A stretch of 64,000 bases of DNA from Skermania sp. ID1734 (GTDB taxonomy: Bacteria > Actinomycetota > Actinomycetes > Mycobacteriales > Mycobacteriaceae), in NCBI RefSeq assembly GCF_007489285.1, contig NZ_VLIY01000021.1:1-64000 (forward strand), given 5' to 3'. Positions 1 through 64,000 of this stretch are shown here, in pieces. The stretch's first letter is position 1, and each line of letters starts with the position of its first letter. The notes under the pieces were generated by a model, which saw nothing but the letters and a program-made list of their open reading frames with translations, had not been told where the DNA came from and did no database searches. The position numbers and the translations under genes are program-made.

Positions 1-231
1 AAGCAGCTTGATCCGCTTGTGTGCCTCCCGCAGTTGCGCGGCTACGTCGTCAGCGGGCGGTGACGCACCTGGCCGGCTACGGTCGTCCTCCCGCTCGGCG
101 ATCTTGAGCCAGCGATGCAGGCAAGCCTCCGAGATCCCGAAATCCTTCGCGATCTGGCGCAACGGAGCCTCACCCTTGCGGGCCACGGCGATGACATCGG
201 CACGGAACTCGGCAGGAAACGGTTTCGGCAC
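1..231 (-). CDS. IS3-family transposase OrfA, N-terminal part (cut by window start)
   Basis: Reading the minus strand from a GTG at 229-231 gives 77 codons open to the window edge. The product begins VPKPFPAEFRADVIAVARKG and contains the helix-turn-helix stretch QIAKDFGISEACLHRWLK, the pattern of IS3-family OrfA proteins, which bind the element ends before OrfAB performs strand transfer. It ends inside the expected leucine-zipper region (AQLREAHKRIKLL). The rest of the element lies outside the window, so completeness is unknown. No clear terminal inverted repeat could be assigned upstream of the start. Confidence 0.8.
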   Translation of the reverse strand, partial: MPKPFPAEFRADVIAVARKGEAPLRQIAKDFGISEACLHRWLKIAEREDDRSRPGASPPADDVAAQLREAHKRIKLL

Positions 232-1026
232 GAGAATGATCCTTCCAGCAAGGACGAATCCTCACAGGTCAGGAGTCAACCAAACCGGGGGCAGTCCCGG
301 TCGAGAGTTTCGTTGGAAGTTTGTGTGGTCATGAGGTCTCCCTTTTCACCGTCGTCCTGACCATCCGTCGACATCAATGGTTGTGACGGTCGACACCGTC
401 GCGGTGTATCAAGGTGAGACATCGGCGCAGGAGGCGGCCGAACCGCACGGAACGGTTCAAAACGCCTGGTCAGCACGGGTTAAGGAGGCATCCGCAGAGC
501 GACTCACACGTCGTCGGACATCACGTATCGCGCTCCGAGCGTCTCAAACTGAGCCACTGCGATACTTTCCAAATCTGTGCAGGACACGGCCGTGTCGACA
601 CACGGCACTTGAGGCAGCCGTCACCGGGCGTTACCTCATTCGTACTCGTCATGATCACCCCAGAGCTAGATCTAGAGGGTCACGCTCCTTGGCGGTAGCG
701 CCGCACACCTACGCGATCCTCTGAAACAAACAGCCCGACGTTGCTTCGCTGCACTCGCACGCGACGACAAAGGCAGAGACCGATCCATCCGAGAGGGAAT
801 TGCTTCAAGTCGAGCACCGAAAATTGTGGGTAATTGCTGCTGCCGCAACTATTTTAACGCCGCAGCAGGTCAACGATGTTCTGTTACAACTGAATCCGTA
901 AAGGTTTAGGGCGCAAGTCCCGTCGGACGCCCCTACTCACCTGCGCCCGCTCGCGGTGTCGACGAGACCGTCGATCACGACCTCGCCCGGCACGGGGCTG
1001 CACGAGTAATGCCGCCGTCGCCTGAG
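232..1026. other. Intergenic stretch with no convincing gene
   Basis: About 795 bases between the IS3 fragment and the XRE gene. The open frames here look like chance frames: arginine-rich, overlapping, without ribosome sites or family motifs. The one clear structure is a hairpin at 837-868 with CTGCTGC and GCAGCAG arms around an AT-rich centre. On the minus strand a good ribosome site precedes an 18-codon frame ending at about 276. It resembles no known gene and may be a remnant at the IS border. Confidence 0.5.
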
Positions 1027-1413
1027 TCAGGATGATCCGGATTCGTTTGCTTCGATGTAGCTGCGATACACCGAGATAAGTGCGCGCTTCTGTGTCGGGG
1101 TCAATCTTTTGTCAGCATTCAGAGCATTCTCGGTGGCGTTGCCGTCGTCTGCGGCAGAGTCGGCCGCCGGTCCGGTCTCTTCGAGGAGCCCAGCTTGTTC
1201 GAGCATTGCTTCAGCCGAAAGGTTGAGCGCGGAGGCGATCGATTTGAGAACTCGTACGGACGGTTGGTGCATGCCGCGTTCGATCTGGCTGAGGTACGGA
1301 TTTGAGACCGCGGTCATAGCAGAGAGCTGGCGCAGCGACAGATTAGCCATCTGCCGCTGCGCCCTGATGAATTCTCCCAAGAGTTTGGCGTGTTGATCTG
1401 GTTCGTTCAGCAT
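1027..1413 (-). CDS. XRE-family transcriptional regulator (Rv0474-like)
   Basis: A 128-residue cytoplasmic DNA-binding protein. Residues about 10-66 form an XRE/Cro helix-turn-helix, with LGEFIRAQRQMANLSLRQLS followed by SNPYLSQIERGMHQPS. This is very close in pattern to the mycobacterial Rv0474 type of regulator. The C-terminal half is acidic and low in complexity, ending in a short helix (LTPTQKRALISVYRSYIE). It lies 48 bp downstream of a phasin-like gene on the same strand, so the two are probably co-transcribed. In PHA-accumulating bacteria, regulators beside phasins often sense granules or control phasin expression; that role here is inference from position. Confidence 0.85.
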   Translation of the reverse strand: MLNEPDQHAKLLGEFIRAQRQMANLSLRQLSAMTAVSNPYLSQIERGMHQPSVRVLKSIASALNLSAEAMLEQAGLLEETGPAADSAADDGNATENALNADKRLTPTQKRALISVYRSYIEANESGSS

Positions 1414-1461
1414 GTCGTCCCCTAAATACTCGAGGCGGCGGATGCCTTCGAACCTACTTGC

Positions 1462-1767
1462 TCAGGCAGGATCGGCCGGTTTGACAGCTGCGGCAACGTT
1501 GACGGAGAAGTCGCGCTGGAGTGTCAGCAGTTCGATGGCGACGTCGTACCCTTTGATCCAGACAGCCTGGATGTCGGCCAGCGCCGGCACGCCCGGGATG
1601 AGTTCATTGCCGGACTGGACGGAATTGGTCGCTTCCGCAAGGGAAGTCGCCAGATCGAGGGTGACTTTCTGTCCCTGCCTCACCGCGGATACAAGTTGAT
1701 CGCCAGCTTTGGTGACCGCGTCTGTCAGCGGGGTAGGGGTGGTCGTCGTCGTGGCGGTGGCGGCCAT
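1462..1767 (-). CDS. Phasin-like PHA granule-associated protein
   Basis: A 101-residue protein with a Thr/Pro/Ala-rich start and then amphipathic helices (VTKAGDQLVSAVRQGQKVTL, then LLTLQRDFSVNVAAAV), no signal peptide and no membrane span. Size and helical character fit the small phasin or granule-coat proteins that cover polyhydroxyalkanoate inclusions. The PHA synthase at 8238-9923 supports this. A strong AAGGAG lies just upstream of the ATG at 1765-1767. It precedes the XRE gene on the same strand. A different amphipathic, HbhA-like surface or lipid-droplet role is possible, since phasins have few diagnostic residues. Confidence 0.65.
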   Translation of the reverse strand: MAATATTTTTPTPLTDAVTKAGDQLVSAVRQGQKVTLDLATSLAEATNSVQSGNELIPGVPALADIQAVWIKGYDVAIELLTLQRDFSVNVAAAVKPADPA

Positions 1768-2142
1768 GATGGGCTCCTTAGGATAGCGGTTGAAACTTGC
1801 ACGCTAAGTATGGCGAGCGTGCGCTTGGTATTTCAAGCAGTACTGAAGTGAGCCACGTCACTCTTGTCTCGCGGACATGTCCGTTCCACAGCGCCCAGTT
1901 TTCGGAGCACACCGCCAGGTGTTGGTTCGGCTAGTCAACGCAACGACAATTGATTGCCGTGCAGCGCTCCAGCTGAACTGCGCGAAAGTCGTTCGAGTCT
2001 GCTCGACCAATGACCTGGGGACGATGACCACCCGTTCGGGTGGACCGGAGCCGACGTCTGCGCCATATCGTCCTAGCCGTTACCAACGACCGCTCGGACA
2101 CAGCAGCGGTAGACGCTCAGCCAGCTACCGGAAAGGATCACC
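1768..2142. promoter_or_regulatory. Divergent control region between phasin and alcohol dehydrogenase
   Basis: This 375-base stretch without a gene separates divergent transcription units and carries three dyads: AGTGA-N6-TCACT at 1847-1862, the perfect palindrome CGGACATGTCCG at 1872-1883, and the 16-bp palindrome at 2028-2043 listed separately. The ribosome site GGAAAGGA precedes the ATG at 2143. The first two dyads were not found in other promoters of the window. Confidence 0.5.
2028..2071 (+). promoter_or_regulatory. Palindromic operator plus -10-like box upstream of alcohol dehydrogenase
   Basis: The perfect palindrome CCACCCGTTCGGGTGG occupies 2028-2043. Exactly 20 bases after it comes CATATCGT (2064-2071). 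The same 16-mer, in the same orientation relative to the gene and again 20 bases before a similar octamer (CATACGTT), stands upstream of the BVMO operon (14231-14274). That arrangement suggests an activator site next to the -35 region, most simply for the LAL regulator at 14322. The regulator assignment is inference; the identity and spacing are visible. Confidence 0.65.
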
Positions 2143-3186
2143 ATGAAGGCGTTGAAGCTCGTTGCGCCCGGGAAGATCGAACTGCGGGACGTTCCAGTTC
2201 CAAAGATCTCGGATAACGAAGTCCTGGTTCGGATCGCAGCTGCCGGACTGTGCCACTCCGACTTACACATCCTTCACCAGGACGACAGCTGGCCGTTCTT
2301 CGGAACGACCATGGGTCATGAAACCGCCGGTTTCGTTGAAAGTGCTGGTGCCGGTGTGAACGGGATCAAGCCCGGAGATGCCGTGCTGGTTCGGGCGGTC
2401 TGGTCGTGCGGAACATGCCGGTCTTGTCGCAACGGCCGGGGCAATGCCTGCTCGATCAATGGCAGCCGCACCCAGTTTCCGCTGACGCCGGGGCTCGCGG
2501 TCGACGGCGGAATGGCCGAATTCATCAAGGTCGACGCTCGTCACTTGAACGGGATCGGCGCACTCGATCCGGTCGCGGCGGCCCCGTTGGCAGATGCCGG
2601 GCTGACCCCGATGCACGTGATCAACACCGTCCGGGCGAGGTTGGCCGACGACGCGACGGTAGTGGTGATCGGGATCGGCGGACTCGGCCACGTCGCACTA
2701 CAAATCCTTGCCGCGGTGTCGAATTCACAAATTATCGCGATCGACGCGGACGCTACCCGGGTAAATCACGCTACGTCGTACGGAGCCGATCTCGCGCTGC
2801 TCGCGGGTGAGGATGCGGCCACTCGAATTCTCGCCGAGACAGACGGGTTCGGTGCCGACATCGTCATCGACTTCGTCGGAGTGCAGCCGACCATCGACCT
2901 CGCACGCCAGATCGTGGCGCCGGAGGGAGCAATCCGGATCGTCGGCCTGGGTGGCGGGTCCTTCCCGTTCAACGCCAGCCTCGAAGGCGAGGTGCTGCCG
3001 TGGGGAGTCAACGTGCAACGTCCCTACGGCGGAACCGAAGTCGATCAAACCGAGGTCCTCCAACTTGCCGACGACGGTAAGGTCGCGGTGCAGACGGATA
3101 CCTACCCGCTGGCCGACGCGCAACGTGCATTTGACGACCTCGCCAACGGCAAGTTGAAGGGTCGCGCAGTTCTGATACCGGGCTGA
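2143..3186 (+). CDS. Zinc-dependent NAD(P) alcohol dehydrogenase (MDR family)
   Basis: A 347-residue medium-chain dehydrogenase. Catalytic zinc ligands are visible in GLCHSD (Cys37) and GHE (His59-Glu60). The structural zinc cysteines C89, C92, C95 and C103 are all present. The Rossmann glycine motif GIGGLGHVA lies near residues 175-183, followed by an acidic residue after the second strand (AIDAD), which favours NAD. It oxidises an alcohol to aldehyde or ketone, or the reverse. An operator shared with the BVMO operon implies it supplies the ketone for that pathway. It is monocistronic here, because an IS110 element follows it. Confidence 0.9.
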   Translation: MKALKLVAPGKIELRDVPVPKISDNEVLVRIAAAGLCHSDLHILHQDDSWPFFGTTMGHETAGFVESAGAGVNGIKPGDAVLVRAVWSCGTCRSCRNGRGNACSINGSRTQFPLTPGLAVDGGMAEFIKVDARHLNGIGALDPVAAAPLADAGLTPMHVINTVRARLADDATVVVIGIGGLGHVALQILAAVSNSQIIAIDADATRVNHATSYGADLALLAGEDAATRILAETDGFGADIVIDFVGVQPTIDLARQIVAPEGAIRIVGLGGGSFPFNASLEGEVLPWGVNVQRPYGGTEVDQTEVLQLADDGKVAVQTDTYPLADAQRAFDDLANGKLKGRAVLIPG

Positions 3187-3314
3187 GACGTCCGCCGCGA
3201 GGAATCTCAGAGTTCGTCACTCGTTCGTGTCGGGACGTTCTGGTCGAAGCCTGCGACGACGCGCGCTGCGCGACGTCGATCCCACGGACCTTCTTATCAA
3301 CCAGTCAGTCAATT

Positions 3315-4683
3315 CGTAGGAGATTCTCAATGAAGATGTCAAGCCGCGAGAGCGGTAGGTGAGTGGTCGTGGGGCGTGTAGGTCGCGCCGTCGCGCAGCA
3401 TCGCCCACAGGACGTTGACTCGTCGCCTCGCCAGGGCCAGCACGGCTTGGGTGTGGGCTTTGCCCTCGGCTCGTTTTCTGTCGTAGTAGATGCGAGAAGT
3501 GGGGTCGAGGCGTACAGCGATCATCGCTGCCAGGTAGCAGGCGCGCAGCAGGCCACGCCTGTCGTAACGACGGGGCCGCTTGAGATTTCCGCTGATCCTT
3601 CCCGAATCGCGCGGTACGGGTGCGAGCCCGGCGACCCCGGCGAGGCGGTCGGCACTGGTAAAAGACTTCATGTCACCACCAGTGGCGGCGATGAACTCGG
3701 CCGCGAGCATGATTCCGAAGCCGGGCATGCTCAGGATGATCTCGGCGTGGCGATGGCGACGAAATCGTTCCTCGATCAGCGCTTCGGTCTCACCGATCTC
3801 GCTGTCGAGGGCCATCACCTCCTTGGCCAGGCGCGCGACCATGGCAGCGGCGATCTGCTGACCGGGCACGGTCGCGTGCTGAGCTTTGGCGGCAGTGATA
3901 GCGGTGGCAGCGATGCGGGATGCGTTGCGGGCCTTGTGGTTACGCAGCCAGGTCTCCAGGCGTGCGGCTCCGAGGCGGCGCAGTGCGTCCGGAGTTTGGT
4001 AGCCGGTGAGCAAGATCAGCGCGGCTTTGCTGTTGCTGTAGTCGAAGGCGCGTTCCAGTGCCGGGAAGTATTCCAGCAGCTGGGCGCGCAGACGGTTGAT
4101 CACACGGGTGCGGTCGGCCACGAGATCGGTGCGGCGCGCGGTGAGGATGCGCAGGTCGACGGCGATGTCATCACCTACCCGCAACGGTTGCAGGTCGCGG
4201 CGCATGCGGGCTTGGTCGGCGATGATCGCAGCGTCTTTGGCGTCGGTTTTTCCGTCACCGCGGTAGCTGCCCGAGGCGTGGTAAACGGTGCGTCCGGGGA
4301 TGTAGAGCAGTCGCTGATCGCGGGCGAGCAGCAGTGTGATCAGCAAAGCAGCGCCACCATGGTTGAGGTCGATCGCCCAAGTGACGGGTCCGCCGTCAGC
4401 GAGAGCGGTCACCGCGCTGATCAATTCGAGCAGCACGGTTTCATCGTTGGCGATTCGCTGCGACAGCAGGCGCTGCCCGTCAGTGTCGATGACCACGCAA
4501 TGATGGTCGGCTTTGCCGGCGTCAACGCCGGCCCACAGTTGTCGTGCCATCAACGCCGCCTCCGTGCTCGTCTGGCTACTTCCGTTAGACGACCACGCCG
4601 ACGTGTCCTTACACAGCGATCCAATCGCGTCTCTCAATTAGCGGTCGAGTCGTCTCGGAACGACGGGCGGCCAATCTCCTACG
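3315..4683 (-). mobile_element. IS110-family insertion sequence (boundaries tentative)
   Basis: The transposase gene is flanked by an 11-bp inverted repeat: CGTAGGAGATT at 3315-3325 and AATCTCCTACG at 4673-4683. This gives a 1369-bp unit, within the usual IS110-family size. IS110 proper lacks terminal repeats, whereas the IS1111 subgroup has subterminal ones, so these may be subterminal and the real ends a few bases away. No target duplication is expected for this family. The element sits between the alcohol dehydrogenase and pntA. Confidence 0.6.
3339..4550 (-). CDS. IS110-family DEDD transposase
   Basis: A 403-residue recombinase starting at MARQLWAGVDAGKADH; an upstream in-frame start at 4637 would add 29 unrelated residues and is not used. 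The N-terminal RuvC-like DEDD domain shows the first Asp in VDAGKADH, an acidic residue in WAIDLNHGG and the DxxD pair in KTDAKDAAI. The C-terminal Tnp_20 domain (GFGIMLAAEFIAATGGDMKSF, then PRDSGRISGN) carries the serine thought to attack DNA. The reading frame is intact, so the element may be active. Family members work with a structured RNA encoded in the non-coding end of the element. Here the candidate region is 4551-4683, upstream of the gene. Confidence 0.92.
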   Translation of the reverse strand: MARQLWAGVDAGKADHHCVVIDTDGQRLLSQRIANDETVLLELISAVTALADGGPVTWAIDLNHGGAALLITLLLARDQRLLYIPGRTVYHASGSYRGDGKTDAKDAAIIADQARMRRDLQPLRVGDDIAVDLRILTARRTDLVADRTRVINRLRAQLLEYFPALERAFDYSNSKAALILLTGYQTPDALRRLGAARLETWLRNHKARNASRIAATAITAAKAQHATVPGQQIAAAMVARLAKEVMALDSEIGETEALIEERFRRHRHAEIILSMPGFGIMLAAEFIAATGGDMKSFTSADRLAGVAGLAPVPRDSGRISGNLKRPRRYDRRGLLRACYLAAMIAVRLDPTSRIYYDRKRAEGKAHTQAVLALARRRVNVLWAMLRDGATYTPHDHSPTALAA

Positions 4684-4790
4684 GCCATGAACACCAGCAA
4701 AAGCATGAAAGCCATACCCGTCGTCCCTAGGTGAATCGAACCCTACGGCCGACGGCCCGACCACCCTACGAAAGAAAGTAAGGAAAAGCC
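4551..4790. other. Non-coding IS110 end and pnt promoter region
   Basis: Nearest the transposase this holds the element end, with a small hairpin (GTCGT, loop CTCGGA, ACGAC at 4649-4664) and the 11-bp repeat at 4673-4683. It is the place where an IS110-group guide (bridge) RNA would be encoded on the minus strand. Beyond 4684 lies the leader of pntA, with an AAGGAAA ribosome site at 4780-4786 before a TTG start. No open frame of interest is present. Confidence 0.45.
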
Positions 4791-6311
4791 TTGATCATTG
4801 GGGTCTTCAAAGAAGCGCGCCCCGGTGAGACTCGGGTCGCGGCTACACCCGATACCGTCCAGCAACTCCGCAAGCTCGGCTACGACGTCATAGTGGAGCC
4901 GGGAGCCGGAGAATTGGCATCCTTCTCCGACGCTGCATACGCCGCTGCGGGAGCTGCGATCGGTGACCCCTCACGCGCGCACATCCTGTTCGGCGTCAAT
5001 CCACCCTCGTCCGACCAGCTCGACGGCGTGAATGCGGGCGCAACGTTGGTGAGCCAAATGGCACCCGCGTTAAATGCGGCGCTCATCGAAGACCTCGCGC
5101 GCCGAAGCACCACGGCGCTGGCGATGGATGCGGTGCCGCGGATCTCTCGGGCGCAGTCGTTGGATGTGTTGTCGTCGATGGCCAATATCGCGGGCTATCG
5201 CGCGGTGGTGGAGGCGGCGCACGCGTTCGGCCGGTTCTTCACCGGTCAGGTGACCGCGGCAGGGAAGGTTCCGCCGGCGAAGGTGTTGGTCGTGGGTGCC
5301 GGTGTCGCCGGACTGGCGGCGATCGGTGCGGCGGGGTCGCTGGGCGCGATCGTGCGGGCGACCGACCCGCGGCCCGAGGTGGCTGATCAGGTCGAATCAC
5401 TGGGTGGCGAGTACCTTTCCATCGCCGACTCCGACGCGGAGGTGTCGTCCACCGGCTACGCCAAGGAGATGGGCGCCGATTACAAGGCTCGCGAAGCGGC
5501 TTTGTACGCCGACCAGTGCGCCGACGTCGACATCATCATCACCACCGCCTTGATCCCGGGCCGCCCCGCTCCCCGCATCATCAACGCCGGCATGGTGGCC
5601 TCGATGAAACCCGGCAGTGTGATAGTCGACATGGCCGCCGCCAACGGCGGCAACGTCGAAGGCACCGTCGCGGGACAGGTTGTGGTGACCGACAAGGGCG
5701 TCACCATCATCGGTTACACCGATCTCTCTGGACGCCTTCCCGGGCAGGCTTCGCAGCTGTATGGCACCAATCTCGTCAACCTGCTCAAGCTCGTCACCCC
5801 GGGCGAGGACGGCGAGTTCGTCCTCGACTGGGACGACGTGGTGCAGCGCTCTATGACCGTCGTCCGCGACGGCGAGATCACCTGGCCACCACCACCCGTG
5901 GCAGTATCGGCGGCACCCGCGGTCAAGGCCCCGGAACCCGTTGTCAAGCCCGTGAAGGAACCGCTCTCGGCCGGACGACGGCTCGGGATAGTGTTCGCAG
6001 CCGCGGCTGTGCTATTCGGGTTGATCGCGATCTCCCCCGCCGCATTGCAGGTGCACTTGACGGTGTTCACGTTGGCGATAGTGATCGGCTACTACGTCAT
6101 CGGGCACGTCCACCACGCTCTGCACACCCCACTCATGAGTGTGACGAACGCGATCTCCGGGATCGTCGTCGTCGGCGCACTGCTACAGATCGGGCACCAC
6201 AATGTCGCGATCACTGCCGTGTCCGCGCTGGCGATCCTGCTGGCCAGCATCAACGTCTTCGGTGGCTTCGCGGTGACCCGCCGCATGCTGGCCATGTTCT
6301 CCCGAAGCTGA
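4791..6311 (+). CDS. pntA: NAD(P) transhydrogenase subunit alpha (one-piece PntA)
   Basis: A 506-residue alpha subunit of the proton-translocating transhydrogenase, which uses the proton gradient to drive NADH + NADP+ to NAD+ + NADPH. Domain I (about 1-375) includes the start [15 protein letters not shown], the NAD-binding [18 protein letters not shown] and the RATDPRPEV stretch. After a Pro/Ala-rich linker the last about 115 residues contain four hydrophobic helices. Domain I and the membrane part are therefore joined, as in E. coli PntA. The start is TTG at 4791, supported by AAGGAAA and by the conserved MIIGVFKE N-terminus. pntB follows after 23 bp. NADPH made here would serve the BVMO. 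Confidence 0.95.
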
Positions 6312-6334
6312 CGATCCGGAAAGAGACCACTTCT

Positions 6335-7756
<1,422 letters not shown>

Positions 7757-7782
7757 ACGCAAATCGTTTGGGCGCTGGCCGT

Positions 7783-8241
7783 TCAGCTGTAGTAGCGGAA
7801 GACAAGATCGGCAACGCAGCACGGTTTCGGTTCGTTTTCAACCTCGTAAGTGAGGTGGTAGACCGCTTCCGCACCGCCGGCCAACTCGGTGACGGCCGCG
7901 AGTTCGGCATGAACACGTACACGCGCGCCAACCTTCAGGGGCGCGGGAAACCGAACCTTGTTCAGCCCGTAGTTGAGGACGACCTCGAATCCGGAGACCG
8001 TGCAGATCGACCACAGCAGGCCGGTCGACATGCCCAACGTCAGGAACCCATGTTGGACCGTCGTCCCGAAGGGCCCGTTTCGGGCACGCGCCGGGTCGAC
8101 GTGAATCCACTGCTCGTCGCCGGTCAGCCGCGCGAACGTGTTCACGTCGTCCTGCGCAACGTCGATCCACTCACTGACACCGAGCACGGTGCCTTCCCGT
8201 TCGCGCAATCCGTCGAGACCCTCGAGAACAACCGAAGTCAT
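7783..8241 (-). CDS. MaoC-like (R)-specific enoyl-CoA hydratase
   Basis: A 152-residue single hot-dog domain. The hydratase-2 signature ARLTGDEQWIHVDPARA (residues 37-53) supplies the catalytic Asp42 and His47, followed by GPFGTTVQHGFLTLG, typical of MaoC/NodN/PhaJ proteins. It hydrates trans-2-enoyl-CoA to (R)-3-hydroxyacyl-CoA, the monomer of PHA synthase. The start codon overlaps the phaC stop by four bases, so it is the last gene of the BVMO-esterase-fadD-phaC operon. Coupling to PhaC supports a PhaJ-like role that channels beta-oxidation intermediates into polymer. Confidence 0.88.
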   Translation of the reverse strand: MTSVVLEGLDGLREREGTVLGVSEWIDVAQDDVNTFARLTGDEQWIHVDPARARNGPFGTTVQHGFLTLGMSTGLLWSICTVSGFEVVLNYGLNKVRFPAPLKVGARVRVHAELAAVTELAGGAEAVYHLTYEVENEPKPCCVADLVFRYYS

Positions 8242-9923
8242 TGCAGCCTCACATATTCGCCCGGGCCCTCGCCGAGCACTCGGTGTTCAGCGCCACCGAC
8301 CGGCGGCGGGTCGACCATCTGACCACCCCGCTCGGCGGACCACACTGCCCAGTCGTCCCACCACGAGCCTGGGTGTTTCTCAGCGCCCGCGCGCCACTCC
8401 TCGGGGGCGGCCGGGGTCTCGTCGGACGTCATGTACCACGCCTTGGGGTTGGGCGGGTTCACGACGCCGGCGATATGGCCACCGCTGGAGAGTACGAACC
8501 GAACCGGACCACCGACGTAATCCGTTGTGGCATAAGAGGATTTCCATGGAACTATATGGTCGTTCACGGCGGCGACGATGTAGAGCGGCTGCGATAGGTC
8601 GCCCAGGTGCAGGCGCCGGCCAGCCAACTCCAATTCGCCAGCGACGAATCGGTTCTCGACATAGCACGCTCGAAGGTAGAAGGCGTGCATCCGTGCGGGC
8701 ATCCGGGTCGAGTCGGCGTTCCAGGCCAGCAGATCGAACGCCGGTGGCGACTGCCCCATCAACCAGTTGGACACGACATAGTTGAAGATCAGATCGTTGG
8801 GCCGGAGCATGTCGAAGGTGCCCGACATTTCGGTGCCGTCGAGATAACCCTTGCGGGCCATCTTCTTCTCCAGTATGGCCACTGTCGACGGATCCGTGAA
8901 CGTCCCCAGCGGACCCGGTTCAGCGAAGTCGACCATCGCGTTCAACAGGGTGATCGCTCCGATCCGGTCGTCTCCTGCGCTGGCGAGGTACGCCGCCGTC
9001 ATCATGGTCATCGCGCCACCGAGGCAGAGCCCGACGACGTGAACCTTCGCCGAGCCGGTGATGTCGCACACGACATCTAGCGCGGTGCCGAGTCCCTGGA
9101 TCAGATAGTCGTCCATCGTGGTGTCGGCCATCGTCCGGTCGGGGTTGCGATAGCTGATCGCGAAAACGGTGTGCCCGTGCTGGACCGCCCATTCGATGAA
9201 GCTCCGGCCCGGCGCGAGATCCATGATGTAGTACTTGTTGATCCAGGGCGGGCTACACAGGATCGGGATCTGATGCACCTGCTCGGTCTGCGGCAGGTAC
9301 TGCAGGACTTCGATGAGATCGTTGCGGTGGACGACCCGGCTCGGGGTTGCCGCGAGGTTCCGGCCGACCTCGAACGGTGTCCGATCCACCTGCTGTGGAC
9401 GGCCGTTGTTGTGGAGGACGTCGTCGGCGAAGTTCCAGAGACCGGACACGACGCTACGGCCACCGGTTTCAAAGGCCCGTTTGAGCGCGGCGGGATTGGT
9501 CAGCAGAAAGTTCGTCGGCGCCAGCGCGTCCGCCAGGAACTCGAGCGCTACGTGCGCCTTGCGCGCTGCGACCGGGTCGAGTTGGGCCGCCTCGGCCGAT
9601 CCCAGCGCGTACTGACGTAACGCCAGATAGGCCTGCCTGATCGCGTAGTAGGCAGGGTTGTCCTCCCAGGTAGGGTCGGTGAACCGCCTGTCCTTGGGAT
9701 CGATCGCCATCGGCCCGGGCGTGGACAGGCCGAGTGAGCGGTTGACCGTCACCAACGCTGTACCGATCAGCTCGCTGCCGACTCGATAGGTGAGTTCGGT
9801 GCCCTTGAACGGATGGCGCGCCACACCGAGGACTGCCGAAGCAACTGCGCGTCCGAACAACGCGGTATCCGGATCGTCGATGAAGCCGACGGCCTCGGCA
9901 GCCTGGACAGCTTTTTCGAACAT
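8238..9923 (-). CDS. phaC: Poly(3-hydroxyalkanoate) synthase
   Basis: A 561-residue PHA polymerase that joins (R)-3-hydroxyacyl-CoA units on the granule surface. The lipase-like box GLCLGGAMTMM near residue 298 holds the catalytic Cys. The Asp lies in LLAWNADSTRMP and the His in LSSGGHIAGVVNPP. The upstream part carries the typical WNFADDVLHNNGRPQQVD and PPWINKYYIMDLAPG blocks. The ATG at 9921-9923 gives the conserved N-terminal region; a longer frame reaching 10283 overlaps the acyl-CoA synthetase and is rejected. It starts 4 bp after the synthetase stop and overlaps the MaoC gene. Its length matches class I-like actinobacterial synthases. Confidence 0.95.
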   Translation of the reverse strand: MFEKAVQAAEAVGFIDDPDTALFGRAVASAVLGVARHPFKGTELTYRVGSELIGTALVTVNRSLGLSTPGPMAIDPKDRRFTDPTWEDNPAYYAIRQAYLALRQYALGSAEAAQLDPVAARKAHVALEFLADALAPTNFLLTNPAALKRAFETGGRSVVSGLWNFADDVLHNNGRPQQVDRTPFEVGRNLAATPSRVVHRNDLIEVLQYLPQTEQVHQIPILCSPPWINKYYIMDLAPGRSFIEWAVQHGHTVFAISYRNPDRTMADTTMDDYLIQGLGTALDVVCDITGSAKVHVVGLCLGGAMTMMTAAYLASAGDDRIGAITLLNAMVDFAEPGPLGTFTDPSTVAILEKKMARKGYLDGTEMSGTFDMLRPNDLIFNYVVSNWLMGQSPPAFDLLAWNADSTRMPARMHAFYLRACYVENRFVAGELELAGRRLHLGDLSQPLYIVAAVNDHIVPWKSSYATTDYVGGPVRFVLSSGGHIAGVVNPPNPKAWYMTSDETPAAPEEWRAGAEKHPGSWWDDWAVWSAERGGQMVDPPPVGGAEHRVLGEGPGEYVRLQ

Positions 9924-9927
9924 CGTC

Positions 9928-11538
9928 TCAGCCCTGAATCCGTACGACTGCGTGACCCCATTCGGCATCGCGCAGTTCCTTCTTGCGGACCTTGCCTGTA
10001 GACGTTTTTGGTAACTCGTCGAGGAACTCGACGGACCGTGGCGCCTTGTACGACGCGATCTGGGCCTTCGTGTGCGTGGTGAGCTCGTCGGGAGTTGTCG
10101 TCGTGCCGGGCACGAGGACAACGAACGCCTTCGGGCGCTCGCCCCACTTGTCATCGGGCACGCCGATGACGGCGACCTCGCGGACGGCAGGATGGCTCGC
10201 CAGCGCCTGCTCGACTTCGACCGTCGAGATGTTCTCGCCGCCGGAGATGATGATGTCCTTTGCCCGATCCAGTAGTTGGACATATCCGTCGGGATGCATC
10301 ACCCCCAGGTCGCCAGAGTGGAACCACCCGCCCGCGAACGCTTCGGCGGTGCGCTCGGGATCGTTGAAATACCCCTTCATCACCATGTTTCCGCGCATAA
10401 CGATCTCGCCCATCTCGACGCCGTCGGGTTGCACGTCGATCAGGGAACCGTCGGCTGCGCGCTCGGTGCGGACGACCCGCATCCTGTCCGCAGTGAGCAT
10501 GCCGACGCCCTGGCGAGCGAGCTTGCGGGAGAGCTCGTCACCGGGGAGTGTGTCCCAATCCGTGCCGGGTTCGCAGACCGAGTACGGCCCGTAAGTCTCG
10601 GTGAGCCCGTACACGTGGTTCAGCGTGAATCCGAGTCCGCGCACCGCGGCGATGACCGTAGGACTCGGCGGTGCGCCGGCGGTGGTGGCGGTCAGCGAGC
10701 GCTTCAGCGGGTGGGCCCTGGCGGACGTGGCCAACGTCACGAGAACCGTTGGGGCACCGTTGAGATGGTCGATCCCCTCGTTGTCGATCAGCTCCCACAT
10801 CACGTCGTCGCGTACAGCACGCAGGCAGACGTGGGTTCCGGCCACGGCGGTGACCGCCCATGTGGTGCACCATCCGTTGCAGTGGAACATCGGCAGCGTC
10901 CATAGGTATCTGGTCTCGATGTCGAAACCTTCGTGGTGGATCGCCCCCAGAGAGGCCAGGTAAGCGCCGCGGTGGGTGTACATCACCCCCTTCGGGCGGC
11001 CCGTGGTCCCGGAGGTGTAGTTGATCGAGATCACGGCATCTTCATCGTCGACCGACCACGGAATCGGGGCATCCGATCCGCGAGCCACGAGTTCGGCGTA
11101 CGGCAGGGCGATCCCCGCGTAATCGCCGTCGACGCCAGGGGTTTCGACGAATTCGCGGATCGTCGCGAACGTAGCCGCGCGAACGGGTTCGAGAAGTGCT
11201 GCGTCGCCTACGAGCAATACCGCCCCTGAGTGGTCGCAGATGTAGGTCACCTCCTCGACCGACAACCGAGTATTGATGGCGACGAGCACCCCACCCGCCA
11301 GGGGAACGGCGAAGTGCGCAACCAACATCTCGAACGAATTCGAAGTCAGATAGGCGATCCGATCCCCCACCTCGACACCCGAAGCGCCCAGCGCGTGCGC
11401 GAGTCGGGTCACGTGGGCGGCCAACTCCGCGTAGGTGATACGCCGGTCACCGTCGACGACCGCGGTCTTATCAGGGTGCACCTCCGCCGCGCGTTCCAGG
11501 AAACGCAGCGGTGTCAGCGATGTGTTCAGACCGGGCAC
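9928..11538 (-). CDS. Acyl-CoA synthetase (AMP-forming, AlkK-like)
   Basis: A 536-residue class I adenylate-forming enzyme. It shows the P-loop YTSGTTGRPKGVMYTH, the A5 motif VYGLTETYGP, the A8 hinge with GWFHSGDLGVMHPDGYVQLLDRAKDIIISGG, and the A10 lysine in PKTSTGKVRKKEL. It converts a carboxylic acid plus ATP and CoA into acyl-CoA. The pattern (HCNGWCTTWAV) is that of medium-chain, AlkK-type synthetases. The GTG start at 11538 has an AAAGGAG 7 bases upstream. In this operon it probably activates the acid released by the esterase from the BVMO-made ester, so phaC and beta-oxidation can use it. Confidence 0.92.
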   Translation of the reverse strand: MPGLNTSLTPLRFLERAAEVHPDKTAVVDGDRRITYAELAAHVTRLAHALGASGVEVGDRIAYLTSNSFEMLVAHFAVPLAGGVLVAINTRLSVEEVTYICDHSGAVLLVGDAALLEPVRAATFATIREFVETPGVDGDYAGIALPYAELVARGSDAPIPWSVDDEDAVISINYTSGTTGRPKGVMYTHRGAYLASLGAIHHEGFDIETRYLWTLPMFHCNGWCTTWAVTAVAGTHVCLRAVRDDVMWELIDNEGIDHLNGAPTVLVTLATSARAHPLKRSLTATTAGAPPSPTVIAAVRGLGFTLNHVYGLTETYGPYSVCEPGTDWDTLPGDELSRKLARQGVGMLTADRMRVVRTERAADGSLIDVQPDGVEMGEIVMRGNMVMKGYFNDPERTAEAFAGGWFHSGDLGVMHPDGYVQLLDRAKDIIISGGENISTVEVEQALASHPAVREVAVIGVPDDKWGERPKAFVVLVPGTTTTPDELTTHTKAQIASYKAPRSVEFLDELPKTSTGKVRKKELRDAEWGHAVVRIQG

Positions 11539-11572
11539 CGGCTTCTCCTTTCTCCTCGTGGATTCCGCGGGG

Positions 11573-12544
11573 TCATTCCCACAACCGAGGCGTCCAGCCG
11601 AGGCGGTAGAGCTTTCGAAGGTGCGCGCCGACGGCCTCGAGCGCGGCCCTTCCCTGGTCCATCACGCCGGCGAGATTGGCTGCGAAGGCGTGGATCTGGC
11701 CGTCGTAGCGGTGGATCTCTACGTCGACGCCGGCGTCGCGCAGCCGTTCGCCGTACGCTTCGCCCTCGTCGCGCAGCGGATCGAACTCAGCGGTGATGAT
11801 GTAGGCGGACGGCAGTCCCGATACGTCTGCGGCCAGCAGCGGCGACGCCCGCCAGTCGGTGGGATCGGCCTGGTAGTGCTCCTGGAACCAGGCGATCAGT
11901 TCAGTGGTGAGGAAGTAGCCTTGGCCGTTCTCCCGCGACGAGACCGTGTCGCGAGTGAAATCTGTTGCGGGGTAGAGCAATACCTGACCGATAAGGGCAG
12001 GGCCGCCGTTGTCCCGCGCGTTCAGGGCGACGACCGCGGCGAGATTACCCCCCGCGCTGTCGCCCGCGACGGCGATGCGTTCGGGATCGATGTTCAATTC
12101 GGCCGCGTGATCGGCGACCCACTGGGTCGCCGCGATGGCGTCATCCACCGCTGCCGGGAACGGGTGCTCGGGCCCCATCCGGTAATCGACGGACACCACC
12201 ACCGCGTGTGCCCGGTTGGCCAACAGGGTGCACGGCCCGTGCACGACCTCGCGGTCGCCGATGACCCAGCCGCCGCCGTGGAAGTAGATCAGGACGCCGA
12301 ACGCGCCGCTGCCCTTCGGTGTGTAGATGCGGACCGGGATCTCGCCGTGCGGTCCTTCGGCGGTCCGATCCGCGATGTCGACGACCTCTTCGGCCGGCAG
12401 TCCGCACTGCGCGACGACCGCGAGATATGTGGCCCGCGCGTCGGCTACGGGCATCTCGTTCAACGGGGGAACACCGGCGTCGGCGATGCTCTGCAGCCAG
12501 CCCGCGGCCTGCGGATCCAGTTGGCCTGTCGTTGTCAGTGTCAT
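11573..12544 (-). CDS. Alpha/beta hydrolase, hormone-sensitive-lipase type esterase
   Basis: A 323-residue esterase of the HSL (bacterial family IV) group. The oxyanion motif FHGGGW lies at residues 88-93, the nucleophile Ser163 sits in GDSAGGN, the acid is in TAEFDPLRDEG and the His is in GQIHAF. No signal peptide is present, so it acts in the cytosol. The chosen ATG at 12544 follows GAGGAAG; an upstream in-frame start would add 27 basic residues. It sits between the BVMO (35 bp) and the acyl-CoA synthetase (34 bp). It most likely hydrolyses the ester or lactone made by the monooxygenase, as LipR accompanies MymA in the tuberculosis mymA operon. Confidence 0.9.
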   Translation of the reverse strand: MTLTTTGQLDPQAAGWLQSIADAGVPPLNEMPVADARATYLAVVAQCGLPAEEVVDIADRTAEGPHGEIPVRIYTPKGSGAFGVLIYFHGGGWVIGDREVVHGPCTLLANRAHAVVVSVDYRMGPEHPFPAAVDDAIAATQWVADHAAELNIDPERIAVAGDSAGGNLAAVVALNARDNGGPALIGQVLLYPATDFTRDTVSSRENGQGYFLTTELIAWFQEHYQADPTDWRASPLLAADVSGLPSAYIITAEFDPLRDEGEAYGERLRDAGVDVEIHRYDGQIHAFAANLAGVMDQGRAALEAVGAHLRKLYRLGWTPRLWE

Positions 12545-12579
12545 GGTCTTCCTCGATTCCTTCGGAAATTGAATTTGGT

Positions 12580-14187
12580 TTATGCGAACGAGAATGGGGC
12601 GTAGTCGGCGACGGCCTCGTCGCACAACCGGCGGTATTCAGGGAAGCCGCCGCACCACGACAGCAGGCCGCTCGGCTTGCCGTTCACATTCGTGCCGGTC
12701 CACCACGAGGCGGTGCCAGGAATCAGCGTCGCGTTGGCGATCGTGTTGTGCATCTCCATGAACCCCTCCTCCGCGGACGGGCTGGCATCGACGTAGGTGT
12801 ATCCGTTGTCGCGCATATGGGCGAGGAAGTCGCTGATCCACTTGCCCTGCTGCTCGATGAGCGTCGGCCCGTTGGTCAGGATCGCCGGGTTCTGCGGACC
12901 GCAGTAGTGCAAGAACATGTTCGGGAAACCTGGAACCGTCATGCCCAGGAAGGTGCTTGGACCGTCAGCCCACCGCTGGGCCAGACTGACACCGTCGATG
13001 CCGCGGATGTTCATGTCGAACAGGGCACCGGTGTAGGCGTCGAAGCCGGTGGCGAACAAGATGATGTCGACGTCGTGCTGGGTGCCGTCGGCCATCCGAA
13101 TGCCAGTCTCGTTCACCTCGGCGATCGGGTTCTCCTTCATGTCGACGATGCTCACGTTGTCCCGGTTGAACGCTGCGTAGTAACCGTGCTCGATGGGCGG
13201 GCGCTTGCTGACGAAGGGGGAAGTCGCGGTCAGTCGCGCCGCCCGCTCGGGGTCGCGGACGACCGCCGCGATCTTCTCGCGAAGAAAGTCCACGACGACG
13301 TCGTTGGTCGCCTTGTCGAGCGCGACGTCGCTGAAGGTGGAGAAGGCGAGCGTGAGGCCACCCTTGCGCCAGATGCGCTCGAGGACAAGGCGCTTCTCGT
13401 CGTCGGTCATGGCCGCGCCCTCCCCCGCCATGTCCGGGTAGGGGAAGCCGCCGAAGTTGTTGCGGGCCTGCTCGAAGATCTCGAGGTGGCTGGAGTGAAT
13501 CACCTTCCAGTCGTCTTCGTCGAGTTCGTGATTGCGGCCTGGCAGGCAATGGTAGGGATTGCGGGAGAATTCCTGGACATGCGCGGCGGTGCGCGCCACG
13601 ACTGGAATTATCTGCACGGCGGTCGCACCGTTGCCGATGACCGCGACGCGCTTGCCGCTGTAGTCCACCTCGTCTTCGGGCATCCGCGAGGTGTGGAACC
13701 ATTGGCCACCGAAGGTTTCGAGGCCAGCGATATCCGGCATGTTCGGCTTGCTCAGCACGCCGACAGCGGGGATGAAGTAGCGGGCGGATACGGTTTCCCC
13801 GCCGTCGGTGGTGATGGTCCAGCGGTTCGTCGTCGCGTCGAACTCTGCGCCGACCACCTTGGTCGAGAAGGTTATGTATTTGCGCAGGTCCTCGCGGTCG
13901 GCCACCCAACCCAGGTAGCCGCGGATCTCCGGCTGCGACGGGTAGCGCTCACTCCAGGTCCACTCGTACAGCAGGTCGGAGTTGAAGTAGTCGGAGAAGC
14001 TGTACACCGTGCTGTCAGAGTCCGACCTAGCCCCCGGGTATCGATTCCAGTACCAGGTTCCGCCGACATCGGATCCCGCCTCGAATGCGCGGGCCGACAG
14101 GCCCAACTCGCGCAGCTGCCGCAAGGTGTACAAACCGGAAAAGCCGGCACCGACGACGACGGCGTCGACCTCGTGCGAATTCGTCAT
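12580..14187 (-). CDS. Flavin-containing Baeyer-Villiger monooxygenase
   Basis: A 535-residue class B flavoprotein that would insert oxygen from O2 next to a ketone carbonyl, giving an ester or lactone at the cost of NADPH. The FAD Rossmann motif VVVGAGFSGLYTLRQL is at residues 9-24, then GGTWYWNRYPGARSDSDS, the BVMO fingerprint region FGGQWFHTSRMP near residue 170, and the NADPH motif VAVIGNGATAVQI. The fingerprint has Met where Trp is usual, so the substrate range may differ. It is the first gene of a five-gene operon and is preceded by the shared 16-bp palindrome. The divergent LAL regulator begins 134 bp away. Confidence 0.93.
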   Translation of the reverse strand: MTNSHEVDAVVVGAGFSGLYTLRQLRELGLSARAFEAGSDVGGTWYWNRYPGARSDSDSTVYSFSDYFNSDLLYEWTWSERYPSQPEIRGYLGWVADREDLRKYITFSTKVVGAEFDATTNRWTITTDGGETVSARYFIPAVGVLSKPNMPDIAGLETFGGQWFHTSRMPEDEVDYSGKRVAVIGNGATAVQIIPVVARTAAHVQEFSRNPYHCLPGRNHELDEDDWKVIHSSHLEIFEQARNNFGGFPYPDMAGEGAAMTDDEKRLVLERIWRKGGLTLAFSTFSDVALDKATNDVVVDFLREKIAAVVRDPERAARLTATSPFVSKRPPIEHGYYAAFNRDNVSIVDMKENPIAEVNETGIRMADGTQHDVDIILFATGFDAYTGALFDMNIRGIDGVSLAQRWADGPSTFLGMTVPGFPNMFLHYCGPQNPAILTNGPTLIEQQGKWISDFLAHMRDNGYTYVDASPSAEEGFMEMHNTIANATLIPGTASWWTGTNVNGKPSGLLSWCGGFPEYRRLCDEAVADYAPFSFA

Positions 14188-14230
14188 TGAAAATCTCCCT
14201 ACTCGAAAGGTGTGCCGTGGTGTGGGTCAC

Positions 14231-14274
14231 AACGTATGTCGGGGATGCAGGCCCACCCCCACCCGAACGGGTGG
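14231..14274 (-). promoter_or_regulatory. Palindromic operator and -10-like box of the BVMO operon
   Basis: The palindrome reads CCACCCGTTCGGGTGG on the minus strand (14259-14274), identical to the site upstream of the alcohol dehydrogenase at 2028-2043. After 20 bases comes CATACGTT (14231-14238, minus), matching CATATCGT at the other locus. It lies 71 bp before the BVMO start and 47 bp before the LAL regulator start, so it could control both directions. The surrounding sequence is otherwise unrelated between the two loci, which argues for selection on the site. Confidence 0.7.
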
Positions 14275-14321
14275 CTTCTCGACATGGAGGCGGGTAGTAG
14301 AACTGTTGCTATGAGGTGCCC

Positions 14322-17072
14322 ATGACATCGCCACCGGACCCGCACCTGAGGCGGCGCACTCCGCCACCGCCCATGCCGCAGACACGATTCCGGCCACCGG
14401 TGGCGTCCAAGACCCTCGTCCCGCGGACACGCCTGCTCGCGGACCTCCGCGCCGGCGGACGAGCGCGGCTGACCGTGATCCACGCCCCCGCCGGCTACGG
14501 CAAGAGCACGCTGGCCGCTCAGTGGTGCGAGGCGCTCGCCCAAGAGGACGCGGCGATCGCGTGGCTGTCGGTGGACACCGACGACAACGCGGTCGTGTGG
14601 TTCCTCATGCATCTGATCGAGGCGATCCGCCGGGTCCAACCCGCACTCGCCGCGGAGCTGGGGCAGGTCCTCGAGGACCACGGTGGCGATGCCGAGCGAT
14701 ACGTGCTCACCACGCTGATCAATGACATCGACGAGCACGGCCGCCGGTTCGCCCTCATCATCGACGATTGGCATCGCGTGACCTCGCCGGAAACAATTGC
14801 TGCGCTGGGCTTTCTGATAGAGAACAGCTCGCACAACTTGCAGATCGTCGTGACCAGCCGGACGCAAGCCGGTTTACCGTTGAGCGCCTTGCGCATCCGC
14901 GGCGACCTGATCGAGATCGATGCCGCCGCACTACGTTTCGACACGAGCGAATCCCGGTCCCTGCTCGTCGACCTGGGCGGTCTGTCCCTCGAATCCGATT
15001 CCGTCGCAGAACTCACCGACACCACCGACGGGTGGGTCGCAGCCTTGCAACTCGCCGCGCTGTCACTGCGCGGTCGCCGCGATCCCGCCGAATTCGTCAG
15101 GACGATGTCGGGGCGCCACCATACGATTGCTGAGTTCCTCGCCGAGAACGTTCTCGACACGCTGGAACCGGACATCCTCGACTTCCTGCTCGCCACCTGC
15201 GTGCCCGAACGCCTCAACGGCGATCTCGCGGCCAGTCTCGCCGGAAACCGGCGCGGCCAACTGATGCTCGAACGGGTCGAAGAACGCGACCTATTTCTGC
15301 TGCGGCTCGACGAGGACGGAGAGTGGTTCCGCTACCACCATCTCTTCGCCGACTACCTCCGCCGACGCCTCGAGCGAGATGATCCCGATCGGATACAGCG
15401 GCTCAACACCGTTGCCGCACAATGGTTCGCCCGCCACGGGATGATCAAGGAAGCGGTTGTCCATTACTGCGCAGCTGGGGACGTCGAGCACGCTGTCGAC
15501 CTGGTGGAGCGGGAGGCCATGGTGCTCGTCGAGCACAGCCGGATGGTCGACCTTCTCGGCCTCGTCGGACTGCTCCCCGTCGAATCGGTGGGCGATCAAC
15601 CGACCCTGCTGACAGCGATCGCGTGGGCGAACTGCCTGCTGCAACGGCCAAATCCCGCGCAACACAGTCTCGATCGCTTACGGGAATTCCTGGCGCGGAC
15701 TCCGGTCGACGCGGCGATCAACGCAGATACACAGTGCGAAGCAGACGTGGTCCAGGCATGCATCGACGTATACGGTGACCGTCTCGACCGCGCGTCCGCG
15801 CTCGTCGGTCCCGCTCTGGAACAGGCTGAGGATGGGCAGCCGTTCGTCGTCGCCGTCGCGGCCAATATCGACTCCTTCGTCGATATCCAGAACTCCCGCT
15901 TCGCAGCCGCGCTCACTCGGCAGCGGTGGGCGCGCCCGTACCAATACCGTAGTCGAGGCCCGTTCGTCGGTGTCTACGGGCAATGCTTCTCGGGCATTGC
16001 GGCGTTCGCCGCGCTGGATCTCGATGCCGCCGAGCGATACTTCAACACGGCGGTCGACCTCGCTCGGGATCTGGCCGGCCCGCATTCGCACGCAGCTCAG
16101 CTGGCCGGCGCTCTGCTCGGCGACCTGCGCTACGAGCGCAATGACCTGGACGGAGCCGCAATGTTGCTGGAGGAAAGCCAGGAACTCGGTGCTGAGAGCG
16201 GCGTCGTCGAATTCATGCAGGCAAGTTATGGCACGCTCGCCCGGATCAGGGCGCTGGCAGGCGATCGAGTGGGAGCCCTCGACCTGCTGAGCGAGGGCGC
16301 TGCGGTAGCCGACCGGCTGCACCTGCCGCGGCTCGCATCGCGGATAGGCGCCGAGCGGGTGCGGATTCTGCTGCAAGCGGGTCAGATCCGAGACGCCCGC
16401 CGTGCTGCGGATGCACTGCCGAGCGGTGCGGGTGGGCGCGGCGGGGTGGCGGCGACGATCATGCATACCCGCAAGTCGTCGGAGGCCATGGTGCTATCTG
16501 CCGAGGGAGACCATGCGGCCGCGATCGGCCACCTCACCCGTTTGGTCGACGAGTTGACCAGGCTCGGACAGTTACGGGCGGCCGTGACGGCTCGAGCGCA
16601 GCTGGCGGTGGCCTACCAGGAGGCCGGCCGGCCCCACCAGGCGATGCGTGCGCTGGGCGTGGCATTGTGTGCCGCGTCGCGGGCCCGGCTGCGGCGCAGC
16701 GTGCTCGACGCCGGTCCCGGATTGCTCCCGGTGCTCGGCAACATCAGCGACGCGACCCGCGCTGGACGATGGCCCGTGGACGCCGAGCAAGTGCCGCCGG
16801 ACTATCTGGCCGAGCTGATCGCCGCGGGTGCCGCCGAGTCCTCTGGCGCGACCGCTCGCACGCTAAGCCCCGAATTGCGCGAGCTGTCCGCACGCGAGAT
16901 CGACGTCCTGCGACTACTGGCGGCCGGACTGACCAATCAGGACATCGCCGAGCGGCTGTCACTGACCGTCAACACCGTCAAGTGGTATCTGAAGAAAATC
17001 TACGCGACGCTCGGGGTCACCAATCGAACCGAATCCGTCGCGGCCGCCCACGCCGGCGGTCTGCTGAATTGA
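14322..17072 (+). CDS. LAL-type (MalT-like) ATP-dependent LuxR regulator
   Basis: A 916-residue signal-transducing ATPase activator. Walker A APAGYGKST lies at residues 55-63, the Walker B-like FALIIDDWHRV near 146-156, then a long helical repeat region (about 350-800). A C-terminal LuxR helix-turn-helix follows: LSAREIDVLRLLAAGLTNQD, then IAERLSLTVNTVKWYLKKIY. Proteins of this type oligomerise with ATP and an inducer and activate promoters. It is divergent from the BVMO operon and is the obvious candidate to bind the 16-bp palindrome. The ATG at 14322 follows GAGG; a GTG six bases earlier is possible. Confidence 0.9.
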   Translation: MTSPPDPHLRRRTPPPPMPQTRFRPPVASKTLVPRTRLLADLRAGGRARLTVIHAPAGYGKSTLAAQWCEALAQEDAAIAWLSVDTDDNAVVWFLMHLIEAIRRVQPALAAELGQVLEDHGGDAERYVLTTLINDIDEHGRRFALIIDDWHRVTSPETIAALGFLIENSSHNLQIVVTSRTQAGLPLSALRIRGDLIEIDAAALRFDTSESRSLLVDLGGLSLESDSVAELTDTTDGWVAALQLAALSLRGRRDPAEFVRTMSGRHHTIAEFLAENVLDTLEPDILDFLLATCVPERLNGDLAASLAGNRRGQLMLERVEERDLFLLRLDEDGEWFRYHHLFADYLRRRLERDDPDRIQRLNTVAAQWFARHGMIKEAVVHYCAAGDVEHAVDLVEREAMVLVEHSRMVDLLGLVGLLPVESVGDQPTLLTAIAWANCLLQRPNPAQHSLDRLREFLARTPVDAAINADTQCEADVVQACIDVYGDRLDRASALVGPALEQAEDGQPFVVAVAANIDSFVDIQNSRFAAALTRQRWARPYQYRSRGPFVGVYGQCFSGIAAFAALDLDAAERYFNTAVDLARDLAGPHSHAAQLAGALLGDLRYERNDLDGAAMLLEESQELGAESGVVEFMQASYGTLARIRALAGDRVGALDLLSEGAAVADRLHLPRLASRIGAERVRILLQAGQIRDARRAADALPSGAGGRGGVAATIMHTRKSSEAMVLSAEGDHAAAIGHLTRLVDELTRLGQLRAAVTARAQLAVAYQEAGRPHQAMRALGVALCAASRARLRRSVLDAGPGLLPVLGNISDATRAGRWPVDAEQVPPDYLAELIAAGAAESSGATARTLSPELRELSAREIDVLRLLAAGLTNQDIAERLSLTVNTVKWYLKKIYATLGVTNRTESVAAAHAGGLLN

Positions 17073-17149
17073 GTTACTCGCCTTACCCATCATGTCCGGC
17101 TCGTCCTCGCCTGCGCCGCCGAATGGCCCAAGCTATCGGCAGATAGGCG

Positions 17150-17998
17150 CTAGTCGTACTTGTAGAAGCCCCGACCCACTTTTCGACCCAGCCGACCGGA
17201 CTCCACCATTCGGCGCAGCAGCGCGGGCGGAGCGAGATGTGGTTCGGCGAACTCGGCGTACAGCGATTCGGCCGCGGCGAGGGTGATGTCGAGGCCGATG
17301 GTGTCGACGAGCGTCAGCGGACCCATCGGGTAGCCGCAACCGCCCTTCATCGCCGCGTCGATGTCCTCGGCCGTGGCGTATCCGGAGTCGAGCATCTTGA
17401 TCGCTTGGCACAGATACGGAATGAGCAACGCGTTGACGATGAAGCCCGAGCGGTCACCGGCCTGCACGGTGGTCTTACCGAGTGTGTTCTTCGCGTAATC
17501 CGTCACGGCCGCAGCGGTTTCCGGCGACGTCACGAGCGTCGAGATGATCTCGACCAAGGGCATCAACGGAACTGGGTTGAAGAAATGCATTCCGAGCACC
17601 TGCTCGGGACGCTTGGTGGCGGTCGCAACCTTGATGACCGGGATCGACGAGGTGTTCGTGGCAAGAATGCCCGACGGCTTCACGATGGTGTCGAGCTTGC
17701 CGAAGATCTCGAACTTCAACGACTCGATTTCGGGGGCGGCTTCGACGACGAGATCGCGATCGGCGAACTCGTCGATGTCGAGAGTGACGCGGACGCGGGC
17801 GATCGCGGCGTCGGCGTCGTCCTGGCTGATCTTGCCCTTGGCGACCCCACGTGAGATCGACGTCGTCACCCGTTTCGTCGCGGCGTCGGCGAACTCCTGC
17901 TTCGTCTCGAGGACCAGGACATCGCTCCCAGCCTTGGCGCATACCTCCGCGATTCCGGCACCCATGGTGCCGCCACCAACTACTCCGACCAGCTTCAC
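17150..17998 (-). CDS. 3-hydroxyacyl-CoA (3-hydroxybutyryl-CoA) dehydrogenase, FadB2-like
   Basis: A 282-residue short, monofunctional dehydrogenase. The NAD Rossmann motif GGGTMGAGIA is at residues 8-17. Ser117 (ATNTSSIP), His138 and Asn141 (GMHFFNPVP) form the active site, and the C-terminal dimer domain shows DRSGFIVNALLIPYL and GCGYPMGPLTLVD. It interconverts (S)-3-hydroxyacyl-CoA and 3-oxoacyl-CoA in butyrate and fatty-acid metabolism. The length equals mycobacterial FadB2. It starts with GTG at 17998 after GAGGAG, is convergent with the LAL regulator gene, and would link acyl-CoAs from the BVMO pathway to beta-oxidation or PHB-type metabolism. Confidence 0.92.
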   Translation of the reverse strand: MKLVGVVGGGTMGAGIAEVCAKAGSDVLVLETKQEFADAATKRVTTSISRGVAKGKISQDDADAAIARVRVTLDIDEFADRDLVVEAAPEIESLKFEIFGKLDTIVKPSGILATNTSSIPVIKVATATKRPEQVLGMHFFNPVPLMPLVEIISTLVTSPETAAAVTDYAKNTLGKTTVQAGDRSGFIVNALLIPYLCQAIKMLDSGYATAEDIDAAMKGGCGYPMGPLTLVDTIGLDITLAAAESLYAEFAEPHLAPPALLRRMVESGRLGRKVGRGFYKYD

Positions 17999-18207
17999 CC
18001 GTCATCTCCTCGAGTCCGACCGCTGGCCCATCCGGGTCCCAGCGAGTTCCGCTGAACCTTACCGCGCCGCCTTCGCACGCCCACCGTGTCGAGTCTGCGT
18101 TAAGTCGCCAGCGCAGCCTGAGGGGACGCACAGCCGCCAGCGTGACAGTCAGTTCACTCGCCGGCGAACTCGTCATGGCCCGCTGCATCCAGACCAGCAC
18201 GCCATCG

Positions 18208-19161
18208 TCAGGGCGCGGACCACCAGGCGTAGACGTAGATGACCATCGCGGTCACCAGGCCGACGATCGCCCACAACACGACGGTCACATCGATCCAGGC
18301 TCCGGGTTCAGGGGCGCCGGGTAGCACGGTGCGCAACGGGATGATCGCAAACAGCAGCGCGGCGAACCATGTGGTCATCGGTGGGTAGAAGATGCGGCGG
18401 GAGCGAGCGGTCTGGACGGCCACGAACAACCCCAACACCGGCAGCACAGCGATCATCGCAGTCAACAGAATTGCGAAAATGAGGGCGCCGAAGGACCTTT
18501 CGACGACCAAGCCCGGTGCAGCCAACGCCGGCGTTGGACGCTGAACGTCACCGGTGTGCACGTCCCAGCCGTGCAGCTCATCGAACACTTCTACCCCGAC
18601 ACGTAGGGGCGGCCCTGGGTTGGCACCCATAGGACGCACGGCCGCGATCAGGGCTCCGCTGGCATAGTGGTCGAACGGCCATACGAGATGGTCGCCGGAG
18701 ACGGGCAGCGTCGTTTCCGCCGACTGGGTGGGTAGATGCCCCTGATGCAGTAGTACCGGACCGGCATCCAACGCGGGATAGAACAAAATCTCGATGTCAC
18801 CAGTCAGTCGACCGGTCATTGGATCGGTGAAGGAGCGGGCGCCGCTCAGCCATATCCTGGCAGTGATCTTGTTGTTGACCTCATCGATGCGTTCAAGATC
18901 GACATGGGCTCGAGCGCTGCTGCCGGCAACTGAATCCTGGTAGATGATTCCAGTTCCCGGCATCGACCAGTACGCCAGAATCGTAGCGACATAGGTCAAT
19001 GCGATCACGGTTACCACGAGCACCAGCACAGACACTGGCGCCCAGCTGTGCGACCGACGACCGCCAGCAGCGCCGGCCACCTCGGCCGCACCGGTCGTCA
19101 CCGGTTGCTCGGGGGTCATGTCCGAGGCACCCCGCGACAGTCCGTCGCGCTTTGCACGCAC
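18208..19161 (-). CDS. DUF4436-type membrane protein
   Basis: A protein of up to 317 residues with one N-terminal membrane helix (about 43-63, VSVLVLVVTVIALTYVATIL), a soluble beta-rich domain of about 150 residues (DVEIL-like strands, VWPFDHYASG), and three C-terminal helices (FGALIFAILLTAMIAVLPVL, a second near TTWFAALLFAIIPL and a third ending YVYAWWSAP). The topology and the WPFDHY segment match the actinobacterial DUF4436 family, whose function is unknown. The start could be the GTG at 19161 or the ATG at 19119; neither has a strong ribosome site. No functional link to its neighbours is evident. Confidence 0.75.
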   Translation of the reverse strand: MRAKRDGLSRGASDMTPEQPVTTGAAEVAGAAGGRRSHSWAPVSVLVLVVTVIALTYVATILAYWSMPGTGIIYQDSVAGSSARAHVDLERIDEVNNKITARIWLSGARSFTDPMTGRLTGDIEILFYPALDAGPVLLHQGHLPTQSAETTLPVSGDHLVWPFDHYASGALIAAVRPMGANPGPPLRVGVEVFDELHGWDVHTGDVQRPTPALAAPGLVVERSFGALIFAILLTAMIAVLPVLGLFVAVQTARSRRIFYPPMTTWFAALLFAIIPLRTVLPGAPEPGAWIDVTVVLWAIVGLVTAMVIYVYAWWSAP

Positions 19162-19259
19162 AACTTTAACGCGAAACTCGTTGTCTACCGAGGTGAATCA
19201 GCGAAATGCCGGCCGCACGCAACGGGGTCCCTACCCGCCGGAATGCGTCGAAATCTCGT

Positions 19260-19583
19260 TTACTCTCGGATGGTCATGCGGGTGACTCTGTCTTCGGTGG
19301 TGGCGAAGGTGAAGGTACTGGGACCGTTGAATCCATTGCCACCGACGGTTGCACCGACGATCGTTTCGCCGCCTACAACCTCGACCCGGTCGACCTGCAG
19401 GCTGACTTGTTTGCCGACGTATTCCCGATCGCTCCACCCGCGAATCTCTGTGCGTCCGGTGAATTCCCGTCCCCAGTCGTCAACGACGCCGTCGTCGGTG
19501 AAGGCATCGAGAAACGCGTCGACATCGCCGCGGTTGGTTGCGTCGATGACGGCCTGAACCGGCGCAGGCAACAGCTGTGTCAT
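19260..19583 (-). CDS. SnoaL/NTF2-like protein
   Basis: A 107-residue single cone-shaped alpha+beta domain beginning MTQLLPAPVQAVIDATNRGD, with the family-typical AFLDAFTDDGVVDDWGREFTGR and WSDREYVG. Such proteins include ester cyclases, isomerases and many of unknown function; no catalytic assignment is possible. The start at 19583 is chosen because homology begins there; the frame extends upstream without family pattern. It lies 20 bp downstream of the SDR gene on the same strand, so the two form a small unit divergent from the LysR gene. Confidence 0.8.
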   Translation of the reverse strand: MTQLLPAPVQAVIDATNRGDVDAFLDAFTDDGVVDDWGREFTGRTEIRGWSDREYVGKQVSLQVDRVEVVGGETIVGATVGGNGFNGPSTFTFATTEDRVTRMTIRE

Positions 19584-19603
19584 TGTTCGTACTCCATTGC
19601 GAG

Positions 19604-20356
19604 TCAGCGGGTGGTGTAACCACCGTTGGCGAAAATGGTTTGTCCGGTAATCCACCAGCCGTCACCAACGAGGAATTCGACCACGGGCGCGATGTCGTCG
19701 ATCTTGGTCAGCTGATTACCCATGGCTTGCGACTTGTGGAACTCGACGCGTTCGGGTGTTTCTTCTGGATAGAAGAAGGGCGTGTCCATGGGGCCGGGGG
19801 CCACGTTGTTCACGGAGATTCCGCGTGAGGCAAATTCTTTTGCGGCCGCGCGAGTGAAGTGTTCGACCGGGCTTTTCGCGCCGGCATACGTTGAGTAACC
19901 GTCCGTAAAGGCCGCCAACAACGACGTCAGGATAGTGACGATTTTGCCGTTGTCGTTCAAGTGTTTGCCGGCCTCCTTCAAGAAGAAGTACGCCGCCTTT
20001 GCGTTGATGTCGAACATCGCGTCGTAATCGGCCTCGGTGGTCTCTATGACCGGTTTGCGCAAGACTTTGCCGACCGTGTTGACGGCGAGGTCCACTCCCC
20101 CGAACGCGTCGACGGCAGCGTCGAACAGCCTCTCGACATTGCCTGGCACGGTCAGGTCGGCCTGGATTTTGATCGCCTTCACCCCAGCCGCCTCCACCGC
20201 CTCGACGGTTTCGTCGGCTGCCTCCTCGGTCGCGTCACTGTTGTAGTGCACCGCCACATTCGCCCCGCGCTCGGCCAGCCTCCTGCTGATCAGCCCGCCG
20301 AGGTTCTTGGCTCCCGCCGCCACGACCGCTGACTTTCCCTCGAACTTCCGTGTCAC
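19604..20356 (-). CDS. Short-chain dehydrogenase/reductase
   Basis: A 250-residue SDR starting at the GTG at 20356 (VTRKFEGKSAVV), which has GGGAGAGG just upstream; the frame continues further with no support. The active-site Ser is in VTILTSLLAAF, and Tyr/Lys in YAGAK. The coenzyme motif is unusual: AAGAKNLGG in place of TGxxxGxG, with the first Gly position altered but the spacing kept. The C-terminal NNVAPGPMDTPFF is typical. It probably oxidises or reduces a hydroxyl/keto substrate with NAD(P). It sits upstream of the NTF2-like gene and divergent from a LysR regulator, the classical arrangement for control by that regulator. Confidence 0.87.
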   Translation of the reverse strand: MTRKFEGKSAVVAAGAKNLGGLISRRLAERGANVAVHYNSDATEEAADETVEAVEAAGVKAIKIQADLTVPGNVERLFDAAVDAFGGVDLAVNTVGKVLRKPVIETTEADYDAMFDINAKAAYFFLKEAGKHLNDNGKIVTILTSLLAAFTDGYSTYAGAKSPVEHFTRAAAKEFASRGISVNNVAPGPMDTPFFYPEETPERVEFHKSQAMGNQLTKIDDIAPVVEFLVGDGWWITGQTIFANGGYTTR

Positions 20357-20486
20357 TTCGCCTCTCCCGGATTGTGTCGCTATTACTGCCACCTCCGACG
20401 CTAGGCGGCTTTCCGACAATTGGGAAACAGCATTATCCGATCAAGCTACAAAGAATGTTTGTAGGTGCCGGACGTAAGATGGGCTT
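20357..20486. promoter_or_regulatory. Divergent SDR/LysR promoter region
   Basis: This 130-bp gap separates the SDR gene and the LysR gene. It contains an inverted repeat TTTCC-N8-GGAAA (about 20410-20427) and an AT-richer patch near 20440-20460. LysR regulators usually bind such shared regions, so this is the likely operator. No T-N11-A motif stands out clearly. Confidence 0.4.
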
Positions 20487-21404
20487 GTGCCTCGTACCCG
20501 ACCAGCCTCCGCCTCGCGCCCGCTCGACCTGCACCGGCTCGGTCAATTCCTCAGCGTTGCTGAGCATTCCGGGTTCAGCAACGCAGCTGCGCAACTGCAC
20601 ATCAGTCAGCAAGCGCTGAGCACGTCGGTACGCCAGCTGGAACGCCACCTTGGGGTCACGCTTTTCGATCGATCCGCACGCCACGTCACCCTCACCGCCG
20701 CCGGAGAAGTCCTCGCGCAAGGCGCGCGCACGCTGCTCGCGGCCGCACAGGCGCTGGAACGGCAGACCCGCGACGCGGCAGCCCACCACCCGCGCCCATT
20801 CGTCATCGGACACACGCCCGCGATCACGGCCGAGGAAGTCTTCGATCTAATCGAACCAGCCTGCCGGGCCCGTCCCGACGTGTCTTTCACTGCCCAGCAA
20901 CTTTTTCCCGACGCGTTGAGCACCGCGCTGTACGAGGGCACCATCGATCTGGCGCTGCGGCGCGGTGTCGTCACCCCGCCAGACCTATCGGCGGCCGTAA
21001 TCGCCTATCACCCACTGCGACTGGCCGTTAGCGTGCGCCACCGCCTGGCACACCGAAAACGCATCGACATCGGTGAGCTGCGCGACGAGAAGATGGTGGT
21101 GTGGGCGCCGCCTGGGTCGTCCTTCTACACGGACTTCATCGTGAGCACGTGTCGCCGAAGAGGATTCGAACCGGACATAGTCGTCAACCGTGTCCAGGGG
21201 ACTCCGCCGGTCACCGCCGTCGTGGACAGCGACAACATTGCCTTCGTCACCGCCCCGCCCGGCGCGACGCTCGGTGGACGCGTCAACGTCATCGAACTCA
21301 AAGATCCCCCGCTAGTGCCCATTCAAGCACTGTGGTTGCCGCACAATGTATCTGCTGTCCGCAACCTGATCACTCGCGGACGGGCGCGGAGTGGAAGAAG
21401 CTGA
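20487..21404 (+). CDS. LysR-family transcriptional regulator
   Basis: A 305-residue LTTR. The N-terminal winged helix-turn-helix (about 15-72) is plain: FLSVAEHSGFSNAAAQLHIS, then QQALSTSVRQLERHLGVTLF and DRSARHVTLTAAGEVL. The remaining about 210 residues form the periplasmic-binding-like co-inducer domain (FVIGHTPAITAEEV, VVWAPPGSSFYTDFI). It starts with GTG at 20487. It is divergent from the SDR-NTF2 pair, so it probably controls those genes and itself. The inducer is not predictable. Confidence 0.92.
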   Translation: MPRTRPASASRPLDLHRLGQFLSVAEHSGFSNAAAQLHISQQALSTSVRQLERHLGVTLFDRSARHVTLTAAGEVLAQGARTLLAAAQALERQTRDAAAHHPRPFVIGHTPAITAEEVFDLIEPACRARPDVSFTAQQLFPDALSTALYEGTIDLALRRGVVTPPDLSAAVIAYHPLRLAVSVRHRLAHRKRIDIGELRDEKMVVWAPPGSSFYTDFIVSTCRRRGFEPDIVVNRVQGTPPVTAVVDSDNIAFVTAPPGATLGGRVNVIELKDPPLVPIQALWLPHNVSAVRNLITRGRARSGRS

Positions 21405-21619
21405 CCCTGTCGATGACAGTTGACGGCAGGCGATCTGACCGGCCGATATGAACCGCGAGCGTATTGCCCCTACCGCACAACTGGTTCGGCGGGCACGTGT
21501 ACGTCACCGTTTGGCGTAGTACTCCAATCGGTGCTTCCTCGACGACGTCCCGGCATTCCTGAACCTGTACAACTGTCGGGCGGGTGGGCATGTGGTTCAT
21601 CAATTGTGGGCCGGCGGAG
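21405..21619. other. Intergenic spacer after the LysR gene
   Basis: About 215 bp without a convincing gene or terminator-like hairpin. The conserved TGTCCA-type promoter starts at its right end. Confidence 0.4.
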
Positions 21620-21666
21620 TGTGCAGATATCTGGACAGTTTTTGCATTCGCAGCCCCCATAACGTC
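21620..21666 (+). promoter_or_regulatory. TGTCCA-type promoter of lactonase-like gene 1
   Basis: A degenerate copy of the 18-bp palindrome, TGTGCAGATATCTGGACA, lies at 21620-21637. It is followed after exactly 22 bases by TAACGTC (21660-21666), the same geometry as at 24567 and 53573. If TAACGTC is the -10 region, transcription starts at or beside the ATG at 21672, which would make a leaderless mRNA. Confidence 0.65.
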
Positions 21667-21671
21667 GTGAC

Positions 21672-22856
21672 ATGTCATTCAATACAAAGACCGGCTTCGA
21701 TTCCATCGAGCCTCTCCCGACCGTGATGGCCACCCGGACGCGCAAACCTGCGCGGTGGCTGATTGCCGTGGCAGCCGCCGTTCTCCCCGGTTTGATGGCG
21801 GCCGAGCCCGCGGCGGCCGACACCGCCCACTATCGCATTTATGTGCACGGGTATCTCAGCGATGGCATTGCGGGCTACAACGCTTCCGACACGGGCAATC
21901 CCACCGCGATCGCCGGGCGCGCTTCTTCCGGGTTGCCTAACTGGCCCGAAGCCGCGTCGCGCGACGGACGTTTCCTTTATGTCGCGCCGACCGTCAACCC
22001 CAGATTGATTCCCTACGCCATCGGAGCCGATGGTGCGTTGAGCCCCGCAGGTACCCCTCTCCCCTTGCCCGACATACCGATCGACATCACCTTCGCCCCG
22101 AACGGCCGCGACGCCTATGTGATCGTTGGGTTGATGAACGGGGCAGTTGTGCCGGTTCGATTCGGCGGCAATGGAGTTCCGGTCCACAACGGTCCCGTGA
22201 CACCGCTCGGCACTGTCGGTGACGGCATTGCCAGCGCCGCGGTGTCACCAGACGGCCGCAACCTGTACGTGGCGAGCGTGCCCGACCGACAGTTGCTGGT
22301 ATTCGACATCCACGCTGACGGCACACTTTCGGCGGCGAAACAGCGAGTCGCCGGCGGCATCAATCCGCTGTTCCCCACGCTGACCCCGGACGGGCGCCAT
22401 CTGTTCTTCACCAACGAACTCAGTGGCACCGTGCAGGCTTTCAACCGTTCCGCAGACGGCACACTGACCGAAGTCGCCGGATCACCGTTCAAGGCGGGCA
22501 TTATGCCGCACGTTGCGAGCATCACCCCGGATGGCCGCTATCTGTACGTGCCGAACACTGGCTCAACATTCATCAGCGCCTACGCCATCGAACCGAACGG
22601 CGCTCTGCTGTCGCTTCCGAACGTCGAATTCGCTCCCGACAAGATGGGCGTGTTCACCGAATCGTCGGTGATGTCGCCGAGCGGGAGAGCGCTGTGGGTA
22701 CTCGGTACGGACCCGCTTCGCGCTGGAGAGGAGTTGTTGCGCCGCTTCGCCATTGGCCGTGATGGCACGCTCATGCGTGACGAGTCCACATCCATCTACA
22801 CCGGCACGACCGTCGCGGATGGGCGGACGATGACGCTGGTGCCGCAACCCGGCTGA
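21672..22856 (+). CDS. Secreted lactonase-like beta-propeller protein 1
   Basis: A 394-residue protein with a Sec-type signal: a basic RTRKPAR stretch, a hydrophobic core (WLIAVAAAVLPGLMA) and an AEPAAADTA cleavage region near residue 50. The rest is seven-bladed-propeller sequence with repeats of the type VSPDGRNLYVA, LTPDGRHLFFT and ITPDGRYLYVP, as in the 6-phosphogluconolactonase/YVTN family. It may hydrolyse a lactone outside the membrane, or simply bind ligands. The start may be the ATG at 21672 (leaderless) or the ATG at 21726, which would directly begin the signal. A close relative lies at 24655 under the same promoter type. Confidence 0.85.
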   Translation: MSFNTKTGFDSIEPLPTVMATRTRKPARWLIAVAAAVLPGLMAAEPAAADTAHYRIYVHGYLSDGIAGYNASDTGNPTAIAGRASSGLPNWPEAASRDGRFLYVAPTVNPRLIPYAIGADGALSPAGTPLPLPDIPIDITFAPNGRDAYVIVGLMNGAVVPVRFGGNGVPVHNGPVTPLGTVGDGIASAAVSPDGRNLYVASVPDRQLLVFDIHADGTLSAAKQRVAGGINPLFPTLTPDGRHLFFTNELSGTVQAFNRSADGTLTEVAGSPFKAGIMPHVASITPDGRYLYVPNTGSTFISAYAIEPNGALLSLPNVEFAPDKMGVFTESSVMSPSGRALWVLGTDPLRAGEELLRRFAIGRDGTLMRDESTSIYTGTTVADGRTMTLVPQPG

Positions 22857-22884
22857 TTCGCGCACCAATGGCCGCGGTCCGAGA

Positions 22885-22921
22885 AAGCGAGGGCCACCGG
22901 TGGTTTCGGTGGCCCTCGCTT
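22885..22921. terminator. Bidirectional hairpin terminator
   Basis: Perfect 15-bp arms at 22885-22899 and 22907-22921 enclose a 7-base loop. It lies between the convergent ends of lactonase 1 (22856) and the alpha/beta hydrolase (22939). There is no strong T-run, which is common for high-GC actinobacterial terminators. Confidence 0.8.
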
Positions 22922-22938
22922 CCGAACGTGTCGAGCGA

Positions 22939-23874
22939 TCAGCCCAGGTGCTTGCGGTAGAACGGCACCAGGCTTTCCAGTGCGACACCGGTCGGGCCGG
23001 GCTTGTCGTACAGGTCGTAGTGGGATGCGCCCTCGACCACAACGAGTTGCTTGTCCCTGGAAGCGGCGCGGCCGTACAGTTCCATGCTCAGCCGCTGCGA
23101 GGCGAACGCACCGACCTTGTCGCCGATGACGATGCACAGCGGCTGGGTCAAAAATACCTCGACACGGTCGAAGGCGTCCCAATCAACCAGCGCAGCTTGG
23201 CGAGCGAAGTTGAAGCTCGTCTTACCGCCGGGCGCCTGGCCGCGATCGGTCTTGTAGTAATCCGTGGCCTCGACGATGTCGATGTCGGTGACACCCGCCT
23301 GCTTCGCCGCCTCGACCGAGGGAGGCAGCAGATCGTTGATCACCTCGGCCTGCCCGCGAGCCTCCGCGGTGCGCTGAGCGGCGATGGCCTCGAGCATGCC
23401 CATCGGGTCGTACTCCGAGAAGCCTTCGCGCATCAGCCGACCGACGTTGCTCCCGACGACGGTGCCCAGCGCTTTGATCCGGCGGTCGATCTTGGTGGCC
23501 GCCACCCCGTAGCCCGCGCCGCCGCAGATCGCGAGGACGCCGATATTGTCCGCGTCCACATAGGGCAGGGTGACGAGATGGTCGATTACGAAGCTGAAGT
23601 CGCTGGTCCGGAAGCCGGGATCCTCGACCGACCGTGGATGACCGCCGCTGTCGCCCTGGAAGCTCGCGTCGAAGGCCGCCACCACGAAACCCGCCTCGGC
23701 CAGCGCCGAACCGTAGACATTGCCCGAGGTCTGCGCTTTGCAACTGCCCGTCGGGTGGCCGGAAACGATCGTGGGATACGCCTTCGATTCGTCGAAGTCC
23801 GGTGGGAAATAAATGTCCGTTGCGATATCCCAGGCCCAGCCCTTGACCGCCACAGTTGAGATGTTGTCTGCCAT
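22939..23874 (-). CDS. Alpha/beta hydrolase with cysteine nucleophile (dienelactone-hydrolase-like)
   Basis: A 311-residue cytosolic hydrolase starting MADNISTVAVKGWAWD. The nucleophile elbow AICGGAGYG puts Cys117 where serine is usual, as in dienelactone hydrolases and the YcjY-like group. The acid probably lies near IVIGDKV and the His is in VEGASHYDLYD. The N-terminal ATDIYFPPDFDESKAYPTIV pattern is typical of this group. Lactone or ester hydrolysis is the likely chemistry, in keeping with the lactonase-like neighbours. The gene is transcribed toward lactonase 1. A poor TGTCCA-type half site (GGGACA followed 21 bases later by CAACGCC) occurs upstream but is too weak to count. Confidence 0.82.
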   Translation of the reverse strand: MADNISTVAVKGWAWDIATDIYFPPDFDESKAYPTIVSGHPTGSCKAQTSGNVYGSALAEAGFVVAAFDASFQGDSGGHPRSVEDPGFRTSDFSFVIDHLVTLPYVDADNIGVLAICGGAGYGVAATKIDRRIKALGTVVGSNVGRLMREGFSEYDPMGMLEAIAAQRTAEARGQAEVINDLLPPSVEAAKQAGVTDIDIVEATDYYKTDRGQAPGGKTSFNFARQAALVDWDAFDRVEVFLTQPLCIVIGDKVGAFASQRLSMELYGRAASRDKQLVVVEGASHYDLYDKPGPTGVALESLVPFYRKHLG

Positions 23875-24025
23875 GATCTTTCGTCCCCGTCGTTGGCTAT
23901 TGTTTGTCTGTAAGGCCCATGCCACTCTTGAAGGTTTCATTTGGCCTTTGATCGCGGCGGCGTTGCCGACCGGATGAAATCCAGACTGTCCCCTTTCGAC
24001 TGATCACAACAGGGGCGAGAATTGG

Positions 24026-24047
24026 CCTGGGACAGCACTGTCCCAGG
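24026..24047. terminator. Perfect inverted repeat downstream of the SnoaL gene
   Basis: CCTGGGACAG and CTGTCCCAGG arms are separated by CA. The repeat begins 8 bp after the stop of the SnoaL gene (24055, minus) and lies 152 bp upstream of the hydrolase start. It could terminate the SnoaL transcript, or be an operator for the hydrolase, because such a two-base loop is short for a terminator. Confidence 0.5.
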
Positions 24048-24054
24048 CTCAGAC

Positions 24055-24483
24055 TCAACTTTCTGCAGGGGCGGGCAGCAAACCCAACTGGGTCAGGAAG
24101 CTGACGTTGTCCCAGTAGCCTCGGTGCTCGACAACCTTGCCGCTGCGCATGGTGAAGATGTCGATCAACGGAAAAGTCACCGGGCGGCCGGACGGTGGCA
24201 CTTCACCCTGTGGGGTGGCCAGTGGACCGGTCTGGGTGCCGGAGAAGGTTACTTCGGCGACCGCGGTATCGCCGTCCAGCCATATGTTTCGCCGGGTCAG
24301 CTTCATGTCCGGGAAGGCTGTGATGAAGGCCTGGATCAGGCCACGAAGGGCGTCGATGCCCGCCAGCGGGCCGGAGGGAAATTCGGACGCGACATCGTCG
24401 GCGAACGGGCTGGCAGCCAGCTCGAGATCGCCGGATTCCAGGCCGGTGTAGTGAGTATGGACGAGGTCGAGTAACTCGCTCAT
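24055..24483 (-). CDS. SnoaL-like polyketide-cyclase/ester-cyclase family protein
   Basis: A 142-residue NTF2-fold protein beginning MSELLDLVHTHYTGLESGDL. It has the SnoaL pattern: an N-terminal helix, DVASEFPSGPLAGIDALRG, a central LTRRNIWLDGDTAVAEVTFSG, and the C-terminal PLIDIFTMRSGKVVEHRGYWD. Members cyclise, isomerise or hydrolyse small molecules, and many have no known activity. The ATG at 24483 has GAAAGG upstream. The gene is divergent from lactonase 2 and both appear to be driven from the one TGTCCA palindrome between them, so a shared pathway is likely. Confidence 0.85.
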   Translation of the reverse strand: MSELLDLVHTHYTGLESGDLELAASPFADDVASEFPSGPLAGIDALRGLIQAFITAFPDMKLTRRNIWLDGDTAVAEVTFSGTQTGPLATPQGEVPPSGRPVTFPLIDIFTMRSGKVVEHRGYWDNVSFLTQLGLLPAPAES

Positions 24484-24538
24484 GATGCGAACCTTTCGGG
24501 TTGGGTGTTGTTCGAATCGAAGTCGGGCCGCCTGCAAG

Positions 24539-24613
24539 CAAGTTAAAGCCGATGGCCGGCGAAAACTGTCCAGTTTCTTGGACACTTTCGCGCCCCAGAT
24601 CCGGCTTAACGTC
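24539..24613. promoter_or_regulatory. Divergent TGTCCA-type promoter (SnoaL and lactonase 2)
   Basis: The palindrome TGTCCAGTTTCTTGGACA is at 24567-24584. Rightward, 22 bases later, stands TAACGTC (24607-24613) before lactonase 2. Leftward, 21 bases later on the minus strand, stands TAACTTG (24539-24545) before the SnoaL gene. Both sides also share a CGGCTT run just before the box. One activator dimer could thus serve both directions. Confidence 0.75.
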
Positions 24614-24654
24614 ATTCGCATCACTGACTGAAACGACAGACCAAGGAGGTTGCT

Positions 24655-25821
24655 TTGAGTGCTCGGAATTCACCTGCGACCGGAAAGATCCAGTCGATCT
24701 GGCACGAATTGCGGATATGGGCGCCGAGGGTCGGACTGATCCTCGGAATTGCCGCGGGTGGTGTGGTCATTGGCCCGGCAGGCGCGGCGCCAGTGAACGA
24801 ACAGATCGCGCCGAGTTATCTGCTCGTCGGTGGCACGGGCTCATCGAATATTTCGGTGCTGCGCGACTCGGGCGGCATGCTGACGAGCGTGGGCCCGACG
24901 GTGCCCACCGGCACCGGTACGCTCGCAATCGCCGTCACACCGAACGGATGCTACGCCTATGTAGCGCACACGATTTCGGGAACTCTGCAGGGCTTTCACC
25001 TTGGCGGCGATGGAACGCTGCAGCCGATCCAAGGCGCGCGACTCGCCCCGGGCCGTCCGATAGTCGGTGCGGTCGTGAGCCCGAATGGCAAGTGGCTCTT
25101 CGCTACTGTCGGGTCGATCACCAACGAGGTGCAAACCTATGCCATCGCGCCTTCAGGTGCACTGAGCTTCGTTGGGTCAGTGCCCATTCCCGGCGCCACG
25201 AGCGGACTGTCGATTCCGACGGTTTCACCGGACGGCCGATTCCTGTTTGCCCCAAGCTTTATCGGTGCGACGATGGATTCGTTCGCGATCGGTTCCGACG
25301 GGCGGTTGAGCCCGGCCGGACCGCAAGTCCCCACCGGCGATCGGCCCGCACTTCCGTCGGTGACGCCGAACGGAAAGTTCCTCTACATCACCAACGAGGG
25401 CAGCAACGACATCTCCGCCTACCGAATCGACGCCGGCGGCGCGCTAACTCCGATCGGGCGCTTTCCCACCATGGGCACTCCGCACGGCATGGCGATCACA
25501 CCCGACGGACGGTATATGTATTTCCCGCAGTCCACGGGTCTGGGCGTCGGCGGATACACAATCCTCGACAACGGCACACTCGCTCCCCTGCCCGGCGCCA
25601 ACATGCCCAGCCCATTCGGTCACATGCCCGGACGGGTAGTGCTGAGTCCGGACGCGCAGTGGCTCTATGCCATCGACACGTTGGCAACCTCCGGCACGGC
25701 CCAGATCTTCAGCTATCGGGTGATGCCGGGCGGCGCGCTCGCACCCTCCGGTCTGGCTCCGGTCGATACCGGCGTGACGTTTTCCGACGGTGCCACCGGC
25801 GTCTTCGTCAGGCCACGGTAA
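24655..25821 (+). CDS. Secreted lactonase-like beta-propeller protein 2
   Basis: A 388-residue paralogue of the protein at 21672. A long N-terminus with the hydrophobic stretch VGLILGIAAGGVVIGPAGAA (about residues 26-45) is a likely export signal. It is followed by propeller blades with VTPNGCYAYVA, VSPNGKWLFAT, VSPDGRFLFAP, VTPNGKFLYIT and ITPDGRYMYFP. The fold is that of 6-phosphogluconolactonase/YVTN proteins; lactone hydrolysis is plausible but unproven. The TTG start at 24655 is backed by AAGGAGG at 24643-24649 and a good promoter. Two secreted paralogues under one regulator suggest activity on an extracytoplasmic substrate. Confidence 0.87.
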   Translation: MSARNSPATGKIQSIWHELRIWAPRVGLILGIAAGGVVIGPAGAAPVNEQIAPSYLLVGGTGSSNISVLRDSGGMLTSVGPTVPTGTGTLAIAVTPNGCYAYVAHTISGTLQGFHLGGDGTLQPIQGARLAPGRPIVGAVVSPNGKWLFATVGSITNEVQTYAIAPSGALSFVGSVPIPGATSGLSIPTVSPDGRFLFAPSFIGATMDSFAIGSDGRLSPAGPQVPTGDRPALPSVTPNGKFLYITNEGSNDISAYRIDAGGALTPIGRFPTMGTPHGMAITPDGRYMYFPQSTGLGVGGYTILDNGTLAPLPGANMPSPFGHMPGRVVLSPDAQWLYAIDTLATSGTAQIFSYRVMPGGALAPSGLAPVDTGVTFSDGATGVFVRPR

Positions 25822-25845
25822 GCACCACTCTCGACCCGACAGCCC

Positions 25846-26260
25846 GAAGGGTCTTCTCGCGGCGATTCCATGTGCAGCGGTATACGGCGCATGAAACTGG
25901 CGATCGACGTTTTCACCTATTTCATTTTCCGATCATCGCGGGCATCATTGTCGCGGCTCTGGGAGTGGAGACGGCCATGTCGCACCTAGGCAGCCATCAG
26001 GTCGTCGACCCCTGGGGTCCGTCGGCGGCTGGGCCCTTGGTGGCGGCATCGCGCTGTTTCTTGCCGGCACCATGGCCACGGCGGCGCGCGCGTGCGGAGT
26101 TTGGTTGATACCCCGATTGGTAGCGATTGTTGTGCTGCTGGCGATCTCGCCGTTGCTCTCGTCCACCGGCCCACTGGTCGGCGTCGGGGTCGTGGCCGGC
26201 GTACTTCTCGTGCTCGCATTCGTCGAGCAGACTCAGATCAACCCGCGGTCACCATCGTGA
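25846..26260 (+). pseudogene. Decayed ltrA (low-temperature-requirement A) C-terminal remnant
   Basis: Two frames together recall the C-terminal part of LtrA membrane proteins. Frame 1 has RRFHLFHFPIIAGIIVAALG followed by VETAMSHLGSH, ending near 26020. After a frameshift the second frame (from about 26035) continues GGGIALFLAGTMATAARACG and WLIPRLVAIVVLLAISPLLS, stopping at 26260. LtrA has the matching pattern of a Y-x-H-x-P-x-x-A-G-I block followed by a small-residue helix. Only about one third of the usual length remains and there is no start. The 3' end overlaps the convergent nitroreductase gene by 23 bases. Confidence 0.65.
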
Positions 26261-26903
26261 CAGCGTCGGATACAGCGGCGCGCCTGGTTCTGAATTGGTT
26301 TGCCGGATGGTCGTTGTCGGCATATCCGAACGAGACCGCGCACACCACGAGGCGGTCCTCCGGCAGTTTCAGGAACTCCCGAACCTGGTTGGAGTACATG
26401 GCAATTGCGGCTTGCGGCACGGTGGCCACGCCGAGCGATTGCGCAGCGAGGAGAAGATTGGCCACGTAACCGCCGCAGTCCACCGCTCCGTAAACGCCCT
26501 GTTCGCGATCGGTGGTAATTACGGCCACATGCGGAGCGCCGAAGAACTCGAAATTCTTCAGCGACTGTTCCAAGCGAGCGGCTCGATCCTCTCGCTGTAT
26601 GCCCAGGCTGTTGTACAGCGCGTAGCCGGTTTCGCGTCGACGCTGTTGGTACACGCCTCGATATTCGCGCGGCATCTCGAAGTCCGAACTCTGCTCGCCG
26701 CCACGCGCGTGCTCGAGCAACATATCGCTGAAACGTTTGATCGCCGGAGCGCTGATGACATGTGCATGCCAAGGCTGCGTGTTGCACCACGACGCGGTGC
26801 GCTGAGCGGTGTCGAACATTTCGCTGATTACACTGCCCGGCACCTCGTCCGGTAGGTATGCCCGGCAACTCCACCGCTGTTCCAGCATGTCTTTGAACTC
26901 CAT
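26238..26903 (-). CDS. Nitroreductase-family flavoprotein
   Basis: A 221-residue FMN oxidoreductase. The N-terminal MEFKDMLEQRWSCRAYLPDE followed by SWCNTQPWHAHVIS carries the FMN-phosphate binding pattern (RxS, then N-x-Q-P-W). The C-terminal PQAAIAMYSNQVREFLKLPE and GYAD blocks complete the fold. It reduces nitro, quinone or enone compounds with NAD(P)H; the true substrate is unknown. The ATG at 26903 has GGAGG six bases upstream. It is the third gene of the AraC-hydrolase-nitroreductase unit, 29 bp after the hydrolase. Confidence 0.9.
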   Translation of the reverse strand: MEFKDMLEQRWSCRAYLPDEVPGSVISEMFDTAQRTASWCNTQPWHAHVISAPAIKRFSDMLLEHARGGEQSSDFEMPREYRGVYQQRRRETGYALYNSLGIQREDRAARLEQSLKNFEFFGAPHVAVITTDREQGVYGAVDCGGYVANLLLAAQSLGVATVPQAAIAMYSNQVREFLKLPEDRLVVCAVSFGYADNDHPANQFRTRRAAVSDAVTMVTAG

Positions 26904-26932
26904 TGGCCCTCCAGCCAGTCCCACTCCACCTT

Positions 26933-27778
26933 TTACGGCCTTCTCACCCGCTCCAGGAATTTGCCGAGGTGCGCGGTGAATACAGCGTTGTCGTCGCCGG
27001 TGACCATGTGCCCGGCGTCGACCTCGACCAGCTCTGCTGTCGGAATGAGCTGCAGCAGTTCACGTGCACTCTCGGCGCTTACCAGGTCGGACTCTCGTCC
27101 GCGAACCAGCATGGTGGGCACGGTGATGCACGCCGCCGCCCGATTGAGCCGATCGACCGGCGAATTGCGGTCAGGATCCGCACCGAACTGGAGAAACTTT
27201 GGGTCCCAATGCCAATACCAACGGCCGTCGGTGCGCTGACGCAGGTTCTTTCGAAGCCCCTGCAGGTTTCGTGGACCACGCCGATTCGGTTGAAAGGCAT
27301 CGATCGCGGCGGCGGCCTCGTCGGGCGATGCGAAGCCTTGTGGCGCGCCACCAAGGAAGGCCTGCACTCGTTTTTGCCCGTCCCGATTGACTCGCGGGGC
27401 GATATCGACCAGCACCAGGCCAGCGCAGACTCCTCGGCGCTCTCCCTCGGCAACCAGCGCGACGCGACCGCCCAGCGACGCACCGACAAGCACCGGTCGA
27501 TCGTCGAGCGTGTCGATGAGCGCATAGAGGTCGGCCACAAAATGGTCGAGTGCATAGTCACCGCTCGGTGACCACTCGCTCTCACCGTGTCCACGGGCGT
27601 CCACAGTGATGCTCAACCAACCCTCGTCGGCAAGCTGCTTCGCGGTGCGCGCCCAGGAATGTCTGGTTTGGCCGCCGCCGTGGAGCAGCACTACCGTTCC
27701 GCGCCGGTGGGACGCGGGCAACCAGCGATCAGCGACCAGCCGCAGCCCCTGTGCACCAGCAAGTTCGAGCCGGGTCAC
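26933..27778 (-). CDS. Alpha/beta hydrolase (epoxide hydrolase/haloperoxidase-like)
   Basis: A 281-residue hydrolase. The oxyanion motif VVLLHGGGQTRHSW, the nucleophile Ser in VGASLGGRVA, a candidate Asp in VRGRESDLVS and the His in VDAGHMVTGDD form a serine triad. A cap domain of about 90 residues lies between. The GTG start overlaps the AraC stop by four bases, so translation is coupled. A serine rather than an aspartate nucleophile favours ester or C-C bond hydrolysis over epoxide or haloalkane hydrolysis. Substrate unknown. Confidence 0.88.
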   Translation of the reverse strand: MTRLELAGAQGLRLVADRWLPASHRRGTVVLLHGGGQTRHSWARTAKQLADEGWLSITVDARGHGESEWSPSGDYALDHFVADLYALIDTLDDRPVLVGASLGGRVALVAEGERRGVCAGLVLVDIAPRVNRDGQKRVQAFLGGAPQGFASPDEAAAAIDAFQPNRRGPRNLQGLRKNLRQRTDGRWYWHWDPKFLQFGADPDRNSPVDRLNRAAACITVPTMLVRGRESDLVSAESARELLQLIPTAELVEVDAGHMVTGDDNAVFTAHLGKFLERVRRP

Positions 27779-28749
27779 GGCCGCGCCTGGTGCAGCGTCT
27801 CGGAAGGCAGGATCCCGAAACGTTCCCGATACTGGTGCGCGAACCTACTGGGATGGAAGAAGTTCCATCGCGCGGCCACATCTGTGACCGCGCTGGCTGC
27901 GCCCGAGGATAACTCCAGATGCACGCGATCCAGACGGACATTGCGCAGATACGCAACCGGTGACACGCCGACCACGTCACGGAATCCCGTTTGCAGGGCG
28001 CGGGCGCTGACACCGGCCATCTCGACGAGGTCGGCGATGGTTACTTCCTCGTCGGCGTGCTCGTCGATGTATTGCACGATCTCCCGGATCTTCGAGCGCC
28101 GGCTATGCGCCGGGGTCCGGTTGAGCAGCGCGGTGAGCTGACTGGGCACTGTCATGAGCACCTGGGTCATGACGGCCGATTCCAGTTCCGAGCGCGCAGC
28201 AGGGATTGTGGAGATCCCGCCGTCCCGGGTGAGTTCGGCGTAGAGAAAGCCGGCCATGGCCACGAGTGCCTGGCCGCGACCGTTGCGCAGGTCGAACGTC
28301 AGGTCGAAGCGAAGCTCGTCCACCGGCTGACCGACCAGCCTGGCCGCATGTGCCTCTAGTTGATCCTTCGCCAGCTTGAGGTGGTACTGCCACGCATCGG
28401 CACTCCACTGGACGAGCACCGGAGCGTTGGGGCCGAAGGCCACCCCAGCGCTGCCTCCTTCGAAACTGCGCCGAACCCCGTTTTGCTCCACTGTGCTCTG
28501 CCCGGCCGCCAACAGGTTGATGTGGTAGCAGCGCCGCATCGGCGGTCCGATGAGGGTCGCCTCCGCGCCGTAGGACATGCGTCCGGCGGTGAGCCGAGGC
28601 GAGCTGGCGACGTCGAGCCGAAAGTCCAGCTTCTCGGCATTGCGAACGGTGAGGTCGTGGCGGGCGAACGCCGTCGAGACAGTTTCATGTGCCGCGTCCA
28701 GGTCGGACGTGCGTACGTTGAGCAGTCTCGGACCGGTCTCATGCGGCAT
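27775..28749 (-). CDS. AraC-family transcriptional regulator
   Basis: A 324-residue regulator starting MPHETGPRLLNVRTSD; GGAGGAG precedes the ATG at 28749. The N-terminal about 200 residues are an AraC_binding_2 (cupin-like) domain. The C-terminal two helix-turn-helix units are clear: VTIADLVEMAGVSARALQTG, then FRDVVGVSPVAYLRNVRLDR and WNFFHPSRFAHQYRERFG. It heads an operon with a hydrolase and a nitroreductase, and is divergent from the zinc-ribbon/HyuA/HyuB operon, which it may control. An AT-rich palindrome (28770-28784) lies 20 bp from its start. Confidence 0.92.
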   Translation of the reverse strand: MPHETGPRLLNVRTSDLDAAHETVSTAFARHDLTVRNAEKLDFRLDVASSPRLTAGRMSYGAEATLIGPPMRRCYHINLLAAGQSTVEQNGVRRSFEGGSAGVAFGPNAPVLVQWSADAWQYHLKLAKDQLEAHAARLVGQPVDELRFDLTFDLRNGRGQALVAMAGFLYAELTRDGGISTIPAARSELESAVMTQVLMTVPSQLTALLNRTPAHSRRSKIREIVQYIDEHADEEVTIADLVEMAGVSARALQTGFRDVVGVSPVAYLRNVRLDRVHLELSSGAASAVTDVAARWNFFHPSRFAHQYRERFGILPSETLHQARP

Positions 28750-28769
28750 CACAACTCCTCCTACCACGG

Positions 28770-28784
28770 AAATATATCATATTT
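28770..28784. promoter_or_regulatory. AT-rich palindrome upstream of araC-like gene
   Basis: AAATAT-ATC-ATATTT stands out strongly from the GC-rich surroundings, 20 bp upstream of the AraC gene start and 143 bp from the zinc-ribbon gene. Similar islands with an ATATNATAT core occur at 47844-47860, 52341-52360 and 57682-57702. It may be an operator or simply the -10 region. Confidence 0.4.
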
Positions 28785-28927
28785 GATCTGAGACCGCTAT
28801 CTTGCTTCGCCGCGCGGCTTCGCAAAGTGGCTGCTTCTGCTTCGCTCGGAGGATGGTGATCTAGCTCTCACTCAGCCTAAATTTTATATACGAACCTTCA
28901 ACGAGCTGCATACGGGAGATACGTCGC

Positions 28928-29146
28928 ATGTCCGAACCTGAAAACTCCGGCGATTCGCTGGTTCTCGAGCGCACCCCGGTCGAGGGCAGCTGTCCGCGCT
29001 GCGGCGCGGAAGAGCTACGCCGCTACCCCGTCATCGCAGAGACCGGCTGGCTCGAAGTGGTCAAGTGCCAGAACTGCCTGCTTTCCACTGAGCGCACACC
29101 GTGGAACCGGCTCGGGCCGATCCAGCTGCTCGTGGACATGATCTAG
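28928..29146 (+). CDS. Small zinc-ribbon protein of a HyuA/HyuB cassette
   Basis: A 72-residue protein with a four-cysteine ribbon at Cys22, Cys25, Cys47 and Cys50 (CPRCG, then KCQNC). It is 14 bp upstream of hyuA-like and heads a six-gene operon. A second protein with the same cysteine spacing and the shared PVE, RYPV and VVKCQ segments lies beside the other HyuB (61285-61545). Acetone and acetophenone carboxylases contain a small zinc-binding subunit beside HyuA/HyuB-like large subunits, so this is probably the small subunit of such a complex. The family link is inference from context, size and the zinc site. Confidence 0.75.
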   Translation: MSEPENSGDSLVLERTPVEGSCPRCGAEELRRYPVIAETGWLEVVKCQNCLLSTERTPWNRLGPIQLLVDMI

Positions 29147-29159
29147 AGAGGTAAGAAAT

Positions 29160-31199
29160 ATGTTTGCAGTCGATGTCGGCGGCACCTTTACCGACGTCGT
29201 CGCGTGGCGCGACGGCACGATCCACACAGCGAAAGTCTCCACCGACTACCGAGATGTTTCGGGGTCCGTGCTGCAGGGCGCGGAAACCCTGGGCGTCGAA
29301 GGCTCCCGAGTGTTCAACCACGCCAGCACTCACGGCCTGAATGCGGTCATCACCCGCCGACTGCCCAAGGTCGGTTTCCTCACCACCGAGGGTCACCGCG
29401 ACATCCTCGACATGGGGCGAGTGTGGAGACCGGCGGACGCCATGCTGAACCCACACTGGCGACGCAGCTTCGGTGACGCCTCCCGGCCGCTCGTGCCGCG
29501 CTACCTGCGCCGCGGCATCCGCGAGCGGATCACCGCCGACGGTAGCGTGCTGTTCGAACTGGACGAAGCCCAGGCTCGCGCCGAACTCGAGGTTCTGCGC
29601 AAGTGCGGGGTCACCGGCATCGCCATCTGCTTACTCAACGCCTACATCAACGACGCGCACGAGGTGCGCTTGCGTGAGCTCGCCCGCGAAATCCTCGGCG
29701 ATATCCCTTGCTCGATCTCGAGCGAGGTATCGCCACTAGCCAAGGAATACGCGCGCGCGTCGACCACGCTGGTCGACACATTGATGAAGATCATCTACTC
29801 CGACTACACCGCGCGGCTCGAGAAGGGCCTGACCGATCTGCGGTTCGACGGTCAGCTCAACTTCGCCGACTGCGCCGCCACACTCGTCCCATCCAATCGT
29901 GCGATGGAGCACCCCTTCCGCATCGTCTTTTCCGGACCGGCCGCGGGCACCATCGCGTGTGCCCACTTCGGGGCGTTGCTGGGTGAGCAGGATCTGCTCT
30001 GCGCCGACGTCGGCGGCACGTCGATCGACATCAGTGTGGTGACGGCAGGCGAGCCCTTCGTGAATACGACGTTCGAACTCGAGCACGACCTCGTCGTGAA
30101 CGCCTTGGCCAACGACATCTCCAGCATCGGCGCCGGCGGCGGCAGCATCGTCTCAATCGGGCTGGCCGGCGAAATCCAGGTCGGACCGGACAGCGCGGGC
30201 TCCGATCCGGGCCCGGCCTGCTACGGCCGGGGCGGAACGCAGCCCACAACCACCGATACCTGCCTACTGATCGGGATCATCAACCCCGACGAGTTCGCCG
30301 GCGGTGAGCTGCATCTCGACCCGGAGCTGTCAAAGCAGGCGTTCGAGAACCTCGAGTCCGAATTCTCACTGGCGCAGCGAGTTCGGTACGCCTACGAAAT
30401 GGCGGTCAACAACATGGCCGAGGGCGTCTTCAACGTCGCGATCCGCAACGGCGTGGACCCGCGAGACTACAGCCTCGTGGCCTACGGAGCCGCCGGCCCG
30501 ATGCTGCTGCCAGCGGTACTCGACACGGTGCACTGCAAGCAGGTGATCGTGCCGCCGAATCCGGGACTGTTCTCCGCGCTGGGACTGCTCTCGGCAGACC
30601 AGGTCTTCACCGTGAACCGCAGTGCCTACATGATTCTGACGCCGGCGGCGGCGCCGAAGATCGATGCCCTCTACGCAGACATGGAAGCGCAGTTGCGGGA
30701 GCGGATCGACACCGGCAGCGGCATCACCTTGCAGCGCAGCATGGACGCGCACCTGGCCGGACAAAGCTGGGACACGCCGTTCGTGCCCATTCCCGACGGC
30801 ACGATCGACGAAGCCGCGTTGGAAACCATCATCCAGAATTTCCACGACACCTATGAAGCCCGTTCCGGCAACCGATTCGACGTCATGCCGGTCGAGGGTG
30901 TCACGTTCCGCGTGCGTGCCGTTCTCGACACCGAGAAGGTGACCTACCCAGAACTTCCCGAACGTGGCGACGAACCCCTCGAACCGGCCCGGACCACGGT
31001 ACTGCGCTACCTCGGCGACATCGAATCCGATGGTGTGGGAGAGCAAGTGGCGAACGTGTACGACCGCTCCGCGCTGCGCGCGGGCGACGTGTTGGATGGT
31101 CCGGCAATCGTCAACGAAGGACTGTCCACGACCCACATCGGCGCCGGGCAGAGCGCCACCGTCGGCCGCTACGGCGAGATGATTATTCGGAAGAAGTGA
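29160..31199 (+). CDS. Hydantoinase/oxoprolinase family subunit A (HyuA-like)
   Basis: A 679-residue ATP-dependent subunit. The N-terminal FAVDVGGTFTDVV and the central CADVGGTSIDISVV are actin-fold phosphate motifs. IGAGGGSIVSIGLAGEIQVG followed by GPDSAGSDPGPACYGRGG is the family signature, and VAYGAAGPMLLPAVL follows. Members hydrolyse ATP to open lactam rings (hydantoinase, oxoprolinase) or to activate ketones for carboxylation (acetone, acetophenone carboxylase). The zinc-ribbon gene before it and the acyl-CoA ligase after it favour a carboxylase-type role. The ribosome site is AGAGGTAAG; hyuB-like begins 4 bp after the stop. Confidence 0.9.
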   Translation: MFAVDVGGTFTDVVAWRDGTIHTAKVSTDYRDVSGSVLQGAETLGVEGSRVFNHASTHGLNAVITRRLPKVGFLTTEGHRDILDMGRVWRPADAMLNPHWRRSFGDASRPLVPRYLRRGIRERITADGSVLFELDEAQARAELEVLRKCGVTGIAICLLNAYINDAHEVRLRELAREILGDIPCSISSEVSPLAKEYARASTTLVDTLMKIIYSDYTARLEKGLTDLRFDGQLNFADCAATLVPSNRAMEHPFRIVFSGPAAGTIACAHFGALLGEQDLLCADVGGTSIDISVVTAGEPFVNTTFELEHDLVVNALANDISSIGAGGGSIVSIGLAGEIQVGPDSAGSDPGPACYGRGGTQPTTTDTCLLIGIINPDEFAGGELHLDPELSKQAFENLESEFSLAQRVRYAYEMAVNNMAEGVFNVAIRNGVDPRDYSLVAYGAAGPMLLPAVLDTVHCKQVIVPPNPGLFSALGLLSADQVFTVNRSAYMILTPAAAPKIDALYADMEAQLRERIDTGSGITLQRSMDAHLAGQSWDTPFVPIPDGTIDEAALETIIQNFHDTYEARSGNRFDVMPVEGVTFRVRAVLDTEKVTYPELPERGDEPLEPARTTVLRYLGDIESDGVGEQVANVYDRSALRAGDVLDGPAIVNEGLSTTHIGAGQSATVGRYGEMIIRKK

Positions 31200-31203
31200 C
31201 GCA

Positions 31204-33129
31204 ATGACTACTGAAACCACTCGCCTGCGCGAGATCTCCGACGACGAGTTCACCGATCGGTACCACTGTGACCGGTTCACCGCATCGGTCATCGTCAATC
31301 GACTGCACTACGCGGTCGAACACATGTCGGCCGGATTCATGCGCGAGGCGTTCTCGCCGATCATCCGGGACTGGTACGACTTCGCCTGCACGGTGAGCGG
31401 ACCGCCAGAGCAGGGCTACCCGATGGCCGTGGTGAGCAACAGCCTGGTCGTTTTCCTCGGCACGATGGGTGACGCGGTTCGCAATGCAGTCGAGGAATAC
31501 GGCGCGGAGAATCTACGTCCTGGCGACATCCTCATCTGTAACGACCCCTATCGCGGTGGCCGCCATGTCAACGATGTGGCCTTCACCCGGCCCGTATTCG
31601 TCGACGGCAAGATCGTCTCGTTCGTGAACATGTGTGCGCACCAGCTCGACATGGGCGGCACGGTGCCGGGCGGGTTCTCCGCCACGAAGGCCAACGTCTA
31701 CGAGAACGGCCTGGTCATTCCGCCGATGCTGTTGTGGTCTGCCGACAAGCCGGTTCGATCGGCGTTCAGCTTGATCTTCGACAACACCCGTTGGGGCGGA
31801 ATGCTATTGCCCGACTTCAAGAGCATCTACCAGCAGCTCAAGCTCGGTGAGCAGCTCGTTCTCGACAACATCAACCGCTACGGTCTCGACGCCTATCTGG
31901 GCACCCTGACCTATGCCTGCGACACCTCCGCCGAGCGGATGCGGGACGCGATCGCGCTCGTTCCCGACGGCGACTACGAGGGGTCGGCGCTGATCGACGC
32001 CGACGGACTCGACGACACCATCGACTACACGGTGCGGGTGAAGCTGCGCAAGCGCGGCAACGACATCGAGGTGGATCTCTCCGGCACCTCACCGCAGGCT
32101 CGAACGTGCATCAACTGTGGCGTGCTCGACGCAAAAACGTCCGTCGGTGTCGCGCTGACCATGCTGCTGGACCCGGAGACACCGTTCACGTCAGGGACAT
32201 GGCGCAATATCGACTTGGCCGCTCCCCCAGGCACGTTGGTGTCGTCGCTGCCGCCAGATGGCGGAATCATGATGTTCTGGGAAGCGTCCGGGGCGGTCGT
32301 GTCGGCGATCTTCGACGCGCTCAACCCCGTGCTTGGCGAAAAAGGCGTGGCCGGTGACTACGGTTCGACCAACACGCACAACGCTTCAGGAGTGCGGGCC
32401 GACGGCACGCCATGGACCAGCGCCACGCAATGCGGCGGCGAGCACGGGCCTTGGGGCGCAACAAAAGCCGGTGATGGAGACAGCTACACAGTGTTGTTCT
32501 TCCTCAACAATCTCGACCCGGCCACCGAAACCATCGAGCACGATTCACCGGTGGTCATGTTGCGCAAGGAACACGCCATCGACACCGGCGGACCCGGAAC
32601 CTTCCGCGGTGGAGCCGCCAACCTCAAGGACACCTTGTGGCTGACCGATGCCAACCAGTACCTCTCGCCGTTCCGGACGAAGGTGCCCAGTGGCGTCGGC
32701 GCGGACGGCGGCAACGCCGGACCCAACGGGGCGATGTGGATCTTCCCGCCGACAGACACCGAACGGAACGGGCTGATCGCCACGACGCCCTGCGTCTATC
32801 GCGACAGCATCCCGGTTGCGGGGGTTCTCGACCCCGAGACCAAGGCGCTGGACCCCGAGCACGGCAGCTACCACTACTTCGCCAGCGAGGCGGTGTGGAA
32901 GACGAAGGCGGGCTCTGTGCTTCGTTGCCTGACCAATGGCGGTGGGGGCTGGGGTGATCCGTTCGCCCGCGACCCGCAGCGCGTACTCGCCGACGTGCGC
33001 GACGAATACGTCAGCATCGACGGTGCTGCTCGCGACTACGGCGTAGTGGTCGTGGGTGATCCACACAACGACCCCGAAGGCCTGACGATAGATCGCCAAG
33101 CCACCGAAAAGCTGCGCGCCGGTCGGTGA
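31204..33129 (+). CDS. Hydantoinase/oxoprolinase family subunit B (HyuB-like)
   Basis: A 641-residue partner of HyuA. Family blocks are NDPYRGGRHVNDVAFTRPVF, CAHQLDMGGTVPGGFS, VDLSGTSPQARTCIN, GPGTFRGGAANLKDTLW and the glycine-rich GGGGWGDPFARDP near the C-terminus. HyuB forms the catalytic or metal-binding half of these ATP-dependent complexes. It starts 4 bp after the HyuA stop, so equal expression is expected. A paralogue is at 61567-63489 with the same gene neighbours (zinc ribbon, acyl-CoA synthetase). Substrate specificity cannot be read from the sequence. Confidence 0.9.
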   Translation: MTTETTRLREISDDEFTDRYHCDRFTASVIVNRLHYAVEHMSAGFMREAFSPIIRDWYDFACTVSGPPEQGYPMAVVSNSLVVFLGTMGDAVRNAVEEYGAENLRPGDILICNDPYRGGRHVNDVAFTRPVFVDGKIVSFVNMCAHQLDMGGTVPGGFSATKANVYENGLVIPPMLLWSADKPVRSAFSLIFDNTRWGGMLLPDFKSIYQQLKLGEQLVLDNINRYGLDAYLGTLTYACDTSAERMRDAIALVPDGDYEGSALIDADGLDDTIDYTVRVKLRKRGNDIEVDLSGTSPQARTCINCGVLDAKTSVGVALTMLLDPETPFTSGTWRNIDLAAPPGTLVSSLPPDGGIMMFWEASGAVVSAIFDALNPVLGEKGVAGDYGSTNTHNASGVRADGTPWTSATQCGGEHGPWGATKAGDGDSYTVLFFLNNLDPATETIEHDSPVVMLRKEHAIDTGGPGTFRGGAANLKDTLWLTDANQYLSPFRTKVPSGVGADGGNAGPNGAMWIFPPTDTERNGLIATTPCVYRDSIPVAGVLDPETKALDPEHGSYHYFASEAVWKTKAGSVLRCLTNGGGGWGDPFARDPQRVLADVRDEYVSIDGAARDYGVVVVGDPHNDPEGLTIDRQATEKLRAGR

Positions 33130-33162
33130 TCGAGCTTCGCCAAACTGAAAGGACCATCCTCC

Positions 33163-33891
33163 GTGATTCCCGAATTCAAAGACCGCAACCTCTTCTTCGC
33201 CTTCTCCACATTCACCGGGGAACGTGCCGTATTCGACAAGTGGTACGACGAAGAGCACATCCCGCAGGTAACCGACGCTACCGGGATGGTGGGGGCGCAA
33301 CGCTTCGTCGTAGCAGACACCAAGCCGCTCAACGGAACTGAGCCGATCGACTACGGCCACCTGGCCATGTACGAGCTCGAGGGCAGCCCAGCGGCCTTCC
33401 GCGAGGAGGTCAAGGAGATGCTCATGTCCGGTGAAATGGTGTTGCCGGACTTTATGGTTCAGCCGTTCAAGGCGCTGTTCCTGGAGCCGCTGAGCCCTCC
33501 GCAGTATGGCGACGCGGCCAAAGAGCTGGAGAATCTCGATGACCGGCATCTCTGGTTGGTCTTCAGCCGTCCGCCGGCCGACCGTGCGACTTTCGAGAAG
33601 TGGTACGACGAAGAACACATTCCGGATGTCTTGTCCGCGCCCGGTCTGGTTCGGGCGCAACGGTTCGGGATGTCGCCGGTTAAGCCACTTCCCGGGGTCG
33701 TGGTGCCCGAGTGCGAGCATCTGGCGGTGTACGAGATCGCCGGCGATCCGGGACCGCTTCGTGAGCATGTCAAGCAGCAACTCATCTCGGGCGAGATGGT
33801 GCTGCCCGACTTCATGAATCAGAGCTTTCCCGCGATGTTCCTGCGGCCGGTGAGCCCGTTCTGGTTAGCAGCGGGGGCACTGCAGAAATGA
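33163..33891 (+). CDS. Tandem EthD-like dimeric alpha/beta-barrel protein
   Basis: A 242-residue protein made of two near-identical halves (about 1-115 and 120-235). Each half has F(D/E)KWYDEEHIP(Q/D)V near its start and MLMSGEMVLPDFM or QLISGEMVLPDFM near its end. This is an internal duplication of the EthD/ferredoxin-like fold that normally dimerises, so the protein should form a barrel alone. EthD-like proteins accompany catabolic oxygenases and hydrolases, some with dehydratase or cyclase activity. It starts with GTG at 33163 after AAAGGA, and its stop overlaps the next start by four bases. Confidence 0.82.
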   Translation: MIPEFKDRNLFFAFSTFTGERAVFDKWYDEEHIPQVTDATGMVGAQRFVVADTKPLNGTEPIDYGHLAMYELEGSPAAFREEVKEMLMSGEMVLPDFMVQPFKALFLEPLSPPQYGDAAKELENLDDRHLWLVFSRPPADRATFEKWYDEEHIPDVLSAPGLVRAQRFGMSPVKPLPGVVVPECEHLAVYEIAGDPGPLREHVKQQLISGEMVLPDFMNQSFPAMFLRPVSPFWLAAGALQK

Positions 33892-35474
33892 ACCTCAACT
33901 GGGTCGTGGACGCCGTGTCGAGCCAGGTTCCGCTGACTGAGCCCGACCGGATCGCGCTCAGTTTCGATGGCACCGTACGCACCACTTACGGCGAACTCGA
34001 GGAAGGCACCCGCCGCTACGCGCGAGCGCTACGAGACCTGGGTCTGAACAAAGGCGATCGCCTCGGTCTACTGCTGTACAACGACGCTGAATACCCGGCA
34101 CTGCTCATGGCGGCCGCGCGTCTCGGCGTGATCGTGGTCCGCCTGAACTTCCGGCTGACGGCGGCGGAAGTGGAATTCATCCTCTCCGATTCCGGTGCAT
34201 CGGTGGTGATTGTGCACAGCAGCCTGCTCGATCGAGTTGCGCCCGTGCGGGAAAAGTCGGGCGTCGCAAGCGTTGTGGTGGTCGCCGATTCCGACGATCC
34301 GATTCCTGACTGGGCGCAGGCTTTCGAGGAGCTGAAGGGCAAGGATGCGTTGACCCGGGCGGAGTTACCGGTGGTGGCGCCGTCCGACCCACTGTGTCTG
34401 ATCTATACCTCGGGCACGACCGGTCTGCCCAAGGGCGCGATCTGGTCGCACGCCAATACCGTCAATATTGCCGCCATGCAGGCCCTGCGCTGGCAGTTCG
34501 GCAAAGACACCGTCGCGCTGGTACCCGGACCGATCTATCACGCCGGCGGATTCGAGGCGGTATTCCTGCCGGCCTTGCTCATGCAAGGCCGTGCCGTATA
34601 CCTGCAATCGGGCGGCTTCTCTACCGACCGGTTCCTCGAGGTCCTGCAGGCCGAACAGGTCACCGACTGTCTGCTGTTCCCGTTCATCCTCACCGACCTA
34701 CTCCATCGCGACGACCTCGAGCACATATTGCCAAAGTCATTGCGCCGGTTCATCCTCGGCGGTGACATGCTGATGCCGTCGACAGCCCAGGAGGTCAAGC
34801 GCCGGCTACCCCACATCAAGCTCTGTCAGGTGTTCGGCCTGACCGAGGGCGGTGCCATCGCCACCACGCTCGAAGACGACGACTTTTTGACCCAACCCAA
34901 GTCCATCGGCCGTCCGTTGCCCCTGGGCGAGGCACGCGTCATCCGAGAGGACGACACTCTCGCCGATGTCGATGAAGTCGGCGAGATCGAGGTCCGAAAC
35001 GCCGGCGTGTGCGCCGGATATTGGAACAGACCTGAGGCCAACGCTGCCACGTTTTATGACGGCTGGTGCCGCACAGGCGATCTGGGCTATGTGAACGCCG
35101 ATGGCTTCTTGCACTTGTCCGGCCGCGCCAAGGACATGATTCGCAGCGGCGGGGAGAACATCTACCCCGCAGAGATAGAGAAGGTGCTTTCGGCGCACCC
35201 AGCGGTGCAGGCGACGGCGGTCGTCGGCGTCCCCGACACCCGCTTCACCGAGGTGGGCTGCGCCGTTGTGGTGGCCGAACCCGGACCCACACCCGACCCC
35301 GCTGAGCTGCGCGCGTTTTGTCGTGAGCAACTCGCCGGGTACAAGGTGCCCAAGTATTTCGTATTCGTGGACGAACTGCCCATGAACGCCTCCGGCAAAG
35401 TTCTCAAATACCAACTGCGCCATACCTACGCCGATATCGAAGCTCGATCGACAGGAGAGAAGTCACCAGCATGA
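33888..35474 (+). CDS. Acyl-CoA synthetase (AMP-forming)
   Basis: A 528-residue ligase with P-loop YTSGTTGLPKGAIWSH, A5 motif VFGLTEGGAIATT, hinge CRTGDLGYVNADGFLHLSGR followed by AKDMIRSGGENIYP, and the A10 lysine in PMNASGKVLKYQL. It makes acyl-CoA from a carboxylate, ATP and CoA. The start overlaps the EthD-like stop and the stop overlaps the SDR start by four bases each. In acetophenone-type pathways a dedicated ligase activates the beta-keto acid formed by the carboxylase. That is the role proposed here, by analogy. Confidence 0.92.
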   Translation: MNLNWVVDAVSSQVPLTEPDRIALSFDGTVRTTYGELEEGTRRYARALRDLGLNKGDRLGLLLYNDAEYPALLMAAARLGVIVVRLNFRLTAAEVEFILSDSGASVVIVHSSLLDRVAPVREKSGVASVVVVADSDDPIPDWAQAFEELKGKDALTRAELPVVAPSDPLCLIYTSGTTGLPKGAIWSHANTVNIAAMQALRWQFGKDTVALVPGPIYHAGGFEAVFLPALLMQGRAVYLQSGGFSTDRFLEVLQAEQVTDCLLFPFILTDLLHRDDLEHILPKSLRRFILGGDMLMPSTAQEVKRRLPHIKLCQVFGLTEGGAIATTLEDDDFLTQPKSIGRPLPLGEARVIREDDTLADVDEVGEIEVRNAGVCAGYWNRPEANAATFYDGWCRTGDLGYVNADGFLHLSGRAKDMIRSGGENIYPAEIEKVLSAHPAVQATAVVGVPDTRFTEVGCAVVVAEPGPTPDPAELRAFCREQLAGYKVPKYFVFVDELPMNASGKVLKYQLRHTYADIEARSTGEKSPA

Positions 35475-36271
35475 GTACGCTCGATCGTGGACACAAGCCT
35501 GAGTTCGTGCTGATCAGCGGCGCGGCCGGCGGTGTGGGTTCGGCGACCGCTCGCCGCTTTGCCGCCGACGGAGCAAAGGTCGCAGTCACCGACATCAACG
35601 CCGAACGGCTCAAGGAACTCGCGGATGAGATCGGTGGGCTGGCATTGCCCGCCGACGGCACCCAGCGAGAGGCCGTGCGCGATGTGGTCGCTCAGGCCGT
35701 CACCGAATTCGGCGGGCTGGATACCGTCATCGCGGGGCAGGGCGCCGCGGTCTCCGGAAACGCCAGCGCCAAGGGGGATCCCGCTTGGTTCAAGGCGTTC
35801 GACGTGAACCTGCACGGTGGCTTCTATCTGGTGAGCGAGGCCCTCCCCCACCTCGCAGCGCGACGCGGTTCCATCGTGATGATTTCCTCGTCGGCTGGGA
35901 CGCACTCGGGACCGCCGGGAACGGTCGGCTACACCGCGGCCAAGGCGGGCGTGATCGGCCTTGTGCGCTGGCTGGCCAGGGATTTCGGACCGCGCGGTGT
36001 CCGGGTCAACGCCGTGGTGCCGGGCTGGGTTCGCACCCCGCTGGGTGAGGGCGCAATGAGTTACCTCGCGCAACGCGAAAACATCACCGTCGATGAGGCG
36101 TACGCGCTGGCAACGAGCCACGTACCCTTGCGTCGGGCCGCCGAGCCGGAGGAGATCGCTGCTGTGTGCGCCTTCCTGGCGTCGCCGGATGCCTCTATTG
36201 TCACGGGGCATGCACTCGTTGCCGACGGTGGCGGCGCTGCGGTGGATACCGCGACCATAGTCTTCGATTGA
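35471..36271 (+). CDS. Short-chain dehydrogenase/reductase
   Basis: A 266-residue SDR. The coenzyme motif is SGAAGGVGSATA (Ser in place of the usual Thr), the active site is MISSSAGTHSGPPGTVGYTA with YTAAK, and NAVVPGWVRTPLGEG follows. The usual NAG triad is altered to AGQGAAV. An Asp in the second strand (VTDINAERL) favours NAD. It is the last gene of the zinc-ribbon/HyuA/HyuB operon, with a 4-base overlap, and is followed by a strong hairpin. It may supply the ketone from an alcohol, or reduce a keto product. Confidence 0.9.
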   Translation: MSTLDRGHKPEFVLISGAAGGVGSATARRFAADGAKVAVTDINAERLKELADEIGGLALPADGTQREAVRDVVAQAVTEFGGLDTVIAGQGAAVSGNASAKGDPAWFKAFDVNLHGGFYLVSEALPHLAARRGSIVMISSSAGTHSGPPGTVGYTAAKAGVIGLVRWLARDFGPRGVRVNAVVPGWVRTPLGEGAMSYLAQRENITVDEAYALATSHVPLRRAAEPEEIAAVCAFLASPDASIVTGHALVADGGGAAVDTATIVFD

Positions 36272-36277
36272 CCCGCC

Positions 36278-36340
36278 TTGCCACCTAGTCGATTTCGACA
36301 GATTCAGCCTTGAACCACGTCGAAAACGGCTAGGTGGCAA
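36278..36340. terminator. Long hairpin after the HyuA/HyuB operon
   Basis: The 11-bp arms TTGCCACCTAG (36278-36288) and CTAGGTGGCAA (36330-36340) enclose a second stem, TTCGAC with GTCGAA. It begins 6 bp after the SDR stop at 36271. Most simply it is the operon terminator. The nested two-stem design is unusual for that. Confidence 0.65.
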
Positions 36341-36591
36341 TCTCTCTCATTCTGCACGCTCTGACAGCGCAGCAACTTCAGCACATGCGCTCGGCGCCCA
36401 CTTGCGGCGTCAAAGTGCTGATCTCACCTTGAGCTGCCCACAACTGGGCGCTCACCACAATATCGTCGCGCTCCTGCCGGACGCATCGTCCGAATGTCGT
36501 ATCGGAATCCGACCGAAGACAGATGTCCCTCGTCTGTGTCGTGGGCCACAGTGTCACACACCACATGTTCATCAGCAGACAAGGAGCGCAC
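36341..36591. promoter_or_regulatory. Leader region of the ABC importer operon
   Basis: Besides the conserved two-block promoter at 36488-36556, the stretch holds TCAGCAC (36378-36384) with GTGCTGA (36415-36421), and CGGAC-N5-GTCCG (36478-36492) overlapping the first block. AAGGAGC at 36581-36587 is the ribosome site of the first permease. No gene is seen. Confidence 0.5.
36488..36556 (+). promoter_or_regulatory. Conserved two-block promoter, copy A (ABC importer)
   Basis: Block 1 (36488-36513) reads GTCCGAATGTCGTA, one T, then CGGAATCCGAC. After 32 bases block 2 (36546-36556) reads CCACAGTGTCA. The same two blocks, with 31 or 32 bases between, occur upstream of the aldehyde dehydrogenase operon (47726-47794) and of an alcohol dehydrogenase (50794-50865). 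Block 1 is probably the regulator site and block 2 the core promoter. Confidence 0.65.
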
Positions 36592-37620
36592 ATGACAACG
36601 GCAACGGCAACGGCCGCACCTGCGGCGGGGCCACGCCTGTCGCTGCGTGACCGGTTCGGGCGCGCCGAGCAAGCCTACTTCGTCCTCGGCATCACAGTGG
36701 TGCTTTGCATCGCCGGTGCGCTCACCACGCAGAACTTCCTGACATCGGGCAATTTTGCGAGCCTGCTTCGTCTTTCGGCCGCATTCGGCATCCTGGCAAT
36801 CGGCGAGGCAATCGTCATCCTCGGCAAGGGCATCGACCTTTCCGTCGCCGGTATCGGCCTCGGCTGCGCCCAAGCCACCCTTGCCTTCATCAGCAGCGGG
36901 ATGCCCGAGTGGCAGGCGATCACCCTACTCACGCTCCTGGCGTTGGGAATTGGCGTAGTCAACGGAGTATTGATCGCATATTTCGAGGTACCGGCACTGT
37001 TCGCGACGCTCGCGACCGGGATGCTTGCGATCGGCGGTATCGACATTTTGTTCCTCGACCAGAACGTCTACACGGTGCCGGGCTCGTCGATCATTGCCGC
37101 GCTGAGCCACGGCTCCGTTTTCGGCATTCCGCGTCCCGTGATCATCGCCGCGGTCGTCTTCGTCCTCGCGTGGCTGTTCATCTCCTACACGTCGCCCGGC
37201 AAGCTGATCCGTGCGATGGGCGACAACTTCGACACCGCACGCTCGAGCGGCGCTCCCGTCCGGCCGTTGCAGGTGCTCACTTACGTCATCGCGGCACTGT
37301 TGGCGGTGCTGGCCGGCTTTGTCACCGCCTCGATTCAGGGCAGCGTTCAAACCACGGTGACGTCGTTCGACCCGATTCTTTTCACGGCGTTGACGGTCGC
37401 GGTAATCGGCGGTGTTTCACTCTCGGGCGGCCGCGGCTCGATTCTCGGTGTGCTGGCCGGTTCCTTGTTCGTCGGCGTACTGAACAACTTGCTTGTGCTG
37501 CACGGCCTTTCGAGCGCTGTTCAGGACTTGATCCGTGGCGCGGTGCTGATCGCTGCGATTGCGTTCGACGCCTGGCTGCATCCGCGCAACGAGGAGACAG
37601 CGAAGTCCGGCGAATTGTAG
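36592..37620 (+). CDS. Sugar-type ABC transporter permease (RbsC-like)
   Basis: A 342-residue inner-membrane permease with about nine to ten helices after a short Ala/Thr-rich tail. The family signature GKGIDLSVAGIGLGCAQATL follows helix 2, and ALTVAVIGGVSLSGGRGSIL lies near the end, as in ribose, xylose and autoinducer-2 permeases. ATG at 36592 with AAGGAGC upstream; an earlier in-frame start would add 23 residues outside the family pattern. It is the first gene of a five-gene importer operon with a lipoprotein binder, a second permease and a double ATPase. Confidence 0.92.
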   Translation: MTTATATAAPAAGPRLSLRDRFGRAEQAYFVLGITVVLCIAGALTTQNFLTSGNFASLLRLSAAFGILAIGEAIVILGKGIDLSVAGIGLGCAQATLAFISSGMPEWQAITLLTLLALGIGVVNGVLIAYFEVPALFATLATGMLAIGGIDILFLDQNVYTVPGSSIIAALSHGSVFGIPRPVIIAAVVFVLAWLFISYTSPGKLIRAMGDNFDTARSSGAPVRPLQVLTYVIAALLAVLAGFVTASIQGSVQTTVTSFDPILFTALTVAVIGGVSLSGGRGSILGVLAGSLFVGVLNNLLVLHGLSSAVQDLIRGAVLIAAIAFDAWLHPRNEETAKSGEL

Positions 37621-37667
37621 ACACCTCCCTCAAACCCTCGACGACCGTAAAACTCCAGGAGCACATC

Positions 37668-38738
37668 ATGAAACGCAAAGTCATCGCCCTCGCAACCGCA
37701 GTGGCTGCGGCGACCGCCATCGCCGGTTGCTCGGTCAACAGCGGCGCAAGCGCCGATCAGGCCGGCAACGGCAAGGCAGCCTTCGGGCCCAACGTCGAAC
37801 TGCTGCCCGCGCAGCAAAAAGTGCACGACATCATGAAGGGCAAGCGCGTCGCGTTTGTTCCCATCCTCTACAAGGGCTACACCCTGACCGAGAACTGGGG
37901 CTCGACGATGCAACGCTCCTTCGACAGTCTCGGCGCCGATTTCAAGGTGTACGACTCGAACTTCAGCAGCGACCGGATGATCAGCATCATCAACGACCTG
38001 ATCGCCCGCAAGGCCGCCGACGTGCTGGTGTTGCAGAACCAGGATCTCGGGTTGTTGGACAACGCAATCCAGCAGGCGCAAAAGGCGGGCATCTACACCG
38101 TCGTGCTGAACATGATGTCAGGACGGCTCGGTGACGCGTTCGTCGGCGTCGATGTCGTCGACGCAGCGCAGAAGATCACCAAACGGGCGATGGACGACTG
38201 CAACGCCCGCGGCGGCCCCAAACAGTTCGCGATCATCGACGGTCCCGGAAACGACCCCGCTTCGGTGCAGTGGGACAAGGGCATCCACGACGTCCTCGAT
38301 CCGGCCGGTTACAAGGTCGTATCGGTGGCCCACTCGCAGTGGCAGAACTCGCTGGCTCAACAGGCCGCAGAGCAGATCCTGCAGCAGCAGAAGGGCAACG
38401 TCTGCGGATTTCTGGTGGCCTACGACCTCAACTCGGTCACCGTCGGTGAAACCGTCCAGAACGCCGTATCTTCCGGCCAGATCCCGCCGAATTCCGTCGG
38501 CGTGTACACATTCGACGCCGATCGGCAATGGTGCGACGCACTCCGCAAGGGCACGGTGACCGCGTCCGTGGCCTATGACGTGCAAGGTATCGGCGCGGCA
38601 GCGGCGGTGACCACCCAGCAGCTGCTCGAGAGCGGTAACGCGCCGGGCAGCACCCACTCGGTTGCCTTTGTCTCGGACGTCCTCGTCGACAAGAACAACA
38701 TCGACAACACCACGATCGCTTGCTACCAGGGCCAGTAA
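37668..38738 (+). CDS. ABC transporter substrate-binding lipoprotein
   Basis: A 356-residue binding protein. The signal peptide MKRKVIALATAVAAATA ends in the lipobox IAGC, so Cys20 is lipid-anchored to the outer face of the membrane. The mature part is a periplasmic-binding-protein type 1 domain (Peripla_BP_4, sugar class) with FSSDRMISIINDLIARKAAD, VVLNMMSGRLGDAFVGVDV and VYTFDADRQWCDALRKGTV. It presents the substrate to the two permeases. The ligand is unknown; sugars, polyols and similar cyclic compounds are usual for the class. ATG at 37668 follows CAGGAG. Confidence 0.92.
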   Translation: MKRKVIALATAVAAATAIAGCSVNSGASADQAGNGKAAFGPNVELLPAQQKVHDIMKGKRVAFVPILYKGYTLTENWGSTMQRSFDSLGADFKVYDSNFSSDRMISIINDLIARKAADVLVLQNQDLGLLDNAIQQAQKAGIYTVVLNMMSGRLGDAFVGVDVVDAAQKITKRAMDDCNARGGPKQFAIIDGPGNDPASVQWDKGIHDVLDPAGYKVVSVAHSQWQNSLAQQAAEQILQQQKGNVCGFLVAYDLNSVTVGETVQNAVSSGQIPPNSVGVYTFDADRQWCDALRKGTVTASVAYDVQGIGAAAAVTTQQLLESGNAPGSTHSVAFVSDVLVDKNNIDNTTIACYQGQ

Positions 38739-38740
38739 TC

Positions 38741-40957
38741 ATGACTACTCACACACTCGGTGATAGCTCGCCGCCCTTGCGGCCGCCAAGGCTGCGCCTC
38801 GGTCCGTTGTCTCGAGGTATCGACGCCTTCGCCCTCACCGGTGGACGCTGGACCGACCGCATTGCCCGCTTTCGCACCGTCTCCGAACTGTTCGAAAAGC
38901 GGTGGATGGAAGGTGCGGTGCCGCTGGCGCTGGCGGTGACGCTGCTCGTTGTCGTACTGGCCACTACGCCGGTCGGCTTCGACAACGCCCCCCTCATTCT
39001 CGATGAGACCTCGGAATACGGACTGCTCGCCGTGGGTCTGACGGTGGTGCTCGTCGGCGGTGGCATCGATCTGTCGGTCGGTTCGATCGTGGGCGTGAGC
39101 TCGATCTTCGTGATGGTCGCCAACCGCGTCTGGGCCTGGCCGATGGCCATCGTCGTGCCGGCGGCGATCGTCGTCGGCGCCTGCTTCGGAGCCATCAACG
39201 GTTTTTTGATCGCACGCATGCGGATGCGCCCGTTCATCACCACGCTGGTCACGCTCGTGGCGTTCGGTGGAGCAGCGGCGGCACTGCAAAGTGTTTACAG
39301 CGCTCAGATCGGTCTGTCTCGCCCGGACATCGTCTGGGACTTCCTCAGCATGGGCCAGATCGCTGGCATCCCGACCGAGTGGTTCATCTTCCTGGTGGTG
39401 CTCATCGTGGCGCATCTGGCGCTCACGCGGTCGCGATGGGGCTGGTGGATCACGGCGGTCGGGTCGGACCGGCGCTCGGCCCGGCGCAACGGAATTCCGG
39501 TCAGCGCAGTTACCTTCTGGATTTACGTCATTTCTGGAGCGCTGTCGGGCACGGCTGGATTGCTCACTGCAGCAAGGCTCGGCCGCACCGACCCGAACGT
39601 GGGGCAGGGCTGGGAAATCATCGTCCTCACCGCCGTCGTGCTCGGTGGGGTCAGCCTCAAGGGTGGGCGCGGATCGGTGATCCGAGCGACTGTCGGGGTC
39701 CTCGTGGTCGCGGTGATTCAGCAGGCCACCGTCGCCCTCGGCGTGCAGGGGTCCTACTACACCGTGATCCTGGCTGCGGCGCTACTGGTCTTCACTCTCC
39801 TTGATCTGAAGTGGGGCAAGTATCGTCAGCGCGCCGTCGAGAAACTCAAGATCGATCCGGCGCGGGTGCAACTCGGGCCGCTGCTCGACGTCGCCGCCCC
39901 CGGCAGCGTGTGGGCGCTGAATCGGGACTTGACCGATGCGCCGCCGGTGGGGCTCGGCCAGATACGCGGTGCCGAGGACTGCGCGGTCGATGCCGAGGGC
40001 AACGTGTACTGCGGTGACCAGCGCGGCTGGGTGTGGCGGTTCCGCCCCGGCCACGCAGAAGGCGAGATCTTCTCCCGCACAGGGGGCTTCCCGTGCGGTC
40101 ACGTGTGGGACAGCGAGGGCAAGCTCGTTGTGGCCGTCGGCGGCATGGGCGTTTATCGCATCGACGCCGATGGCGAAGCGGAGCTCATCGCCAACAAGGT
40201 TCGCCGAAGCCCGTTTTCGTTGCTCGACGACTCCGGCCTCCGCGCGATCGACGACCTCGACGTTGCTCCCGATGGCTCGATCTATGCCTCGGACTTCTCC
40301 ACCCGCAACAACACGGCGGACTACCTGATCGAACTCGTCGAGTTCCGGTCGAACGGCCGGGTCATCCGGATCGATCCGGACGGCAGTACCGAGGTGGTCG
40401 TGTCCAATTACACCTTCCCGAACGGTATTTGCACCGCCCACGACGGTAAGTCGATTCTGATTGCCAGTACCGGCCTGTGCCGGGTGGACCGGCTGTGGAT
40501 CGATGGGCCCAAGAAGGGGCAGCTCGAGCCGGTGCTCGAGAACCTGCCCGGCTACCCGGACAACATCAACAGGTCCTCGGACGGTAACTACTGGTTGCCG
40601 CTGTGCGCCATGCGAACTCAGATGTCCGATCTGCTCGGCAAGTATCCGGCGGTCCGCCGTCGGATGACTCGCGAAGTGTCGCTGGACAATTGGTTGGTTC
40701 CGCAGCTGAATGTCTCCTGCGTGATCAAGTTCAACGACCGCGGCGAGGTGTTGAAGGTGCTGTGGGACGAAACGCTGGCGAACTACCCCATGGTTACCGC
40801 CGTCAAAGAAAGCGCCGGCCACCTTTACCTGTGCGGGGTCAGCAACAATCGCATCGGCCGGTTGAAGCTGGATCCGAGCGAAATCGGCCCGATCGACCCG
40901 GCTCAGGTCCCCGGCACGCGACGACCAGCGCGAGCACTTGCGGAGGTGGATCGATGA
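38741..40957 (+). CDS. Fusion of ABC permease and strictosidine-synthase/SMP-30-like propeller
   Basis: A 738-residue two-part protein in one uninterrupted frame. Residues 1 to about 355 are an RbsC-like permease (GGGIDLSVGSIVGVSS, then VVLGGVSLKGGRGSV). From about 365 to the end follows a six-bladed propeller of the strictosidine synthase/SMP-30 class, with AVDAEGNVYCGDQRGWVWRF, DDLDVAPDGSIYASDFSTRN, FPNGICTAHDG and LPGYPDNINRSSDGNYWLPL. The propeller should lie on the cytosolic side and could act on the incoming substrate, for instance opening a lactone. The next gene encodes a second, free propeller. A sequencing error joining two genes is unlikely, because no start or ribosome site is seen at the junction. 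Confidence 0.9.
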   Translation: MTTHTLGDSSPPLRPPRLRLGPLSRGIDAFALTGGRWTDRIARFRTVSELFEKRWMEGAVPLALAVTLLVVVLATTPVGFDNAPLILDETSEYGLLAVGLTVVLVGGGIDLSVGSIVGVSSIFVMVANRVWAWPMAIVVPAAIVVGACFGAINGFLIARMRMRPFITTLVTLVAFGGAAAALQSVYSAQIGLSRPDIVWDFLSMGQIAGIPTEWFIFLVVLIVAHLALTRSRWGWWITAVGSDRRSARRNGIPVSAVTFWIYVISGALSGTAGLLTAARLGRTDPNVGQGWEIIVLTAVVLGGVSLKGGRGSVIRATVGVLVVAVIQQATVALGVQGSYYTVILAAALLVFTLLDLKWGKYRQRAVEKLKIDPARVQLGPLLDVAAPGSVWALNRDLTDAPPVGLGQIRGAEDCAVDAEGNVYCGDQRGWVWRFRPGHAEGEIFSRTGGFPCGHVWDSEGKLVVAVGGMGVYRIDADGEAELIANKVRRSPFSLLDDSGLRAIDDLDVAPDGSIYASDFSTRNNTADYLIELVEFRSNGRVIRIDPDGSTEVVVSNYTFPNGICTAHDGKSILIASTGLCRVDRLWIDGPKKGQLEPVLENLPGYPDNINRSSDGNYWLPLCAMRTQMSDLLGKYPAVRRRMTREVSLDNWLVPQLNVSCVIKFNDRGEVLKVLWDETLANYPMVTAVKESAGHLYLCGVSNNRIGRLKLDPSEIGPIDPAQVPGTRRPARALAEVDR

Positions 40958-42054
40958 ATCGCACGCTGACCGCCGTCAAGGAGTTCCTGATCCCGTCGCT
41001 GGGTCGGCACCGGACCGTCCCGCCGATGGAGGCGGGCATGCGGCCCAACTCGCGCCTGGACGCGGCGGAACTGCTGCTTCCCGCCGGCGAATACGAGCCC
41101 GAAGACGTAGCCTTGACCGACTCCGGGGCGCTGGTGTTCTCCAGTGGCAAGTCGGTCTTCGAGGTCGTCGACAGCCGGGTGCGCGAGCTCGCGTCGCTGC
41201 GTGGACTGGTCGGCCCACTACTGGCCAACGGCGCTGGCGTTCTCGCTGCGGTCGAAGGGGTCGGAATCGTTTCCGTGGGCGCGTCGGGTGCCACCAATCC
41301 GGTGTGTGACGACCCGCTCGTGTCCTCGTGCGTGACAGACATGACCCGCGCGCCGGACGGAGCGCTGCTGGTGACCGTGGGTTCCCACCGGCATGGCCGC
41401 GACGAGTGGGCATGCGCGCTGGTCGCCGACGACAGGTCAGGACGAATCGTCCGCGTCGACGGGTCGCAGGTAAGCGTCGTCGCCGATGCGTTGGCCTGGC
41501 CGTCTAGCATCGAAATGTGTTCGGACACCGAGGTTTTGCTTTCGCTCAGTCTCGCGCACCGCATCGAACGACGTTCGCTGGCCGCTCTCGGCAAGTCGGC
41601 GGGTGCCATGGTGGCGAACCTGCCGGCGTATCCGGGCAGGCTGGCGGCCGACGACGACGGCTGGTGGGTGGCGGCACCCTACGTGCGCAACCGGTTTACC
41701 GAGTTGCTCCTCGACGAACCGGAACTGTGCGCCGATATGACCGAAACCATTGCGCGCGACGAGTGGTTCGTACCGAGATTGCGCTGCGTCAATCCGTACA
41801 CCGACACCATGCAGATGGGACAGCTTCGGGTGCTCGGCGTCGTCAAGCCATGGGCACCGGCCCGGTCGTACGGCTTGGCATTTCGGCTTGATCACAACGG
41901 TCGCATCACCACCAGCGTGCACTCCCGCGTCGACGGCGATCGCCACGGCGTCACGGGCGTTGCCGCGCACAATGGCAAATTGATAGTGGCAGCGCAGGGC
42001 TTCGGCAATCTGCTCGCGCTGCAGGACGGGAAGGGCAGTGACGACCATGACTGA
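40954..42054 (+). CDS. Strictosidine-synthase/SMP-30-like beta-propeller protein
   Basis: A 366-residue soluble protein related to the propeller half of its upstream neighbour. It has MTRAPDGALLVTVGSHRHGR, SLAHRIERRSLAALG and LPAYPGRLAADDDGWWVAAP, the last matching LPGYPDNINRSSDGNYWL in the fusion. No signal peptide. The usual metal-ligand residues are not clear, so it may be catalytic (lactonase or hydrolase) or a divergent partner subunit. ATG at 40954 overlaps the fusion stop by four bases, with CGGAGG upstream. It overlaps the ATPase gene at its 3' end. Confidence 0.82.
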   Translation: MNRTLTAVKEFLIPSLGRHRTVPPMEAGMRPNSRLDAAELLLPAGEYEPEDVALTDSGALVFSSGKSVFEVVDSRVRELASLRGLVGPLLANGAGVLAAVEGVGIVSVGASGATNPVCDDPLVSSCVTDMTRAPDGALLVTVGSHRHGRDEWACALVADDRSGRIVRVDGSQVSVVADALAWPSSIEMCSDTEVLLSLSLAHRIERRSLAALGKSAGAMVANLPAYPGRLAADDDGWWVAAPYVRNRFTELLLDEPELCADMTETIARDEWFVPRLRCVNPYTDTMQMGQLRVLGVVKPWAPARSYGLAFRLDHNGRITTSVHSRVDGDRHGVTGVAAHNGKLIVAAQGFGNLLALQDGKGSDDHD

Positions 42055-43558
42055 GCAGGATGTGCAGGACGTCCAACCGGTTATCGAACTCGCTGGAATC
42101 AGCAAACGCTACGGCGGCACCTACGCGCTGCGTGAGGTGAACTTCGATGTGCGCCCCGGCGAAATTCACGCGCTGCTTGGTGAAAACGGCGCGGGCAAGT
42201 CAACGCTAGTCAAAATCGTCTCTGGAGCCATCGCGCATGACAACGGAACACTCACGATCGACGGTAGGGTGCAGAGATTCGCCACGCCCAAGGATTCGGC
42301 AGACGCGGGCATCGCGATGGTCTACCAGGAAGGCTCGCTCGTCGAATCGATGACCGTGGCGCAGAACCTGTTTCTCGGCCAGGAGAAGGTCTTCAACAAT
42401 CTGGCCCACCTCAATGTGGTGGCCCGGGAATTACTGGAGTCGCACAATTTTCACATTCGACCGGAGGCGACCGCGGGCGCGCTCGGTATCGGACAGAAGC
42501 AGATGGTCGAGATTGCCCGTGCGGTACACCGGGATGCGAAGGTGGTCATCCTCGACGAACCGACCGCCTCGGTCACGCCCGAGGAACGGCTGCAACTGTT
42601 CCTGTCGATGCGCCGGCTCAAGCGCAAGGGTATCGGCGTCATCTTTATCACGCACATGCTCGATGAAGCCTTCGACGAGGCCGACCGCATCACCGTGCTG
42701 CGCGACGGCGAGGTGCAAGGCACACTGGCCAAGCCGGAGTTCGACCGCGAGACAGTGGTGCAGATGATGGTTGGTCGAAACGTCGAAATGGGTCGGGTCA
42801 CGCCCAACCGCGAACCTGATCCCACCCCCGTGCTGCAGGTCGAGGACGTGACACTGCTACCTGTCGTCCGCAACATGTCGTTCTCGGCGTACCCCGGCGA
42901 GATCGTCGGCATCTACGGACTCGTCGGCGCCGGCCGAAGCGAAGCGGCAATGATCATCAGCGGAATCATGAAGCGGCGCAGACTGCGTGGCGGCAAAATC
43001 CGACTGAACGGGCGAGAGGTGCGGTTCCGCACGCCCCGGCATGCGCGCCGAGCCGGCATCGTGTACATCACCGAGGATCGCAAGGCGTCGGGGTTCTTCG
43101 GGCACCTGTCGATCGCCGACAACATCTACCTCGGGCACCTGTGCGGCAGTCCTCGCCTGCCGATGCTTATTCGGCCCGGCGAGCGAAAGTCGGTGGCGCA
43201 GCGCTTCGTCGAGCGCTTCCAGGTGCGCACACTGGAACCGAATCGGGCAACGTTGGAGGAACTCAGCGGCGGCAACCAGCAGAAAGTGGTGTTGGCCAAG
43301 GGACTTACCCGCAAGCCGCTCGTCGCGATTATCGATGAGCCGACGCGCGGGGTTGACCTGGGCACCATTCCCGAGATCCACGCGATGATTCGAGCGCTTG
43401 CCGACGACGGGGTCGCGGTGGTGGTGATTTCTTCTTACATGCCGGAAATCCGCGCACTGGCGGACAGAATACTGGTGGCCAAACACGGAACCATCGCCGC
43501 CGAGTTCGACCCGGTGGAAGCCGACGAGACGAAACTTATGTTCGCCGCGGTGCATTGA
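42047..43558 (+). CDS. Sugar-type ABC transporter double ATPase (RbsA-like)
   Basis: A 503-residue ATP-binding protein with two nucleotide-binding domains. Domain 1 has Walker A GENGAGKST, signature LGIGQKQMVEIARAV and Walker B VVILDEPTASV. Domain 2 has the degenerate YGLVGAGRSEAA usual for RbsA-type proteins, LSGGNQQKVVLAKGL and VAIIDEPTRGVDLG. It energises uptake by the two permeases. ATG at 42047 is preferred, with GGGAAGGG 11 bases upstream; a GTG nine bases earlier is too close to it. It is the last gene of the importer operon, followed by a strong hairpin. Confidence 0.93.
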   Translation: MTEQDVQDVQPVIELAGISKRYGGTYALREVNFDVRPGEIHALLGENGAGKSTLVKIVSGAIAHDNGTLTIDGRVQRFATPKDSADAGIAMVYQEGSLVESMTVAQNLFLGQEKVFNNLAHLNVVARELLESHNFHIRPEATAGALGIGQKQMVEIARAVHRDAKVVILDEPTASVTPEERLQLFLSMRRLKRKGIGVIFITHMLDEAFDEADRITVLRDGEVQGTLAKPEFDRETVVQMMVGRNVEMGRVTPNREPDPTPVLQVEDVTLLPVVRNMSFSAYPGEIVGIYGLVGAGRSEAAMIISGIMKRRRLRGGKIRLNGREVRFRTPRHARRAGIVYITEDRKASGFFGHLSIADNIYLGHLCGSPRLPMLIRPGERKSVAQRFVERFQVRTLEPNRATLEELSGGNQQKVVLAKGLTRKPLVAIIDEPTRGVDLGTIPEIHAMIRALADDGVAVVVISSYMPEIRALADRILVAKHGTIAAEFDPVEADETKLMFAAVH

Positions 43559-43574
43559 ACGTGCAAGACTTCGA

Positions 43575-43632
43575 CGAGACCGAACAGATGGCCGCGATAC
43601 GGATTAGGTAAGCGGCCATTTGCTCGGTCTCG
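43575..43632. terminator. Bidirectional terminator after ABC importer operon
   Basis: A long imperfect hairpin. CGAGACCGA (43575-43583) pairs with TCGGTCTCG (43624-43632), and ATGGCCGC (43588-43595) with GCGGCCAT (43612-43619), around a 16-base loop. It fills the 86-bp gap between the convergent ATPase and MmgE/PrpD genes. Confidence 0.8.
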
Positions 43633-43644
43633 CCGTCGGTTAGC

Positions 43645-45060
43645 TCACGGCCGAAGCCGGTCCATGATCGACCTGACATCCTCGACGTCCTCGAGCGCAA
43701 ATACTGCTTCTACCACGGCGTCGGCATCCGCGTCGTGGAGCACGCCGTCGACGTTGCGCCGGAACTTTGCAGTCAGTTCGTCGTTGGTCATGTAGCTCGA
43801 TGGGTCCGGTGACGGGCTGCCCTTGGGGTAGTGCCGCTCCCCCGCGAAAGTCGTTCCGCGAGCCACCACTTCGATCCGCGACTGTCGCGCTGCCGGGTTC
43901 GACGTCAGTGCCGCAGCGTAATCGGGGTGGGGCTGATAGGTCACCTTCTTCATCAGGTTCATGACCGACGGGCTCGATACGAACTCGGGGTCTTGCCACT
44001 GCCTGCCGGGCGGGCGCCGATGCGCGCCGACGGCGAGCCCGTGGGCCATGCTGAACTGTGCGTCGCGCGGGTCTTCGACCGTCTCGTTGAGCCACACCGG
44101 TTGCAGCACGAAGCTTTCACCCCAGGCCCTGATGGAGTCGATCTCGTCGGGCTTGATGTCGTTGTCTTCGACTATGTCGGTCAGTGCGTCGAGCAGAGCA
44201 TGCAGCACGCGGCAGTGCGGGTAGGGCTTGAAGGACTGGAACGGCGTGAATGTCCATTCGGTGCCCAGGTTCGCGGTGATCGGCTCCGGCACCCACCGGC
44301 CTGTGCCGATGAATCGCGGAAAGCCGAACTCGCGGTCGTCGAGGATCTGGCGGTCGCCGCGATGGCCGAACTCCGCCAGATGCGCTGCGGTCATTGCCAC
44401 CAGCGCCTGCCCGCCAGCAAGCTGGTACTTGATAGTGGTGGACGGCGCATGCATCATCCAAGCCCGTTGGTAGTTCACCGGCGCGGTGCAACCAGCGATT
44501 CCGAGCGCATCGCTCACCGTTTCACGCGAGAACGAGTTCACCAACCCGATCGCCGCGGTTGCCCCGAAAATGGTGCTGCTGTAACCGATTACCGGCGGTA
44601 TCGTGACGACGCCGTCTTTCATGTCGCGGAGGTAATCAGTGGCTTTGCCGATTCGATACGAGATTTCGTGCGCTACCGCGATCGCGGTGAGCAGGCGCGC
44701 ACCGCTGCGGCCGCCCACCTCGGCCGCAGCCAGCGCACCGGGCAGGACGTAGGGCGTGACGTGGCCGGGCGGCAAGACAGGGTCCTGATCGAGCGCATTG
44801 ATCAGTTCTGCATTGGCGAACGCCGCACCGAGTTCCGATGTGCACTCTTTGGTTCCGATGATGGAAGCGTGGCCGTTGTCTCCGCCGAGAACCCGTCCAT
44901 ACCGCACGGCGATCTCCGCGCCCCGATCACCCAACGAGGCGACGGCGCACCCGAGCGAGTCCAACAGAATTCGCTTCGATTCTTCGATCACCTCCGCAGG
45001 CAGAGACGCGGTCTCGACGTCCACCGCAAACTCGGCGAGCTGTTCGATGATTGTTGGCAT
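43645..45060 (-). CDS. MmgE/PrpD family protein 1
   Basis: A 471-residue member of the family of 2-methylcitrate dehydratase and cis-aconitate decarboxylase. Typical blocks are VIEESKRILLDSLGCAVASL, ANAELINALDQDPVLPPGHV, AIAVAHEISYRIGK, INYQRAWMMHAPS-like sequence and FKPYPHCRVLHALLDAL. It probably dehydrates or decarboxylates a hydroxy or unsaturated acid; the exact reaction is not readable. It is the third gene of the ALDH-ADH-MmgE operon, 10 bp after the dehydrogenase. A distant paralogue at 50873 is close by. Confidence 0.88.
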   Translation of the reverse strand: MPTIIEQLAEFAVDVETASLPAEVIEESKRILLDSLGCAVASLGDRGAEIAVRYGRVLGGDNGHASIIGTKECTSELGAAFANAELINALDQDPVLPPGHVTPYVLPGALAAAEVGGRSGARLLTAIAVAHEISYRIGKATDYLRDMKDGVVTIPPVIGYSSTIFGATAAIGLVNSFSRETVSDALGIAGCTAPVNYQRAWMMHAPSTTIKYQLAGGQALVAMTAAHLAEFGHRGDRQILDDREFGFPRFIGTGRWVPEPITANLGTEWTFTPFQSFKPYPHCRVLHALLDALTDIVEDNDIKPDEIDSIRAWGESFVLQPVWLNETVEDPRDAQFSMAHGLAVGAHRRPPGRQWQDPEFVSSPSVMNLMKKVTYQPHPDYAAALTSNPAARQSRIEVVARGTTFAGERHYPKGSPSPDPSSYMTNDELTAKFRRNVDGVLHDADADAVVEAVFALEDVEDVRSIMDRLRP

Positions 45061-45070
45061 GTATTCCCTT

Positions 45071-46192
45071 TCAGGAGTCGTAGATGATAACGCCGCGCAG
45101 GTTCTTACCGGCCTTCATGTCCTCGAAGCCCTTGTTGACATCCTCGAGTCGGTAGCGGGTGGTGATCAGTTCATCGAGTTTCAATGACCCCCGTTGGTAC
45201 ATCTCGAGCTGCGCCGGTATGTCGGCAGTGGGCGAACTTGCGCCGAACAGTGAACCCTGTAAGCGCTTCTGGTACAGCGTCAATTCGTGCAGGTTGATAT
45301 CGCCGTCCTTGACGAACGTGTCGCCGATGCCGACGGCGACACACGTGCCCGCCTTGCGAACAGCCCCCAACCCCCGGCCGACGTCATGCCCGGTCAGTAT
45401 TCCCACAGTCACGATCGAGGAATCCGCGCCCTGACCGTTGGTCATCGACCGCGCAACCTCGGTGGCCTCCTCGATCGTTGCGAGGGCATGCGTCGCGCCG
45501 AGCTTCAAGGCTGAATCGCGTTTGAATTCCACGGGATCCACCGCGATCACCGCGTCCGCGCCGGCGTGTGCCGCGCCCTGCACCGCGTTGATGCCGATAC
45601 CGCCGATACCCATGACAATGACTACCTGCCCAGGCCGAACCTGAGCCGAGTTCACCGCGGCACCCCAGCCCGTGCCGACGCCGCAACCGGTCAAACAGGC
45701 GACGTCCAGGGGGATCGACGGATCGATCTTGATGGCCGACGCGGTGGACACCACGATGCGTTCGCAGAACGTTCCCAGCGCTGCAAGCTGCCCGACGGGT
45801 TTGCCCGCCAAGGACAACCGGAACGATCCAGGATCGTCGAAACGGCAACCAGTAGCGAGAAATGCGCCGAGATCACACAGATTCTGCAGTCCGCGCGCAC
45901 ACCAGGTGCACCGTCCGCACACGGGCAGGAACGAGAACACCACGTGGTCGCCCTCGGCAAAGCCTGCGGTGGCCGGCCCGACCGCTTCCACGACGCCGGC
46001 ACCCTCGTGACCGCCGGCGATCGGCAGAATCGCCGGGGTTTGGTCCCCGGTCGCGAAGTGGTCGTCGGAGTGACACAGACCCGCAGCCACCATCTTGACG
46101 CGAATTTCACCTTGCCGCGGGTCGTCGAGGTCGAGTTCGACCACCTCGTACCGACCCGGCGACGTGCGCAACACTGCACCGCGAGTCTTCAT
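45071..46192 (-). CDS. Zinc alcohol dehydrogenase, NDMA-dependent type
   Basis: A 373-residue medium-chain dehydrogenase. Catalytic zinc ligands are Cys40 (GLCHSD) and His62-Glu63 (GGHEGAG). Structural Cys92, Cys95, Cys98 and Cys106 are all present. The pattern GCGVGTGWGAAVNSAQVRPG followed by IGGIGINAVQG fits the NDMA-dependent dehydrogenases, in which NAD stays bound and mycofactocin is thought to re-oxidise it. It converts an alcohol to an aldehyde, which the ALDH 16 bp upstream in the same operon can oxidise. This and the SDR at 53685 both hint at mycofactocin use. Confidence 0.9.
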   Translation of the reverse strand: MKTRGAVLRTSPGRYEVVELDLDDPRQGEIRVKMVAAGLCHSDDHFATGDQTPAILPIAGGHEGAGVVEAVGPATAGFAEGDHVVFSFLPVCGRCTWCARGLQNLCDLGAFLATGCRFDDPGSFRLSLAGKPVGQLAALGTFCERIVVSTASAIKIDPSIPLDVACLTGCGVGTGWGAAVNSAQVRPGQVVIVMGIGGIGINAVQGAAHAGADAVIAVDPVEFKRDSALKLGATHALATIEEATEVARSMTNGQGADSSIVTVGILTGHDVGRGLGAVRKAGTCVAVGIGDTFVKDGDINLHELTLYQKRLQGSLFGASSPTADIPAQLEMYQRGSLKLDELITTRYRLEDVNKGFEDMKAGKNLRGVIIYDS

Positions 46193-46208
46193 TTTCGGCT
46201 CCTACCGG

Positions 46209-47675
46209 TCACCCTAACGAATTCGCCAGTGCCGGCGGCAAGCCATAGGACTTCAACTCCACGTACGCCTCGAAGCCCTCGATACCGGCCTCGCGACCGA
46301 TACCGCTTGCCTTGAAACCGCCAATTGGAGAATGGAATCCGACGACATGGCCGTTCAGCTCCACAGTTCCGGTGCGAATGCGCCGCGCTACGGCAAGGGC
46401 GCGTTCGTCATCCGCAGTGAACACCGACCCGTTGAGTCCGAACTCCGAGTTGTTGGCGATCGCCACGGCCTCGTCATCGTCGCCGAAGCTCAGCACCGAA
46501 AGGACCGGTCCGAAGATCTCTTCCTGAGCAATTCGCATATTCGGTTGCACCTCGCTGAAGATCGTCGGCTCGACAAACCATCCCCGGTCCAGCCCGGCCG
46601 GACGACCACCACCGATCACCACCTTGGCGCCCTCACCGCGGCCGATCTCGATGTAGCGCTCCACCATGTCGCGCTGGCGGGCAGCAACGAGGGGTCCGAC
46701 CTCCGTGGCATCGTCCGCAGGGTCACCAACCGGCATGGACTCGACCATCGCGGTCAGGCGGTCGAGCAATTCGGCCTCTCGCGAGCGGGCAACCACGACC
46801 CGCGTCTTGTTACTGCAGGCTTGGCCGGTGTTGCGCAAAGACAACTTTCGAATCTGCGCGACGGCCAGATCCAAATCCGCATCCTCGAGAATCACCGCCG
46901 CGGATTTGCCGCCGAGCTCGAGCGTCACCCGGCGTAGGTCCTGCCCGCACAGCGCCGCGACGCGGCGCCCGGCCGCAGTGGAACCGGTGAACGAAACCTT
47001 GTCGACATCACGATGGGTGACCAGGTATTCGCTGACCTCCCGATCGGCGGGTAGCACGCTCAGCACGCCCGGTGGCAGTCCAGCCGATTCCAGCATTTCG
47101 GCGAACAGATAGGAATCGAGCGGAGCCTCAGGCGAGGTCTTGAGGATCGCCGTGCAGCCGCTGAGAAGAGCGGGCGCAAGCTTGAGCATGGTCACGAGCA
47201 TCGGTGCGTTCCACGGTACGACCGCGGCCACGACGCCGACCGGTTCCCTTGTCACCAGACCGGTTCCCGTGCTGGACCGTCGAATGGTGCTCCATTCGAC
47301 CTGCGGGGCGAGGTCGATGAAGCTGTCCAGCAAGGCTTTCGCGCCCGCGGACTGCATGGTGCGGGACAATGAGATCGGACAGCCCATTTCGTCGGAGACG
47401 ATGCGGGCCAACAGTTCCTGTTGCTCGCCCAACTTTGCGCTGACTCGGTTGAGCACGTCGATCCGTTCCGTCAGCGACAGTTGGGGCCACGGTCCGTTAT
47501 CGAATGCGTTCCGGGCCGCCGCAACCGCCCGATCGACGTCAGCCTTTGTCGCCGCCGGCACCTCTGCCACGATCTGTTCGGTGAACGGCGAGATCACGCG
47601 GATCTTGTCATCGGATGCTGGCTTCTCCCACCGACCGTCGATGAACAGCCTTGTGTAATTGCCCTGCCAGACCAT
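46209..47675 (-). CDS. NAD-dependent aldehyde dehydrogenase
   Basis: A 488-residue ALDH starting MVWQGNYTRLFIDGRW, after GAAGGGAAG. It shows the VVPWNAPM substrate/NAD block, VSFTGSTAAGRRVA, the catalytic Glu in TLELGGKSAAV, the catalytic Cys in NTGQACSNKTRVVV, and EEIFGPVLSVLSF. It oxidises an aldehyde to the acid. First gene of an operon with an NDMA-type alcohol dehydrogenase and an MmgE/PrpD protein, under the conserved two-block promoter also found at the ABC importer. The set would oxidise an imported alcohol to the acid and then modify it. Confidence 0.93.
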   Translation of the reverse strand: MVWQGNYTRLFIDGRWEKPASDDKIRVISPFTEQIVAEVPAATKADVDRAVAAARNAFDNGPWPQLSLTERIDVLNRVSAKLGEQQELLARIVSDEMGCPISLSRTMQSAGAKALLDSFIDLAPQVEWSTIRRSSTGTGLVTREPVGVVAAVVPWNAPMLVTMLKLAPALLSGCTAILKTSPEAPLDSYLFAEMLESAGLPPGVLSVLPADREVSEYLVTHRDVDKVSFTGSTAAGRRVAALCGQDLRRVTLELGGKSAAVILEDADLDLAVAQIRKLSLRNTGQACSNKTRVVVARSREAELLDRLTAMVESMPVGDPADDATEVGPLVAARQRDMVERYIEIGRGEGAKVVIGGGRPAGLDRGWFVEPTIFSEVQPNMRIAQEEIFGPVLSVLSFGDDDEAVAIANNSEFGLNGSVFTADDERALAVARRIRTGTVELNGHVVGFHSPIGGFKASGIGREAGIEGFEAYVELKSYGLPPALANSLG

Positions 47676-47725
47676 GTCGCTTCCCTTCGTTGCGCACGCT
47701 GAATGGCGAGTCATGTGACGTCACT

Positions 47726-47794
47726 AACAACTGTCGACCACCCGGCGGCCGGTGTAATCGGCCATAGGTCGGATTCGGTGTACGACTTTCGGAC
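47726..47794 (-). promoter_or_regulatory. Conserved two-block promoter, copy B (aldehyde dehydrogenase operon)
   Basis: On the minus strand block 1 (47768-47794) reads GTCCGAAAGTCGTA, then CAC, then CGAATCCGAC. After 31 bases block 2 (47726-47736) reads CGACAGTTGTT. Block 2 is identical to copy C, and block 1 is nearly the same as copies A and C in the same orientation to its gene. It ends 50 bp before the ALDH start. Confidence 0.7.
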
Positions 47795-47843
47795 GACTTG
47801 GCGGCGGCGGTACGAGAAGGTTGCGAAAATTGCTGATAGCGAA

Positions 47844-47860
47844 TAGTATATGATGTACTA
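47844..47860. promoter_or_regulatory. AT-rich palindrome upstream of GAF-LuxR gene
   Basis: TAGTA-TATGATG-TACTA is an inverted repeat 22 bp before the GTG of the LuxR gene, flanked by GCTGAT and ATCAGC. The location suits autoregulation or the -10 region. Similar AT-rich islands are at 28770, 52341 and 57682. Confidence 0.4.
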
Positions 47861-47882
47861 AATCAGCGTCCCTGGAGCGATT

Positions 47883-48986
47883 GTGGCAACCGGAACGACC
47901 GATTCGAGTCACCGCGATGTGGCACTCGACGACGACCTCGGCAGGCGCATCCGCGACTTGACGGCGGACGCCACGTCCATTCTCGGGCGCACACTTCCGG
48001 TCCGCGACCTAACCCGCGCCATCCCGGCCAAACAGATGCTGCGCCACCTGTGGGATGCCACCGTCGCGGAGTTGTTGCAGGGCGTGGACAACCGCGCGGT
48101 CCCCGACCGCCTTGCGGATCTGACGGTGCTACTGGCGCGCATCCGCGAGGCCGAAGCTGCCATCGACAACGCACGCGTCGATGAGGGCGTCATGATGCTT
48201 CGGAGGGTCCGCCGTGCTCTCGCTCGACTCCAAGAAACTGCCACCGTCGACGACCTGCTCACGAGTGCAGCAGAAGCTGCATGCACTCTCGGGTTTGACC
48301 GCGCGCTGCTGTCCACCATCAAAGACTCAACCTGGAACTTGCACACCATGTACATCACGGGTGATCCGGTGTTGGCCCGGGAGATGGAGGCGGCCGGTCG
48401 GGAAAACCCGCGCAAACTGGACGGCACCCTCGTCGAAAGCGACATCGTGACCAAGGCGCGACCTGGTCTCGTGTACGACGTCCAGCACAACCCACGGGTC
48501 AACCGGGATCTGACCAAACTCAGCGGTTCGACCTCATACGGCGTCGCCCCGCTGACCATCCGCGGAAACGTCGTCGGCCTCGTACACGGCGACTGCTATC
48601 GACCACACAGAGAAGTCGATGCCACCGATCGCGCGGTGCTGAACCTCTTCGCCGAGGGACTCAGCCACACGCTGGCCCGGGTGACTGTGGTCGAGGGCCT
48701 CGCCAACTTGCGCGCGGGCATCGACAACATCGGCTCCGCAATCAATATCACTGCGCGCCAACCTGTTGCACCGCAACCGCTCCAGCACCCGCTGCTGTCC
48801 ACCCGCGAAGTCGAGGTCATCGAACTACTCGCGGCGGGCGAGTCCAATCGGCTGATAGCGCGCAAGCTGTCGATATCCGAAGGCACCGTCAAGACGCACA
48901 TCACCCATATCTTGCGCAAACTGGGCGCCGCAAACCGTGCCGAAGCGGTGGCCTACTGGCTTCGCGACGCAAAGACGCGGACGTAG
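47883..48986 (+). CDS. GAF-domain LuxR-type transcriptional regulator
   Basis: A 367-residue regulator with a helical N-terminus (about 1-110), a GAF-like sensor domain (about 115-265, FDRALLSTIKDSTWNLHTMY, then YGVAPLTIRGNVVGLVHGDC) and a C-terminal LuxR helix-turn-helix: LSTREVEVIELLAAGESNRL, then IARKLSISEGTVKTHITHIL. It starts with GTG at 47883 after TGGAGCG. Divergent from the ALDH-ADH-MmgE operon, it is a reasonable candidate to recognise the two-block promoter shared with the importer and the dehydrogenase at 49719. That assignment is inference. Confidence 0.9.
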   Translation: MATGTTDSSHRDVALDDDLGRRIRDLTADATSILGRTLPVRDLTRAIPAKQMLRHLWDATVAELLQGVDNRAVPDRLADLTVLLARIREAEAAIDNARVDEGVMMLRRVRRALARLQETATVDDLLTSAAEAACTLGFDRALLSTIKDSTWNLHTMYITGDPVLAREMEAAGRENPRKLDGTLVESDIVTKARPGLVYDVQHNPRVNRDLTKLSGSTSYGVAPLTIRGNVVGLVHGDCYRPHREVDATDRAVLNLFAEGLSHTLARVTVVEGLANLRAGIDNIGSAINITARQPVAPQPLQHPLLSTREVEVIELLAAGESNRLIARKLSISEGTVKTHITHILRKLGAANRAEAVAYWLRDAKTRT

Positions 48987-49023
48987 CCTCGGCGCTGCGC
49001 GAGGGAAGGACAATCGGGCCTCT

Positions 49024-49041
49024 TGATATCATCGGATATCA
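49024..49041. promoter_or_regulatory. vapBC operator palindrome
   Basis: TGATATC-ATCG-GATATCA, a perfect 18-bp dyad, ends at the AGGAGG ribosome site of vapB. Antitoxins of this class repress their own operon through such dyads, so it is the likely VapB binding site. Binding would also mask translation initiation. Confidence 0.7.
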
Positions 49042-49054
49042 GGAGGCGAAACCG

Positions 49055-49276
49055 GTGACAGACATTCTGATCCGAGACGTACCAGACGATGTTCTACGTC
49101 GCATCGACGCAGACGCCGCGCGGGCGGGATTGAGTCGGAACGAGTATCTCCGGCGTGAGGTCGAACGGCTCGCTCGCCGTAGTGCAAACCCTGTCACCGT
49201 CGCTGATTTCCGACGGTTCACCGACCTCACCGGCGACCTGACCGACGATGCCGTGATGCGGCGGGCGTGGTCGTGA
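49055..49276 (+). CDS. vapB: VapB-type antitoxin
   Basis: A 73-residue protein with an N-terminal ribbon-helix-helix DNA-binding fold ([20 protein letters not shown], then [16 protein letters not shown]) and a C-terminal tail (about 48-73) expected to wrap the toxin active site. It neutralises VapC and represses the operon. GTG start at 49055, nine bases after AGGAGG. Its stop overlaps the toxin start by four bases, giving coupled translation. Small, compact, and placed between unrelated metabolic genes, which suggests mobile insertion. Confidence 0.9.
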
Positions 49277-49680
49277 CGGACGGATGGGTCGTAGACAAAT
49301 CAGCGCTAGCTCGGTTTGGGCGGTCACCGGACGGTGAAATGTGGGCGGCCCGTACTAGCCGCGGACTGGTGCGAATCACCGTTATAACGCTGCTCGAGGT
49401 GGGCTATTCGGCCCGCTCCGCCACCGACTGGCACGCGAGCATTGCCTTGCCGCCCGTTGCCTCGATGCCTGTCGAGAATCTCACTCCCCGCATGGAAGCT
49501 CGTGCCGTTGAAATCCAAGGGCTGCTTGCCCAAAGGGGGCACCATCGTGCTCCGTCGATTCCCGACCTACTCGTCGCCGCGGTGGCCGAAGCCTCGGGCT
49601 TAACGGTGCTGCACGTGGATAAAGCTTTTGATCTCATCGCTGAAATCACTGGTCAGCCAGTCGAGAGGTTGCGGATATAA
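49273..49680 (+). CDS. vapC: VapC-type PIN-domain ribonuclease toxin
   Basis: A 135-residue PIN nuclease starting at the GTG at 49273 ([15 protein letters not shown]); a GTG six bases earlier is also possible. The acidic metal-binding residues Asp8, Glu42 ([11 protein letters not shown]), Asp98 ([12 protein letters not shown]) and Asp116 (HVDKAFD) are all present, so the toxin appears intact. VapC toxins cut tRNA or rRNA and stop growth when the antitoxin is lost. It overlaps vapB and is convergent with the next alcohol dehydrogenase gene, 38 bp away. Confidence 0.92.
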
Positions 49681-49718
49681 CCGGTTGGGTTCCCGGGATA
49701 AGTGGCCGCCAGAAGGAG

Positions 49719-50768
49719 CTAGAACTCAATGACGGCCTTGCCGCCGATCTGCTTGTCGAACTCCCGGTATGCCGCCTCCGCGTCATCCAATTTCCAGTGA
49801 TCGGTGAAGATCTTGTCGACCTCGACACCGTGGCGCGCGATGAAACGAGCACAATCAGTCTGTCCCACAATGGAGAACGTGTACGAGCCGAGGATTGTCA
49901 GCTGCTTGCGGATGACCTCCGGGCTGACGTTCAGTGTCACGTCGCGGCCTTCGCCGACGAAACCGACCCGGCCCCACAGCGCGCTCGACCGAACCGTAGC
50001 TGAGCGGGCCGAGGGTGCGCCCGAGCAATCGAGTGCCCGGGACACACCCTTCCCGCCTGTCAGTTCCCGCACGGCCTCGATCGGATCCGTTGCGGTGGAG
50101 TCGATCACCGACGCGGCACCGAACTCTGTTGCTCGCGCGACCCGTTCCGGCTCGATGTCCACCGCGATCACTTCAGCGCCCATCGCCGCGGCCAGTTGCA
50201 CAGCGGATTGCCCGACCGGCCCCAGCCCGAAAACCGCGATAGTGTCGCGCGCGTTGAGTTCCAATCGGACCAGCGCCCCGAACGCTGTCCCGGTTCCACA
50301 CGAAATCGCCGCCCCTGCAGCAAAACTCAGCTCGTCGGGTAGTGGTACCAGAGTGCGGGCCGGCACCTTCAGGTAATCTGCGTGGCCGCCGTGTGCGGTC
50401 GCGCCGAAGATCCGCGCGCCCTTCTCACATGATTGCATCCATCCGGTGCGGCACGGGTCGCAGAAGCCGCAGCCGTCGTAGTGGTAGACCATCACTCGAT
50501 CCCCGATGCGATACGGACCGTTGGCAACATTGCTGCCCAGCGCGGCCACGACCCCGCACGGCTCGTGCCCGGCGATGATGCCGGCGCTGTCGCCCTGCAG
50601 GCCGTACACGGCCAGCGCGTCAGCGGCCGATGCCCGGTAAAACCGCAGATCGCTACCGCACATGCCCGATGCCTTGATCTCGACGACCGCGTCGTCAGGT
50701 CCAGGTACCGGGTCATCGAACTCGGCGATGTCGAGTTTGCTGTTACCGCTGAAGACAACGCCTCGCAT
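49719..50768 (-). CDS. Zinc-dependent alcohol dehydrogenase (MDR family)
   Basis: A 349-residue dehydrogenase. Catalytic ligands are Cys37 (SGMCGSD) and His68-Glu69 (GHEP); structural Cys100, Cys103, Cys106 and Cys114 are present. The Rossmann motif FGLGPVGQSAVQLA and the second-strand Asp (VDIEPER) favour NAD. MCGSD and GHEP recall polyol/sorbitol-type dehydrogenases, which would suit an importer of the sugar class under the same promoter type. ATG at 50768 after AAGGAG. The promoter ahead is the third copy of the two-block element, so it is transcribed apart from the MmgE/PrpD gene behind it. Confidence 0.9.
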   Translation of the reverse strand: MRGVVFSGNSKLDIAEFDDPVPGPDDAVVEIKASGMCGSDLRFYRASAADALAVYGLQGDSAGIIAGHEPCGVVAALGSNVANGPYRIGDRVMVYHYDGCGFCDPCRTGWMQSCEKGARIFGATAHGGHADYLKVPARTLVPLPDELSFAAGAAISCGTGTAFGALVRLELNARDTIAVFGLGPVGQSAVQLAAAMGAEVIAVDIEPERVARATEFGAASVIDSTATDPIEAVRELTGGKGVSRALDCSGAPSARSATVRSSALWGRVGFVGEGRDVTLNVSPEVIRKQLTILGSYTFSIVGQTDCARFIARHGVEVDKIFTDHWKLDDAEAAYREFDKQIGGKAVIEF

Positions 50769-50793
50769 CACACGCTCCTTCTACGTAGGTCGA

Positions 50794-50865
50794 AACAACT
50801 GTCGCCCAGTGCACATTGCGGCAACATCTGCCGCGAGTCGGATTCCGGTACGACTTTCGGCGGAC
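50794..50865 (-). promoter_or_regulatory. Conserved two-block promoter, copy C (alcohol dehydrogenase)
   Basis: On the minus strand block 1 (50837-50865) reads GTCCGCCGAAAGTCGTA, then C, then CGGAATCCGAC. After 32 bases block 2 (50794-50804) reads CGACAGTTGTT, identical to copy B. It lies between the MmgE/PrpD stop (50873) and the dehydrogenase start (50768), in the same orientation to its gene as copies A and B. Confidence 0.7.
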
Positions 50866-50872
50866 TGCAGCC

Positions 50873-52267
50873 CTAAACCCGCAGCAACGCTGCAAAATCG
50901 GCAGCAGGGCGATCGAGATCGCCCCCGCGAATCGCCCACAGCAGCGTTTCGCTGCGCTCCGCGCCCAACGTGGAGACGGTCACGTCCCGGAACTTCGCGT
51001 CCAGGTCCTGCTGCGACATCGGATTTTCCGCTGTGCCGATCGGGTTGTCGACGAAGACCCTGTCGCAGCTGCCGTCGATGTAGTCGACGGTGATGTCCCC
51101 GACCCAACGGCCCGGGTAGGCATCGTCGAGTTCCGGTTTGACCTCGATTTTCACCTTGTGCGCCAGTACAGCCACGTCACTGCCCTCGCTGACGTCGAGG
51201 TGGCCGGCCAGGTACGCGTGATGGGTGGAGAAGCCGTTGCCCTTGCCGAGCATCGACAGCGCGAACTGGAACGGCAAGCTGTACTGCAAGTGCTCGATGA
51301 TCCTGGGCGCATATGCATTCGCATTCTTGTTGCCGACAATGACGTTGCCGCCGGTCTGGATGCCCAGCACTACCGAACGAACCTCGCCGGCCCGTGCCGA
51401 AAGTTGCCGTGCGCCATCGATGTAGGCGTGGCTGATGCCGCAGCAGCAGTAGGGCTTCAACCATACTCGGGTGATCTCGAAGGTCTGGTCGAGACCGAAG
51501 GTACGGGCCAGGTCGTCGGTGACCGGTCGACCCGCATAGGTGCGATAGAAGCCTTTGCCGCCGCTGAGGAACGTTGTCGGCCCGGTGATCCCGGCAGCGG
51601 CCATCTCCGCGGCCCGAATTCCGTTGCGAGTTCCGATGCCCGCGTGCACCCGCTTGATCGAGCCTCCCGAGGAGGTGTACTCGGTGGTGCCGGAGGCGTG
51701 ACTCAATGCGATGGCGAGGGCGTGGACTGTCGTGGAGAGGTCGAAGCCCCGCATCTTGGCCACCACGGCGGCGGCGCCGAAGTTCGACAATAATCCGTGC
51801 GGGTGGAAGCCACGCTCGAGCAGTTCCGGGGCCGCGAGCTTGCCAATGCGGGTGTACACCTCGTATCCGGCGACAATCCCGGTGATGACCTCGCGCATGC
51901 TGGTACCGAGTTCCTCGCCGACGGCAAGCGCGGCGGAGACGACGCAGCTGCCCGGGTGGGAGGAACTGGACCGGTGGGCATCGTCGTACTCGAAGCCGTG
52001 CCCGTAGGTGGCATTGACGAACGCGGCGTCGGCGGCGCTCATCTCCTCGCCGCTCGCTGCGACATGCGATCGTCCCGGCGCGTGCGCGGTCCGGGTCAGC
52101 TGCAGGACCGCCTGACTCCACGGCAGCGCGGCGCTGCCGACCTGAAGGGCGAGTTGGTCTTGCATCAGTCGTCGGGCGCCGACAAGAGCGTCGGACGGAA
52201 TGGTGTCGAACGTCAGGTCGGTGACGAGGCGGGCAACCGCCTCTTCGACCGGCGGGATGTTTCCCAT
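50873..52267 (-). CDS. MmgE/PrpD family protein 2
   Basis: A 464-residue protein of the 2-methylcitrate dehydratase/cis-aconitate decarboxylase family: FVNATYGHGFEYDDAHRSSS, GIVAGYEVYTRIGK, GFHPHGLLSNFGAAA and VWLKPYCCCGISHAYIDGAR. The three adjacent cysteines in the conserved KPY block are unusual. It is only distantly similar to the copy at 43645, so not a recent duplication. It is divergent from the CaiB CoA-transferase gene with an AT-rich shared promoter. Possible roles are dehydration or decarboxylation of a carboxylic acid. Confidence 0.87.
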   Translation of the reverse strand: MGNIPPVEEAVARLVTDLTFDTIPSDALVGARRLMQDQLALQVGSAALPWSQAVLQLTRTAHAPGRSHVAASGEEMSAADAAFVNATYGHGFEYDDAHRSSSSHPGSCVVSAALAVGEELGTSMREVITGIVAGYEVYTRIGKLAAPELLERGFHPHGLLSNFGAAAVVAKMRGFDLSTTVHALAIALSHASGTTEYTSSGGSIKRVHAGIGTRNGIRAAEMAAAGITGPTTFLSGGKGFYRTYAGRPVTDDLARTFGLDQTFEITRVWLKPYCCCGISHAYIDGARQLSARAGEVRSVVLGIQTGGNVIVGNKNANAYAPRIIEHLQYSLPFQFALSMLGKGNGFSTHHAYLAGHLDVSEGSDVAVLAHKVKIEVKPELDDAYPGRWVGDITVDYIDGSCDRVFVDNPIGTAENPMSQQDLDAKFRDVTVSTLGAERSETLLWAIRGGDLDRPAADFAALLRV

Positions 52268-52340
52268 CGCGGCTTACCTTCCAAGAGTTGGGAGCACATT
52301 TGCCCTCACGTGGGCACAGTTGACTACACAAACCATTGAT

Positions 52341-52360
52341 CATATATTATATACATCACT
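52341..52360. promoter_or_regulatory. AT-rich dyad between MmgE/PrpD 2 and CaiB genes
   Basis: CATATATTATATACATCACT lies 18 bp before the CaiB start and about 73 bp before the MmgE/PrpD start, in otherwise GC-rich DNA. It contains the dyad TATAT-T-ATATA. It shares a GATCAtATAT-type run with the islands at 57682 and, reversed, at 28770. Probably a core promoter or operator. Confidence 0.4.
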
Positions 52361-52377
52361 AATTGAAGGTGGACAAC

Positions 52378-53553
52378 ATGCAGCACAAGCCACTGGATGG
52401 CATTCGGATTCTGGAGATCGGGGGCTATATCTCGCTCCCGTTCGGGACCTCGCTGTTGTGCGCACTCGGCGCTGAGGTGGTCAAGGTGGAAAAGCCTGTG
52501 ACGGGCGAGGACTTCCGCCGCCATCAAAACGACAGAAGCCCGTACTTCCGGCAGTACAACACTGGCAAGCACAGTCTTTCGGTGGACCTCAAGACACCCG
52601 AGGGCGTGGCACTGGTCAAGGCGTTGGTGCCGCACTTCGATGTGGTTCTGGAAAATATGCGACCGGGAAAGCTTGCCGCGCTCGGCCTGGGACCCGAAGA
52701 CTGCCGGGAACTGCGTCCCGACATCGTGTATGGATCGGTCACCGGGTTCGGATCCAGCGGTCCCCTGGCGAACCGCCCGGCATACGACACCATCGGTCAT
52801 GCGTTCGGCGGTCTGTACTCGCTGTTCAGCGATGGTGAACACCCGCAACTGGCCGGCGGTCTCAGCGCCGATCTGGTGACCGGGCTCAGCACCGCCACGG
52901 GCGTTCTCGCGGCGCTCGTGGGGCGGCTGAAGACGGGACAGCCGCAGCGGATGGAAACCTCGATCATGGAGGCCGTGAGCACCCTGACGATCGACGGGAT
53001 CACCCAGTCCTTCGAACTCGGCCGCGACCCGAGCCGCACGAGCCGTCACCCGCAGGCTCAAAACTTTTGTGTGCCAACGTCTACCGGTGAATATCTGGCC
53101 ATCCATCTGTCGTCGTCGCAGAAGTTCTGGAAGTCGCTGTGCGCGGCCATGGACCGGATGGATCTCACCGAAGACCCGCGGTTCGCCGAGTACCGTCCCC
53201 GTGAGGCGAACTACTTCGAGCTGGTGCCGATCGTGGAGGCCGAGTTTGCCACCAAATCCAAGGAGCACTGGGAGCGCGCGCTCACCGAATACGACGTTCC
53301 GTATGCCCCGGTGCTGTCGATGACCGGCTACCTCGATCACCCGCAGGTGCAGCATCTGCACCTTGTCGAGCGGGCCGACGACGGTCTGGCGTTGATCCGG
53401 CCCCCCTGGATGTTCGACGGTGAGCGCCCCGACCGGGGCGGGCGGGCACCGAAGGTGGGTGCTGACACTCGCACCATCGCGCGTGAAGTGCTCTCGGAGG
53501 AGAAGATAGCTGCTTTGCTGGCATCCGGTGTGCTGTACGCGGACGAGTCCTGA
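52378..53553 (+). CDS. CaiB/BaiF family CoA-transferase
   Basis: A 391-residue family III CoA-transferase. It shows PLDGIRILEIGGYISLPFGT, LGAEVVKVEKP, the LSVDLKTPEG and ENMRPGKLAALGLG blocks, and GGLSADLVTGLSTATGVLAA with the Asp expected to form the acyl-enzyme. It moves CoA between acyl-CoA and a free acid. ATG at 52378 follows AAGGTGG; a TTG at 52363 is less likely. It precedes the mycofactocin-type SDR on the same strand, but the TGTCCA promoter in between gives the SDR its own start. Confidence 0.9.
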   Translation: MQHKPLDGIRILEIGGYISLPFGTSLLCALGAEVVKVEKPVTGEDFRRHQNDRSPYFRQYNTGKHSLSVDLKTPEGVALVKALVPHFDVVLENMRPGKLAALGLGPEDCRELRPDIVYGSVTGFGSSGPLANRPAYDTIGHAFGGLYSLFSDGEHPQLAGGLSADLVTGLSTATGVLAALVGRLKTGQPQRMETSIMEAVSTLTIDGITQSFELGRDPSRTSRHPQAQNFCVPTSTGEYLAIHLSSSQKFWKSLCAAMDRMDLTEDPRFAEYRPREANYFELVPIVEAEFATKSKEHWERALTEYDVPYAPVLSMTGYLDHPQVQHLHLVERADDGLALIRPPWMFDGERPDRGGRAPKVGADTRTIAREVLSEEKIAALLASGVLYADES

Positions 53554-53572
53554 ATCCCTCATGCCCGCGGAA

Positions 53573-53619
53573 TGTCCAAATATTTGGACACTTTCACCCC
53601 GCAGCCTCGGCCTAACGTC
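53573..53619 (+). promoter_or_regulatory. TGTCCA-type promoter of mycofactocin-type SDR
   Basis: The perfect palindrome TGTCCAAATATTTGGACA (53573-53590) is followed after exactly 22 bases by TAACGTC (53613-53619). The spacer shares CTTTC and CGGC with the copy at 24567. It is the best-conserved site of the set and lies 20 bp after the CaiB stop. Confidence 0.75.
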
Positions 53620-53684
53620 AGGAAGGAACGTCGCGCCACGGTGCGCAGCCACCATCGATACCTCCAGAGAACCAAGGAAACGAC

Positions 53685-54599
53685 ATGGGATTACTTGACG
53701 GCAAGGTCGTCTTCATCACCGGAGCAGCCCGCGGACAAGGGCGCGCACACGCGGTCACGGCCGCCAAGGAAGGCGCCGACGTCATCATCAGCGACATCTG
53801 CGCCCCCATCGACGGACTGCGGTACGAACTGGCGAGCAAGGACGATCTTGCCAAGACGCAGCAATTGGTCGAAAAGGAAGGCCGGCGCGCGGTCAGTGCC
53901 ATTGCCGATGTCCGCGAGCAGGATTCGCTGGACGCAGCGGTGCAACTCGGCCTCGATACTTTCGGCCGACTCGACGCGGTAATCGCGAACGCGGGACTGT
54001 GGGATCTCGGTCCCAAGGCATGGGAGACCAGCGAACAAATGTGGACAACCGTCACCGACGTGGTGATGGGCGGGACTTTCCGGACGATCAAGGCCACCGC
54101 GCCGCATCTGGTCGAACAGCGCAACGGTGCAATCGTCTGCATTGCGTCGGTGGGTGGCCTCGAGGCGACCGCCGGTTACACCGCGTACATCTCCGCCAAG
54201 CACGGCGTCATCGGCCTTATGCAGAACACCGCACTCGAGATCGCGGAATACAACGTCCGGTGCAATGCGGTGTGCCCCGGAGCGGTCGACGCAAAGATCT
54301 GGGATAACCCGATGGGCTACGGACTGTTCGTTCCCCCGGGCGAGACCGCCGACCGTCAGGTCGCGATGAACGTGATCTACGGATACGCACCGCTGGCCGG
54401 GCGTGCTGCACTCCCACCGGACGCCACCAGCAAGGCAGCCTGCTTCTTGCTCTCGGACTACGCCGAGCACATTACGGGCGTCGCGCTGCCGGTCGACGCC
54501 GGCCACCTCCTGTTGCCCGGCGTGAACTTTGCCCCGCAGACGGAAGGTCCAGAAGCCGACCGGTACCGTCCGCCGGCGGTATCCCCCGACGATCTGTAA
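53685..54599 (+). CDS. Mycofactocin-coupled short-chain dehydrogenase
   Basis: A 304-residue SDR of the mycofactocin-coupled group. The coenzyme motif is FITGAARGQGRAHAV, then SDICAPIDGLRYELAS, which is the group's characteristic insert after strand 2. ANAG is intact, Ser is in CIASVGG, and Tyr/Lys are in YISAK. Longer than ordinary SDRs. In this group NAD remains bound and the electron acceptor is thought to be mycofactocin, so the enzyme oxidises an alcohol irreversibly. ATG after AAGGAAAC. A strong terminator follows. Its promoter places it in the TGTCCA regulon. Confidence 0.92.
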   Translation: MGLLDGKVVFITGAARGQGRAHAVTAAKEGADVIISDICAPIDGLRYELASKDDLAKTQQLVEKEGRRAVSAIADVREQDSLDAAVQLGLDTFGRLDAVIANAGLWDLGPKAWETSEQMWTTVTDVVMGGTFRTIKATAPHLVEQRNGAIVCIASVGGLEATAGYTAYISAKHGVIGLMQNTALEIAEYNVRCNAVCPGAVDAKIWDNPMGYGLFVPPGETADRQVAMNVIYGYAPLAGRAALPPDATSKAACFLLSDYAEHITGVALPVDAGHLLLPGVNFAPQTEGPEADRYRPPAVSPDDL

Positions 54600-54608
54600 C
54601 ACCGGTCC

Positions 54609-54646
54609 CGAAGTGAGCCCCGATCACCTGATCGGGGCTCACTTCG
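54609..54646. terminator. Bidirectional perfect-hairpin terminator
   Basis: Perfect 18-bp arms at 54609-54626 and 54629-54646 with a two-base loop. It is centred between the convergent SDR genes ending at 54599 and 54656. There is no T-run, but the stem is the strongest in the window. Confidence 0.85.
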
Positions 54647-54655
54647 TAGGGGGCA

Positions 54656-55483
54656 CTAGTGAAAACCGGTGCCGACGGTGAGCTCTTTCCATTTCTCGAC
54701 TTGCCCGCGCAACTCGTCGTCGACGGCAAGAAACCAGTCGAAGGCATCTTGGCCTAGCAGCAGCAGCGCTGGCGAGTCGTCAGCTTCTACCGCCGTCACG
54801 ATCGCATCCGCTCCCCTGGCCGGGTCACCGATCTGGGTGCCGTCCATGGTGTCGTTGGCTTTGCGTCGCTTGCCCGCGGTCTCGGCGTAATCATCGATCA
54901 CAGTTACTGATTCGACCAGCGAGCGACCCGCGAAGTCGGTCCGGAACGCACCCGGTTGAACGACCATGACCTTGATGCCCAAGGGCGCCACCTCGCCGCG
55001 CAACGAGCCGGACAGGCCCTCGATCGCCGCCTTGGCAGCCGCGTAATATCCCGAACCAACCGGGGTGATCCGTGCCCCGATGGAGGAGATGTTCACTATC
55101 GCGCCCGCGCGTCTGGCACGCATCCCCGGAAGCACTGCTTTGATCATGGCGATCGGTCCGAAAAGGTTGGTGGCGAACAACTTTTGGACGTCGGCGTCCT
55201 CGCCCTCCTCCACGGCCGCGCGGTAGCCGTAGCCGGCGTTGTTCACCAGCACGTCGATCGATCCGAACCGCCGTTCGGCTTGCTGCAGGACCGCAGCGAT
55301 CTGCGCTGGTTCGGTGACATCAAGTGAGCAGGCCAGCGCTGTGTCGGGATAATTTTCGACAATGTCGGCCAATCGGCTTGCGTCCCTGGCGGTTACGACC
55401 GCATTGTGGCCGCGGCCGAGAGCCGATTGAGCGAGCGCACGCCCGAGTCCGGTCGAGCATCCGGTGATCAACCACGTTGGCAT
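54656..55483 (-). CDS. Short-chain dehydrogenase/reductase
   Basis: A 275-residue classical SDR with WLITGCSTGLGRALA (TGxxxGxG), an Arg in the second strand (VVTARDASRL) that favours NADP, VNNAGYG, Ser in NISSIG and YYAAAK. It acts on a keto or hydroxy substrate in the cytosol. Start ATG at 55483 after AGGAAG. It lies 3 bp after the VOC gene and is co-transcribed with it from the TGTCCA-type promoter at 55985-56030. Confidence 0.9.
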   Translation of the reverse strand: MPTWLITGCSTGLGRALAQSALGRGHNAVVTARDASRLADIVENYPDTALACSLDVTEPAQIAAVLQQAERRFGSIDVLVNNAGYGYRAAVEEGEDADVQKLFATNLFGPIAMIKAVLPGMRARRAGAIVNISSIGARITPVGSGYYAAAKAAIEGLSGSLRGEVAPLGIKVMVVQPGAFRTDFAGRSLVESVTVIDDYAETAGKRRKANDTMDGTQIGDPARGADAIVTAVEADDSPALLLLGQDAFDWFLAVDDELRGQVEKWKELTVGTGFH

Positions 55484-55486
55484 ACG

Positions 55487-55933
55487 TCACTTCCTGTCAT
55501 GAATCTGCGGAATGGGGTGCGGAATCTTTTGGCCCACCGGAATGCCTTCCAGCGCTTGCGTGTCGCCTTCGATGATTTCACTGAGGTAACCGTCGGGGTC
55601 GCTCGTCATACCGATCTTCAAGGCACCGAGGTCCAACGGCTCGATCGCCGACTCGAATCCGGCGGCCGCAACCGTAGCGAGCGCTTCGGCGAGATCGTCG
55701 ACGTTGAATACCAACGGTGTCCACCCCGCGGTGATCGACGGCACCGGCATGATGTCGCTCTGAATAAGAACCAACGGCCGAGCACCGTCACGATTCTCGA
55801 GGATGACCTCGGTGACGTCCGGGTTGGTGAATTCGACGCGAGCGGCTTCCTTGAGCCCGAAGATGCGGTAGTAGGTGAGCGAGCGCTCGAGGTCGCTGAC
55901 AACGAGCTTGAAATTGAGCAGCGTGGCGTCCAT
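55487..55933 (-). CDS. VOC (glyoxalase/bleomycin-resistance fold) protein
   Basis: A 148-residue vicinal-oxygen-chelate protein with two babab units: FKLVVSDLERSLTYYRIFGL, then TPLVFNVDDLAEALATVAAA, ending IGMTSDPDGYLSEIIEGD. Possible metal ligands include the C-terminal Glu of the SEIIE block. Members isomerise, epimerise or dioxygenate small substrates, for example methylmalonyl-CoA epimerase or glyoxalase; the reaction here is open. ATG at 55933 after GGAGGT. First gene of the VOC-SDR unit. Confidence 0.85.
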   Translation of the reverse strand: MDATLLNFKLVVSDLERSLTYYRIFGLKEAARVEFTNPDVTEVILENRDGARPLVLIQSDIMPVPSITAGWTPLVFNVDDLAEALATVAAAGFESAIEPLDLGALKIGMTSDPDGYLSEIIEGDTQALEGIPVGQKIPHPIPQIHDRK

Positions 55934-55984
55934 CTGGGTGACCTCCGTGGTGGTGTCGAATGCTGTTGCGTTTACCTGCGATCC

Positions 55985-56030
55985 GACACTAGAAGCGATT
56001 GCGGACCCGAACTGTCCAAGTAGTTGGACA
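55985..56030 (-). promoter_or_regulatory. TGTCCA-type promoter of the VOC-SDR unit
   Basis: The palindrome, read on the minus strand as TGTCCAACTACTTGGACA, lies at 56013-56030. After 21 bases TAGTGTC (55985-55991) stands where the other copies have TAACGTC. It begins only 4 bp after the stop of the GAF/Fis activator gene, the most natural candidate to bind it. Confidence 0.7.
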
Positions 56031-56033
56031 CCA

Positions 56034-57629
56034 TCACTCGATCCGCAGGGCGCGCATCCGGTTGTAGAGCGTCGAACGGCTCACGCCCAGGGCGCAGGCG
56101 GCGCGCAGCTTGTTTCCACCCGCGGCCCCGATGGCCGCGATGATGACCTCTCGCTCGGCTTGCTGAAAAGGTGACGCGGGTGCCGGACCGGCACGGTGAG
56201 ACGCCGGCAGATCCGATGGGACAATGTCACCGGCGGAGCGGGTCGCAGCAACCGCCTGCACGACGCGCCGCAGCTCGGCCAGGTTGCCAGGCCAGGGTTG
56301 ACCGGCCAACACACGCAACGTGTCGGCGGTGAGCCGGACCCGACTCGAGTCTGTCACCTCGGCCAGCATCCGCTGCGCCAGATGCGGAATTTCCTGCCTC
56401 CGCCGCCGTAGTGGCACCAGTTCCACCCGGGTGTCGCACACGGCGGCGAGCGACGGGTCCACGTGGTCGCCCGGCGTAACGGTCAGCGCAACTCTTCGTC
56501 GCGCAGTGCGCAGACACTTGGCAAGCAATGCCGTCAGCTGTTCAGACAACACTTGCAGGTCCTCGATGATCACGGCAGGACCGTCAGCTTCCAAGAGACT
56601 CGCCATGACATTTGCCCACGCTTGCTCGCCCTGCCGCACTACCTCGGTCGCCTCAAGCACGAGCGAGCCAGACCCGGCCAACCGCTTAGCCTCGGTGGTG
56701 CGGCCGGTACCGGGCTCACCGACAACGAGCAGCGGCCATCGGAGGGTCAGGTCAGCACCCGTTGCATCGCCGTTGTCCTTCGATGCGCTGATGTCGACGA
56801 GTGTTCCGTCGACGCCCTCCACTGGGACGCAGCGAAGCCGAACGACGCGACCGGAGTTCAGGGTCAGTTGATGCAGTGTCTCCCCGAACGGGCGCGCATC
56901 TTCGGCGCACGCGCGAACCGCCGCATGGTCGGCGGGTTCGAGCAGGTCCAGCGCGGCCGGGGTGGCGAGCACCAATCCTTCACCAACGACGACCACGGCG
57001 CGCCCGCGGCGACTTGCGGCTCCTTGAAATGCATCGAGCAAACGACGTTGCGCGCGTGGGGAATCGAGCTGCAGTCGGTCCTCGATGTCACTGACGACGC
57101 GCCGGACCAGCGGTGGAAACAGCCGGTGTTCCCCGGCCGAAGGGCCGCCAATGATGAGCACTCCTTCCAGTCTGCGCGTGACCGGATGAGTGATGGGGTG
57201 TCCGTAGCAGGTGAACTCATGAAATGCGGCCAGGTAGTGCTCGCGACCGCGCACCAGAATTCCTCGCCGGGTCTCCACGGGGGTGCCCACAGCGTTGGTG
57301 CCTATTCGATCTTCACCGACTCCGACGCCGGCCCGGATGCCGGCGTGGCCCAGCGCGCGGTGAAATGACTCGTCCGGGGACTGGATATCGATGATGCGCG
57401 CGTCACGGTCGGCGAGCACGAGACCCAGTCGGGTGCCGTCGAGTTCGGCCGTTGCGCGCAGGAGCACCGGACCCGCAGCGCGCGCGAGGGCGCTGTCGGG
57501 GGCGAACGGCACCTGCTCCAACCGAGGCATCGCCTCCGTGGATAGGCCATACAACTGTGAGCGCGCCCAGGACAGGCGAATGTCGGGGCGACGCCGTTCG
57601 AGCTCCGGCTGCAGTGATCTCATGGGCAC
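56034..57629 (-). CDS. GAF/Fis-type transcriptional activator (AcoR-like)
   Basis: A 531-residue regulator of the NtrC/AcoR class. The N-terminal sensor region (about 1-280) has DRIGTNAVGTPVETRRGILV and HEFTCYGHPITHPVTRRLEG, typical of GAF-containing AcoR proteins. The central AAA+ part has Walker A VGEPGTGRTT, with Arg in place of the usual Lys, and lacks the GAFTGA sigma-54 contact, as expected in actinobacteria. WPGNLAELRRVVQA follows. The C-terminal Fis helix-turn-helix is NKLRAACALGVSRSTLYNRM. GTG at 57629 after AGAGGTGG. It probably activates the TGTCCA-type promoters. Confidence 0.9.
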   Translation of the reverse strand: MPMRSLQPELERRRPDIRLSWARSQLYGLSTEAMPRLEQVPFAPDSALARAAGPVLLRATAELDGTRLGLVLADRDARIIDIQSPDESFHRALGHAGIRAGVGVGEDRIGTNAVGTPVETRRGILVRGREHYLAAFHEFTCYGHPITHPVTRRLEGVLIIGGPSAGEHRLFPPLVRRVVSDIEDRLQLDSPRAQRRLLDAFQGAASRRGRAVVVVGEGLVLATPAALDLLEPADHAAVRACAEDARPFGETLHQLTLNSGRVVRLRCVPVEGVDGTLVDISASKDNGDATGADLTLRWPLLVVGEPGTGRTTEAKRLAGSGSLVLEATEVVRQGEQAWANVMASLLEADGPAVIIEDLQVLSEQLTALLAKCLRTARRRVALTVTPGDHVDPSLAAVCDTRVELVPLRRRRQEIPHLAQRMLAEVTDSSRVRLTADTLRVLAGQPWPGNLAELRRVVQAVAATRSAGDIVPSDLPASHRAGPAPASPFQQAEREVIIAAIGAAGGNKLRAACALGVSRSTLYNRMRALRIE

Positions 57630-57681
57630 GCCACAACCACCTCTTCTCGGCAGGCTCGTCGCCCTGGTATGGCCTAGATCA

Positions 57682-57702
57682 CAATATAATATGCGATGTA
57701 CA
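57682..57702. promoter_or_regulatory. AT-rich island upstream of the GAF/Fis gene
   Basis: The run CAATATAATATGCGATGTAC, about 53 bp before the GAF/Fis start, is the fourth AT-rich promoter island. It shares GATGTAC with the one at 47844 and the ATATNATAT core with the others. Probably the promoter of the activator gene. Confidence 0.35.
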
Positions 57703-57719
57703 GAGGCAACGGTCGCCCG

Positions 57720-58526
57720 TCAGTCAGCCAAGAATCGCTCGATGATCTGGGCGGCCCGGGGTGTTTCATCGAACAACAGCATGTGACCGGCACCTTCGAT
57801 CGCCCGCAGTTGGGCGTTGGGAAGCCGCGACGCCAGTAGGCGGGCGTTTGCCGGCCGCACGACCGGGTCGGCGCTACCCGCCAGCACGAGCGTTGGCATG
57901 CGCAGCGCTGGCAGCCACCGGAAACTGGTCCACCCGAGCACCGCGTATTGCTGATAGCGATAACCCGCTCGGGTGGGCGGGTGGCCCTCTCGCCCGTCGA
58001 GAATCGCGGCGAGCATCTTCGGATCACGCGCTGTGCGCCCACCGGCCAACAGTGGAATCTCCCGCTCGGCGGCAACACGATCGCGATAGCGCTTGGTGGA
58101 CAGCAATGCTCGCTGCGCGCTGAGCTTCGGAGGGTGCACCCATACACCGCAGATGGTGGCGACCAGGACAAGCTTGCGAACGAATCTCCGGTGGCGGTGA
58201 GCGATTTCCTGCGCCACCAGGCCACCGAGCGAGTAGCCCAAGACGTCGGCCTGCTCGACCCCGAGTTCGCCAAGCGCATCCACGATGTAATCGGCGAGGG
58301 CCGGCACCCGAATCGGCAGCCTCGGCCGGGCGGAAAGCCCCGCCCCCGGACAGTCCACCATGACGACGTCCCGGTCCGGTAGAGCCTCGAGCAACGGCGC
58401 CCAGGATTCGAGCGATCCGCCCAGGCCATGGATCAGCACCAGCGGCGGCTCGCTGCCACCGCGACGGCGTTTGGTATGCAACCGCAGCCCCCGGATTACC
58501 ACATCTTCCTCGGTTGCCTCGACCAT
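57720..58526 (-). CDS. Alpha/beta hydrolase resembling medium-chain PHA depolymerase (PhaZ)
   Basis: A 268-residue serine hydrolase: LVLIHGLGGSLESW, nucleophile Ser99 in GYSLGGLVAQ, acid in LVLAGSADPVV and His in GAGHMLLFDE. The C-terminal half (AVLGWTSFRWLPALRMPTLV, then LLASRLPNAQLR) follows closely the pattern of intracellular medium-chain PHA depolymerases of pseudomonads, where GLGWTSIHWL and LLAWRIPNAQLH stand at the same places. It may release hydroxyacids from the PHA made by the synthase at 8238, or hydrolyse a CoA or ester intermediate of the HyuA/HyuB cassette. Last gene of that operon; ATG at 58526 after AGGAG. Confidence 0.8.
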   Translation of the reverse strand: MVEATEEDVVIRGLRLHTKRRRGGSEPPLVLIHGLGGSLESWAPLLEALPDRDVVMVDCPGAGLSARPRLPIRVPALADYIVDALGELGVEQADVLGYSLGGLVAQEIAHRHRRFVRKLVLVATICGVWVHPPKLSAQRALLSTKRYRDRVAAEREIPLLAGGRTARDPKMLAAILDGREGHPPTRAGYRYQQYAVLGWTSFRWLPALRMPTLVLAGSADPVVRPANARLLASRLPNAQLRAIEGAGHMLLFDETPRAAQIIERFLAD

Positions 58527-58534
58527 TCACACTC

Positions 58535-59704
58535 CTATTCTGTTCGCGCAGCGGGTATTACCGCTGCGCCGCGTTCGATCAGCTCTGCCGCAGGCAGACC
58601 GGCCTCGCGCAACACCTCAATGGTGTGCTCGCCGGGAGCCGGTGACGGCCCAGGCAACGAATCCGCGGTCGCGGCGAACCGCGGCGCCAGACCCGGCTGA
58701 ATCAGCCGACCATTGACGAGCACACTGCGCCGCGCGAATACATGTGGATGCTGAGCACCCTCGCGCAGGCCGAGCACCGGCGCCACGCAGGCATCGCTGT
58801 CGTGGAAGTGTTTGGCCCACTCCGCGCGGCTACGAGTACGGAAAATCCCCGCCAGCGACTCCCGTAGGCGGGGCCATTGGGTGGTGTCGTGCTGGTCGGC
58901 GGGATCGTATTCATCCGGACCTATGTCCAACTGCTGCAAGAGGATTGCGAAGAACTTGTTCTCCAGCGCTCCGACCGACACCCACTGCCCATCCGACGTC
59001 TCGTAGACGTTGTAGAACGGGCTGGCACCGTCGAGAGTGTTGGTGCCGCGTTCGTCTTTCCACTCCCCTGCGCCCAGCATCGAGTACGTGGCGGCCATCA
59101 GATGTGTGGTGCCGTCGACCATTGCGACGTCGACGACCTGCCCGCGCCCGGTGCGGGCGGCTTCCAAAAGCGCGGCAAGGACGCCGATCACCGTGTATGC
59201 GCCACCGCCGCCATAGTCGCCGATCAACGGCAGCGGCACCTGCGGCGGGCCGCCCGCAGAGCCAAGCGCGCCGAGCAGTCCGATAACCGACAGATAGTTG
59301 ATTTCGTGGCCGGCGGTCTGGGCCAACGGGCCGTCTTGGCCCCATCCGGTCATCCGCGCGTAGACCAATCGAGGATTGCGCTCGAGCACAATGTCGGGCC
59401 CGAGGCCCAGTCGCTCCATCACTCCTGGCCGGTAGCCCTCAACGAGAACGTCAGCGGTTTCGATTAGTCGCAGCAGCGCCGCGTGGCCGTCGGGGTTCTT
59501 CAGGTCGAGAACGATCGACCGTTTGCCGCGGTTGAGCACATCTTGTTCCGGCGGTGCTGTCTTCATCTCGGCTGGTACCGGCCGATCCACCCGAATCACG
59601 TCGGCGCCCATGTCGGCCAGCGACATCGCCGCGAACGGTGCCGGACCGATGCCAGCCATTTCGATGACACGGAAACCGGCCAGCGGGCCCGCAGCTCTGC
59701 TCAT
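58535..59704 (-). CDS. Alpha-methylacyl-CoA racemase (CaiB/BaiF family)
   Basis: A 389-residue enzyme closely matching the mycobacterial racemase MCR: His133 (AGHEINYL), Asp163 (LIGDYGGGGAY) and Glu248 (VGALENK) stand at constant offset to the MCR catalytic His126, Asp156 and Glu241. It interconverts (R)- and (S)-2-methylacyl-CoAs so that branched chains can enter beta-oxidation. This implies a methyl-branched, for example isoprenoid-like, intermediate in the pathway of this operon. It overlaps the acyl-CoA synthetase by four bases. Confidence 0.92.
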   Translation of the reverse strand: MSRAAGPLAGFRVIEMAGIGPAPFAAMSLADMGADVIRVDRPVPAEMKTAPPEQDVLNRGKRSIVLDLKNPDGHAALLRLIETADVLVEGYRPGVMERLGLGPDIVLERNPRLVYARMTGWGQDGPLAQTAGHEINYLSVIGLLGALGSAGGPPQVPLPLIGDYGGGGAYTVIGVLAALLEAARTGRGQVVDVAMVDGTTHLMAATYSMLGAGEWKDERGTNTLDGASPFYNVYETSDGQWVSVGALENKFFAILLQQLDIGPDEYDPADQHDTTQWPRLRESLAGIFRTRSRAEWAKHFHDSDACVAPVLGLREGAQHPHVFARRSVLVNGRLIQPGLAPRFAATADSLPGPSPAPGEHTIEVLREAGLPAAELIERGAAVIPAARTE

Positions 59705-61281
59705 ACTCGACGCTCGCGGCCGGCCCAGAGCTTGTCCCTCAACTCGACCTTGTTGATCTTGCCGGTTCCGCCCTTCGGAAGTTCGTCGATGATGATCACC
59801 CGTTTGGGCACCTTGTAGCCGCCGAGGTGCTCCCGGCAGTAGTCGATCACTGCGTCAGCGGCGAGGTCGCAGCCGGAAACCAGCGAGATGACCGCGGTGA
59901 TCGCCTCGCCCCACTTCTCGTCCGGTGCACCGAGAACGGCGACCTCGCGCACCCCCGGGATTCGCGACACAACGTTTTCGATTTCGCGCGGATACACGTT
60001 GAACCCGCCGGTGATGATCATGTCCTTACGCCGGTCGAGGATGAACAGGTAGCCGAATTCATCGATGTAGCCCACATCGCCGGTGTAGCACCAGCCGTCG
60101 CGGAATGCCTCGGCGGTCGCTGGGTCGTTACGCCAGTAGCCAGGGCCGACGTGTGCGCCGCGGGTGGCGATCTCGCCTGTCTCGCCATGAGGCAGGGGTT
60201 GATGGTTCTCGTCCACGATCGCAACCTCGACGAAGGTGGTCGGCTTGCCCGCCGAGGCCAGCCGCGGAAGGCCGCGGTTATTCTTCACTGTCACATGGTC
60301 TTTCGGCGACAACGCCGCGATCGGCATCTGGGCCTCGCTGGCACCGTAGAGCTGCTGCATTGCATCGCCGAAGTACGCGCGTGCCTTTTCCGCGCGGTCG
60401 GGTTGGATGGCAGATCCTGCGTACGGCACGATCTTGACGTTGCCGACCTGCCCGGTCGGGGCCCCCCGACGCTCGAGTTCCTCGAGCAGCATCGTGATCA
60501 TGGTCGGCACCAACGGCAGTACCGTGATCTGTCCCGATTCGGCTAGATCGGCAACCTTCGGCGCCTTGAAAGCCGCCTCGTACATGTTGAGCCCGCCAGC
60601 GGCAGCGACCACTTCATTGATCCCACCGCTGAAGTGACTGATCGGTGCGGTATGGACCGCGACGTCTTCGGCTCCGAGGGAGGGCAATTCGTTCCGGATG
60701 CCGCGAATCCGAGCGCCCGCATTGTTGTGAGTTAGCTTGACGCCCTTGGGCAGTCCGGTCGACCCAGAGGTGTAGAGCACGGCGGCAAGATCCTCACCTT
60801 CGGGCAACTGCGCCTCCTCGTCGCGGCCGGTGGCCACAAACTCGTCGAATCGAGTTGCGCCGTCCGGCACAGCTGCCGGACCCATCGCGACGACGCCGCG
60901 TACCTGCGGTGGAATCCAATCGCGCCCTTTTGTTTTCAACCAGTCGGCATCGGCGAACACCACGGCCGGATCGGCGTCGGCAGCGATCTGCGCCAGTTCG
61001 GCCGGGTGCAGTCGCGTCAACAGGGCGACGCGGACGAAGCCGCCGATCGCCACGGCACGTTCGATTTGCGCCCACTCGACGCTGTTGGGCGAGATGATGA
61101 TCACCCGGTCGCCCTTGGTCAGCCCAAGACCGCGCAACGCTGAGGCCAATCGTCGCACTCGGCCACCCAGTTCGGCGTAGGTGAGTTCTTCTCGGTCATC
61201 ACGCACGGCCGGACGATCGGCGAAGTTCTCGAACGTGCTCGCATACATCTGACCGAGCGGGACAAGCTCGGTGCTGGTCAT
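59701..61281 (-). CDS. Acyl-CoA synthetase (AMP-forming)
   Basis: A 526-residue ligase with P-loop YTSGSTGLPKGVKLTHNN, A5 motif LYGASEAQMP, hinge CYTGDVGYIDEFGYLFILDR followed by RKDMIITGGFNVYP, and the A10 lysine in PKGGTGKINKVEL. It forms acyl-CoA from acid, ATP and CoA. Three bases separate it from the zinc-ribbon gene and it overlaps the racemase gene. It is the second case in the window of a HyuA/HyuB/zinc-ribbon set directly joined to such a ligase, suggesting that the product of the complex is a carboxylic acid. Confidence 0.92.
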   Translation of the reverse strand: MTSTELVPLGQMYASTFENFADRPAVRDDREELTYAELGGRVRRLASALRGLGLTKGDRVIIISPNSVEWAQIERAVAIGGFVRVALLTRLHPAELAQIAADADPAVVFADADWLKTKGRDWIPPQVRGVVAMGPAAVPDGATRFDEFVATGRDEEAQLPEGEDLAAVLYTSGSTGLPKGVKLTHNNAGARIRGIRNELPSLGAEDVAVHTAPISHFSGGINEVVAAAGGLNMYEAAFKAPKVADLAESGQITVLPLVPTMITMLLEELERRGAPTGQVGNVKIVPYAGSAIQPDRAEKARAYFGDAMQQLYGASEAQMPIAALSPKDHVTVKNNRGLPRLASAGKPTTFVEVAIVDENHQPLPHGETGEIATRGAHVGPGYWRNDPATAEAFRDGWCYTGDVGYIDEFGYLFILDRRKDMIITGGFNVYPREIENVVSRIPGVREVAVLGAPDEKWGEAITAVISLVSGCDLAADAVIDYCREHLGGYKVPKRVIIIDELPKGGTGKINKVELRDKLWAGRERRV

Positions 61282-61284
61282 CTG

Positions 61285-61545
61285 CTACCCCACCCGCGAG
61301 GCAGGCCAGTCGCGCGCCGGCGAACGCCACGCCGGCCAATTGTCTTCGGGTTCCGGGCGCGTCACCGACAGGTGGGTGAAGCAGTCCTGACATTTGACGA
61401 CCATCCGGGGACCGAGGTAATTGGCCACCGGGTACCGGGCGACATTGCGGCTCCCGCAGGAGGGGCATTGCGCCTCGACGGGTTTGCGTTCCACATAGAC
61501 CCGGTCGGTCTCGGGTCGCGGAAACAGCAGGCGATCTACGGCCAT
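61285..61545 (-). CDS. Small zinc-ribbon protein of the second HyuA/HyuB cassette
   Basis: An 86-residue protein with Cys27, Cys30, Cys52 and Cys55 (CPSCG, then KCQDC). The distance between the two cysteine pairs equals that in the protein at 28928, and PVE-x2-CP-x-CG, RYPV and MVVKCQDC correspond. ATG at 61545 after TAGGAG, 21 bp downstream of HyuB. Position differs between cassettes: before HyuA in the first, after HyuB here. Probably the small zinc-binding subunit of a HyuA/HyuB complex, as known for acetone-type carboxylases. Confidence 0.75.
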   Translation of the reverse strand: MAVDRLLFPRPETDRVYVERKPVEAQCPSCGSRNVARYPVANYLGPRMVVKCQDCFTHLSVTRPEPEDNWPAWRSPARDWPASRVG

Positions 61546-61566
61546 GGCTGAATTCTCCTAATCTAC

Positions 61567-63489
61567 TCAGACGATCCAGTGAACGGGCGCGGCCAGCGGA
61601 ACCTGCCAGGTCCCGGCATCGCGTTCGGCAGACAGTTCCGCGCGTCGGACTTCGGTTGCGGCCACGTCCACGGCGTCATCGGCGATAACCACGCCGTAGC
61701 AACGCTCGGCCGACTCCCGACTGACGAGTCCATTGCGCACGTCCGTGAGCACCCTGTCCGGATCACGGCGCAGCGGGTCACCCCAGCCGCCGCCACCGCC
61801 GATGAGCAAGCGAATTCCATCGCCGGCCTTCAGGAGCAGGTTGGAGAACTTGCCGGTCTTGTAGCGGGCACCGAGCCCGAACTCACCGTTGTTTGGGTCC
61901 GGACGGCCCTGCTGGTCGAAGGTGCCGAAAAGCGGTTCCGCGCCGCGCAAATCGAGCGGGTCGGTGTGGCGGGCGGGATCGAAGTTTTCGATGTACCAGC
62001 CGCAGGCGGGCATGCCGGCGCCGCCGCCGTTGGAGCCTGGCGCGCCACGACGGAGTCGATCGGCGACAACGGTCACATACGTGTCGGATTCGGCGTAGAT
62101 CGCGTAGACGGAACCGAGTCCGCCGCGGAATTGTCCGGCTCCGGCGGTGTCGATCACCATCTCGTGTTCGGCCACCACTAGGGGGCTTTCGATTTCGACG
62201 TGTTCCTGAACCGAGGTGCGGCAGTTGCCGATCGGGACGACGCAGAAGGAGACTCCGTCTTCCTTCCAGGTGCCGCCCCAACCACCGCCGGCCAGTCCGT
62301 ATGCGCCCCAGGGCGTCCCTTCATGGCCCGGCCGGGTGTCGATGCCGCTGAATCCGATGTACACGGCGGTGCCGGTGTCGGGGGCGAAGGACTCCTCCGT
62401 GGCCTGGCTCAGCGCCTGGGTCACCACGTTGATGGCGCGCGGACCGATGTCGGCATGGCTCGAGCAGCTCGACGGCGGCAGCACCTGCACCACGCTGCCG
62501 GCCGGCAGCAGGACATCGATCGGGCGCAGCGTGCCGCTGTTGACCGGTGTGGAGGGGTCGACCATCAGTTTTACGGCCTCGATGCACCGGCCCGCCTCAC
62601 ACCAGGCGGTGCCGCAGTTTCCCAACGGTTGGCGACCGGAGCCGGAGAAATCGATTTCCATCGAATCCCCGCGCACCCGCACTGTCGCTCGCACGGGGAT
62701 CGGGTCTTCGGTAACGCCGTCCTCATCGAGGAAGTCCTCGGCGGTGTAGTCACCGTCGGGGATGGCCGCGATACCGCGACGCATGCTGGCCTCGGTGGCG
62801 TCGATGGCGTATCTGCCTGCGGCGCGGACCTTGTCGAGCCCTCCGCGGGCAATTAGGTCCTGCAGCTGGCGCTCGCCGACTACCAGGCACCCGTGCAACG
62901 CCCGCAGATCACCGAGGACCAGCTGGGGCACTCGGTTGTTCTCGAGCAGGAAGTTGAAGGTCGGACGGACCGGAACATCGTTGGCGTACAACAGCGTCGG
63001 CGGCAGCTTCAACTGTTCCTCGAAGTGCGTCTGCGCGCCGTTGGAGAAGCCGCCCGGGATCGGTCCGCCGAGGTCCACCAGATGCGAGGTCGACTGCACG
63101 AGGAACTCCACCCGGCCGTTGACGAACACCGGCCGGAACAGGTTCACGTCGGCTTGATGCAGGGCCCCGCGCCACGGGTCGTTGGTGAAAATCACGTCGC
63201 CGGGCTGCATCGTGTTGATGTCCCAGTCGTCCATCACGAAATTGGCGATGTGGGGGGCGATGAAGGCGTGCTGCATGCAGCCCTCCCACAAAGCGGCGAC
63301 TTCCCAGCCCTCGTCGGTACGCATATGGATAGCGACAGTGCAGTCGAGGATGTCGCGGCAGACCGGCGAGAAGGCGCTGCGCATCAGCGAATCGAGCATC
63401 TCCCGGGCGACTTCGATGAGACCGTAGCGAAGAATGTCGAGCTCTACGTCAACCGCGGGGCCGGTGCTGTCTTGGGTGGTGATTGTCAT
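61567..63489 (-). CDS. Hydantoinase/oxoprolinase family subunit B (HyuB-like)
   Basis: A 640-residue paralogue of the protein at 31204, with NDPWRGALHQADVNLFRPVF, TSHLVDLGGPIPGGFSNG, IDFSGSGRQPLGNCG, GAGQFRGGLGSVYAIYAESD and the closing GGGGGWGDPLRRDPD. It pairs with the HyuA encoded just upstream on the same strand. Differences from the first copy are spread through the whole length, so the cassettes are not a recent duplication and probably have different substrates. Confidence 0.92.
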   Translation of the reverse strand: MTITTQDSTGPAVDVELDILRYGLIEVAREMLDSLMRSAFSPVCRDILDCTVAIHMRTDEGWEVAALWEGCMQHAFIAPHIANFVMDDWDINTMQPGDVIFTNDPWRGALHQADVNLFRPVFVNGRVEFLVQSTSHLVDLGGPIPGGFSNGAQTHFEEQLKLPPTLLYANDVPVRPTFNFLLENNRVPQLVLGDLRALHGCLVVGERQLQDLIARGGLDKVRAAGRYAIDATEASMRRGIAAIPDGDYTAEDFLDEDGVTEDPIPVRATVRVRGDSMEIDFSGSGRQPLGNCGTAWCEAGRCIEAVKLMVDPSTPVNSGTLRPIDVLLPAGSVVQVLPPSSCSSHADIGPRAINVVTQALSQATEESFAPDTGTAVYIGFSGIDTRPGHEGTPWGAYGLAGGGWGGTWKEDGVSFCVVPIGNCRTSVQEHVEIESPLVVAEHEMVIDTAGAGQFRGGLGSVYAIYAESDTYVTVVADRLRRGAPGSNGGGAGMPACGWYIENFDPARHTDPLDLRGAEPLFGTFDQQGRPDPNNGEFGLGARYKTGKFSNLLLKAGDGIRLLIGGGGGWGDPLRRDPDRVLTDVRNGLVSRESAERCYGVVIADDAVDVAATEVRRAELSAERDAGTWQVPLAAPVHWIV

Positions 63490-63511
63490 GGCTTGGTTCC
63501 TCAGCTCGGTG

Positions 63512-64000
63512 CTAGCTCTGCGGCTCGATGATCAGGTTGCGGTCGTCATCGACGTAGGCCACCCGACCGGGCAGCACGACGGTGGTGGCGAACTTTTCGG
63601 CGACCAGCGCCGGTCCCAGTACCCGCTCGGTGGGTTCGAGTCGCTCCCGAACGTAGATCGAGACCTCGACAGGTTCGGTGGTGCCAGGAACGGTCATGTG
63701 CGCCTTGCGGAGGAACGCGTCGCCTTCTTCGGCGGACAGGTCGGGCTTGCCGTGTTCGCGCGGGATGATCGCGGTCACCTCGACCGTGGAGACCACGACG
63801 GGAATCTCCGTGGCGGCGAAACCGTAGGAGTCCTTGTAGAACTCGTGGAATTGGGGAACAAGGTCTTCGACTCGCTCGGCGGTCAGGGTGTCGGCATGGA
63901 TGGGCATGCGGTTGTCCCACGTCTGGCCGCGGTACATCGCAAAGACCGCGCGCTCGAAGCGGATGCGGTCCACATCGGCACCCTGGCTCTTCAACTCCTC
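63512..64000 (-). CDS. HyuA-like subunit, C-terminal part (cut by window end)
   Basis: The frame is open to the right edge and ends at 63512. The about 160 visible residues include RFERAVFAMYRGQTWDNRMP, FHEFYKDSYGFAATEIPVVV and RVAYVDDDRNLIIEPQS, corresponding to the C-terminal region of the HyuA at 29160 (LAGQSWDTPFVPIP, then FHDTYEARSGNRFDVMPVEG). The ATP motifs lie outside the window. It starts the second zinc-ribbon/HyuA/HyuB/ligase operon as far as can be seen; anything further upstream is unknown. Confidence 0.88.
   Translation of the reverse strand, partial: EELKSQGADVDRIRFERAVFAMYRGQTWDNRMPIHADTLTAERVEDLVPQFHEFYKDSYGFAATEIPVVVSTVEVTAIIPREHGKPDLSAEEGDAFLRKAHMTVPGTTEPVEVSIYVRERLEPTERVLGPALVAEKFATTVVLPGRVAYVDDDRNLIIEPQS

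Follow-up and report, generated by a model that had tools for sequence, protein, structure and literature searches.

Why does the permease of an ABC importer end in an enzyme-type propeller, and what is the role of the second propeller encoded directly behind it? The question arises from a 64,000-nucleotide stretch of Skermania sp. ID1734 (NCBI RefSeq assembly GCF_007489285.1, contig NZ_VLIY01000021.1, positions 1 to 64,000 of the forward strand), referred to here as the window. A first-pass annotation had proposed that one uninterrupted frame joins an RbsC-like permease, up to about residue 355, to a complete propeller. The translation bears this out, as 38741-40957 is a single frame of 738 residues without a stop, in which Pfam detects PF02653 (residues 90-352), SSL_N (390-434), SGL (418-620), and Str_synth (504-589). 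The AlphaFold model consists of a helical membrane part and a propeller (pLDDT 74.5), at middling overall confidence (pTM 0.49). The features of the locus are collected in Table 1.

Table 1. Features of the importer operon and its surroundings in the window
Feature	Position	Strand	Evidence or remark
Acyl-CoA ligase (AMP-binding) and SDR, upstream	33888..36271	+	pair not conserved in relatives
Unfused partner permease, RbsC/CUT2-type, 342 aa, leading the operon	36592..37620	+	PF02653 5.2e-31
Substrate-binding lipoprotein, Peripla_BP_4, XylF-like, 356 aa, lipobox IAGC	37668..38738	+	PF13407 1.1e-36; lipobox read from sequence
Permease-propeller fusion, 738 aa	38741..40957	+	translation, Pfam, AlphaFold model
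Layout of the fusion: permease, residues ~54-358; helical linker, ~359-375; six-bladed propeller of metallo-hydrolase type, ~390-720			
Linker after TM10, residues 359-376	39815..39868	+	basic
Metal-ligand positions of the fused propeller	E412 39974-39976, D504 40250-40252, N561 40421-40423, D607 40559-40561, N608 40562-40564	+	
Free second propeller, 366 aa, probable pseudoenzyme	40954..42054	+	SSL_N and Str_synth matches
ATPase, two ABC cassettes, sugar-type, 506 aa	42038..43558	+	PF00005, two stretches, 9.9e-53
MmgE/PrpD, NDMA-dependent alcohol dehydrogenase, aldehyde dehydrogenase	43645..47714	-	catabolic; relatives have them close to the operon as well
LuxR/GAF regulator (+), Zn-ADH 49719-50771 (-), second MmgE/PrpD (-), CoA transferase III (+)	47883..53553		

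Structural comparison places both propellers among solved six-bladed folds, namely those of TGW6, strictosidine synthase, the RPA3624 lactonase, and PON1; the fused propeller matches DFPase in addition. Its closest solved fold is that of the ester hydrolase TGW6 (8kg3; 2.4e-21 by sequence, 4.5e-16 by fold), followed by strictosidine synthases, the RPA3624 lactonase, DFPase, and PON1. The fused propeller has the six-bladed fold of the N6P superfamily, and these results confirm it as an SMP-30/strictosidine-synthase-like domain of this superfamily carried on a ten-helix permease of the RbsC/CUT2 type. Two further propellers, at 21672-22856 and 24655-25821 of the window, have signal-like N-termini.

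The operon runs from the partner permease through the binding protein, the permease-propeller fusion, and the free propeller to the ATPase, and the start of the second propeller gene overlaps the stop of the fusion by 4 bases (ATGA). The position of both propeller genes between the lipoprotein and the ATPase, as first annotated, agrees with the Pfam assignments of the flanking genes (37668-38738 and 42038-43558). With PF02653 permeases, a two-cassette ATPase, and a Peripla_BP_4 protein in one operon, the locus holds the gene set of a CUT2-type importer; none of the operon proteins matched a sugar-transporter NCBIfam equivalog at its cut-off. The unfused permease at the head of the operon (36592-37620) was absent from the first-pass annotation; leaving aside loci truncated by a contig end, every related locus has it at the corresponding position.

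The domain order is not confined to this genome but recurs in 62 loci of Actinomycetota and Pseudomonadota, in all of which (62/62) the fusion is intact and the second propeller comes next. Barring genes cut by contig or record ends, the five-gene order is kept in 42/42 loci with enough flanking sequence, and in the 20 further loci, whose flanks are shorter, the binding protein, the fusion, and the second propeller always follow one another. Since the same intact fusion occurs in 62 loci from unrelated species of two phyla, chance, an assembly error, a frameshift, and read-through are ruled out as its source; a stop between the domains, which would have spoken against a fusion, is present neither in the window nor in any of these loci. 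We also considered a ribosomal re-start in the linker that would release the propeller. The window has in-frame GTG and TTG codons there but no ATG, and a Met of any kind occurs in just 16 of 42 loci, which makes this option unlikely on the sequences. In most loci the overlap between the fusion and the second propeller is exactly 4 bases.

Full-length fusions were found by tblastn against plasmid records in Celeribacter, Shinella, Rhizobium, Pantoea, Paraburkholderia, Salipiger, Sulfitobacter, and Paracoccus, and the annotated plasmid regions that we inspected contain the identical five genes in the identical order. Further carriers came from scanning species genomes, namely Bradyrhizobium, Mesorhizobium, Variovorax, Comamonadaceae, Hoeflea, and Sneathiella. 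The architecture is thus widespread, with many carriers among soil and marine bacteria. The fusion thus occurs in catabolic gene clusters on chromosomes as well as plasmids; we looked for viral carriage and found none. Carriers number 10 of 399 genomes in the order of the window and 2 of 201 in its own family. For the class to which the Bradyrhizobium locus belongs the count is 7 of 337 genomes, and for the phylum Pseudomonadota it is 10 of 349, where some genomes have two or three copies. A restriction of the fusion to the family of the window is refuted, since another family of the same order and members of Pseudomonadota carry it as well. The host genome of the window has seven WhiB genes; among 14 control genomes this family was detected in Corynebacterium alone, which marks the host as an actinobacterium. 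WhiB is likewise present in the other fusion carriers of the order that we tested and absent from two Pseudomonadota carriers. Of 150 genomes of the order, six contain the second-propeller family; each of these bears the fusion, and the second propeller always lies directly beside it. No relative away from the fusion was found in these 150 genomes.

The helices of the fusion model form ten spans. Averaged over 42 proteins, the inside loops contain 2.2, 0 (the re-entrant GGIDLS), 2.0, 3.9, 1.1, and 4.0 K/R, compared to at most 0.4 in the outside loops, an alternating charge pattern that puts both the N-terminus and the C-terminus inside. The last of these segments, residues 359-373 of the linker, has a mean of 4.0 K/R versus 0.6 D/E and lies just in front of the propeller. 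The positive-inside pattern and this basic segment together provide good support for a cytosolic location of the fused propeller, and the cytosolic face assumed in the first-pass annotation is thereby predicted across the family. The spacing between W358 in the last helix and E412, the first metal ligand, is 52-55 residues in 42/42 proteins.

Hydrolytic members of the N6P superfamily are marked by four conserved ligands of a divalent metal (PMC4215206), and this ligand set is present in the sequences of all 42 fused propellers: E412, N561, D607, and N608 are invariant in 42/42, and position 504 holds D (36) or N (6). These positions correspond to E59/N167/N226/N272 of TGW6. In the mapping, N198 and N244 of the rice TGW6 chain stand opposite N561 and N608 and become N226 and N272 when 28 is added to the chain numbering; the equivalence of N167 with D504 needs one gap moved in the printed TGW6 alignment, and for E59 the wider profile match is the sole basis of the assignment. 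TGW6 possesses just one acidic ligand and no bound Ca2+ (PMC10958001), in contrast to the active Ca2+ lactonase of DrSOD with its ligands Glu/Asn/Asn/Asp (PMC12362111). The fused propeller has two to three acidic residues at the ligand positions, as found in the Ca2+ enzymes. The retention of the ligand set with these acidic residues suggests that it is probably an active metallo-hydrolase, and its dN/dS of 0.01-0.11 in eight close pairs shows purifying selection. Given a predicted cytosolic propeller with an invariant ligand set, hydrolysis of the substrate on entry, such as the lactone opening envisaged at the outset, is plausible.

The next gene had been annotated as another propeller of the same class. 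Its SSL_N and Str_synth matches and its AlphaFold model, a propeller with a pLDDT of 83.8, agree with this; with the metal-ligand positions lost, however, it does not appear to be a further enzyme like the fused one. Among 42 sequences of the second propeller, position 561 is S, A, Y, F, or others, 607 is G, A, or S, and 608 is R in 41 and K in 1, so that these three ligands are missing in all or nearly all of them; position 504, with T in 33, N in 6, and otherwise S or Q, is lost in most, and 412 is mostly D. The second propeller therefore lacks the ligand set of N6P hydrolases, which rejects it as a second lactonase. It is probably a pseudoenzyme and more likely a partner or regulator. Purifying selection acts on it as well, more weakly than on the fused propeller (dN/dS 0.12-0.30 in eight close pairs), and it has nearly invariant residues of its own, among them Y226, P227, and R229. 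A conserved segment specific to the family, around residues 281-309 (Q..G....G..KPWAP.RSYGL) and partly of low confidence in the model, is a candidate docking site. No stretch resembling an export signal was found in the protein.

By profile comparison, the two propellers are homologous (100% probability, 23% identity). A tree with stand-alone strictosidine-synthase-like proteins, obtained by a quick search and with long branches, separates three clean groups (fused 99, second 100, stand-alone 99), which is consistent with a single origin of each propeller type within this sampling.

The genes around the operon bear on what is imported. Among 107 proteins flanking 20 fusion loci, Pfam identified aldehyde dehydrogenases (Aldedh, 6), acyl-CoA dehydrogenases (5), CoA transferase III (4), Zn-ADH (4), and MmgE/PrpD (3) as the most frequent enzyme families, whereas FGGY (6), ROK (4), and PfkB (4) kinases, together with binding proteins, were the most frequent among the 104 proteins flanking 27 ordinary RbsC-type loci of the same two phyla. 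Within the 25 commonest families of each side, no sugar kinase occurred near the fusion loci and none of the fusion-locus enzyme families near the control loci. The contrast rests on this taxon-matched Pfam comparison; an enrichment based on BLAST is biased, since its queries were drawn from the fusion loci. The neighbours fit the catabolism of organic acids, alcohols, and CoA esters rather than of sugars, and in light of the taxon-matched control a sugar importer is disfavoured.

The Zn-alcohol dehydrogenase of the window (49719-50771) has counterparts of 74-75% identity that adjoin the operon in relatives: directly in front of it at locus L035 (75%), and behind the ATPase, followed by an aldehyde dehydrogenase, at L134-L136. 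A Salipiger locus (L030) likewise has an alcohol/aldehyde dehydrogenase pair after the ATPase. This order suits a route from lactone to hydroxyacid, on to semialdehyde and acid, and then to CoA activation. At L040 of Mesorhizobium, genes for HMG-CoA reductase, CoA transferase, and enoyl-CoA hydratase lie 5' of the five genes and an HMG-CoA-lyase-like gene lies 3', in one close run around the transporter with overlapping or abutting ends; in Shinella HZN7 (L029), a 77% identical HMG-CoA reductase is encoded directly upstream of the operon. These HMG-CoA enzyme genes make mevalonate or its lactone the most concrete candidate substrate for L040 and L029, and the L040 operon would also make sense with free mevalonate, for which no lactonase is needed. 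As the neighbours differ among clades, the substrates probably differ too. In the window, the upstream acyl-CoA ligase and SDR are likely local catabolic genes, and the hydantoinase A/B genes of the cluster (29160-33129) were not found beside the operon in relatives.

We lean towards an importer that takes up a non-sugar lactone, ester, or hydroxyacid and combines a tethered metallo-hydrolase in the cytosol with a partner lacking catalytic activity, a reading that we hold with moderate confidence. Such an importer would consist of the plain permease, the permease with the catalytic propeller, the two-cassette ATPase, the lipid-anchored or periplasmic binding protein, and the soluble dead propeller. 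The binding protein would hand over a small non-sugar substrate, in several clades probably a lactone, an ester, or a related hydroxyacid, which after ATP-driven passage would emerge next to the fused propeller. There, the putative Ca2+-type site E412/D504/N561/D607/N608 would hydrolyse the ring or ester and trap the product, which the alcohol dehydrogenases, aldehyde dehydrogenases, and CoA-ester enzymes encoded nearby would then take over. The free propeller may pair with the fused one, the ATPase, or the permease as a structural or regulatory subunit. In a bolder version, which we consider rather unlikely, the exit of the importer would open into the active site of a fused metallo-lactonase, uptake would be driven in part by irreversible ring opening, and the pseudoenzyme propeller would gate the hand-over; if true, such a vectorial import-and-hydrolyse machine would amount to a covalent counterpart of group translocation in an ABC importer.

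The main rival is that the propellers act as sensors. Both would bind substrate that has accumulated in the cytosol and in response slow or stimulate the importer, with catalysis minor or absent, as the C-terminal domains of MetN and ModC provide substrate-responsive regulation of their importers. A propeller that lacks a metal site and always accompanies the transporter one-to-one would suit this trans-regulation, as would the conserved low-confidence segment 281-304, which suggests a docking surface, and the faster yet constrained evolution of the second propeller. However, a pure sensor would need no metal-ligand set that is invariant in the fused copy across two phyla, and the known trans-inhibition domains are located on the ATPase, not on the permease. 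Overall, we regard this explanation as unlikely.

The propellers could also be scaffolded enzymes without coupling to transport, the fused one an ordinary tethered hydrolase and the free one a second, metal-independent enzyme, with co-localisation fixing their stoichiometry. The superfamily does include enzymes that work without a metal, the strictosidine synthases (PMC4215206), and the nearly invariant residues of the second propeller could be read in the same way; its absolute linkage to the transporter genes at every locus and the lack of relatives elsewhere in 150 genomes argue instead that its function is tied to the importer, which makes mere scaffolding quite improbable. Placing the propeller outside the membrane, where it would process the substrate before uptake, recalls the related plant propellers, which are often secretory, and the two window propellers with signal-like N-termini. 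The positive-inside pattern of the 42 proteins, with the most basic loop immediately in front of the propeller, and the lack of an export signal in the second propeller render such a location highly improbable.

An importer with a tethered hydrolase and a non-catalytic partner shares with RbsC/AraH-type (CUT2, PF02653) systems the permease family, the two-cassette ATPase, the Peripla_BP_4 protein, and the ten-helix pattern. It differs in that its two permeases are unlike each other, one of them ending in an enzyme-type domain, in its additional gene for a soluble propeller, and in its organic-acid and CoA enzyme neighbours in place of sugar kinases. With the N6P hydrolases (SMP-30/gluconolactonase, DFPase, PON1, XylC, and the DrSOD propeller), the fused propeller has the six-bladed fold and the ligands E/N(D)/N/D-N in common (PMC12362111, PMC4215206), but it is attached to a transporter, is nearer in sequence to the strictosidine-synthase-like branch, and has a predicted rather than a measured activity. 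TGW6, its best solved match, has one acidic ligand and no bound Ca2+, compared to two to three acidic ligands here (PMC10958001). The true strictosidine synthase is metal-independent (PMC4215206), and the retained metal ligands argue against the fused propeller being such an enzyme. A precedent for joining a Ca2+ propeller lactonase to an unrelated protein is DrSOD, in which nature has fused one to a superoxide dismutase (PMC12362111), although the partner there is no transporter and a companion pseudoenzyme is missing. Sugar ABC operons with an SMP-30 lactonase, such as L126 and L127, also encode importer and propeller lactonase together, but with the lactonase as a separate gene (28% identical in L127) and without a second propeller. 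MetNI and ModBC have their regulatory domain on the ATPase, whereas here the propeller is on the permease and the ATPase shows just two ABC stretches in Pfam, with no added regulatory domain.

A full-text search of the literature accessible to us found no description of a permease/propeller fusion, and nothing relevant on mevalonate catabolism with a transporter. Each half comes from an established family; the constant pairing of a permease-hydrolase fusion with an obligate propeller that lacks the metal site appears undescribed in that literature. The system would offer a genetically tractable importer coupled to chemistry, in which the cell may process a nutrient during entry, and a natural pair of active and inactive propellers with which to study the role of a pseudoenzyme in transport. 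In public annotation, the fusions are mostly named 'SMP-30/gluconolactonase/LRE family protein' and their partners 'sugar' ABC parts, which hides the permease half and probably gives the wrong substrate class.

The two PF10282 proteins of the window have counterparts (63% and 52%) in L035, a relative locus bearing the same five-gene operon, where these and a third such protein all adjoin that operon, and further propellers therefore belong to the shared cluster. The hydantoinase/oxoprolinase A/B genes and the 242-aa ORF lie 5' of the acyl-CoA ligase gene on the same strand; in the relatives compared, the A/B genes were not found next to the five-gene operon.

Further features of the window
Feature	Position	Strand	Remark
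PF10282 (7-bladed 'Lactonase') protein	21672-22856	+	exported-looking
PF10282 (7-bladed 'Lactonase') protein	24655-25821	+	exported-looking
Hydantoinase/oxoprolinase A and B genes, then unassigned 242-aa ORF	29160-33129	+	
NDMA-dependent alcohol dehydrogenase	45071-46192	-	TIGR03989, score exceeds its cut-off

In five genomes (G1312, G1435, G996, G927, and G930) the permease-propeller fusion occurs twice or three times in divergent versions, which suggests a separate substrate for each copy. An importer is combined with a propeller lactonase in a Neorhizobium operon (L126, 2181-7563; order rbsB-rbsA-rbsC-rbsC-gluconolactonase), although the two are unfused there.

The window's own genome also encodes a stand-alone strictosidine-synthase-like propeller (L001, C12:25704-26615), which falls in a clade apart from the fused and the free second propellers of the operon. 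Elsewhere in the window's family, such propellers form the C-terminal part of longer open frames of 753 and 655 aa (L007 and L014), which are possibly other fusions.
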